40,305 nucleotides of DNA from Sulfurimonas sp. (lineage in GTDB: Bacteria > Campylobacterota > Campylobacteria > Campylobacterales > Sulfurimonadaceae), in NCBI GenBank assembly GCA_027064045.1, contig JAMOQK010000044.1:1-40305 (forward strand), in the 5' to 3' direction. Every line of letters starts with the position of its first letter. The stretch's first letter is position 1. The position numbers and the translations under genes are program-made. Below are positions 1 to 40,305 of this stretch, piece after piece. Below the pieces are notes generated by a model that worked only from the letters and a program-made list of their open reading frames with translations, did not search any database and was not told where the DNA came from.

Positions 1-306
1 GACAATATCAAAAGTGGCTACTCCCACACTGCCACACTAAACAAAGCACTAAAAAGTAAAAACATCAAACCACTTTTTAACAAATTAAGAGCAAAAAACT
101 CCATATCTTATTCAGGAAAAAGTAGAGAGTTCAGAGTGTTAAATCCAAGAAATTTTGAGATAAAAGAGTTTTATGAAAAAGAGATTATCTTAGTAGATGA
201 CATCATCACAACAGGAACTACACTCACTCAAGCCATACAAACGATACACTCAAACAAAAAAGAGGTACTTTTTTGTTTGACATTAGCAGACGCAGGACTA
301 AAATAG
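1..306 (+). CDS. ComF-family phosphoribosyltransferase, 3' partial (C-terminus only)
   Basis: Frame 1 open from base 1 to TAG at 304-306; translation ...IILVDDIITTGTTLTQAIQTIHSNKKEVLFCLTLADAGLK with PRPP-binding motif VDDIITTGTT typical of ComF/PRTases. Truncated by window edge. Confidence 0.82.
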   Translation, partial: DNIKSGYSHTATLNKALKSKNIKPLFNKLRAKNSISYSGKSREFRVLNPRNFEIKEFYEKEIILVDDIITTGTTLTQAIQTIHSNKKEVLFCLTLADAGLK

Positions 307-2112
307 CCCTTTTAAAAGACCACCTGCTTCTTTACCTAATTGTTTTTTCAACTCTTTTGAAATCGCTTTTTTAGCCTCTTTTTTCATAAGTGCAGTCGCA
401 TCAACCTCAACCTTAGGAGAGTTTACATCACCACTTAATTTTACAGTGATAGGGTTGTGGTTTGCCTCTATATCTATCTTAGATTTTATCTTTTTGGTTT
501 TTGTATTTAAATGAGTATTTTTTGTTTTTATAGAAGAAGTATTTGATTTTAAATCAAGTGAAGCTAAAATATTTTCTTTGTTTATATCTGCTCCAACATC
601 ACCTTTAAATACTTCAGCACACATATCAATCTTAGCATACTGTTTTATAAGTGCAAATACCTGATTTTTTGTAAATTTTCCATCAACTAAATGACCATCA
701 AGTTTACCTTTTTTATGAACCAAGTTATAATCAACTTTTGCATTTAAATGTGATTTAAAAATCTCAGGGTAAATCAACATATGTAAAATATCTAAAGTTT
801 GCACAGATGTCAAATCTGCATGAAAATCATCATTATGAAGTTTTGCATCAAGTTTTCCACCAGCTATATTTGAATGAGCTGTAAAATCCAAATCTTTTGC
901 TTTTTTTATCTCTCCGTTGGCAGTGATACCACCTCTCATATGTCTCTCAGTTACAAAGTAAAGTTTATCTAAAGATGGCACTTTTACAACATAATCACTC
1001 ACCAAAGAACTATCAGATAATTTAAAAGTAGCTTTTTTTACATCCAAATTTGCTAATGATGTCCTTAGTTTCATCGCTGTATCTATTTTTTTTGTTTTTA
1101 TATTATTTACCATCGAGAGTGCATATTTAAACTTTGGCATAAGAGATTTAAACTTATAAACTTTAGTTAGATGTTTATTATCCAACTTTCCATTCATACT
1201 AACTCTATTTACCAAGTCACCCTCTTTACCTTTTAGAGTACCTTTTAGTTTTAAATCTCCTTTTACATCTACATTTGTTATAGGTTTTAAAACTGCCAAC
1301 TCTTTTACATCAACACCATATTTTATATCCATTTTTAAAGGTTGAGGGGTAACTTTCCCTGATGAACTTAATTTTGCAAGATTTGAACTAAGCAAATAAA
1401 TATAATCAACATCATCCCCTTTTAGTTTTGCATCAAGGTTCATACTAAAAGCAGTTTGAGGGATACTAACATTAAAATCACTTTTCATTATCTTAGTATT
1501 TAATCTGCCATTTTTAGTTCGAAGCTTAATATCTCCATCCATGGCATGTGGAGTTATATCTTTAAAGTTTATATCAAGATTTATATCTGAAGATGCGTAA
1601 GCACTTTGATTTAACATATAAAGAAGTTTAGATAATTTAAGTGTATCAATCTTAGCAATAATAGAAGTTGGATTTAACTCAGTAAGTTCAACATGGTAAG
1701 TTGTGTTACTTTTTGCAACATCACTTATACCATCAACTTCTATAAAAGCCATATCTCCTTTAACTTTACCATTTGTATAAAAATCTCCATGCAATAGCAA
1801 ATTTGTTACAGGTTTAAGTGTGGTAAGATTTTTAAATTTTACATCATAATTCACATCAAAAGCTTGAGAGAAAAGAGAGTATGTACCTTTTATATATACT
1901 GTATTTTCTTTATTTAAATGCAACACTATATTAAAGTCACTCATACTAAGGGAAAAAACCTCAAGCTTACTATCTAACTTCGTTTGCTCTTTTATTTTTC
2001 CTTCAATTATAGGACTTAATATACTATTTCCAAAAGATGTAAAGGCAAAAACATATACCACTACAACTAAACCAATCAAAATACCGACTAACCATCCTAA
2101 AAACTTCATCAT
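298..2112 (-). CDS. AsmA-like / DUF748-type membrane-anchored protein (604 aa)
   Basis: N-terminal TM segment (FLGWLVGILIGLVVVVYVFAF), long beta-rich repetitive body, AsmA-like architecture; convergent with and overlapping comF by 9 nt. Confidence 0.6.
   Translation of the reverse strand: MMKFLGWLVGILIGLVVVVYVFAFTSFGNSILSPIIEGKIKEQTKLDSKLEVFSLSMSDFNIVLHLNKENTVYIKGTYSLFSQAFDVNYDVKFKNLTTLKPVTNLLLHGDFYTNGKVKGDMAFIEVDGISDVAKSNTTYHVELTELNPTSIIAKIDTLKLSKLLYMLNQSAYASSDINLDINFKDITPHAMDGDIKLRTKNGRLNTKIMKSDFNVSIPQTAFSMNLDAKLKGDDVDYIYLLSSNLAKLSSSGKVTPQPLKMDIKYGVDVKELAVLKPITNVDVKGDLKLKGTLKGKEGDLVNRVSMNGKLDNKHLTKVYKFKSLMPKFKYALSMVNNIKTKKIDTAMKLRTSLANLDVKKATFKLSDSSLVSDYVVKVPSLDKLYFVTERHMRGGITANGEIKKAKDLDFTAHSNIAGGKLDAKLHNDDFHADLTSVQTLDILHMLIYPEIFKSHLNAKVDYNLVHKKGKLDGHLVDGKFTKNQVFALIKQYAKIDMCAEVFKGDVGADINKENILASLDLKSNTSSIKTKNTHLNTKTKKIKSKIDIEANHNPITVKLSGDVNSPKVEVDATALMKKEAKKAISKELKKQLGKEAGGLLKGLF
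1542..1552 (+). repeat. TGGCATGTGGA motif copy
   Basis: Exact 11-mer, inside the AsmA-like gene (antisense reads PHA). Confidence 0.8.
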
Positions 2113-2222
2113 CTACTCCAAAACTTTTATATTTCTAATAATACTCAAATTATCCTTTAATATTCAAAAGTTTAAACTTGATACAATAAGGCTAAAGGTT
2201 ATTAAATAAAAACATTTAACTC

Positions 2223-2251
2223 TTGACATTGTTACACTCAATATGTATAAT
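2223..2251 (+). promoter_or_regulatory. Consensus sigma70 promoter of grpE-dnaK: TTGACA (2223-2228), 17-bp spacer, TATAAT (2246-2251)
   Basis: Both hexamers match consensus perfectly with 17-bp spacing; about 38 nt upstream of the grpE ATG; SD-like AAAGGAG between. Confidence 0.75.
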
Positions 2252-2289
2252 AACAACATCTTTTTAGAAAAAGGAGTGATTTAATAACT

Positions 2290-2853
2290 ATGTCTAAACG
2301 AAACAATAAAGAATTACAAGAAGAACCTCTACTAAATGAAGAGGGAAATATAGAGATAAATACAGATGAAGCTGAGGCTGAAGCAGAAGCGGTTGAAAAT
2401 GAATTTAATCTTTTACAAGCTGAAATGGCTGAACTAAAAGATAAGTATGCACGAGTTCATGCAGATTTTGAAAATGTGAAAAAGAGACTTGAAAGGGAAA
2501 AATACACAGCAGTTGAATATGCAAATGAAAAATTTGCAAAAGATATGATACCTGTTATAGATGCTCTTGATGGTGCTTTAAACTCTATCAACACAGATGC
2601 CGACAAAGCTGAACTTTTTGATAAACTAAAAGAAGGGGTGGAACTTACACATAAACAACTTTTAACCTCTTTAGAAAAACATGGTGTTACAAAAGTAAAC
2701 CATGATGAAGCTTTTGACCCAAATATTCATAATGCAGTGCAAAGCGTTGATAGTAAAGATGTTGAAAGTGGACAAATAGTTCAAACTTTCCAAACTGGAT
2801 ACAAATATAAAAATAGACCACTTCGTGAGGCTATGGTTATAGTTGCAAATTAG
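2290..2853 (+). CDS. grpE: Nucleotide exchange factor GrpE
   Basis: 187 aa; acidic N-terminus, coiled coil, ...YARVHADFENVKKRLEREK... and C-terminal GYKYKNRPLREAMVIVAN; directly upstream of dnaK. Confidence 0.95.
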   Translation: MSKRNNKELQEEPLLNEEGNIEINTDEAEAEAEAVENEFNLLQAEMAELKDKYARVHADFENVKKRLEREKYTAVEYANEKFAKDMIPVIDALDGALNSINTDADKAELFDKLKEGVELTHKQLLTSLEKHGVTKVNHDEAFDPNIHNAVQSVDSKDVESGQIVQTFQTGYKYKNRPLREAMVIVAN

Positions 2854-2857
2854 TCAG

Positions 2858-2915
2858 TGCCACTTAGGTGGCAGAATAAAATTTTAAAACATTGTAGAAT
2901 TTCACTGTTTTAAAA
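2858..2915 (+). promoter_or_regulatory. Two tandem hairpins in the grpE-dnaK intergenic region
   Basis: TGCCAC-TTAG-GTGGCA (2858-2873) and TTTTAAAACA-N14-TGTTTTAAAA (2882-2915), both perfect inverted repeats. Confidence 0.55.
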
Positions 2916-2954
2916 AATACATTATATAAAAATACAAAATCAAAGGAAAATAAT

Positions 2955-4841
2955 ATGAGTAAAGTAATAGGAATAGATTTAGGAACAACAAACTCTTGTG
3001 TAGCAGTTTATGAAGGTGGTGAAGCTAAAATCATCCCAAATGCAGAGGGTAAAAACACAACTCCATCAGTTGTAGCATTTACTGATAAAGGTGAAGTTTT
3101 AGTTGGTGATCCAGCAAAAAGACAAGCTATCACAAACCCTGAGAAAACAATCTCATCTATCAAAAGAATCATGGGTCTTATGATGAATGAAGAAAATGCA
3201 AAAGAAGCACACGATAAAGTAACTTATAATATAGTAGATAAAGATGGTAGTGCTGCTGTTGATGTAGCTGGAAAAATTTACACTCCTCAAGAGATAAGTG
3301 CTAAAATCCTTAGCAAACTAAAAGAAGATGCAGAGAGCTACCTTGGTGGTAAAGTAACTGATGCAGTTATCACAGTTCCAGCATACTTTAATGATAGCCA
3401 AAGAAAAGCTACAAAAGATGCAGGTACTATCGCAGGATTAAATGTACTAAGAATTATCAATGAGCCAACTGCTTCTGCACTTGCTTATGGACTAGAGTCT
3501 AAAAGTGAAGAAAATGTACTTGTTTATGACCTTGGTGGTGGTACTTTTGATGTTACTACACTAGAGATTAGTGATGGTACTTTTGAAGTTCTTTCAACTG
3601 ATGGTAATGCATTTTTAGGTGGTGATGACTTTGATAACAAAATCGTTGACTTCTTAAATGATGAGTTTAAATCAACTCACGGTATTGAGCTTAAAAACGA
3701 CAAGATGGCTCTTCAAAGATTAAAAGATGCAGCTGAAAATGCTAAAAAAGAGTTAAGTAGTGCAACTGAAACTGAGATAAACCTACCATTTATCACTATG
3801 ACAGAAGCAGGACCTCAACACTTAGTTGTAAAACTAACTCGTGCAAAATTTGAGGGTATGATTGCTAATCTTATAGATGAGACTATGGAACATATCAAAA
3901 CAGCTATGAAAGAAGCAGATCTTGATAATAACGAAATCAAAGAGATTATCATGGTTGGTGGTTCAACTCGTGTTCCTGCTGTTCAAGAAGCAGTAAGTAA
4001 ATTCTTTGGTGGGAAAGAGCTTAACAAAGGTGTAAACCCTGATGAAGTTGTTGCTGCTGGTGCTGCTATTCAAGGTGGTGTTTTAAGAGGTGATGTTAAA
4101 GATGTTCTACTTCTTGATGTTACTCCACTTTCACTTGGAATTGAGACTTTAGGTGGTGTTGCTACTAAAATCATTGAAAAAGGTACAACAATACCAGTTA
4201 AAAAATCTCAAATTTTCTCAACTGCAGAAGACAACCAACCAGCTGTAAGCATATCAGTTGTTCAAGGTGAAAGAGAATTTGCAAAAGACAATAAATCTTT
4301 AGGTCTTTTTGAGTTAGGTGATATTCCACCAGCTCCAAGAGGTGTGCCACAAATCGAAGTTACTTTTGATATTGATGCAAATGGTATCTTAACTGTTAGC
4401 TCAACTGATAAAGGTACAGGTAAATCTCAATCTATCACAATCAGTGGTTCTTCAGGACTAAGTGAAGAAGAGATTGAAAAAATGGTACAAGATGCAGAAG
4501 CACACAAAGCTGAAGATGAAGAAAGAAAAGCTATGGTTGATTTAAGAAACCAATCAGATGCTCTTATAGCTCAAACTGAAAAATCAGTAGAAGAAATGGG
4601 TGATAAACTTGAAGCTGAAGAAAAAGCGAAAATTGAAGCTGCAGTAACTGACCTAAAAGAAACTCTAAAAGATGAAAATTCTACTAAAGAGCAAATTGAA
4701 GAAAAAGTAAAAGCATTAACTGAAGCTGCTCACAAAATGGCAGAAGAGATGTACAAAAAAGAACAAGCTGGTGAAGCAGGACAAGCTGATACTAAAGCTA
4801 AAAAAGATGACGATGATGTTATCGACGCAGAGATAGAATAA
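2955..4841 (+). CDS. dnaK: Molecular chaperone DnaK (Hsp70)
   Basis: 628 aa; [49 protein letters not shown]-terminus. Confidence 0.98.
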
Positions 4842-4849
4842 TCTCTTAT

Positions 4850-4871
4850 TCCACATGCCATGGCATGTGGA
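4850..4871. terminator. 22-bp perfect palindrome TCCACATGCCATGGCATGTGGA between convergent dnaK and pflA; two head-to-head copies of the TGGCATGTGGA motif, possible bidirectional terminator
   Basis: Perfect dyad symmetry read directly; located 9 nt after the dnaK stop and 25 nt from the pflA stop. Confidence 0.55.
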
Positions 4872-4895
4872 TCTTTCAAAAATTAACATCTCCTC

Positions 4896-7265
4896 CTAAA
4901 GATTTTTAGCATCTTTGGCTAGTTTTGCCCAAGCAGAAGACGGATCTGCTTTTATCGCTTCATCATAAGCTTTTTGAGCATTTTCCTCTTGCCATAATTT
5001 AGAATATACTGCACCTAGAAGATATTTTTGTCTTGCTCTTTGGGTTGGTGTCAACTTAATATTATCTAAAGATTTTATAACCTCTAAAGCTTTAGTATCA
5101 TTTCCTTTATCTATATATGCTTGATAGAGAGTAAATTCTACAAATGGACTTTGTGCATAAGATAATGATTCTTTTTGTATTTTCATAACTTCTTGAGCAT
5201 ATTTAATAATTAAATTATTGTCTTTTAGCTGACTTCCTATATTTATAACTGCTACATATCTATCTATGTCTTTATAACTAATACCATATACTTCTTGGAT
5301 TTTAACAATAGCATCTATCATTTTATCATTTTTTTCAAGTCTTTGATATGTATCAAAAAGCACTCTATAAACATCAAAATATTTAGATTTTTTATCATCT
5401 TCTATAAGTGATATTAACTCTTTTGAAGCTTGAAGTACCTCACTATAGTTACCAGTTGCAAAATCAACTTTTATATACCTGTAAAGCCATTTTTTTCTTT
5501 CATCTAAATCTTTTGATTTTAAATGTCTTAAAGCTATTTTTTTAGCTAATAAGAAATCAGCTCCTTTCATGGAACATTCATAAATACCATTATCCCACTT
5601 AGCAGATAAAGAAATTTTATAGTTTGTAGATATACTTAAAACATCTCTACACTCTCGTAGTTTTAAAGACTCTTTCATAGCACCAATAGCTGCCTCTTTA
5701 ACTAGCTCTTTAGATTTAGGATACAAACCTTCATCCAAAGAGGCAAGTGCATCTTTTAAATCCAATACTTCATTATATTTTTTATTTTTTAGAAGTAAAT
5801 TTGCCTTTTCATATAGTGCCTTATCCCCAATCATATCATTTTTATATTTTTTGATTAATTCATCATAATGATTTAATTTAGTTGTTAGATTTTCATCACC
5901 AACATCAAAGAATAAAGAATCTTTTGCTTCTTTTACTTCATCTTCAAAAGTACCATATTTAAAAGTATTTAGATATTTATTTAAAGCTTTTAAAGCTTCC
6001 TCTTTTTTATCAGTTTTAGATAACCATATACCTCTATCTTTTAATAAATTTTCATATTCATCATGATTTATATCTATCTGATCTAAAATAGCTTTAGCCA
6101 TTGCGGCAGCTGTTGCATAATCCCCTCCATCAGCAAAACTATACATCATATCCATAGAGGTAACTAAATCATTCATTAGAAAGTCAGGTTTAGCTTTAAT
6201 TATCTTTATAATATATTTTGCAGCCTCCTTCGCATTAGTATTTTCTATATAGTATTTTGCAAGATCATATGCAGCAGTAGATGCAACTTCAATGTCATCA
6301 GTTTGTACAAGTGCCTTTTTATACAATTTCAAAGCTTCTTTTATACCACCTGAAGACTCAAGCATCTCACCATTATAAATATAACCCCACTGAGCATAAA
6401 CAGAATCTCCATGTTCACTATATAGCCTATCGAAAAAATAATCTGCATCTACACTCATACCAACCATGGCATATGCCCGTGCAACCAATGATAAAACTTC
6501 TGCTATATTTTCATCTGAGGAAAACTCTTTTAGATATATCTTTGCCACATCTATAGTATTGTCATAATCTTTAAGGCTCATATATACTTTTATCTTATAA
6601 AAAAGCAACTCTGCTCTAAAAAGTGAATCAGGATAGTTTTGCACAACTTCATTAATAAGATCTAAACACTCTTCATATTTTTTTTCACTATAATATTTCT
6701 TAATTTTTATATAGTTAGCAACATCTTTAACTTTTTTAATATATACAGGTTTACCATCCATATCTAAACCACCTACAAAAGGCAATTTATCACTACTTAG
6801 TGTAAAAGGAAAGTTTATAGCTACATCTGATTTTTTTTCTTTTTTTATATATGGTATATTTTCTTTATAACCTATAATCAACCAATGTTTAGATAGTTTT
6901 GCATCTGCTTTAAAAATCGTATCTTCTTGTGATAAATTAAAAATCATAGGGTAAAGTTTCATCTTATAATATGCTTTTATAACTATAAAAAAAGTTTTGT
7001 TTTTAACCTGAGAAGTGATACTGAAAAAATCATTTTCTATTGTTTTAAATTTCTTTGTAGGTTGTTCGCTAAAAGCACAAATGATTTTTTCAACAACATC
7101 TAAATCAGATTTAATCTCTTGACACAAAAACTCTTTTGAATCTTTAAGATGAAGTGTAGAATAAGATTGAAAATTCTCTTGCGCACCAGTAAGAGAAACT
7201 TCTAGTGCGTAAAGATTTGGAATACCAAAAATAATCAAAAGGGCAAAGAATATATCTCTTAACAA
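4896..7265 (-). CDS. pflA: PflA-like TPR protein (paralysed-flagellum protein A; flagellar motor medial disk)
   Basis: 789 aa, signal peptide, multiple TPR-like repeats, immediately downstream of nuoN. In Campylobacter jejuni pflA (Cj1565c, ~788 aa) also sits next to nuoN (Cj1566c). TTG start. Confidence 0.8.
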   Translation of the reverse strand: MLRDIFFALLIIFGIPNLYALEVSLTGAQENFQSYSTLHLKDSKEFLCQEIKSDLDVVEKIICAFSEQPTKKFKTIENDFFSITSQVKNKTFFIVIKAYYKMKLYPMIFNLSQEDTIFKADAKLSKHWLIIGYKENIPYIKKEKKSDVAINFPFTLSSDKLPFVGGLDMDGKPVYIKKVKDVANYIKIKKYYSEKKYEECLDLINEVVQNYPDSLFRAELLFYKIKVYMSLKDYDNTIDVAKIYLKEFSSDENIAEVLSLVARAYAMVGMSVDADYFFDRLYSEHGDSVYAQWGYIYNGEMLESSGGIKEALKLYKKALVQTDDIEVASTAAYDLAKYYIENTNAKEAAKYIIKIIKAKPDFLMNDLVTSMDMMYSFADGGDYATAAAMAKAILDQIDINHDEYENLLKDRGIWLSKTDKKEEALKALNKYLNTFKYGTFEDEVKEAKDSLFFDVGDENLTTKLNHYDELIKKYKNDMIGDKALYEKANLLLKNKKYNEVLDLKDALASLDEGLYPKSKELVKEAAIGAMKESLKLRECRDVLSISTNYKISLSAKWDNGIYECSMKGADFLLAKKIALRHLKSKDLDERKKWLYRYIKVDFATGNYSEVLQASKELISLIEDDKKSKYFDVYRVLFDTYQRLEKNDKMIDAIVKIQEVYGISYKDIDRYVAVINIGSQLKDNNLIIKYAQEVMKIQKESLSYAQSPFVEFTLYQAYIDKGNDTKALEVIKSLDNIKLTPTQRARQKYLLGAVYSKLWQEENAQKAYDEAIKADPSSAWAKLAKDAKNL

Positions 7266-7285
7266 CCTTTACCCCTTTTTTTTAT

Positions 7286-8794
7286 CTAGTACCCACTATT
7301 ATATACAAATGCTGTTATAAACTCTAAAAGTGGATTTACAGCTACAAAAGCAAATATAGTTCCCACAGCAGCAAAACCAATGATAGATTTTAAAGCCAGT
7401 GTTGCATTTGATACATACATATGTCCATCATTACCCATAATCGGCTCTTTCATAAACATATATACTATAAGTTTTAAGTAGTAATAACCAGCTATAGCCG
7501 AGTTAAGTGCCATAATAAGTGCCAATATAGTATATCCACCTGAAACAGCTGAAGATATCATATAAAGTTTACCCCAAAATAGTGCAAAAGGTGGTACACC
7601 TGCAAGACTTAACATAAATAAAGCCATAATAGTAGCAGCAACTGGTGCTGTTTTTATCATACCTGCAAATTTATCATAACTATGGTCACTTGTTTGATAA
7701 TCTGGAAGGTGTTTTTGACGAGAAATCCATAGCATACTAAATGAACCAAGATTAGTAAAACTAAACAATATCCAATATAAAAGCAAAGCAGTATTTGACT
7801 GAGTAGTTCCTATAAGTATAGCTGCCATAACAAAACCAGCATGAGAAATAGAACTATATGCCAACATTCTTTTAACATCTGTTTGTACTAATGCCCACAT
7901 ATTTGCCAAAGTCATTGTAAGAACAACAACAATATAAAGTATCACTTCTAACCAAACAACACCACTATGGATTAAAAATTCAAAAAATCTCATAGCAACT
8001 ATAAAAGTAGCTATTTTTGGTACGATTGACATATAACCTGCCATAGACGCACTCGCACCCTCATAAACATCTGGCGCCCAAGTATGAAATGGTACAAGAG
8101 ATAGTTTAAATCCAAGCGCTCCGAGTAAGAAAACAACACCAATCAATACATAACCAATATCTGCATAATGATTTGCAGCTAAAACAGATGCTATCTGATT
8201 GATTTCAATACTTCCAGTTAAAGCATAAAGTACCATAGAACCAAAACTAAAGAAACCAGCAGCTAAAGCACCCATTGTAAAGTACTTAACAGCAGCTTCA
8301 AAAGATTTAGCACGGTTATGCATAGCAATTAGCGTATATAACGCTAAAGATGCAGTTTCAAGCCCAACAAACACAAGAATTAGATTATCAGTTGCAACCA
8401 TAAATTGGAATCCACCAATCATAAATAAGAAAAGTGCAAAAAATTCTGGATAACTAAACTCATGGAAACGCTTATGTGTTAATGATAATGGGATAAATAA
8501 CATTGAAGCACCCACTATTATAAACTGAGAAATAATAGCTAAACCATCAACAAGCATAACATCAAATGCACCTGTAACTATGCCATCTTGACTAAATATA
8601 CCAGCAGATTCAAGTAAAGAACCAAAATCCATTACTAGAAAAAGAAGACTTAACATTACATAAAGTGACTTATCTGAATTACTTTTAAACAGATCAACAA
8701 TTAAAATTAACAATGCCCCAGCAATTGGGATAAGCATCGGTGCGAGAGTCATCAAGTTTAATGACTCTAAAGAAATATTTACTGGCGCTAACAT
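7286..8794 (-). CDS. nuoN: NADH-quinone oxidoreductase subunit N
   Basis: 502 aa polytopic, proton-translocation family motifs ([15 protein letters not shown]), last nuo gene of operon. Confidence 0.95.
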
Positions 8795-10344
8795 TAGTGT
8801 GCCTCCTCTGCAGAAGTTCTAGTAACTTCAACTTTATCTAAAGTTGGTATTCTAGATTTTGCTTCGTCTGTAATAGATTTATCATGCATCAGTTGAACAA
8901 CTGATTCAACAGAATTGTTAATTGGATTAAGTAATACTTTTGGATAAACACCTAACCAAACAGTGATAACCACCAATGGAATCAATGCAATAAGTTCCCT
9001 TTTATTTACATCTGGAAGATTTTTATTTTCTTCTATTGTAACTTCACCAAAAAACATTTTTTTATAAGCTGCTAACATATAGATAGCACCAACAATAATA
9101 GCTGTACCAGCTAGCAGTGTTAAGATATGTGATTGTTGATAAAATCCTAATAAACTTAAAAACTCACCAACAAAGTTGATAGTAAGTGGAAGTCCAACAG
9201 AGGCCATCATCATGATACCAAAAATAGTTGCATATCTAGGCATAACATGAGCCAAGCCACCAAATTGATCCATCATTTTAGTGTGTCTTCTATCATAAAT
9301 CACACCAACAAGCAAGAACAATGCACCTGAGACAACACCATGAGCTATCATTAAGAAGATAGAACCACTAATACCTTCAACATTTAAAGCAAATGTACCA
9401 AGAATTATAACACCCATATGTGAAACTGATGAATAAGCAACAACCTGCTTAACATCTTCTTGAGCATAAGCAACCATCGCTGTATATATAATCATTATAA
9501 TAGCTAATACAGCTACAGGATACATAAAGTACACAGAAGCATCTGGGAAAAGTGGCAATGAAAAACGGATAAACGCATATGTACCCATTTTAAGTAAAAT
9601 TGCCGCTAATATTACAGAACCAATAGTTGGTGCTTGACCGTGGGCATACGGTAACCATGTATGAAATGGAAACATAGGAACCTTGATAGCAAAACCCATA
9701 AAAAATGCCAAGAACAACCAAAGCTGAAAACTCTCTGGTAAAACAAGTCTATACCAATCAAGTATCGCAAAACTCCACACACCTGTCGCTTGATAATAAA
9801 AATATGCCATAAATAACATACCAACCAACATAACAAGTGAACCTGCAAATGTATATAAAAAGAATTTAACAGAAGCATAAACTCTTAAAGGTCCACCCCA
9901 TGCACCGATAAGGTAAAGCATCGGCACAAGTGAAAGTTCCCAAAATACATAAAATAAAATCGCATCAAGCGCAACAAATACACCAGCCATTGTCATCTGT
10001 AAAAATAAAAGTGTAATTATCATGTTTTTCACATCTTTTGTATCGGTAAGTGAAGCTATACCAATCATAGTAAAAAATGCTGCCAATATAACAATAAACA
10101 AAGAGATACCATCTATCCCTATAGTATAGTTGATTCCAAATGCTGGAACTAATGGGAGATTTTCCATAAACTGCATACCAGAAGCAGTCGAATCAAAAGA
10201 AAACCAAAGAATCATTGCAAATACAAACTCTATAAATGCAACAGACACACCATAACTTCTAATACTATCTTTATGAATTGCAAATCCAAACACTGCTGCC
10301 AATGCTGGAAAGAAAATTAAAATCGATAAAATATGATCTAACAT
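8794..10344 (-). CDS. nuoM: NADH-quinone oxidoreductase subunit M
   Basis: 516 aa; ...[25 protein letters not shown]..., [12 protein letters not shown]. Confidence 0.96.
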
Positions 10345-10347
10345 CTA

Positions 10348-12270
10348 CTAAACTCCTAAACCTGATAGAACTACTCTAAGTCCATCAGAATGTCTTGCTG
10401 CTAGTCCAAAAACCACAGCTAATGATAACAGAACTACTATTCCAGTAACCATCCATTTAAGCATTGTAGATAGATTACCACTCTGCATTGCTCTTGTTGT
10501 ATCACCTGTTGTATATATAACTTTTGCTATACCATCAACAGAAGCATCAACAACTTTTTGATCTATCTCTTTCCAGAACACTTTTGAAAGTCCTCTATAT
10601 GGTTTAACAAGATAGTTTTCATAAAAATAAGGAATATAATACTGATTAATCAACAGTTTATATTTAAAACTATTTTCCATATCACTTGTTCCATCTGGAA
10701 GTTTAATATCTCTACTCATATATTTTTTATAAGCATAAGCGATAGCAAGTATAACAAATAGTTGAGTACCTATAGTCATCATCCAGAATGTTACATGAGA
10801 ATGTATATGATACTCTGTAGCACTTAAAATCTCTTCAACCATACTAAAGAAAGTTGTTCTAAATGCACCTGCAATAACAGCAAGGATAAGTAGAGGACTC
10901 ATAGCAACAAGCATAAATTTATACGCTTCATGCGGATGGAAACCAAATAATTTATATCTCTCTTCACCATGGAAAATAAGTGCAATAATTCTAAATGAAT
11001 AAAATGCAGTTAAACCAGCAGTTAACAGAAGTACCGTATAGATAATAAAATGGTGTTCAGCAAATGCAGCTTCTAAGATAACATCTTTTGAGAAGAATCC
11101 AGCAAGAGGGAAAAGACCAGCTAAAGCAACAGATGCTAAAGTCATCATAATCATAGAACCCTTCATAACCTTACCAAGTCCACCCATTTTAAATGGATCA
11201 AGTTCGCTATCCATCGCATGCATAACATTACCAGCACCAAGGAATAACAATGCTTTAAAGAAAGCGTGAGCCATTAAGTGAAACAATGCAACCCAATAAG
11301 CACCTAAACCAGCAGCAGCAAACATGTAACCTAGCTGTGAAAGTGTAGAGTAAGCGATAACTCTTTTAATATCACGATTAACAAGTGCCATAGATGCTGC
11401 AAACATTGCTACAAATGTACCAAGAGAAGCAATAAACAATCCAACATCAGGAATTAAACTATATAACTCATTTGAACGAACAACTAAATAAACACCAGCT
11501 GTTACCATAGTCGCAGCATGAATAAGTGCAGAAACCGGAGTTGGACCTTCCATCGCATCAGCAAGCCAAGTATGAAGTGGAAACTGTGCTGATTTACCCA
11601 TAGCACCAATAAAAAGAAAGATACCAATCATAGTAAGTGTTGAATTATCTAAAGTTTTAAAAGCTTCAAAAGCACCATCGTATTGTAATGTACCAGTATT
11701 CCAATAAACTAAAAAGATACCAATTAACATACCAAGGTCAGCAATACGGTTCATAATAAATGCTTCATTAGCTGCCCAACTAGCACTCTCTTTATGAAAC
11801 CAAAAACCAATCAATCCCCATGAACAAAGACCAACACCTTCCCAACCTATAAATAGACCAGCATAGTTGTCACTCATAACAAGGATAAGCATTGAAAACA
11901 CAAACGCAGATAACCATGCAAAAAATCTGTTAAAACCTTTATCGTGATCCATATAACCAATAGCATATACATGAACAACAGATGAAACGATAGTTACAAC
12001 CATCATCATAGTTACTGATACTTGATCTACAACAAATCCAAATGGTATATGAAGATGACCTGTTGATATCCATGTCATCAACTCAACATGAACACTCTCG
12101 CCAGTTGATAACACATGACCTAGTAAAACACTACTACTTAAAAAAGATACAACAAGTAGTGTACTTGGAATGATACCAGTGATGATTGTCTTAGGTTTAG
12201 CAGTAAAAAGTGCTGCAAAAAGAGAACCAACCAGTGGTGAAAACAATGCCACATATAAAAATAATTCCAT
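10348..12270 (-). CDS. nuoL: NADH-quinone oxidoreductase subunit L
   Basis: 640 aa; FPLHTWLADAMEGPTPVSALIHAATMVTAGVYLV, RVIAYSTLSQLGYMF. Confidence 0.97.
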   Translation of the reverse strand: MELFLYVALFSPLVGSLFAALFTAKPKTIITGIIPSTLLVVSFLSSSVLLGHVLSTGESVHVELMTWISTGHLHIPFGFVVDQVSVTMMMVVTIVSSVVHVYAIGYMDHDKGFNRFFAWLSAFVFSMLILVMSDNYAGLFIGWEGVGLCSWGLIGFWFHKESASWAANEAFIMNRIADLGMLIGIFLVYWNTGTLQYDGAFEAFKTLDNSTLTMIGIFLFIGAMGKSAQFPLHTWLADAMEGPTPVSALIHAATMVTAGVYLVVRSNELYSLIPDVGLFIASLGTFVAMFAASMALVNRDIKRVIAYSTLSQLGYMFAAAGLGAYWVALFHLMAHAFFKALLFLGAGNVMHAMDSELDPFKMGGLGKVMKGSMIMMTLASVALAGLFPLAGFFSKDVILEAAFAEHHFIIYTVLLLTAGLTAFYSFRIIALIFHGEERYKLFGFHPHEAYKFMLVAMSPLLILAVIAGAFRTTFFSMVEEILSATEYHIHSHVTFWMMTIGTQLFVILAIAYAYKKYMSRDIKLPDGTSDMENSFKYKLLINQYYIPYFYENYLVKPYRGLSKVFWKEIDQKVVDASVDGIAKVIYTTGDTTRAMQSGNLSTMLKWMVTGIVVLLSLAVVFGLAARHSDGLRVVLSGLGV

Positions 12271-12274
12271 ATCT

Positions 12275-12583
12275 CTACCCCCTCATCGTTGACATTTGTT
12301 CAAGGTCAATATTGTTATGACTTTTATGCCATACAATTAACAAACCAAGACCAACAGCAACTTCACTAGCAGCTATTGCAATTACAAAGAATGCAAACAT
12401 CTGCCCAGTTAAATCACCATAATAGTGTGAAATCGCAGCAAAAGAGATATTAACAGAGTTAAGAAGTATCTCAGTGGCGAAAAACAACATTAAAAGATTT
12501 TTTCGTCTCATAACACCAATCAAACCTATAGCAAATAGGATAGCTGATAGTACAAGATAATGATTTAGTCCTATTTCCATCAT
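12275..12583 (-). CDS. nuoK: NADH-quinone oxidoreductase subunit K
   Basis: 102 aa; GLNHYLVLSAILFAIGLIGVMRRKNLLMLFFATEILLNSVNI. Confidence 0.97.
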   Translation of the reverse strand: MMEIGLNHYLVLSAILFAIGLIGVMRRKNLLMLFFATEILLNSVNISFAAISHYYGDLTGQMFAFFVIAIAASEVAVGLGLLIVWHKSHNNIDLEQMSTMRG

Positions 12584-13161
12584 GAAAGCACCTTCTTATT
12601 TTTTTCTTCTCTCATATCTCTAATCTCAGCATCACTCATCTCAGTAAGAGACAGATCCATCTTCTTACCAGCTAAAACGATACCCGCTACCATAGCAACA
12701 AGCAACATCACTGCAGCAACCTCAAACGGTATAAGATATTTTGTAAACAATACAACACCAACTTCTTGTGTATTACCTACACCTTCTATAATTGGATAAA
12801 AAGCTGTAATATTGTCTGTAACCATAGGAGCTACAAAAATAACTACAACTAAAAAAGCTGCTAAGGTACTAAGTCCAAATATAATCAGACTATTTCCTTT
12901 CTTCTCTTTAACATCTCTTGTGGTATCAAAAAACATCATACCAAAAGCATAAAGAGCCATAACAGCACCAGAATAAACAACAATTTGCACAGCACCTAAA
13001 AAGTCAGCCCCAAGGATAAAGAAAAACGCTGATATAAAAATCATCCCTGCTGCTAACGATGTTAGTGCATATAACGCCTGTGCTGTTGTAACAGTTATGA
13101 AAAACATTACAATCGTTAAAAAAGCAAACAGATAAAAAGCAATCGCTTCAAACATACTCAA
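12580..13161 (-). CDS. nuoJ: NADH-quinone oxidoreductase subunit J
   Basis: 193 aa polytopic; ALTSLAAGMIFISAFFFILGADFLGAVQIVVYSGAVMALYAFGMMFF; between nuoK and nuoI. Confidence 0.95.
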   Translation of the reverse strand: MSMFEAIAFYLFAFLTIVMFFITVTTAQALYALTSLAAGMIFISAFFFILGADFLGAVQIVVYSGAVMALYAFGMMFFDTTRDVKEKKGNSLIIFGLSTLAAFLVVVIFVAPMVTDNITAFYPIIEGVGNTQEVGVVLFTKYLIPFEVAAVMLLVAMVAGIVLAGKKMDLSLTEMSDAEIRDMREEKNKKVLS

Positions 13162-13166
13162 TCTCC

Positions 13167-13787
13167 TTAATATGCTAGAGGTGTTTTTTTAACACGCTCA
13201 TCTTCATGTGGTGTAATAGCACCAAAACCTTCGAACTCTAGCTGATTACCAACTTTCATCGTATCTAATGGTGTCAACATATCTTCATACATTGTAAAGT
13301 GTTCCCTTTGCTCACTTGCATTTTCATAGCGTCCACCATGAGTAATTGCAAGTTCAGGACAAACCTCAGCACAAAAACCACAATAGATACAACGACCAAG
13401 ATTGATAGAATATTCACTAACCTCTTTACGAGAGTTTTCATCTCTTTTTGTTTCAATTCTTATACAATTAGCAACACATATCTTTTCACAAAGACCACAA
13501 CCTATACATCTCTCAGTATCACTCTCCCACAATCTTTTCATCTCATGGATAGCACGATACCTAGGACCTATTGGCATCTTCTCTTCTGGATAACTAACAG
13601 TATGGATCTCAAATTTAAAAAACTCTCTCATAACAACCCAAAGACCAACAAAAAGTTCAAGTCTAAAAGTTCTTTTAACTACTCTTTTAAATTTATCCCA
13701 TGGCTCTGTCGGATAATCTTCAATATCTACTAAGAAATATTCATTACTGACATTTCTATTGTTAAACTGTTCATCTTTCATCATCAC
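13167..13787 (-). CDS. nuoI: NADH-quinone oxidoreductase subunit I (2x[4Fe-4S])
   Basis: 206 aa; CIGCGLCEKICVANCIRIE and CIYCGFCAEVCPELAIT. Confidence 0.96.
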   Translation of the reverse strand: MMMKDEQFNNRNVSNEYFLVDIEDYPTEPWDKFKRVVKRTFRLELFVGLWVVMREFFKFEIHTVSYPEEKMPIGPRYRAIHEMKRLWESDTERCIGCGLCEKICVANCIRIETKRDENSRKEVSEYSINLGRCIYCGFCAEVCPELAITHGGRYENASEQREHFTMYEDMLTPLDTMKVGNQLEFEGFGAITPHEDERVKKTPLAY

Positions 13788-13790
13788 CCC

Positions 13791-14777
13791 TTACATCATC
13801 ACTATAGCAGTGACTAAGATATTTAGTACCGCTACTGGCATTAAGATTTTCCAACATAACATCATCAACTGATCTGGTCTAACATCTGGCCATGCAGCTC
13901 TTGTCCATAGGAAAAAGAAAAAGAAAAATGACATTTTACCTAACAATGCTAAAGCACCCAAGAAACTACCATCTCCATATCCACCCAAGAAAAGGATAGG
14001 AATCATAAATGAGATAAAGAACATATTTGCATACTCACCGATAAAGAAAAGACCCCATCTCATACCACTATATTCAGTACCAAAACCATCAATAATCTCA
14101 TGATCATTTGCTATAAGGTGAAACGGTGTTCTACCTGTTTCAGCAAATGCCGCTATCCAAAACAGGATAAATGCTACTGGCTGAGTCCAAACCATCCAAG
14201 AAGTTATCCCACCTGCTTGATATTCGTTAAAGTCAATCAAAGAAAGTGAACCAACCATCATAATTGGAGCTAAAATCGATAAACCAGTTACAACCTCATA
14301 AGAGATAAAAACTGCAGCACCCCTCGCAGCCGATAGCAATGCAAATTTATTTGCAGATGCCATACCACCAAGAAGTGGTCCATAAAGACCAACGCCCATA
14401 ATACCTAAGATATATAAAATACCTATATTTATATCTGCAATAATTGGATGTACTTCATATCCAAATATTGTAAAAGAAGGTAAGAAAGGGATAGCTGCTG
14501 CTGCTATAAAAGCAGTTGCAGCAGTGATAACAGGAGCTATTTTAAAGACAGGTGCTACAACATTTGTTGGAACAATATCTTCTTTTGTAAAAAGTTTAAT
14601 AGCATCTGCACCAAATTGTAAAACCCCATAAGGTCCAACATTCATAGGTCCAAGTCTTCTTTGCATAAAAGCAAGGATTTTTCTCTCAAAATAAGTACCT
14701 ATCCCTGCTAATGCAGAAAACACAAGCATTACTATAACAATTTTTATAATTGTTTCTATTAAATATGCCATTTCCAT
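13791..14777 (-). CDS. nuoH: NADH-quinone oxidoreductase subunit H
   Basis: 328 aa; RRLGPMNVGPYGVLQFGADAIKLFTKED, AETGRTPFHL, WTRAAWPDVRPDQLM. Confidence 0.97.
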   Translation of the reverse strand: MEMAYLIETIIKIVIVMLVFSALAGIGTYFERKILAFMQRRLGPMNVGPYGVLQFGADAIKLFTKEDIVPTNVVAPVFKIAPVITAATAFIAAAAIPFLPSFTIFGYEVHPIIADINIGILYILGIMGVGLYGPLLGGMASANKFALLSAARGAAVFISYEVVTGLSILAPIMMVGSLSLIDFNEYQAGGITSWMVWTQPVAFILFWIAAFAETGRTPFHLIANDHEIIDGFGTEYSGMRWGLFFIGEYANMFFISFMIPILFLGGYGDGSFLGALALLGKMSFFFFFFLWTRAAWPDVRPDQLMMLCWKILMPVAVLNILVTAIVMM

Positions 14778-14779
14778 AT

Positions 14780-17269
14780 TTACACCCTTTCTATCGAAGC
14801 TGTTGCAAAGCGATAACTACTAATGACAGCCTCTGAATTTATTTTAGAATCAAATGTTGGTAAAATTGCTATATCACCTGTGATTTTATTATCACTTACT
14901 ATGGTTGTAACAAGCTCACCATCTTTAGTTTTAATTTTCACTCTATCCCCCTCATTTAGTTCTGATTTAGATAAAAACTCTTCACTCATATAAACACCAC
15001 CAACCTCATCAAGATTTGTAGTTTTATGAGTAAAAGGAGTAAATTGTCTTACAGGGTTTGCAAGATACACGATACTCCCTTCAAGTTTTTCATCACTAAA
15101 TTTTTCCACACTTTCATCACCTGATACCGAAATAGAGATATTTTCAAGTAAATAACCTCTCACTTCAGTTCCATCATTTTCATAGTGATTAGGCAGATCA
15201 TCAAATCTCTCAGATTTAAAACCTTTTTCTATAGGTAAATTATAAGTATAGTCTATAGTGTTTTCTGCTTTCAATCCAAGTGCATTAGCAATATCATTTA
15301 GTTCATACCCATTATAAGGCAATGCTGCATTTGTAGGATTTACCCTTTTGTTAATGCTTGTAAGAGTTCCCTCTTGTTGATTCATCGCTGGCATGTCTAA
15401 ATCACCATCACCTAAAGCTGATAAAGTGAAATCACCTTTAGTATTATACCCAACACTATATGAGCCAACTTCATCATCTAAATCACAAATCAATGCTACA
15501 CCAAGTGAATTAGTCAACTGAGGAATCATTGTAATCTCAAAAGCACTATATTTTTCAATTAATGCCACTAAACGAGCTAAGTTTTTAGAATTTGGATGAG
15601 TATATAAATCTGCTCCAACCATAAGAGCAAAACTCTCTTTTTTCTTAAGATTTTTCTCTAATTTTTCCATAAACTTATCATCAGCACCCAAAATTTCAAG
15701 AAGCTTATTATCATCAACCTCTATCTCTTTAGATACCTTTTTCGGAACCATCTTAGTTTTTTCAACTTCAACTTCTTCCTCTTGACCTGTTTCATCATTT
15801 AGTTTCATCTCTTTAACTATCTCTGTAACTTTCTCTTTTATAGTTTCCGTCACTGTTACAGTTTTAGTTGAGTGAAAAGATGCTAAATATTCTGTTATAT
15901 CAGATGGAAGTTTTTCTTTATCTCCAAACAAATCTAAAATCAAATATAAAACAACTTCTTCTTGAAGTGGAGCATGTTTTAGAGTCATAATACTTTTAGC
16001 AAGTCCCTCTATGATTGGATCACCTACAGGATGAAAATAAAGCCCAGCTCCCTTGTTTACAGTCATAGAGTTATTTAATGCATATCTTGCATTTGGATTA
16101 TCAGATTTTAAAGCTGAACCAACACTTACTATGAAGTTAGTAGCAATTACCTCTTTTAAATCACTTCCATAAAGTGAAGTTCCACTTATCTCACCATAAT
16201 CTTTTAAGAATGTTTGAAATGCTTTTGCTTCTTTATTTACAAGCTTAACACCAAGTTTTTCTTTTAATGATTGAAGGATATATGCTTCTTCATTTGTAAT
16301 AGTTGAAGTAAATTTAATTGTATCAGCTTTTTTAAATGCTTCTAATGCTTTATTAAATGCAACTTCATCCTTGGATTCAACTCTGTTTTCATAATCAAAA
16401 CCATACCTTCCAGCTCCACAAAGTGAAACATAGTTCCATTCATTCATAACTCTATAAATCTTCTTATCAGTATTTGCAATATTTGTATGCTTAACATCAT
16501 AAGAGATTTGACATCCTGCAGAACAATGTCCACAAGTTGCAGGTATCTGTTTAAGTTCCCATGCATTTGACTTATACATAAACTGAGTATCAACCAAAGC
16601 ACCAACAGGACAAACAGCAGCACATTCACCACAACTTGTACAGTCTAAAACATCAGTTCCATTTGTAAGACCAATAACTGATTTATTAAGCTTATTCCAC
16701 ATGGCATAAGCATCTTTTGGCATAGTTTCTTTAAACTCAGCCTCAAGCGCATCAGCTCCACGAGGGATAGTTTTAAGTGAGTTATCACCTATCATATCTT
16801 TACATACAGTTGAACATCTCTCACAAACTATACAAAGACCAGGATCATAGTGAAGATGTCCCCAATCATGAGAACTTCTATCCACATCTTTTACTGAATA
16901 ATGTTGTATATCTACACCCATCTCCAATGTATAGTTTTGTAATTCACACTCACCTGATTGATCACAAACACCACATTGAAGTGGATGATTTACATCATAC
17001 ACTTCCATAATAGCACGGCGTTCTTTTGCAATATTTTCAGTTGTAGTTGTGATATTCATACCATCTTTACTTTTGGCATTACAAGCATATACTTGCTTAC
17101 CATCAGCTTCAACTAAACATATACGACAAGCAAGAGTTGGACTACATCTTGTTAAATAACAAATTGCAGGGATAAATATATCATTTGCACGAGCTGCATT
17201 TAATAGAGTTTCACCCTCTTTTGTTTGTATCTCTTTATCATCAATTGTAATTGTAATATTGTTACTCAT
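14780..17269 (-). CDS. nuoG: NADH-quinone oxidoreductase subunit G, copy 1 (829 aa, with a charged internal insertion)
   Basis: 2Fe-2S CYLTRCSPTLACRICLVEADG, CGVCDQSGECELQ, CERCSTVC, CTSCGECAAVCP, CGHCSAGC motifs. Confidence 0.92.
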   Translation of the reverse strand: MSNNITITIDDKEIQTKEGETLLNAARANDIFIPAICYLTRCSPTLACRICLVEADGKQVYACNAKSKDGMNITTTTENIAKERRAIMEVYDVNHPLQCGVCDQSGECELQNYTLEMGVDIQHYSVKDVDRSSHDWGHLHYDPGLCIVCERCSTVCKDMIGDNSLKTIPRGADALEAEFKETMPKDAYAMWNKLNKSVIGLTNGTDVLDCTSCGECAAVCPVGALVDTQFMYKSNAWELKQIPATCGHCSAGCQISYDVKHTNIANTDKKIYRVMNEWNYVSLCGAGRYGFDYENRVESKDEVAFNKALEAFKKADTIKFTSTITNEEAYILQSLKEKLGVKLVNKEAKAFQTFLKDYGEISGTSLYGSDLKEVIATNFIVSVGSALKSDNPNARYALNNSMTVNKGAGLYFHPVGDPIIEGLAKSIMTLKHAPLQEEVVLYLILDLFGDKEKLPSDITEYLASFHSTKTVTVTETIKEKVTEIVKEMKLNDETGQEEEVEVEKTKMVPKKVSKEIEVDDNKLLEILGADDKFMEKLEKNLKKKESFALMVGADLYTHPNSKNLARLVALIEKYSAFEITMIPQLTNSLGVALICDLDDEVGSYSVGYNTKGDFTLSALGDGDLDMPAMNQQEGTLTSINKRVNPTNAALPYNGYELNDIANALGLKAENTIDYTYNLPIEKGFKSERFDDLPNHYENDGTEVRGYLLENISISVSGDESVEKFSDEKLEGSIVYLANPVRQFTPFTHKTTNLDEVGGVYMSEEFLSKSELNEGDRVKIKTKDGELVTTIVSDNKITGDIAILPTFDSKINSEAVISSYRFATASIERV

Positions 17270-19451
17270 TTATAACCTCTATTTTGACTTGATTGTATCT
17301 ATAGTTTGAAGATTTTGAATCCAGCATGAAAGTTGGGTTATATGCAACCGTACCTTTCATATGTCTATCCACTCTAAAGTGTCTAACAAACTCAATTCCA
17401 TCAACAATAAACTTAACTCTGTCTCCCGATTTAATTTTAGATGCCATTGCAAACTGTTCTGAACCTACAAGTTCATCTTTTACTTTTATCTGCTTACAAT
17501 CTTTAGTAAAAGGGCTAAACTGGCTAAGTGGGTTTCTGCTATATACAACACTACCGTTAAACTCACCCAACTCTTCAACTTCATCTAATTTTACACTATC
17601 GTTATTTTTAACTGATTCGATTTTATATCCACGATAAGCATTTCCAACATTATCATAATAATTATCTAAATCATCAAATTCTATCTCTTTAAAGCCGAGT
17701 TTAGATGTATAATCTATAACATTTTTACTTTCAACACCAAGTGAAGATGCTATATCATTAAGTTCATATCCATGATATGCTACACCTGCATTTAAAACAA
17801 CTAAGTTTTTATCTATATTTACAAATGTTCCCTCTTGCTGATTAAGAGAAGGCATATCTAAATCGCCCTCCCCTTTTGCACTTAAAGTAAAATCTGCTTT
17901 AACATTATATCCAACGCTAAATCCATCTTCTATTTTATCTAAATCACATATCAAAGATACACCCAGTGTATTTGTTGATGGTGGAACAACTATAACTTTA
18001 AAAGGTGTGTATTTTTGTATCAAACCAACTATCATAGCTATATTTTTAGCTCGTGAATGGTTTATGACATCTTCACCAATAACCAGCATCGGCTTCTTTT
18101 TTCTTAAATATTTTTGTTTTAATTCATCTAACTCTTCTTCAGAAATATTACTCTCACCACATAAGTAACCAAAATCTAACGAATCAAAAAACTCTTTTTG
18201 AGATGATTTATCTTCTATAAATATATCTGCAACCATTGACAAAGCTGCTTCTTCACTACCAACTTCATTCTTAATAAACATAGAAACAACATTTGAGATA
18301 GGTGCTTCCTCAATAGGGTGAATACTGGCAACAAAGGCTTTTTTATAACCAACTGCCTGAGCCATAGCAAACTTAACCATTGGATTGTCACTCTGTATAG
18401 ATCCACCAATACTAATGATAAAATCACTATTTGACAAATCTTTTATATCTCCATTATAAAGAGATTTATTTGAAGTAGATGCGAAATTATCCATAAACTC
18501 TTGATATTTTCTAGCATCATCATTTACAAGATTAAATCCAAGTTTTTTCTTCAATTCATTTAAAACAAACGCTTCTTCATTAGTTATAAAAGAGTTAAAA
18601 ACAACATTTTTAGCACTTTTAAAAGCTTCAACCGCTTTTTCAAAAGCTGAAGTATCTTTAGTTTGCACTCTATTTTGAAAATCAAAGCCAAATCTACCAG
18701 CACCACAAAGTGAAGAAAAATCAGCTTCATTTGTAACTCTTCTAATCTCACCACCTTTTGATTCATAGTAAAGTGAACAAGCACTAGAACAATGCGCGCA
18801 ACTTGATGGAACTTTTGTAAGTTCCCAAGCGTTTGATGTATATTTAAAATCAGTTGATGCCATAGCTCCAACAGGACAAACAGATATACACTCCCCACAT
18901 TGGATACAATTAGCAAGATTTATCTCTATACGAGATTTATATCCACCAGCTTTTATAAACAGAGCCTCATTTCCCACAACTTCATTACAAACTGTTGTAC
19001 ATTTTTCACAAAGAATACATAATGCTGGATCATAAGTATGAACACCCCACTTTTTCTTCTTACGAGCTTGATCACGCACAGCAAAATTTTGTTGTTCTAC
19101 ACCAAATTCTAAAGTTTTATTTTGTAACTCACACTCTCCACTTTTATCACATACACCACACTGTAAAGGGTGATTTACATTATAAAGCTTCATAATGTTT
19201 TGTCTCTCTTTGTAAAGAATTTGTGAGTCAGTAGTAATCTCTGCACCCTCTGTTGGAGGTGTATTACAACTTAAAACAAGACCGTCCACACCCTTGGCTT
19301 CAACAACACACATCCTACACGAAGCATTTGGAGTTGCTTTTGCGAGATAACACATAGTTGGGATATATATACCCTCACGACGCGCAACCTGAAGGATAGT
19401 TTCACCTTTTTGAGCCTTAACAGAGATACCATTAATCTTAAAATTAACCAT
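17262..19451 (-). CDS. NADH-quinone oxidoreductase subunit G, copy 2 (729 aa)
   Basis: Same Fe-S motif set (CYLAKATPNASCRMCVVEAKG, CGVCDKSGECELQ, CEKCTTVC, CIQCGECISVCP, CAHCSSAC); tandem paralogue overlapping copy 1 by 8 nt. Confidence 0.92.
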   Translation of the reverse strand: MVNFKINGISVKAQKGETILQVARREGIYIPTMCYLAKATPNASCRMCVVEAKGVDGLVLSCNTPPTEGAEITTDSQILYKERQNIMKLYNVNHPLQCGVCDKSGECELQNKTLEFGVEQQNFAVRDQARKKKKWGVHTYDPALCILCEKCTTVCNEVVGNEALFIKAGGYKSRIEINLANCIQCGECISVCPVGAMASTDFKYTSNAWELTKVPSSCAHCSSACSLYYESKGGEIRRVTNEADFSSLCGAGRFGFDFQNRVQTKDTSAFEKAVEAFKSAKNVVFNSFITNEEAFVLNELKKKLGFNLVNDDARKYQEFMDNFASTSNKSLYNGDIKDLSNSDFIISIGGSIQSDNPMVKFAMAQAVGYKKAFVASIHPIEEAPISNVVSMFIKNEVGSEEAALSMVADIFIEDKSSQKEFFDSLDFGYLCGESNISEEELDELKQKYLRKKKPMLVIGEDVINHSRAKNIAMIVGLIQKYTPFKVIVVPPSTNTLGVSLICDLDKIEDGFSVGYNVKADFTLSAKGEGDLDMPSLNQQEGTFVNIDKNLVVLNAGVAYHGYELNDIASSLGVESKNVIDYTSKLGFKEIEFDDLDNYYDNVGNAYRGYKIESVKNNDSVKLDEVEELGEFNGSVVYSRNPLSQFSPFTKDCKQIKVKDELVGSEQFAMASKIKSGDRVKFIVDGIEFVRHFRVDRHMKGTVAYNPTFMLDSKSSNYRYNQVKIEVINE

Positions 19452-19466
19452 TCAATACCCCCCTTC

Positions 19467-21464
19467 TCATGTTGCAACCATAGCGATATAATAACATCGC
19501 ATACAACGGTTAGCTTCATCTATGGCTTCATCTTGTGTGAAACCAAGATTTACCTCTTTATTATTATCTCGTCTCACCTCAGCATCAAGAACTTCACTGT
19601 TTTGTCGAACCAATCCAGGTAACCAACCAGTAACTTTTTCTTTTTTGTTATAAACACGAAGCCTATGTAGATGATCTTCCATAATTTCATTATCTGTTAA
19701 AGTAATTTCACCACCATTTTGGATAAATCTACTTATAACTGAAGACGCTCTTTTTGCTTGACCAACTGCATTTACAATGGTCATAGGACCATATTCACAA
19801 TCCCCAGAAGCAAAAATACCTTTACGAGATGTCATATAATCTTTACCATTTGTTTTAATGGTACCCCAAGATGTCATCTCTATCTCCCATTCTTCTGGAA
19901 GAAGTGCTAAATCGGCACTTTGCGAAACAGCAGGAATAAGGAAATCTGTCTCTATCGTATATGATGCACCATCAATTTTCACTAATTGATCACGACCACC
20001 GTTAGGATCTGGTACAAGTTCAAACTTATCAATCAAAAGAGATTTTAAAACATCATCTTCATCGTTCATAGCGTTCACTGCAGAGTGAAAAAGAAATTCT
20101 ACACCCTCTTCAACAGCTTCATGATACTCTTCATAAGTTGTATTTCTAATAATAGTTTTCTCATCACGACGATAAATCATATAAACTTTTTTAGCATTAG
20201 CTCTAATTGCACAACGAACAACATCCATAGATGTAAATCCACCACCAACACAAACAACAGTTTTACCAGTTAAATCAACCGCTTCACCTATGCCATATTT
20301 ATCCCAAAGATTAATCTGATCTAACATCTCAATAGCTGACCAATAACCATCTATTTCAGGTCTTTCATTGTTACAACGAACTTTTTTTGATATACGAGTT
20401 CCAGTTGCAATCATAGTTGCATCATACTCTTTTTCAAATCTTCTCATATCATCTGCATTGATTTTTGAGTTAGTTATAAAATTAACTCCCATATCTTTTA
20501 CACATTCTATATCTTGATTGTATTTACCTATTGGCATTCTATATTCAGGAACACCAACTGCAACCTCACCACCAAGAACTGGAAGCTCTTCATAAACATC
20601 AACCTTAACACCCTCAGCCGCTAAATAATAAGCCGTTGTCAAACCTGCAGGACCAGCTCCAATAACTGCAACTTTTTTGTCAATAGGATTTTTCTTATTT
20701 AATGGATGAAAAAATCCAAAACCATGATCAGTTTCATAATCAGCACCAAGTCTTTTTAATTCCATGATAGAAACTGGCTCATCAAGATTTGTTCTACGAC
20801 AAGCATCTTCACAAGGGTGTGGACAAACACGACCACAAACATGAGCTAAAGGCATAGTTTGACGAGTTGCTTTTAAGGAATCATCAAATCTTAAATCTCT
20901 AACACCCTCAATATAACCAGGAATATCAACATGTGCAGGACATGCATCTGTACAAGGAGCAGTTATCTTAGCGATATACCCAACCTCATCATAATAGTGT
21001 TTAGATGGTTTTTTATTCTCTATACAATCTAAAAAAGTATCCTCAAAATGGTGCATTAAATCAAGTATAGGATTTGGTACAGTTTTACCAATCTCACATT
21101 TTGAAGTAATTTGCATACTTTTTGCAATCTCTTTTAGATGATCCAAATCAGCTTTTTCACCTTCACCACGAGCAATCTTATCAAGAGAATCATATAAAAT
21201 TCGTCCACCCCATCTTCCAGGCGCACATCTTCCACATGCCTCTGAGTATTCTTGATATTGTGCAGCGTATTCCATAGCTAAACGGATTACATCAACATCC
21301 TCATCAAAAAGGGACACACCATCCCAACCTATAAAGGCCTTGGAAGTGCGATGATTATCATACTGTGCTGGTAGATTATAAGCTGATTCTTCCCACTCTT
21401 CTTGAGGTTTGTCAACATTATTGATAAACTCACCTCTCCAAGTAGAAAAATAGACTTTACTCAC
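19467..21464 (-). CDS. NuoF-like [4Fe-4S] domain fused to GltD-like FAD/NAD(P) oxidoreductase (665 aa)
   Basis: N-terminal NuoF C-domain-like YSEACGRCAPGRWGGRILYDSLDKIARGEG...TSKCEIG, then CTDACPAHVDIPGYI...CGRVCPHPCEDACRR, VAVIGAGPAGLTTAYYLA, VVCVGGGFTSMDVVRCAIR..YRRDE (GltD family). Occupies the nuoF position. Confidence 0.9.
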   Translation of the reverse strand: MSKVYFSTWRGEFINNVDKPQEEWEESAYNLPAQYDNHRTSKAFIGWDGVSLFDEDVDVIRLAMEYAAQYQEYSEACGRCAPGRWGGRILYDSLDKIARGEGEKADLDHLKEIAKSMQITSKCEIGKTVPNPILDLMHHFEDTFLDCIENKKPSKHYYDEVGYIAKITAPCTDACPAHVDIPGYIEGVRDLRFDDSLKATRQTMPLAHVCGRVCPHPCEDACRRTNLDEPVSIMELKRLGADYETDHGFGFFHPLNKKNPIDKKVAVIGAGPAGLTTAYYLAAEGVKVDVYEELPVLGGEVAVGVPEYRMPIGKYNQDIECVKDMGVNFITNSKINADDMRRFEKEYDATMIATGTRISKKVRCNNERPEIDGYWSAIEMLDQINLWDKYGIGEAVDLTGKTVVCVGGGFTSMDVVRCAIRANAKKVYMIYRRDEKTIIRNTTYEEYHEAVEEGVEFLFHSAVNAMNDEDDVLKSLLIDKFELVPDPNGGRDQLVKIDGASYTIETDFLIPAVSQSADLALLPEEWEIEMTSWGTIKTNGKDYMTSRKGIFASGDCEYGPMTIVNAVGQAKRASSVISRFIQNGGEITLTDNEIMEDHLHRLRVYNKKEKVTGWLPGLVRQNSEVLDAEVRRDNNKEVNLGFTQDEAIDEANRCMRCYYIAMVAT

Positions 21465-21473
21465 AATGAAATC

Positions 21474-21698
21474 CTATTTTTTAACAACGATAGTCCAATC
21501 GACTTCGTTAAATTTTAAAGAGTTTAATAACTCACAACCAACCTCTTTTACTAAGTCTGCACTTTTTTGAATAGGGGTAAAATCACCTATCTCAAACAAA
21601 AAGATTGCAACCTCACCTGCTTTATGTTCATTTGTTAAAATCTCTTTCATACGAGGTTCAAAATCGTTTTTTAATTTTCTTAAATCGTATCTTTTCAT
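21474..21698 (-). CDS. Small protein in the nuoE position (74 aa, Campylobacterota NuoE replacement)
   Basis: Located between nuoD and the NuoF-like gene; lacks the 2Fe-2S cysteine set (single Cys); position equivalent to Cj1575c. Confidence 0.75.
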   Translation of the reverse strand: MKRYDLRKLKNDFEPRMKEILTNEHKAGEVAIFLFEIGDFTPIQKSADLVKEVGCELLNSLKFNEVDWTIVVKK

Positions 21699-22939
21699 TA
21701 TCTATCAACCTCCCCAAATACTATATTTGTTGTACCAATAATTGAAACAACATCTGGAATGTAATGACCAGGTAGAAGGTCAGTTAAAATTCCTGTATGC
21801 CAAAATGATGGCGCACGAAGTTTTAGTCTGTATGGATATGGTCCACCTTGAGAATTTATATAAAAACCAAGCTCCCCTTTTGGTGATTCAGTCGCAACAT
21901 AAACTTCTCCAACTGGTGGTCTCATACCTTGAGTTACAAGAACAAAGTGTTGCATCAAAGAGTAATTTTGAGTCATAATATCAAGTTTTGGAGCTGAAAC
22001 ATATCTTGGTGCATGAGCCATAAGCTCAGTTTGATTGTTTTTAACACACTCATCATACATATCCATACATTGATAAAGAATTTTTGCAGATTCTCTCATC
22101 TCTTGCATATAGATACGATATCTCGCGAAGTTATCACCTTTATCAGAATAAGGAACATTAAACTCAACTTCATCATAAAGTTCATAAGGCTCTTCTTTAC
22201 GAATATCCCATGCAACTCCACTAGCTCGAAGCATTGGTCCTGTACAAGCCCAAGAAAGTGCCATCTCAGTTGAAACTGTTCCAACCTCTTCCATTCTCAT
22301 AAGCCATATACGGTTAGTATCTAGCAAATCTTCATAATCTTTAATATTTTGAGGAAGCTTATCTAAGAAATCTTTTAGTTGAGATATAAAAGTATCTTGA
22401 ATATCTAAAGGTACACCACCAATACGGATAGCAGAGTGTGTAAGCCTAGCTCCACAATACCCTTCCATAATATCCATAAGATATTCTCTCTCTCTAAATG
22501 CATAAAGAAAAACAGTCATAGCACCAATATCAAGTGCTGTTGTTGCCAACCAAAAAAGGTGACTCATAAGACGATTAATCTCCAAAATCATCATTCTGAT
22601 AACTTTTGCACGACGAGGAACTTCCAAACCAACAAGTTTTTCAACTGCCAAAGCAAAACCGTAGTTATTTGCAGATGAAGCAATATAATCCATACGATCT
22701 GTTGTTGGCATAAACTCGTTATAAATCATATTTTCAGCCATCTTCTCCATACCACGATGAAGATAACCAATATCTGGATGAGCTTTTACAATCTGCTCTT
22801 GCTGAAGATGAAGCATTAAGCGAAGTTGTCCGTGAGAAGAAGGGTGTTGAGGACCAAAGTTAAGCACCATCTCATTATCTTCTCTATCAAATGTTATATT
22901 TTCAAAAAACGGCGTTAGTCTATTTTTAATTTGTGCCAT
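21698..22939 (-). CDS. nuoD: NADH-quinone oxidoreductase subunit D
   Basis: 413 aa; [38 protein letters not shown]-terminal [18 protein letters not shown]. Confidence 0.97.
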
Positions 22940-22952
22940 ATTTTATACCACC

Positions 22953-23759
22953 TTATCTTTGTGGATCATCAATAATAGTTGATGATTCTCTTTTAAATTC
23001 TTTAATCAAGAACACACCACCATCTTCTTGATACTCTTGTGTTACTTTTGGCTCATTACCTGTAATCTCTGTACCTTTAGGTACTTCAAAACCTAAACGA
23101 GCAAATCGCTCAGAATCATATCTGTCAACTTGAGCAGTATCACGAAGTTCAGGTCCAATTATATCTCTTGCTTCTTTTCCATAAATCTTATCTACTTCAT
23201 ACCATGAAGCTGCTTCGTCACCTTGAAGAGGGTAAGTTTTAAGAAGTGGATGATCATGCCAATCATAAGGCATAAGAATTCTTTTCATAAAAGGGTGACC
23301 GTTTGCTTCGATACCAAACATATCATACATCTCTCTCTCAGCCCAATCAGCACTTCTAAAAAGTGGCTCAACAGAGTTCACCGTATCACCTTTTGCTATG
23401 TTCATTTTTATACGAATTCTTTTTACTTTATTCATACTAAGCATCTGATAAAAAACTTCAAAAGAATTTTTTTCTGCTAAAAAATCAATAGCACTCATCT
23501 CTGAAAGTTGAGTATATTCAAGCTCATCTCTTAAAAGTTCCAACACAGCATAGTTATCTTGAGGTTTGATAAAAACTACCATTTGACCAACTTGAATATA
23601 AGCATCAAGAACTTCAAACTTAGCCTTTATAGCTTCTAAATCTGCTGCAAACACTTCATCACTTTCCACTGCTTCTTTTGCTACATGTGGAACTTTATGA
23701 AATCTATCTGTATAGTAAGGCTTTTTCTGAACATTGTCTTTAGGTTTATAAGCTCTCAT
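22953..23759 (-). CDS. nuoC: NADH-quinone oxidoreductase subunit C
   Basis: 268 aa; SADWAEREMYDMFGIEANGHPFMKRILMPYDWHDHPLLKTYPLQG. Confidence 0.96.
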   Translation of the reverse strand: MRAYKPKDNVQKKPYYTDRFHKVPHVAKEAVESDEVFAADLEAIKAKFEVLDAYIQVGQMVVFIKPQDNYAVLELLRDELEYTQLSEMSAIDFLAEKNSFEVFYQMLSMNKVKRIRIKMNIAKGDTVNSVEPLFRSADWAEREMYDMFGIEANGHPFMKRILMPYDWHDHPLLKTYPLQGDEAASWYEVDKIYGKEARDIIGPELRDTAQVDRYDSERFARLGFEVPKGTEITGNEPKVTQEYQEDGGVFLIKEFKRESSTIIDDPQR

Positions 23760-24289
23760 TACATCAACCTTTTTGGTTTTTGTGCATTACCAGCTTTGTT
23801 TGCACGAATCTTTTTTTGTAATAACATAATTCCATACTGAAATGACTCTGGACGAGGCGCACAACCTGGTACATACAAATCAACAGGTATAATTCTATCA
23901 ACACCTTGAACAGTTGCATAAGTATTAAACATACCACCAGTATTTGCACAACTTCCCATAGATATAACCCATCTAGGTTCTGCCATCTGATCATAAAGTC
24001 TTTTTATAAACTCTGCATGTTTTTTTGTTAGCGTCCCCGCAACTATCATCAAGTCTGATTGCCTCGGAGATGCTCTAAAAATAGTACCAAATCTATCAAA
24101 GTCATATCTTGATGCACCAGCTGCCATCATCTCAATACCACAACAAGCAAGACCATAAGTCATAGCCCATAATGAGTTTGAACGACCCCAGTTTGCAAGT
24201 TTGTCTATACTTGTCAATGCAACTGGTAAACCACCACTTTTTGCATAATCTATCTTATGTTGTGCCATTCGAGCGCTCCTTTTTTCCAT
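23759..24289 (-). CDS. nuoB: NADH-quinone oxidoreductase subunit B (N2 cluster); true start possibly 24268 ([13 protein letters not shown])
   Basis: [44 protein letters not shown]. Confidence 0.96.
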
Positions 24290-24660
24290 GCATATACGAA
24301 ACCGATTGCTAACAATCCTATGAACATTAACATCTCAGCGAAACCAAACCAACCAAGCACTTTAAAATCTACTGCCCAAGGAAACATAAAAATAATCTCT
24401 ACATCAAACAATAAAAAAAGTAATGCAAACAAATAAAACTGTGGAGAGATTCTATTTGGTTGCTTTGTAACCTCTGGTCCACACTCATAAACTGAAAGTT
24501 TAATCTTATCAGTATCTTTTTTTGCCAATGCATGACTTGCCCAGCGAGCAGCAACAGTTGTCGCAGTAAACGCCCCAAATGTTACAACAAAAAGTACAAA
24601 TACCCCAAAATACGGATTTACAGTACTGATATGTTCCATATAACCTACCTTTAAATTCAA
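24250..24660 (-). CDS. nuoA: NADH-quinone oxidoreductase subunit A; start may be the internal Met at [12 protein letters not shown]
   Basis: [39 protein letters not shown]; overlaps nuoB. Confidence 0.95.
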
Positions 24661-24677
24661 AAGAAATACTTATAATA

Positions 24678-24706
24678 AATATAACTTTTTAATATTTTGT
24701 TTTCAA
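24678..24706 (-). promoter_or_regulatory. Candidate promoter for the nuo operon: TTGAAA (24706-24701), N17, TATATT (24683-24678) on the minus strand
   Basis: 5/6 match to both hexamers with 17-bp spacing just upstream of nuoA. Confidence 0.4.
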
Positions 24707-24825
24707 GTAGTAAAAACCACTAGAAAAAACAGTTAATGCACTATATCAAAAAGAGTATTAAAAAAAAGAAAGAAGATGAAAAAGTAGTACCAAATGTCAC
24801 AAATCGCAACAGTATTGCCATTTCT

Positions 24826-26547
24826 TTAACTTAAAAAGCCCATAGATTTTTCACTATCAAAATTAGCATCTTTTTCTCTTTTGATCTCTTGTATAAAATC
24901 TTCTAAAGCAAAAATAGGATTTTCTCTAACTGCAACTTTATATGCTGTATTTTTTATGATAAGATTTATCTGTCCACCTGTAAGTGGATATTTTGAAAGT
25001 AAATTCAAATCAAAATCATCTTTATATGGTGCTTGAGCTGGTAACATAAGTTCCCATAATCTAACTCTTTGAGCTTCATCTGGCTTTTTAAATTCTATCT
25101 TATAATTAAATCTTCTTGAGAATGCTTTGTCTATATTTTCAAGAAGATTTGTTGTTGCTATGAGCATACCCCTAAAGTTTTCAATCTGTTCTAAAAATAT
25201 GTTTTGCATCTGATTGTGCATCTGGTCTGCACCTGAAGTTATCCCACTTGAACGGGAACTTAAAAACTGGTCAGCTTCATTTAGCAATAAAATTGGCTCT
25301 GTTTTTGTTTTTTGACTAAGTTCATAAAAGGTGTCAAAAATTTTACGAACATTTTTTTCACTCTCACCAACATACATAGAAAGAATTTTAGAACAATCAA
25401 ATGACAAAACTTGCCTTTTTAGGGATTTTGCAAGAGAATTAGCTGTCATTGTTTTACCGGTTCCAGCAGGTCCATAAAAAATAATCCTTGCATCTATCCC
25501 AGCTTTTTTATCTTTTATACCCCACTCAACAAGTCTATTTACAACCTCTTTATCGACCTGTCTCATCAAATTTTCTAAAGTCTCTTGTGTTTTTTTATTT
25601 AACACAACATCATCTAGCGTTGTTTGGCTCTCAACAAGTTCGAAAATATCTTGTGTTTCCATCAAGGCATTAAGTTTTAAACGACGAACTTTTTTATTTT
25701 TTTGTGGATGGATAATACTTTGAAGTACATCATCTACTATATAAAAAGCTCTTGATATACCACCAAAAGGATTGAGCATCTCTTCATAGTCAATAATCCC
25801 TTCATTAAGAAGATTTGAACCATCTTCTAAAAGTGAACGGTTCTTAATCCTCTCATACTCATCTAAAGATATTAAGTCTATAAGAGCATTCATCTCTCTT
25901 AGTGAAGCATCTGTAGCACTGTACTCTTCACGAAGTAAAGCTATAAAAATAACCTGCTCAAGAGTTGTCATCTTTTTTTGTTTAAAAAATTTATCCAATA
26001 CCAGATTTTCTGAGGTTTGTTTAACTCTCTCTTGTATCCTTTTTTCAAGAAGTTGAAGTTTATTTTGAACTCTGTCAATACCCAAAGAGTGTTCATGTAC
26101 ATTTTGACGGATAGTACTCATTTTTTGATAAAGTTCTATTCTATAAAACTGATCTTGTAAATATTCTAAGTGATCTGCATATGGTTTTATATCTGGCAAA
26201 TCAACATCTACTGCACCATCTTGAAGAAGTTTTAAAAGCGAAGGAGAAAGTCCAACAGCTGTATTTAAAAGTTCCAATGATGTCACCTCTGAGATTTTTA
26301 TAGGTGTAAAACTTTGTTGATGTAACCACCCAAGTTCTAAAAGTATTTTTATCTCATTTAGATGATTTAAATACTCATAATTATCACTGCTGTAAAGCTC
26401 TTGCAATAACTCAAGCACAAGAATATCATCCTGCCCTTTTACAAACTTCTTTGCTAAATGCTGAAGTATTAAAGCCTCTCTATTATTACATTTTAAATGC
26501 TCAAATATATTCGATTTTTCAATATCTTCTGTCTCTAAAAAATTCAC
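24826..26547 (-). CDS. AAA+ family ATPase (573 aa)
   Basis: Walker A FYGPAGTGKTMTANSLAKSL, Walker B-like PILLLNEADQFL, FSRRFNYKIEFKKPDEAQR sensor/arginine-finger region; long N-terminal domain of unknown type. Confidence 0.85.
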   Translation of the reverse strand: MNFLETEDIEKSNIFEHLKCNNREALILQHLAKKFVKGQDDILVLELLQELYSSDNYEYLNHLNEIKILLELGWLHQQSFTPIKISEVTSLELLNTAVGLSPSLLKLLQDGAVDVDLPDIKPYADHLEYLQDQFYRIELYQKMSTIRQNVHEHSLGIDRVQNKLQLLEKRIQERVKQTSENLVLDKFFKQKKMTTLEQVIFIALLREEYSATDASLREMNALIDLISLDEYERIKNRSLLEDGSNLLNEGIIDYEEMLNPFGGISRAFYIVDDVLQSIIHPQKNKKVRRLKLNALMETQDIFELVESQTTLDDVVLNKKTQETLENLMRQVDKEVVNRLVEWGIKDKKAGIDARIIFYGPAGTGKTMTANSLAKSLKRQVLSFDCSKILSMYVGESEKNVRKIFDTFYELSQKTKTEPILLLNEADQFLSSRSSGITSGADQMHNQMQNIFLEQIENFRGMLIATTNLLENIDKAFSRRFNYKIEFKKPDEAQRVRLWELMLPAQAPYKDDFDLNLLSKYPLTGGQINLIIKNTAYKVAVRENPIFALEDFIQEIKREKDANFDSEKSMGFLS

Positions 26548-26568
26548 TAATGTTTTCGTAATAATTCC

Positions 26569-27370
26569 TTAAAATTTATAACCTATACCCGTAGAAATCA
26601 TAAGCACATTTCCACCTTTAAATGTTCCGTCTAATGAGCTATTTTTAACATCTCTACTCTCTCTCATCGAATACAGTGCCGATAATCCCACATCTATCTT
26701 TTCATTTACCTCATAACGACCACCCATAGATACCGCGATAGAATTAGAATCAGGCAGCTCATAACCTATTGTTTTTTGAGGAACTGGTGTTTCATCATAA
26801 ACTAAACCACCCATAATAGTTATATTATCTAATTTTTGAGTAATACCTAAAAGGTGTTGCTTTTACAATACCTTTGGAATAAAGCATTCTAAAACCAAAT
26901 GCAAAAGCAACTTTATCATTAATTGGGATTGCAACACTTGGATTCACTTCCACAACTTCAAGGGTAAACTCTTCAGCACTACTTCTAGCAGGTTGGTCAT
27001 CCCATCTTTTTGATAAACCACCAGGAGTTACAACACTAAGACCTATACGCGTTTTTCCAGCTTTACCTGAAACATAATGAAGTGTTGGTATGACAAAAGA
27101 CTCACTTTTAGAATCTATATCTATTGCATGATTAGCACTTTTATAATTGATTTTCTCTAGTCCAATATAAGTTAAATCTACTTCCATAACAGACTCATCT
27201 TCCATAAAAACCATATTTGCAGGGTTGTAATATGCCGCATCTGCACTGTGATTATGAGCAATATTAGCTGAGCTTAAAGCTACACTATTTAACGAAGTTT
27301 CTGGGATTTTATACCCACCTGCCACAAGTACACAAGCAGTAGTCAATGACAATAAAACTATTTTTTTCAT
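26569..27370 (-). pseudogene. FadL/OmpP1-type outer membrane transport protein, internally deleted and frameshifted
   Basis: ORF 26825-27370 has signal peptide and FadL-like N-terminus (SVALSSANIAHNHSADAAYYNPANMVFM); ORF 26569-26814 in another frame has the FadL-like C-terminus (GGLVYDETPVPQKTIGYELPDSNSIAVSMGGRYEV...GIGYKF). Combined ~265 aa versus ~400+ expected. Confidence 0.75.
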
Positions 27371-27423
27371 AAATAATTTCCTATTATAGAAATTTTATCA
27401 TAGCAATAGTACAAGATTTAAGC

Positions 27424-28272
27424 TTAATTTTCAAAAGAATATAAAAGTTCTATCTCATCTTTCCAAATAGTATTATCTATGGTCTCAAGTATAAGAGGGA
27501 TGTCATCCATTCTCTCATCATTCATAATAAACCTAAAAGCATCAAGACCAATTTCACCTTGACCAAGGGAGTGATGTCTGTCTTTTTTACTCCCCAAAGG
27601 TGCTTTAGAATCATTTATGTGCATCCCCATAAGATATTTAAATCCTACAATTTTTTCAAACTCTTTCCAACTCTTATCGTATGCTTCACGAGTCCTTATA
27701 TCATAACCAGCTACAAACATATGACAAGTATCTATACATATACCAATACGGCTTTTATCTTCAACTTTGTCTATAATCTGAGCTAATTGCTCAAACTTAT
27801 ACCCGAGATTACTCCCCTGTCCTGCAGTATTTTCTATAACAGCACTTACATTTTTTGTTCTATCAAGCGCTATATTTATAGATTCTGAAATTTTATCAAG
27901 ACACTCATCTTCACTTATCTCTTTTAAATGACTTCCTGGATGAAAATTTAATTTCTCAAGTCCAAGTTGATCACATCTCTCAAGCTCATCAATAAAAGCC
28001 ATTCTGCTTTTTATAAGTTTTTGCTCATCAGGATGACCAAGATTTATAAGATAACTATCATGTGGAAGTACATGTTTTGGTAAAATTCCACTCTCATCAA
28101 GTGCAGTTTTAAATTTATCTATAGTTTTTGTATCTAATGGTTTTGCTTCCCATCTTTTTTGATTTTTTGTAAAAAGAGCAAATGCCCTTGCACCTATATT
28201 TACGGCATTAGCCACTGCATTAAAAACACCACCACTTGCTGAACAATGCGCACCTACAAACTTATTACTCAT
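27424..28272 (-). CDS. nfo: Deoxyribonuclease/endonuclease IV
   Basis: 282 aa; [57 protein letters not shown]. Confidence 0.96.
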
Positions 28273-28735
28273 CCATATCCTTAAATTTTAATATGATTTT
28301 ATTTTTTTTATCTTTAAAATATATGGCATGTGGATTTACTTTATAAACAATCCCTACATCCCTGTTTTTTATATGTTGTTCAAAACCATCAATAGTTTTT
28401 ATAAGGTTTTTACCATCATAAATTTTATGCCCCAAAATAATATTTTGAAGTATATCATCAGGGTATGCAGAACTTAGGTAATCTCCATTAAAACTTCTCT
28501 TACTCATGCACCCTTCAGTTGTACAAACAAGATGATTTATAGTTATCTTTTGCACAACCTTACCAGCTACAAAAAGCTCTAGTTCTATACTTTTATCACT
28601 ATTTCTAACATAACCAATATCTGCAAACTTTAGTTTTGGTGACTTTATAATAATGATTTTTGTTTGAGTTGTCTTATAATTTTTAATACTACAACCACTA
28701 AAAATCAATACAAAAAATAAAAAAATAAATCTCAT
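28265..28735 (-). CDS. Small lipoprotein, hypothetical (156 aa)
   Basis: Lipobox FVLIFSGCS; no recognised domain; operon-like with nfo (8-nt overlap). Confidence 0.65.
28324..28334 (+). repeat. TGGCATGTGGA motif copy
   Basis: Exact 11-mer, inside the lipoprotein gene (antisense reads PHA). Confidence 0.8.
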
Positions 28736-28909
28736 CTATTTTTGTATAAATTTCCCACACTTTTTAACTTCAGTACCACTAAACTCTTTTATTTCACGAG
28801 CCGTACCATTTTTTGCTATAACTTGTCTTTTACACTCATCTTTTGCTATACATTTTTCATTTTTACATCCAATATCTTCAGGAACCTGTGCCATTTTTAT
28901 TTTCTCCAT
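28736..28909 (-). CDS. Small Cys-containing protein (57 aa), not in the supplied ORF track
   Basis: Manual reverse translation: MEKIKMAQVPEDIGCKNEKCIAKDECKRQVIAKNGTAREIKEFSGTEVKKCGKFIQK*; stop codon abuts the ATG of the lipoprotein gene; four Cys. Confidence 0.65.
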   Translation of the reverse strand: MEKIKMAQVPEDIGCKNEKCIAKDECKRQVIAKNGTAREIKEFSGTEVKKCGKFIQK

Positions 28910-28960
28910 AATTTAATTTTCGCAATTATATCTCTTATTTGCAAATACAAGTACCTATTC

Positions 28961-28989
28961 TTGAAATAAGAAAATGAATATGCTACAAT
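28961..28989 (+). promoter_or_regulatory. Extended -10 promoter: TTGAAA (28961-28966), N17, TG-C-TACAAT (-10 at 28984-28989)
   Basis: 17-bp spacing plus TGn extension; ATG of the downstream ORF lies 7 nt after the -10. Confidence 0.6.
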
Positions 28990-28990
28990 T

Positions 28991-29001
28991 TCCACATGCC
29001 A
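28991..29001 (-). repeat. TGGCATGTGGA motif copy (plus strand TCCACATGCCA)
   Basis: Exact 11-mer spanning the ATG of the DUF234-type gene. Confidence 0.8.
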
Positions 29002-29940
29002 AAGCTTTTAAACCAATTTCGCTCTTTTTATTTTAGAAATTATCCAGATGACATGGAAACTCTTATAAACTATTTTGCTGTTTTTGGTGGTCTTGGTTGG
29101 GATATTGACACTTCAAAATCCATAACCTTTATCATAGAAGAACTTATACTTCAAAACTTTGATATTTTAAATGAAAAGATGGAGGAATTAACACTCTCAC
29201 AACCAGCCAACAAAAGACTTTTAAGAGCATTAGCCATTGGAGACAGACGAATATTTTCGGCTTTTAATCGTGCAGGATTAAACAATGCCAATGGTGGTTC
29301 TGCTCTAAACTACTTAGAACAAAAAGGGTTGGTTACTATAGAATATTCAAGAGAAGAACCAGCTAAAAGCCTAAATGCAAAAGGGAAGTTAAAAAGGGAA
29401 ATTGCAAGACACAGAATCTCACATAAAGTACTTTTTACACAGCCATTTGTAAGGTTTTGGTTTTATTTTATAGCACCACACAAAAAAGATATTATAAAAA
29501 ATAATTATGATAACTTTTTTAAAGATTTTGCAATTAGACAAAACAGTTATACAAGTCTAATTTTTGAAGAACTCTCAGAGATATTACTAAACTACTATAT
29601 AAGAGATACTCAAATATTAAGTTCTGGAAGCTACTGGGATGCAAATGTAGAGATAGACATCTTAACAATTACAAAAAATGAAAAAATTTATATCGCTGAG
29701 TGTAAATGGAAAAATCATAAAGTAAACAAAAAAGAGCTGACAAAACTACTTGAAAAATGTGAAAAACTAAATATCACACCTACTCAAGTTGTACTTTTTT
29801 CAAAAAGGGGTTTTTCAAAAGAGTTGATTAGCAAACAGGGAAAAGATCTGGCACTTTATAGCTCTAATGACTTTAAAGAGTTGCTAAAAAACAACAAAAA
29901 AGATGAACTCATAGAAAATTTTGTTTTTAGGTTAAACTAA
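28996..29940 (+). CDS. DUF234 / PD-(D/E)XK nuclease-like domain protein (314 aa)
   Basis: Winged-helix-like SALNYLEQKGLVTIEYSREEP, then SSGSYWDANVEIDILTITKNEKIYIAECKWKNHKV (E/D...ECK core). Confidence 0.7.
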   Translation: MPKLLNQFRSFYFRNYPDDMETLINYFAVFGGLGWDIDTSKSITFIIEELILQNFDILNEKMEELTLSQPANKRLLRALAIGDRRIFSAFNRAGLNNANGGSALNYLEQKGLVTIEYSREEPAKSLNAKGKLKREIARHRISHKVLFTQPFVRFWFYFIAPHKKDIIKNNYDNFFKDFAIRQNSYTSLIFEELSEILLNYYIRDTQILSSGSYWDANVEIDILTITKNEKIYIAECKWKNHKVNKKELTKLLEKCEKLNITPTQVVLFSKRGFSKELISKQGKDLALYSSNDFKELLKNNKKDELIENFVFRLN

Positions 29941-30740
29941 CTAACCACACGCAAAGCTGTATAAGCTTCTTGAAGAAGTTGGAATTTTTGTGTGTAATGG
30001 TCTAACATATTTGGATTTTCATGAAATACTTTATCTGGATGATAAACCTTGGTAAGTTTTTTATAACTCTTTTTAAGAACATCCTGACTTGCCCCAATAG
30101 GACACTCTAAAATAGTATAAAACTGAACTTGTTCATCTTTTTGAGTATCTCCACAAAGATTTCCAAAACTAAAAGAGGCAAAATCTGAATAAAGTTTACT
30201 CATAAAATGATTATCATAAGTATATTGAATTTGGTAGTGAAGGATATGTCGCTTGTTTAAAGCTCTTTCTAGTCTAGCTTTTGCTTTATAATCACTAACA
30301 TCTATAACTAAAGATATATCTGTACCCCTCTCAACATACACTTCAAGCTGGGAACGAAGATAGTTAGTAACCCAAGCGTTTGGATACTCAAGGGAGATTA
30401 AAACTGTATCTTTATCGTAAGCATATAGATTAACTTTGACTGTTTCAGGTTCCAAAAGTTTTTTCAATTCTACCTTTATAGGTTGAGTTTTATATCTCAA
30501 CATTGAACGAAGAAAAAATTCATGTGAAAACTCATTTTGTGCAGCATAATACTCACTGAGTTTTGAGAGAAACTCCTCTCTTACCTCATTTAAAGCCTCA
30601 TTCTTAAAAACTAAAACAGCTTTAGGTAAAAAAAGCATACCCCTAGTGTGTTTGTTTAAAAACTCTTTCATCCAAGAACAATTAAGTGTATCAAAACCAG
30701 TCGTGATAAGTATGAGATTATCACGAAGTACAATATTCAT
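29937..30740 (-). CDS. J-domain protein with C-terminal DnaJ domain (267 aa)
   Basis: C-terminal YTILECPIGASQDVLKKSYKKLTKVYHPDKV...FQLLQEAYTALR including HPD. Confidence 0.85.
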   Translation of the reverse strand: MNIVLRDNLILITTGFDTLNCSWMKEFLNKHTRGMLFLPKAVLVFKNEALNEVREEFLSKLSEYYAAQNEFSHEFFLRSMLRYKTQPIKVELKKLLEPETVKVNLYAYDKDTVLISLEYPNAWVTNYLRSQLEVYVERGTDISLVIDVSDYKAKARLERALNKRHILHYQIQYTYDNHFMSKLYSDFASFSFGNLCGDTQKDEQVQFYTILECPIGASQDVLKKSYKKLTKVYHPDKVFHENPNMLDHYTQKFQLLQEAYTALRVVS

Positions 30741-30781
30741 AGCCTACCTTTTAGCGATAGTTTTTTAATATGTAAGCAATT

Positions 30782-31645
30782 TTAGTTCCAACTAGCACAA
30801 AGAGTAGTATATTTATCTGGTTTTCTATCTCTTAAAAGTCCCCAATACTCCCTTTGTCTTGCATTTTCTTCCAAATCAAACTCCCCATAGATTATCTCCT
30901 CTTTATCTCTTGAAGCCTCTGCTATCTTCTTACCTGTATAATCTGTAATAAATGATGAACCATAAAAAGTAATTTCACAACTCTTACCAACTTCAAGTCC
31001 TACTCTGTTTGCCACAACAACAGGCACTGTATTTGTCGCAGCATGTCCCATTTGAACCCTTTGCCAATGCTCCTTTGAATCTATATCTACTTCTGGTTCG
31101 CTCCCTATTGCTGTTGGATAAAAAATAATTTCTGCACCCATAAGTGTTAAAACTCTTGCAGTCTCACAAAACCACTGATCCCAACAGATACCTACACCTA
31201 TCTTCCCACATGCCGTATCATAAACTTTAAAACCACTATCCCCAGTTTTAAAATAAAATTTTTCCTCATATCCCGCTCCATCTGGTATGTGAGTTTTTCT
31301 ATAATTATCCATCACTCTACCATCAGAATCTATCACAACCAAAGAGTTAAAATAATCATCTCCACTCCTCTCAAAATAACTCACCAACAATACCACTCCT
31401 AATTCTTTTGCTAATACTATAAACTCTTTTACAAGTGGATTATTATTTAACTCTTTTGCCCAAGAAAAATATTTTTTATCCATATCTTTACAAAAATACA
31501 ACCCCTCAAACAACTCAGGTAAAAGTATGATATTAGCTCCTTTAGCAGAAGCCTCTTTCACTAATAATTTTGCTTTTGTAACATTAGCTTTTCTATCTTC
31601 TTCCATACTCATCTGAATAGCGCTGACTTTAACCATATATAACAC
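30782..31645 (-). CDS. aguB: N-carbamoylputrescine amidase (nitrilase superfamily)
   Basis: LLPELFEG..., HIPDGAGYEEKFYFKTGDSGFKVYDT, GVGICWDQWFCETARVLTLMGAEIIFYPTAIG. Likely start MVKVSAIQM. Confidence 0.88.
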   Translation of the reverse strand: MLYMVKVSAIQMSMEEDRKANVTKAKLLVKEASAKGANIILLPELFEGLYFCKDMDKKYFSWAKELNNNPLVKEFIVLAKELGVVLLVSYFERSGDDYFNSLVVIDSDGRVMDNYRKTHIPDGAGYEEKFYFKTGDSGFKVYDTACGKIGVGICWDQWFCETARVLTLMGAEIIFYPTAIGSEPEVDIDSKEHWQRVQMGHAATNTVPVVVANRVGLEVGKSCEITFYGSSFITDYTGKKIAEASRDKEEIIYGEFDLEENARQREYWGLLRDRKPDKYTTLCASWN

Positions 31646-31708
31646 CTCAGTTTTAATTTTAAAATTATATCATTTAAGCTACAATTTCAAGCTACAACTA
31701 TCTCAGGA

Positions 31709-33178
31709 ATGAATATGAAGTTATTAAATACTGGTACAACAGTAGTAATTATATTAGGCTTATTTACAACAGCAAATGCAACACTAAAAAATGACAAAAT
31801 CACACTAAAAGACAATATGATAGTAAAGTACAACAAACTACCCTCCCAAGTAGATAATATATCTGACGCATTTTTAAATGGGATGTTTTATGGACGACTC
31901 AGAATAAATACTTTTTACGGGGATTGGCAAAATGAGAAAAAAAATACAACCGTTAAAGATAATAGAGCTATGGGAGTTGGTGGTAGTTTTATATATAAAA
32001 CCGCACCATTTCATAACATAAGTGCAACAGTAGGACTTTACACTTCTCAAAATCCATCATTTTTTCGTGAAGATGTAAATGACATAAAATACTTAAAATC
32101 TGGTAAAGATACTCTAAGCCGATATGATACAAGCAATACTAGAAACTTTGGTATGACTGTTTTAGCACAAAGCTATCTTCAATATAATATAGCCAAAAGT
32201 TCCATCAGTGGTGGTCGTTTGCTATTTGAGAGTGTTTTTACCAAAAGTAACGATAGTAAAATGATACCAAACAGTTTTGATGGTATCACCTTTGTATCTA
32301 AAGATATTGATAAAACAACCATAAAACTGGCTTACTTAGCAAAACAAAAACTTCGAGACCATACAACCTCCCATGATGTTTTAGCTTTTAACCCAAACAA
32401 TAAATGGGCAGAAAATGATGATTCTTCAGTCAACAAAAATTTAACCATAGCTAGAATTGGGGACAATAATCAACTCGACATAGTAGCTATATCTAATAAA
32501 TCTATAAAAAATCTCAAAGTGGATGCAAGTTATGCCATAGTTCCTGATGTTATATCAGAGATGACACTTGAAGCTGGTTATGCAATACCTCTAGGAGATA
32601 CCTTCAAACTAATTCCATCACTTAGATATATGCAACAGTTCGATAACCTAAATGCAAACTATAGTGTTGCGAATTTAAGCGCTTCTAGTACTGTTGGTTA
32701 CAAAAATCCGAACTCACTAGATAGTAATCTTTTAGCCACAAGACTAGACTTAAAAACAAAAGCACTGCTAATTAGACTTGCCTACTCACAGGTAGCAGAT
32801 AAAGCTGATATTATAGCACCATGGAGAGGTTTACCAACTGGTGGATATACTCGTGTAATGGGTCAAGGTAATTGGAGAGCAAACACAAAAACATATCTAG
32901 CAAAAATTAGTTATGACTTTAGTAAGGCTAATATCATCAAAGGTTTTAGTGCAATGGCAGAGTATGCAATACAAGATTTTGACAACAAAAAAGATGAAGT
33001 TCAAGCAGATAGCAATGTATTGCATATAGATTTGAGACAAAATATAGGTAAAAATCTACAAGCAAAAATAAGACTTGGATTTTGTGATGGAGATGACTCC
33101 ATATTAAAATCTAATGGTACTTATAAAAGTGACATCTCTTATAATGAATACCGTTTCGAACTAAACTACTTCTTTTAA
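31709..33178 (+). CDS. Outer membrane porin, OprD-type (489 aa)
   Basis: Signal peptide, ISDAFLNGMFYGRLRINTFYGDWQ, beta-strand pattern and C-terminal YRFELNYFF (terminal aromatic). Confidence 0.75.
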   Translation: MNMKLLNTGTTVVIILGLFTTANATLKNDKITLKDNMIVKYNKLPSQVDNISDAFLNGMFYGRLRINTFYGDWQNEKKNTTVKDNRAMGVGGSFIYKTAPFHNISATVGLYTSQNPSFFREDVNDIKYLKSGKDTLSRYDTSNTRNFGMTVLAQSYLQYNIAKSSISGGRLLFESVFTKSNDSKMIPNSFDGITFVSKDIDKTTIKLAYLAKQKLRDHTTSHDVLAFNPNNKWAENDDSSVNKNLTIARIGDNNQLDIVAISNKSIKNLKVDASYAIVPDVISEMTLEAGYAIPLGDTFKLIPSLRYMQQFDNLNANYSVANLSASSTVGYKNPNSLDSNLLATRLDLKTKALLIRLAYSQVADKADIIAPWRGLPTGGYTRVMGQGNWRANTKTYLAKISYDFSKANIIKGFSAMAEYAIQDFDNKKDEVQADSNVLHIDLRQNIGKNLQAKIRLGFCDGDDSILKSNGTYKSDISYNEYRFELNYFF

Positions 33179-35592
33179 ATAAGTATCTCTTTTAAAACCT
33201 CTTCAACTCTACTAACACCAATGATTTCTAAAGAGTCTTTAACCTCTTTTGGAATATCTTCTAAATCTCTCTCATAATTTTTTACAGGGATTAAAACTTT
33301 GGACATACCAGCTTTATGAGCAGCTATCAGTTTTTCTTTTAATCCACCAATAGGTAAAACATCACCACTAAGTGAAATCTCTCCAGTCATAGCAATTTCT
33401 GAACGAATTTTTTTAGAACTCAGGATTGAAGATATAACACTGACCATAGCAATACCTGCACTAGGTCCATCTTTGGGAGTTGCTCCATCTGGAACATGTA
33501 TGTGTAGATCGTATCGTTTATATACCTCACTCACATCAACTTTTATTTTTTCTTCTTTCTCTTTTGTACTAAGTGGAATATTATCGGAAGTGATTTTTAA
33601 TTTATTGGTATCTATAAGAGTTTTTACGACACTCATTGCTATCTTAGCACTCTCTTTCATCACATCGCCAAGACTACCAGTAAGTTGCATAGTACCTTTG
33701 CCTTTTATACGGATAGATTCTATTTTTAAAACATCTCCACCAACTGCTGTCCAAGCCAAACCATTAACTACGCCTATAACTGGCTTTTTATCTGTTTTTT
33801 CTATCTCAAAAACTGTTTTTTCAAAATAATCTTTTAGATTTTTTAAACTTAAAGAGACTTTATTTACCTCTGGATGCTCAAGTATTTCACGAGCCACTTT
33901 TCTACTCATATCAGCTAATCTTCTGCGAAGATTTCTAACACCTGCTTCACGAGTGTAACTATGAATTAACTCTTTAAGTGCTGGTTTTGAGATACTAACT
34001 TCTGATTTTTTTAACCCATGTTTTTTTAACTCTTGAGGAATTAAATATCGCAAGGCTATCTCAAACTTCTCTTGAGGAGTATATGAAGTTATAGTAATAA
34101 ACTCCATCCTATCACGAAGAGGTGCAGGGATACGACCAACATCATTTGCCGTTGCTATAAAAATAACATCACTTAAATCAATATTGAAGTTTAAGTAATA
34201 ATCCCTAAAAGATAAATTTTGTTCAGGATCTAATATCTCCAAAAGTGCTGCTGTTGGATCTCCCCTTTGTGAACGAGAAATTTTGTCTATCTCATCTAAA
34301 ACTATGACAGGATTCATCTTTTTAGCATCTATAAGCCCTTGAGTTATACGACCTGGCATCGCTCCAACATAAGTTCTTCTATGTCCTCTGAGTTCATTTA
34401 CATCTTCAAGTCCACCAAGAGCTATACGAACCAGAGGTCTTTTTAATGCTGTTGCTATGGAATTTGCCAAAGATGTTTTACCGACACCTGGAGGTCCACT
34501 AAAACAAAGTATCGCCCCTGCACTGTTTTCATGCCCAATCCCTCTTAATTCCAAAAGTTCCTTAACAGCAAAATATTCAACTATACGCTCTTTTGGTTTT
34601 TTTAAAGAGAAATGGTCTTCGTTTAATTGACTCTCAACATCTGAAATTTTTAATGCCTTTTTCGCATTATCCCCAAAAGGTATCTCTAAAACCCAATCCA
34701 AATATGTTTGAGTCATAGAAGCATCTGAAGAATCTGGGTGCATACGGGAAAATCTTTCTATCTGTTTATGTATCTCTTTGTAAGCATCCTCTCCCATACC
34801 GTCTTTTTTAGCTTCAAGCTTTTTTTTGTACTCCTCTATCTCCTCTTCTCTAGCTGTATCTGCACCTAACTCTTTTTGAATCTCTTTAAGTTGTTCTTTT
34901 AAAAAATACTCTTTATTTACCTGTTCTATATGTGTATGCACTTTAGAACGAATCTCTTTTTGAAGCTTATTTGCTTCTATCTCTTCTATAAGATAGTCCA
35001 AAAGGTTTGAAAATCTTTTTTGTGTATCAGTTTCAACAAAAATCTTATAAGCTTGTTCTTTTTTAAGTTTCACAGTTGAGCATATTAAATCAATTATACG
35101 ATTATAATCATGATTTTCCTCAATCGTCCTAAGCAAATCTGGTGGAAAATAGTTACTTACACCTGAGAGTATTTTTACTTTTTCACGAACCACTTCTAAA
35201 ACTGCATCTATAACAGGTGAGTCTTCATTGGTTGATTTAAGTATCTCAACATGTGCTATCAAAGGTATGGTCTGAACTTCAAAAACAGTTTTTGCACGAG
35301 CCAAACCTTGAAAAAGAATCTTCACTCTACCATCAGGAAGAGCAACTTTTCTCATAATCGAACCAACAACACCTGCATCATAAAGAGCATCATAAGTTCT
35401 TTCTCCCTCTCGTGAAAGTTTGGTTGAACAAACAATCACTAAAGAATCTTCCTCTATAGCCCTTGTAGCTGCCTCGATATTTTTCTCATCACCTAAAAAA
35501 ATTGGAGCAATCATAAACGGGTATAAAAAAAGTTCATCTTCTGCTATAACTGGTAAATCTATCGGGAACTCTGCATAATTACTTAGTTTCAT
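33175..35592 (-). CDS. lon: Endopeptidase La (Lon protease)
   Basis: 805 aa; FSGPPGVGKTSLANSIA, PVIVLDEIDKI, catalytic DGPSAGIAMVSVISS and K dyad. Confidence 0.97.
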   Translation of the reverse strand: MKLSNYAEFPIDLPVIAEDELFLYPFMIAPIFLGDEKNIEAATRAIEEDSLVIVCSTKLSREGERTYDALYDAGVVGSIMRKVALPDGRVKILFQGLARAKTVFEVQTIPLIAHVEILKSTNEDSPVIDAVLEVVREKVKILSGVSNYFPPDLLRTIEENHDYNRIIDLICSTVKLKKEQAYKIFVETDTQKRFSNLLDYLIEEIEANKLQKEIRSKVHTHIEQVNKEYFLKEQLKEIQKELGADTAREEEIEEYKKKLEAKKDGMGEDAYKEIHKQIERFSRMHPDSSDASMTQTYLDWVLEIPFGDNAKKALKISDVESQLNEDHFSLKKPKERIVEYFAVKELLELRGIGHENSAGAILCFSGPPGVGKTSLANSIATALKRPLVRIALGGLEDVNELRGHRRTYVGAMPGRITQGLIDAKKMNPVIVLDEIDKISRSQRGDPTAALLEILDPEQNLSFRDYYLNFNIDLSDVIFIATANDVGRIPAPLRDRMEFITITSYTPQEKFEIALRYLIPQELKKHGLKKSEVSISKPALKELIHSYTREAGVRNLRRRLADMSRKVAREILEHPEVNKVSLSLKNLKDYFEKTVFEIEKTDKKPVIGVVNGLAWTAVGGDVLKIESIRIKGKGTMQLTGSLGDVMKESAKIAMSVVKTLIDTNKLKITSDNIPLSTKEKEEKIKVDVSEVYKRYDLHIHVPDGATPKDGPSAGIAMVSVISSILSSKKIRSEIAMTGEISLSGDVLPIGGLKEKLIAAHKAGMSKVLIPVKNYERDLEDIPKEVKDSLEIIGVSRVEEVLKEILI

Positions 35593-35606
35593 ATATCTTT
35601 ATCCTT

Positions 35607-36488
35607 CTATCTGTTTAATATTTCTTTTTTTAGAGTTTCAAACTCTTCTTGAGTTATAACTCCACTGTCTCTCAACTCTTGAGCTTGTAAAAGTTCATGT
35701 TTTTGAGATTTAGTCATAGTATCAATTTTATTTTCTTTAATAACCTTTTTGAGAGGTAATGCTGTATCATCTTGCACTGAGTTTCTTGAAACCACACTTT
35801 GTGTATCTGGAATCATAAATGCATACCAACTAGATGTACCATCACCCTCAAACCAAGCACGATACCAAGGGCTATTTGCTCTATCTATCTCACTCCAGTT
35901 TATCCAAGGTTCTGGTTTTATAGTTCTGTAATATGCTGCACTTTTTGGTTTGTCAAGTCTATCATAAAGAGATGCGATTGTCTCATTTAAAACAGATTGA
36001 GCAAGGTATAAACGGGTAAGCATAGTATCTACAACATCATAATACATAGAGTTTGGGTATAACTTTTTAAACTTCTCTGCAGCAGATATAGTTTCTTGTA
36101 TTAAAGCCTGATCGCGTCTAGGATTTGGCAATGCCATATACTTAGCTTTTATCTTTAAAAATTCTGCTTCCTCTTTTTCATTGACTGTTGCATATCTTTT
36201 TATATACTCATTTAAAAAATGCTCACTTAACAAGTACTCTTCATAATGCATATGAGCTATAGCTAAAATCATGGTAGCTTCAGGTAAAAGTGCTGAACCA
36301 ATATGCTCCCCCTGAAGAGAAGAATAATAATTATCTGCTTTTTCCAAATTTCCATTAGAGACGGACTCAACTATTTTCCCATACCAATATAAAGCTGGTT
36401 TATTATACTCATCCATCTCTTTTGAACAACCACTAAAAAGCACAAAAACAATCAATATAACTACCGTGAAACTAAATTTAATTTTCAT
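35607..36488 (-). CDS. bamD: Outer membrane assembly lipoprotein BamD-like with C-terminal SHOCT-like tail
   Basis: Start at MKIKFSFTVVILIVFVLFSGCSKEMDEY (lipobox FSGC) is preferred over the ORF start at 36548; TPR-like BamD body; C-terminal LRDSGVITQEEFETLKKEILNR; next to lon as in C. jejuni. Confidence 0.82.
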   Translation of the reverse strand: MKIKFSFTVVILIVFVLFSGCSKEMDEYNKPALYWYGKIVESVSNGNLEKADNYYSSLQGEHIGSALLPEATMILAIAHMHYEEYLLSEHFLNEYIKRYATVNEKEEAEFLKIKAKYMALPNPRRDQALIQETISAAEKFKKLYPNSMYYDVVDTMLTRLYLAQSVLNETIASLYDRLDKPKSAAYYRTIKPEPWINWSEIDRANSPWYRAWFEGDGTSSWYAFMIPDTQSVVSRNSVQDDTALPLKKVIKENKIDTMTKSQKHELLQAQELRDSGVITQEEFETLKKEILNR

Positions 36489-36610
36489 ATAAAATTTTCC
36501 TATTAATAAATAAGTTGTTATTTTATCTAAAAGATATATAACACTCATTAAACTAGGTATATTTTATGCTTATTAGTGCTATAATCCGTAAATTTTAACA
36601 AAGGTTTTTT

Positions 36611-36991
36611 ATGAAATTTGATGTAAGCATGCCCCTTTTGGGATTTGAGAATATAAAAGAAGTAGAGTTACAAAAGATTGATGATATTTTTATGAGAGTA
36701 GAAGCACTCGATGCTAAACATATCTCTTTTACACTGATAGACCCTTTTGTTCTGAGAGAATATGACTTTGAAGTACCAAAGAAAACACAAAAATTACTTG
36801 AAATAGATGAAAAATCAAATATTATTATATTAAATATTGTTCTAATCCAAACACCTATAGAAGATTCTGTAGTAAATTTCATAGGACCACTAATTTTTAA
36901 TACTGATAACCATAAAATGGCACAAATAATTTTAAACGAATCTACAACATACGGTGTTGCTGAGAAAATTTCTAATTTTCTAAAAAAGTAG
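36611..36991 (+). CDS. fliW: Flagellar assembly factor FliW
   Basis: 126 aa; MPLLGFENIKEVELQKID..., FTLIDPF, VNFIGPLIFNTDNHKMAQIIL; lon-bamD-fliW neighbourhood as in Campylobacter. Confidence 0.92.
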   Translation: MKFDVSMPLLGFENIKEVELQKIDDIFMRVEALDAKHISFTLIDPFVLREYDFEVPKKTQKLLEIDEKSNIIILNIVLIQTPIEDSVVNFIGPLIFNTDNHKMAQIILNESTTYGVAEKISNFLKK

Positions 36992-36999
36992 TTTTTAAA

Positions 37000-37671
37000 T
37001 TAAAGTAGTATTTTACTAGAAACAGCCATAACGGCACTTTCTGAACGAAGTACCATCTTGGTGTCGAGGGAAAAAACATCTTTTTGTTTTAAAAACTCCC
37101 TCTCATCTTGGGAAAATCCACCCTCGCACCCTATCAATACAGTGTCTATATCACTATAATCATCTAAAGATTTATCACAAAAATCAAATATTTTCGTCTG
37201 TGGAAATTCAGTTATAAACTCTTTTACATTTTTAAAACTATCAAATTTCATAAAACTACTTCTACCACTTTGTTGCATAGAAGTTTGCAAAATCCTTTCA
37301 AACCTCTTAAAATCAAGTCTGAAATTTCTTTGACTTCTATCACATGAAATAAAAGAGATTTTATCCACTCCTATTTCACAAAGTGATGGTAAAACTTTTT
37401 CTATAGACTTACTGTCTATGATACACCATCCAAGATGCAAAGTTTTTTTTGGTTTTACCTCGTGAAGGCTTACTTCAAGAAGTTCTAAAACCAGTGAACG
37501 ATTTTCGATAGAAGTTATTTTGTATTTATAAAGTTTAGCAGTATCACTAAACGAGCGAAAATTTATCTCATCACCAACGCTATGACGACGAACTTTTATA
37601 AGGTATTTAAAACCATCACCCCTGATGCTAAAACTATCTTTACCTGCACTCTCATCAAACATAAAAACCAT
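37000..37671 (-). CDS. rsmE: 16S rRNA (uracil1498-N3)-methyltransferase
   Basis: 223 aa; SCDRSQRNF, QQSGRSSFMKF, LIGCEGGFSQDE, LRSESAVMA. Confidence 0.92.
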   Translation of the reverse strand: MVFMFDESAGKDSFSIRGDGFKYLIKVRRHSVGDEINFRSFSDTAKLYKYKITSIENRSLVLELLEVSLHEVKPKKTLHLGWCIIDSKSIEKVLPSLCEIGVDKISFISCDRSQRNFRLDFKRFERILQTSMQQSGRSSFMKFDSFKNVKEFITEFPQTKIFDFCDKSLDDYSDIDTVLIGCEGGFSQDEREFLKQKDVFSLDTKMVLRSESAVMAVSSKILL

Positions 37672-37674
37672 AAC

Positions 37675-38091
37675 TTATGCGATACTCCACATCCAAACAG
37701 ATATAAAAACAACAAGCCCAACTTCACCATATAAAATCTTTAAACCATAAAATTTATAAATTTTTAGAGCATTTTCTATCTTAGAATTTAAATATTTCAA
37801 AGTTTTTGAGCGTTTTACTTCTAATATGATTAAAATCAAACTTATGATAATCATCACAATATTTTCTATAGTAAAATCAAGATGTTTCGCCGCCATCATA
37901 ATAGTCCCACTAAAGAGTGCTATACCAATGGCTGTAGAGCTTAAAGGCATCAAAAATATACTCATTAATCTTCTATATTTTTGCAAGTTTTTTGCACCAT
38001 TTAACAAAAATATATTTAACAAAATCACACATAAAAGTATGATTGCACCCCAACTGTGGATTGATAAACCCATATTATACATTTCATTCAT
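37675..38091 (-). CDS. Conserved small integral membrane protein (138 aa), unknown function
   Basis: About 4 predicted TM segments; adjacent to rsmE. Confidence 0.6.
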   Translation of the reverse strand: MNEMYNMGLSIHSWGAIILLCVILLNIFLLNGAKNLQKYRRLMSIFLMPLSSTAIGIALFSGTIMMAAKHLDFTIENIVMIIISLILIILEVKRSKTLKYLNSKIENALKIYKFYGLKILYGEVGLVVFISVWMWSIA

Positions 38092-38139
38092 GGCGAAATT
38101 ATATTATAATAAACTTATTTTTTAAATATGGGGCGAAAA

Positions 38140-39366
38140 ATGGCAGTAAAAGTTGAAGAAGCATTAGATATTATATACAAGTTAACAAAAACAACAACAC
38201 CTATCTTGTTACCAATCGAAAAAGTTTTGGGGTATGTATTGGCTGAAGATATTGTAGCCACCTACAATCTACCACCATACGATAATTCAGCAATGGATGG
38301 GTATGCTGTAAAACTAGAAGATAGTGGTAAATGCGTAAAAGTAAAACATACTATATTTGCTGGTGATAATTCCCATGAAGTTTTGGCATGTGGATATGGT
38401 ATAAAAATTATGACAGGTGCTAGAATTCCAGAGGGTTGTGAGTGTATAGTTCCAGTAGAAGACACTCAAGAGTGTGAAGATGGAGTTGTATTACCACAAA
38501 AACTCAAGTTAAAAAATCATATAAGAGATTGTGGTGAAGATATAAAAAGTGGTGAGCAACTTTTAACAAAAGGTCAAAGACTACATGCTCATCACATCAC
38601 AATCTTAGCTTCTCAAGGCATTTCACATATAAAAGTGCATAAAAAACCACGAGTTGCACTATTTGGCTCAGGAAGTGAGCTTAAAATGCATTTTGAAAAT
38701 GTAACAGAATATCAACTATACAACACGAACACACCAACATTTATGGCAAGATGTGAAGAGCTTGGTTGTGAAGTTGAGTTTATAGGTACGGCACAAGATA
38801 GTTTAGAATCACTAAAAGAACATATACAAAATGCTTTAGGAGCAGATTTAATTGTAACAAGTGGTGGTGTTAGTGTTGGGGATGCTGACTATACAAAAGA
38901 AGCTTTTAAATCTTTTGGAGATGAAATATTTTTTGATAAAATCGAAATAAAGCCTGGTAAACCGACAACTTTTGGTCGCATAGGCGATACTCTGGTTTTA
39001 AACCTACCAGGAAATCCACTAGCTGCAGCACTTAACTTTGAGCTTTTTGGCAGAAGTATTATACTTGGTCTTAGTGGAGAGGATACAAAATATATAAATA
39101 GTATCAGTGCTAAGATGAAAGAGGATTATAAACTAAAAGCTGGTAGAAGAACACTTGTTCCAGGTTGGTTTGATGGAAAGTATTTCATGGCATGTGAGAA
39201 ATTTGCACCAGGCATGGTAAACCCTTTGTCAATCTCAAACTCCTTTATAATGGTAGATGAAAGTGTAGGATTCTTGGCATGTGGAAATGAAGTAAAAGTT
39301 ATACCAACCAGATTTGATTTTAATTCTCATAAGCAAGTAAACTTAATAACTAAAGATATTTGTTGA
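38140..39366 (+). CDS. moeA: Molybdopterin molybdenumtransferase MoeA (ORF extends to 38128; start MAVKVEEALDII preferred)
   Basis: PPYDNSAMDGYAV, IKIMTGARIPEGCECIVPVEDT, VTSGGVSVGDADYTKEAF, LVLNLPGNPLAAALNFELF. Confidence 0.93.
   Translation: MAVKVEEALDIIYKLTKTTTPILLPIEKVLGYVLAEDIVATYNLPPYDNSAMDGYAVKLEDSGKCVKVKHTIFAGDNSHEVLACGYGIKIMTGARIPEGCECIVPVEDTQECEDGVVLPQKLKLKNHIRDCGEDIKSGEQLLTKGQRLHAHHITILASQGISHIKVHKKPRVALFGSGSELKMHFENVTEYQLYNTNTPTFMARCEELGCEVEFIGTAQDSLESLKEHIQNALGADLIVTSGGVSVGDADYTKEAFKSFGDEIFFDKIEIKPGKPTTFGRIGDTLVLNLPGNPLAAALNFELFGRSIILGLSGEDTKYINSISAKMKEDYKLKAGRRTLVPGWFDGKYFMACEKFAPGMVNPLSISNSFIMVDESVGFLACGNEVKVIPTRFDFNSHKQVNLITKDIC
38384..38394 (+). repeat. TGGCATGTGGA motif copy in moeA
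   Basis: Exact 11-mer; encodes LACG. Confidence 0.8.
39275..39285 (+). repeat. TGGCATGTGGA motif copy in moeA
   Basis: Exact 11-mer; encodes LACG. Confidence 0.8.
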
Positions 39367-39408
39367 TTTTAATCATACTTTAAGCTTATTCGATAGATAA
39401 TGTAGCAC

Positions 39409-39453
39409 TAATAACTGTAAATTTGGTTAGATAGAGTTATCTAACAGTTATTA
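39409..39453 (+). promoter_or_regulatory. Nested inverted repeat between moeA and a secreted-protein gene
   Basis: GTTAGATA-GAGT-TATCTAAC (39426-39445) inside TAATAACTGT (39409-39418) / ACAGTTATTA (39444-39453). Confidence 0.5.
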
Positions 39454-39479
39454 CAAAATACAATGTTAAGGAGTATGTC

Positions 39480-40305
39480 ATGAATTTTTCTAAAATAATT
39501 TTAATGACTGTCTGGGCATTATGGTTAACTACCTTTGCTCTTGGAGATGATGTAATACCAGATGAGTGTGGATACTTTACAAGTGCTGTATCCACAAGAA
39601 CTGAGTGTACTTCAACTAGTGGTGGTTCTATAGAATTCACAGGTGAAGCAAATATCTATGATAATCCCTCTACAACACTTTATACATGTGAAGTGATAAC
39701 ACCTCAATGGGTATTAGATAACACACAGACATGTGAAAGTGGAGATTGTGAGCAAGAACCTGGAAATACAAAATCATTATCCATAGATTATACTAATACC
39801 CCATCTTCAGCTTCAACATCTGCAACTCCAAGTTCAAGTTCCACAGATGAAACGATAGATGGCGATAAAACACTTAATGATTATGAATATAATGATATTA
39901 ATTTTAATAATGCTGGAAAGGGAAAAACTTTAACTTTTGAACAATCTAATAGTATGCGGAGTTCAGCAAAAACACTTAAAGTAAATACTATTACAAGTGC
40001 TTGGCAGATTTTATTTAAAAATAATGTTGATATAAAGATAGGAAGCATCACTGGTGCTACATATGGTTCACCAATAAATATTAAAACTAATAGTGGTACT
40101 AATATTAATAAAATTTCTGTTGACTCTATGAGATATAAAGAAAATACTACTATTAATTTAGAAGCAAAAGACAGCATAGATATAAAAACATTTGAAGTAG
40201 GACGAAGTGATTCCAATGTCACTTTAAAAGCTAAAGAGGTTACTTTAGATACTTTAACTGTTAGCAATAGTGGCAGTGGAGAAGCTGAAATTACAATTAT
40301 TGCAG
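39480..40305 (+). CDS. Large secreted/surface protein, 5' partial (>=275 aa; runs off window)
   Basis: SD AAGGAG then ATG at 39480; MNFSKIILMTVWALWLTTFALGDDVIPDECGYFTSAVSTRTECTSTSG...; signal peptide, Cys-rich start, Ser/Thr linker TPSSASTSATPSSSSTDE, repetitive Asn/Thr/Ile beta-helix-like sequence. Open to end of window, so absent from the ORF track. Confidence 0.8.
   Translation, partial: MNFSKIILMTVWALWLTTFALGDDVIPDECGYFTSAVSTRTECTSTSGGSIEFTGEANIYDNPSTTLYTCEVITPQWVLDNTQTCESGDCEQEPGNTKSLSIDYTNTPSSASTSATPSSSSTDETIDGDKTLNDYEYNDINFNNAGKGKTLTFEQSNSMRSSAKTLKVNTITSAWQILFKNNVDIKIGSITGATYGSPINIKTNSGTNINKISVDSMRYKENTTINLEAKDSIDIKTFEVGRSDSNVTLKAKEVTLDTLTVSNSGSGEAEITIIA

Follow-up and report, generated by a model that had tools for sequence, protein, structure and literature searches.

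The window analysed here is a 40,305-nucleotide stretch of a Sulfurimonas-type metagenome-assembled genome (MAG) of 1.53 Mb in 82 contigs. Within it, dnaK and a pflA-like gene converge on a gap of 54 bp (dnaK ends at 4841 and pflA at 4896), which contains a perfect 22-bp palindrome, TCCACATGCCATGGCATGTGGA (4850-4871), composed of two full 11-mers meeting head to head with a gap of 0 (Table 1). The sequence and coordinates given in the preliminary description proved exact, and the convergent setting was confirmed by the DnaK equivalog match and by a full-length phmmer match of the opposing gene product to the solved PflA chain 9hmf_K (E = 1.9e-59). That description had also called this gap the only one of its kind. 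It is the sole convergent junction in the window with room for a hairpin, but three further convergent junctions exist, two of which overlap (29937/29940 and 33175/33178) while the third has an 8-nt gap (36991/37000). On either RNA strand, the palindrome is predicted to form a hairpin with a 9-bp stem and a 4-nt loop, with fold energies (54-nt folds) of -14.4 on the dnaK side and -15.1 kcal/mol on the pflA side. At the density of the word, about 0.01 gapless 11-mer pairs are expected per genome (an arithmetic estimate); the genome holds two exact ones, that of the window and one at C39:5382-5403, and a single C-flanked variant at L047:1178.

Table 1. Genes flanking the palindrome and copies of the 11-mer and its 9-mer core in the window
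Feature	Position	Strand	Basis	Remarks
dnaK	2955..4841	+	DnaK equivalog match	Stop 8 bp before palindrome
Left arm, full 11-mer TCCACATGCCA	4850..4860	+	Word search	
Right arm, inverted 11-mer	4861..4871	-	Word search	Directly abuts left arm
pflA-like, TPR flagellar motor protein	4896..7265	-		Convergent; stop codon 24 bp from palindrome
Single 11-mer	1542..1552	-	Word search	Inside ORF
Single 9-mer core	21232..21240	+	Word search	
Single 11-mer	28324..28334	-	Word search	Inside ORF
Single 11-mer	28991..29001	+	Word search	Overlaps called ATG of gene starting 28996
Single 9-mer core	31206..31214	+	Word search	
Single 11-mer	38384..38394	-	Word search	Inside ORF 38128-39366, read as -ACG-
Single 11-mer	39275..39285	-	Word search	Also inside ORF 38128-39366, read as -ACG-

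The 11-mer occurs seven times in the window (0.01 expected) and its 9-mer core, CCACATGCC, nine times (0.14 expected); a 16.4-kb run free of the 9-mer (4861-21231) spans pflA and nuo-like respiratory genes. The genome as a whole carries 216 copies of the 11-mer, 107 forward and 109 reverse, against 0 of the reversed control word. In the sampled stretches (423 kb), CCACATGCC was the top-ranked over-represented word, with 167 copies against 0.7 expected under a third-order model. The word can be generalised as (A)T(T)[TC]CCACATGCC[AG]A, a 9-12-mer present in hundreds of copies, far above chance and on both strands, as are the DNA uptake sequences of Neisseriaceae (DUS) and Pasteurellaceae (USS).

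Sequence logos gave [TC]CCACATGCC[AG]A[AG] in the window's genome and ATTTCCACATGCC[AG]A in two relatives, with information falling to background about 3 nt outside the motif. Single mismatches were in excess at position 1 and positions 8-9 and not in the inner core; this combination of a strict inner core with looser edges is likewise characteristic of DUS/USS systems. Because conservation stops about 3 nt past the core, the word does not belong to a longer repeat or a transposon. Its dispersal by a mobile repeat of the MITE, REP or BIME kind, which the high copy number and some tandem 17-bp arrays might suggest, was rejected on the same ground and is exceedingly improbable, given that copies lie inside conserved genes and that the word occurs as dialects rather than as element subfamilies. 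In two genomes, tandem arrays of the motif with a period of 17 were seen at contig ends or close to them (L096:1-99, consisting of 5.8 units of GTTTGGCATGTGGAAAT; L058:1-60; and L074 near 12221), and longer arrays of this type may break assemblies. Other over-represented words were TAGGTGCGAA in G004 (9 copies against 0.1 expected in 126 kb; L212-L218) and, separately, GTCATTGCGA and AGATTGCTTC in G065 (L057-L076) and G370 (L185-L194), the last two probably representing another repeat family.

In the sampled stretches, 157 of the 167 copies (~94%) lie outside close inverted pairs. Single copies track coding density, and genic copies are divided between the sense (79) and antisense (77) orientations. 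Since most copies are single, genic and in either orientation, the word acts as a signal at the level of DNA and not mainly of RNA. A mere terminator or 3'-end hairpin word, whose single copies would be decayed remnants, would account for close pairs directly after stop codons; as only 10 of the 167 copies are in such pairs, single copies occur within ORFs in either direction and the paired stems lack a U-tract, this explanation was rejected for a word that is mostly single and genic, and we consider it very unlikely.

When about 85,000 GTDB genomes were searched for exact matches to the 22-bp palindrome, 28 stretches were recovered, almost all of them titled as Campylobacterota (Sulfurimonas, Sulfuricurvum, Campylobacterales and Helicobacteraceae); a single record titled just as 'bacterium' contained 381 copies of the 11-mer. 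The organisms bearing the motif are mostly represented by MAGs. Within the genus, two dialects could be distinguished among 120 genomes: dialect A, with at least 90 copies of CCACATGCC in 15 genomes (maximum 1,433), and dialect B, with at least 80 copies of CTACATGTA in 20 genomes (maximum 769). The two are mutually exclusive except in G472 and, weakly, in G245 and G500, and most members of the genus have neither. No enrichment of CCACATGCC was detected outside the genus among the order genomes sampled. Word discovery in single genomes recovered TCTACATGTA[AG]A from G006, G032 and G004; in G036 it gave a less strict form, TTCCACATG[CT][AT]A, and in G031 and G012 nothing comparable. All dialects have the core ACATG in common, and such dialects with a shared core between related species are a hallmark of DUS/USS systems. 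Mapping dialect A on a DnaK tree required seven changes, and its distribution is therefore patchy. One perfect 22-bp palindrome was also located at a convergent junction in G021/G064 (L015:6231-6252), which lacks dialect A (9 copies of CCACATGCC in all) and in which it is a transfer or a relic.

These features also bear on the proposal that the motif has another DNA-level role, such as chromosome organisation, methylation or a repair landmark in the manner of HIP1, KOPS or Chi, and not uptake. Motifs of the HIP1 type are likewise abundant in genes on both strands, and dialect B is almost palindromic (CTACATGTAG). Dialect A, however, is not palindromic, and the absence of strand bias (107/109), unlike Chi or KOPS, together with the balance of sense and antisense copies, rules out a strand-biased motif of that type; the same holds for CTACATGTA, with 391 forward and 378 reverse copies in G452 and equally unbiased counts in G032. 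Compared with the cyanobacterial HIP1 octamer, which is also a short, hugely over-represented and chiefly genic word, HIP1 is palindromic and has one form, whereas the main Sulfurimonas word is non-palindromic and has dialects and inverted pairs at 3' ends. As inverted pairs at gene ends, fixed-core dialects and absence from prophage (see below) fit uptake sequences, we regard a role of this other kind as improbable.

The longest motif-free stretch sampled in the window's genome (L048; 18.0 kb, for which the host rate predicts 7.1 sites) is a prophage encoding terminase, portal, capsid, prohead protease and DnaB; a LAGLIDADG-type endonuclease domain lies within its large terminase (prophage L048:2704-17697). 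An IMG/VR contig (IMGVR_UViG_3300026512_000697; L267) that shares most of its 31-mers with this prophage and encodes a portal protein 100% identical to that of L048 has 0 sites in 21.5 kb, against 8.5 expected at the host rate, and the 22-bp palindrome has no match among 2.9 million viral contigs. Moreover, a low-GC polysaccharide region (L091) and a Tn7-type region of G317 are motif-poor or empty. In this small sample (L048, L267 and L091) the word is thus depleted in phage and foreign DNA, as DUS and USS are; the depletion is suggestive and not exhaustive, because two other motif-poor stretches (L037 and L093) carry core genes.

In its abundance, dialects and absence from prophage, the word matches what is known of DNA uptake sequences and the dialects they form. 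The word resembles Neisseriaceae DUS, whose receptor is ComP, in being a short AT-flanked word with hundreds to thousands of strand-equal copies, fixed-core dialects and inverted pairs at gene ends (PMC3630211, PMC12616744, PMC2397512), and differs from it in having the core ACATG instead of CTG, belonging to another phylum, forming U-less pairs and being patchy in the genus. With Pasteurellaceae USS (AAGTGCGGT, ACAAGCGGT) it shares genic copies, edges looser than the core, two dialects and inverted pairs near terminators; USS has the core GCGG, and the Sulfurimonas word has no long AT-rich flank past ~3 nt. Known DUS dialects vary around a fixed core (PMC3630211, PMC12616744), and since the known cores are CTG for DUS and GCGG for USS (PMC12616744) and the logos lack both, neisserial DUS or Pasteurellaceae USS proper could be ruled out. 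A literature search, outside which subscription papers and preprints fell, returned nothing relevant on the word or on uptake sequences in Sulfurimonas. To our knowledge, DNA uptake sequences and their dialects have so far been described only from Neisseriaceae and Pasteurellaceae.

Inverted pairs, defined as inverted copies with 0-14 nt between the arms and counted separately for the two arrangements, numbered 14 + 32 in G317, 19 + 22 in G411, 41 + 44 in G429 and 5 + 4 in the window's genome; random placement would give ~1.4 of each arrangement in G317 (an arithmetic estimate). Leaving aside those at contig ends, 63 distinct intergenic pairs were counted, of which 33 were at convergent, 28 at co-directional and 2 at divergent junctions. 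Convergent junctions make up 11% of gaps of at least 20 bp and supply 26% of gap-facing gene ends, so that the pairs are enriched at them relative to both the junction share (p = 7e-16) and the 3'-end share (p = 5e-6), values that ignore the kinship of the genomes. Divergent gaps comprise ~25% of intergenic bases and yet hold just those 2 of 63 pairs. The pairs are found close behind stop codons (median 12 nt; 30 nt or less in 96 of 109 cases), and the stem extends 2-4 bp beyond the 9-mers in most pairs. The genome-wide enrichment of inverted pairs between convergent genes by which the preliminary description proposed to judge the palindrome is therefore present, and the over-representation of such pairs at gene ends is a further trait in common with DUS and USS.

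Published DUS/USS pairs have been described as Rho-independent terminators (PMC2397512, PMC12616744). Like these terminators, the Sulfurimonas pairs place a stable, GC-rich stem-loop a few nucleotides after the stop codon, where it can be common to convergent genes; unlike them, they have no U-tract after the stem. At 109 gene ends, the 8 nt following the stem contained 2.84 T on average, compared with 2.69 for ordinary downstream stretches, and at least 5 T were present at 18 of them (16.5%, against a background of 12.7%). A terminator scan at the window site found no terminator. An intrinsic terminator is not supported because no U-tract follows the stems, and the Rho-independent termination known for DUS/USS pairs is not carried over to those of Sulfurimonas. 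Thus the terminator role raised in the preliminary description did not hold for the intrinsic type, and its caution over the missing U-tract was correct. A 3'-end hairpin that would assist a Rho-dependent stop or protect the RNA 3' end is more likely than an intrinsic terminator.

The dnaK 3' end was compared among 11 motif-bearing genomes with sequence reaching downstream of the gene, and in 10 of these dnaK was followed by a pair, or by a full word whose partner was imperfect or variant; spacing and arrangement varied. In this comparison the gap between the arms was 2 in the window's genome and G429, 5 (G063) or 7 (G411) with the order reversed, 6 in G067 and 16 in G062, and variant words occurred in G036, G370, G317 and G035. 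In G006, a dialect B genome, dnaK is followed by a pair of the dialect B word. Several genomes without dialect A carry unrelated hairpins at this position, with U-tracts in G030, G031, G021 and G245 and without them in G004, G005, G012 and G016. This is most simply explained if the dnaK end benefits from a hairpin, the arms of which have been supplied repeatedly by uptake words. Alternatively, the word may be an uptake sequence whose pairs have no RNA role, gene 3' ends being the place where extra sequence does least harm, with which the missing U-tract and the background level of T after the stems would agree. The excess of pairs over random placement in G317, their scarcity in divergent gaps and the re-population of dnaK ends in 10 of 11 genomes, where motif-less relatives carry other hairpins, argue against this alternative, which we consider unlikely.

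The machinery expected for DNA uptake, type IV pilins and ComEC, is present, as in DUS/USS systems. ComEC was found in all 12 genomes tested, motif-less ones included, and in most of them the coordinates place pilin genes no more than about 12 kb from comEC. ComEC and pilins are not diagnostic of an uptake-word system, because genomes without the motif have them too. Sequence-specific uptake receptors are minor pilins such as ComP, and PpdA has been proposed for this role in Pasteurellaceae. In the window's genome, three pilin genes lie between flgB and priA (L042:13741-15176; gene names taken from ORF translations), a neighbourhood that recurs in G317, where two pilin genes occupy the flgB-priA place ~7 kb from comEC. 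These flgB-priA pilins are candidate uptake receptors; since the pilins of the comEC-linked cluster match generic pilin families and PDB pilins only, the receptor amounts to a list of candidates.

Taken together, we favour, with a probability of roughly 0.7, the interpretation that the word is a DUS-like label of naturally competent Sulfurimonas and that its close pairs double as hairpins at gene 3' ends. What is observed of the word (abundance, strand symmetry, a strict core, dialects, prophage depletion and 3'-end placement) agrees with this, and the initial suggestion of a DUS/USS-like element is borne out by its behaviour, namely its copy number, presence on both strands, dialects and inverted pairs at gene ends. 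It is also probable that Sulfurimonas (Campylobacterota) has an uptake-sequence system of its own, independent of those of Neisseriaceae and Pasteurellaceae, with at least two exclusive ACATG dialects and with U-less bidirectional hairpins, repeatedly at dnaK. In this model, of which the uptake preference, the receptor and the RNA effect are the parts that we infer, a surface pilin would prefer word-bearing DNA, and recombination of such DNA would spread and keep copies across the shared genome and not in phages or recent arrivals. Close inverted pairs would have a second role as symmetric hairpins at gene 3' ends, the one at 4850-4871 serving dnaK and pflA at once. Lacking a U-tract, the hairpin most likely helps Rho to end transcription or trim its products, shields mRNA 3' ends from exonucleases, or does both.

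If uptake is confirmed, self-labels would have been invented a third time, by Sulfurimonas, an unrelated lineage of a different phylum, which would mean that self-labelling of DNA arises repeatedly. It would then provide an independent case for studying how such words spread, which receptor recognises them and whether dialects isolate species, as well as a case of uptake words shaping gene-end hairpins without a U-tract.
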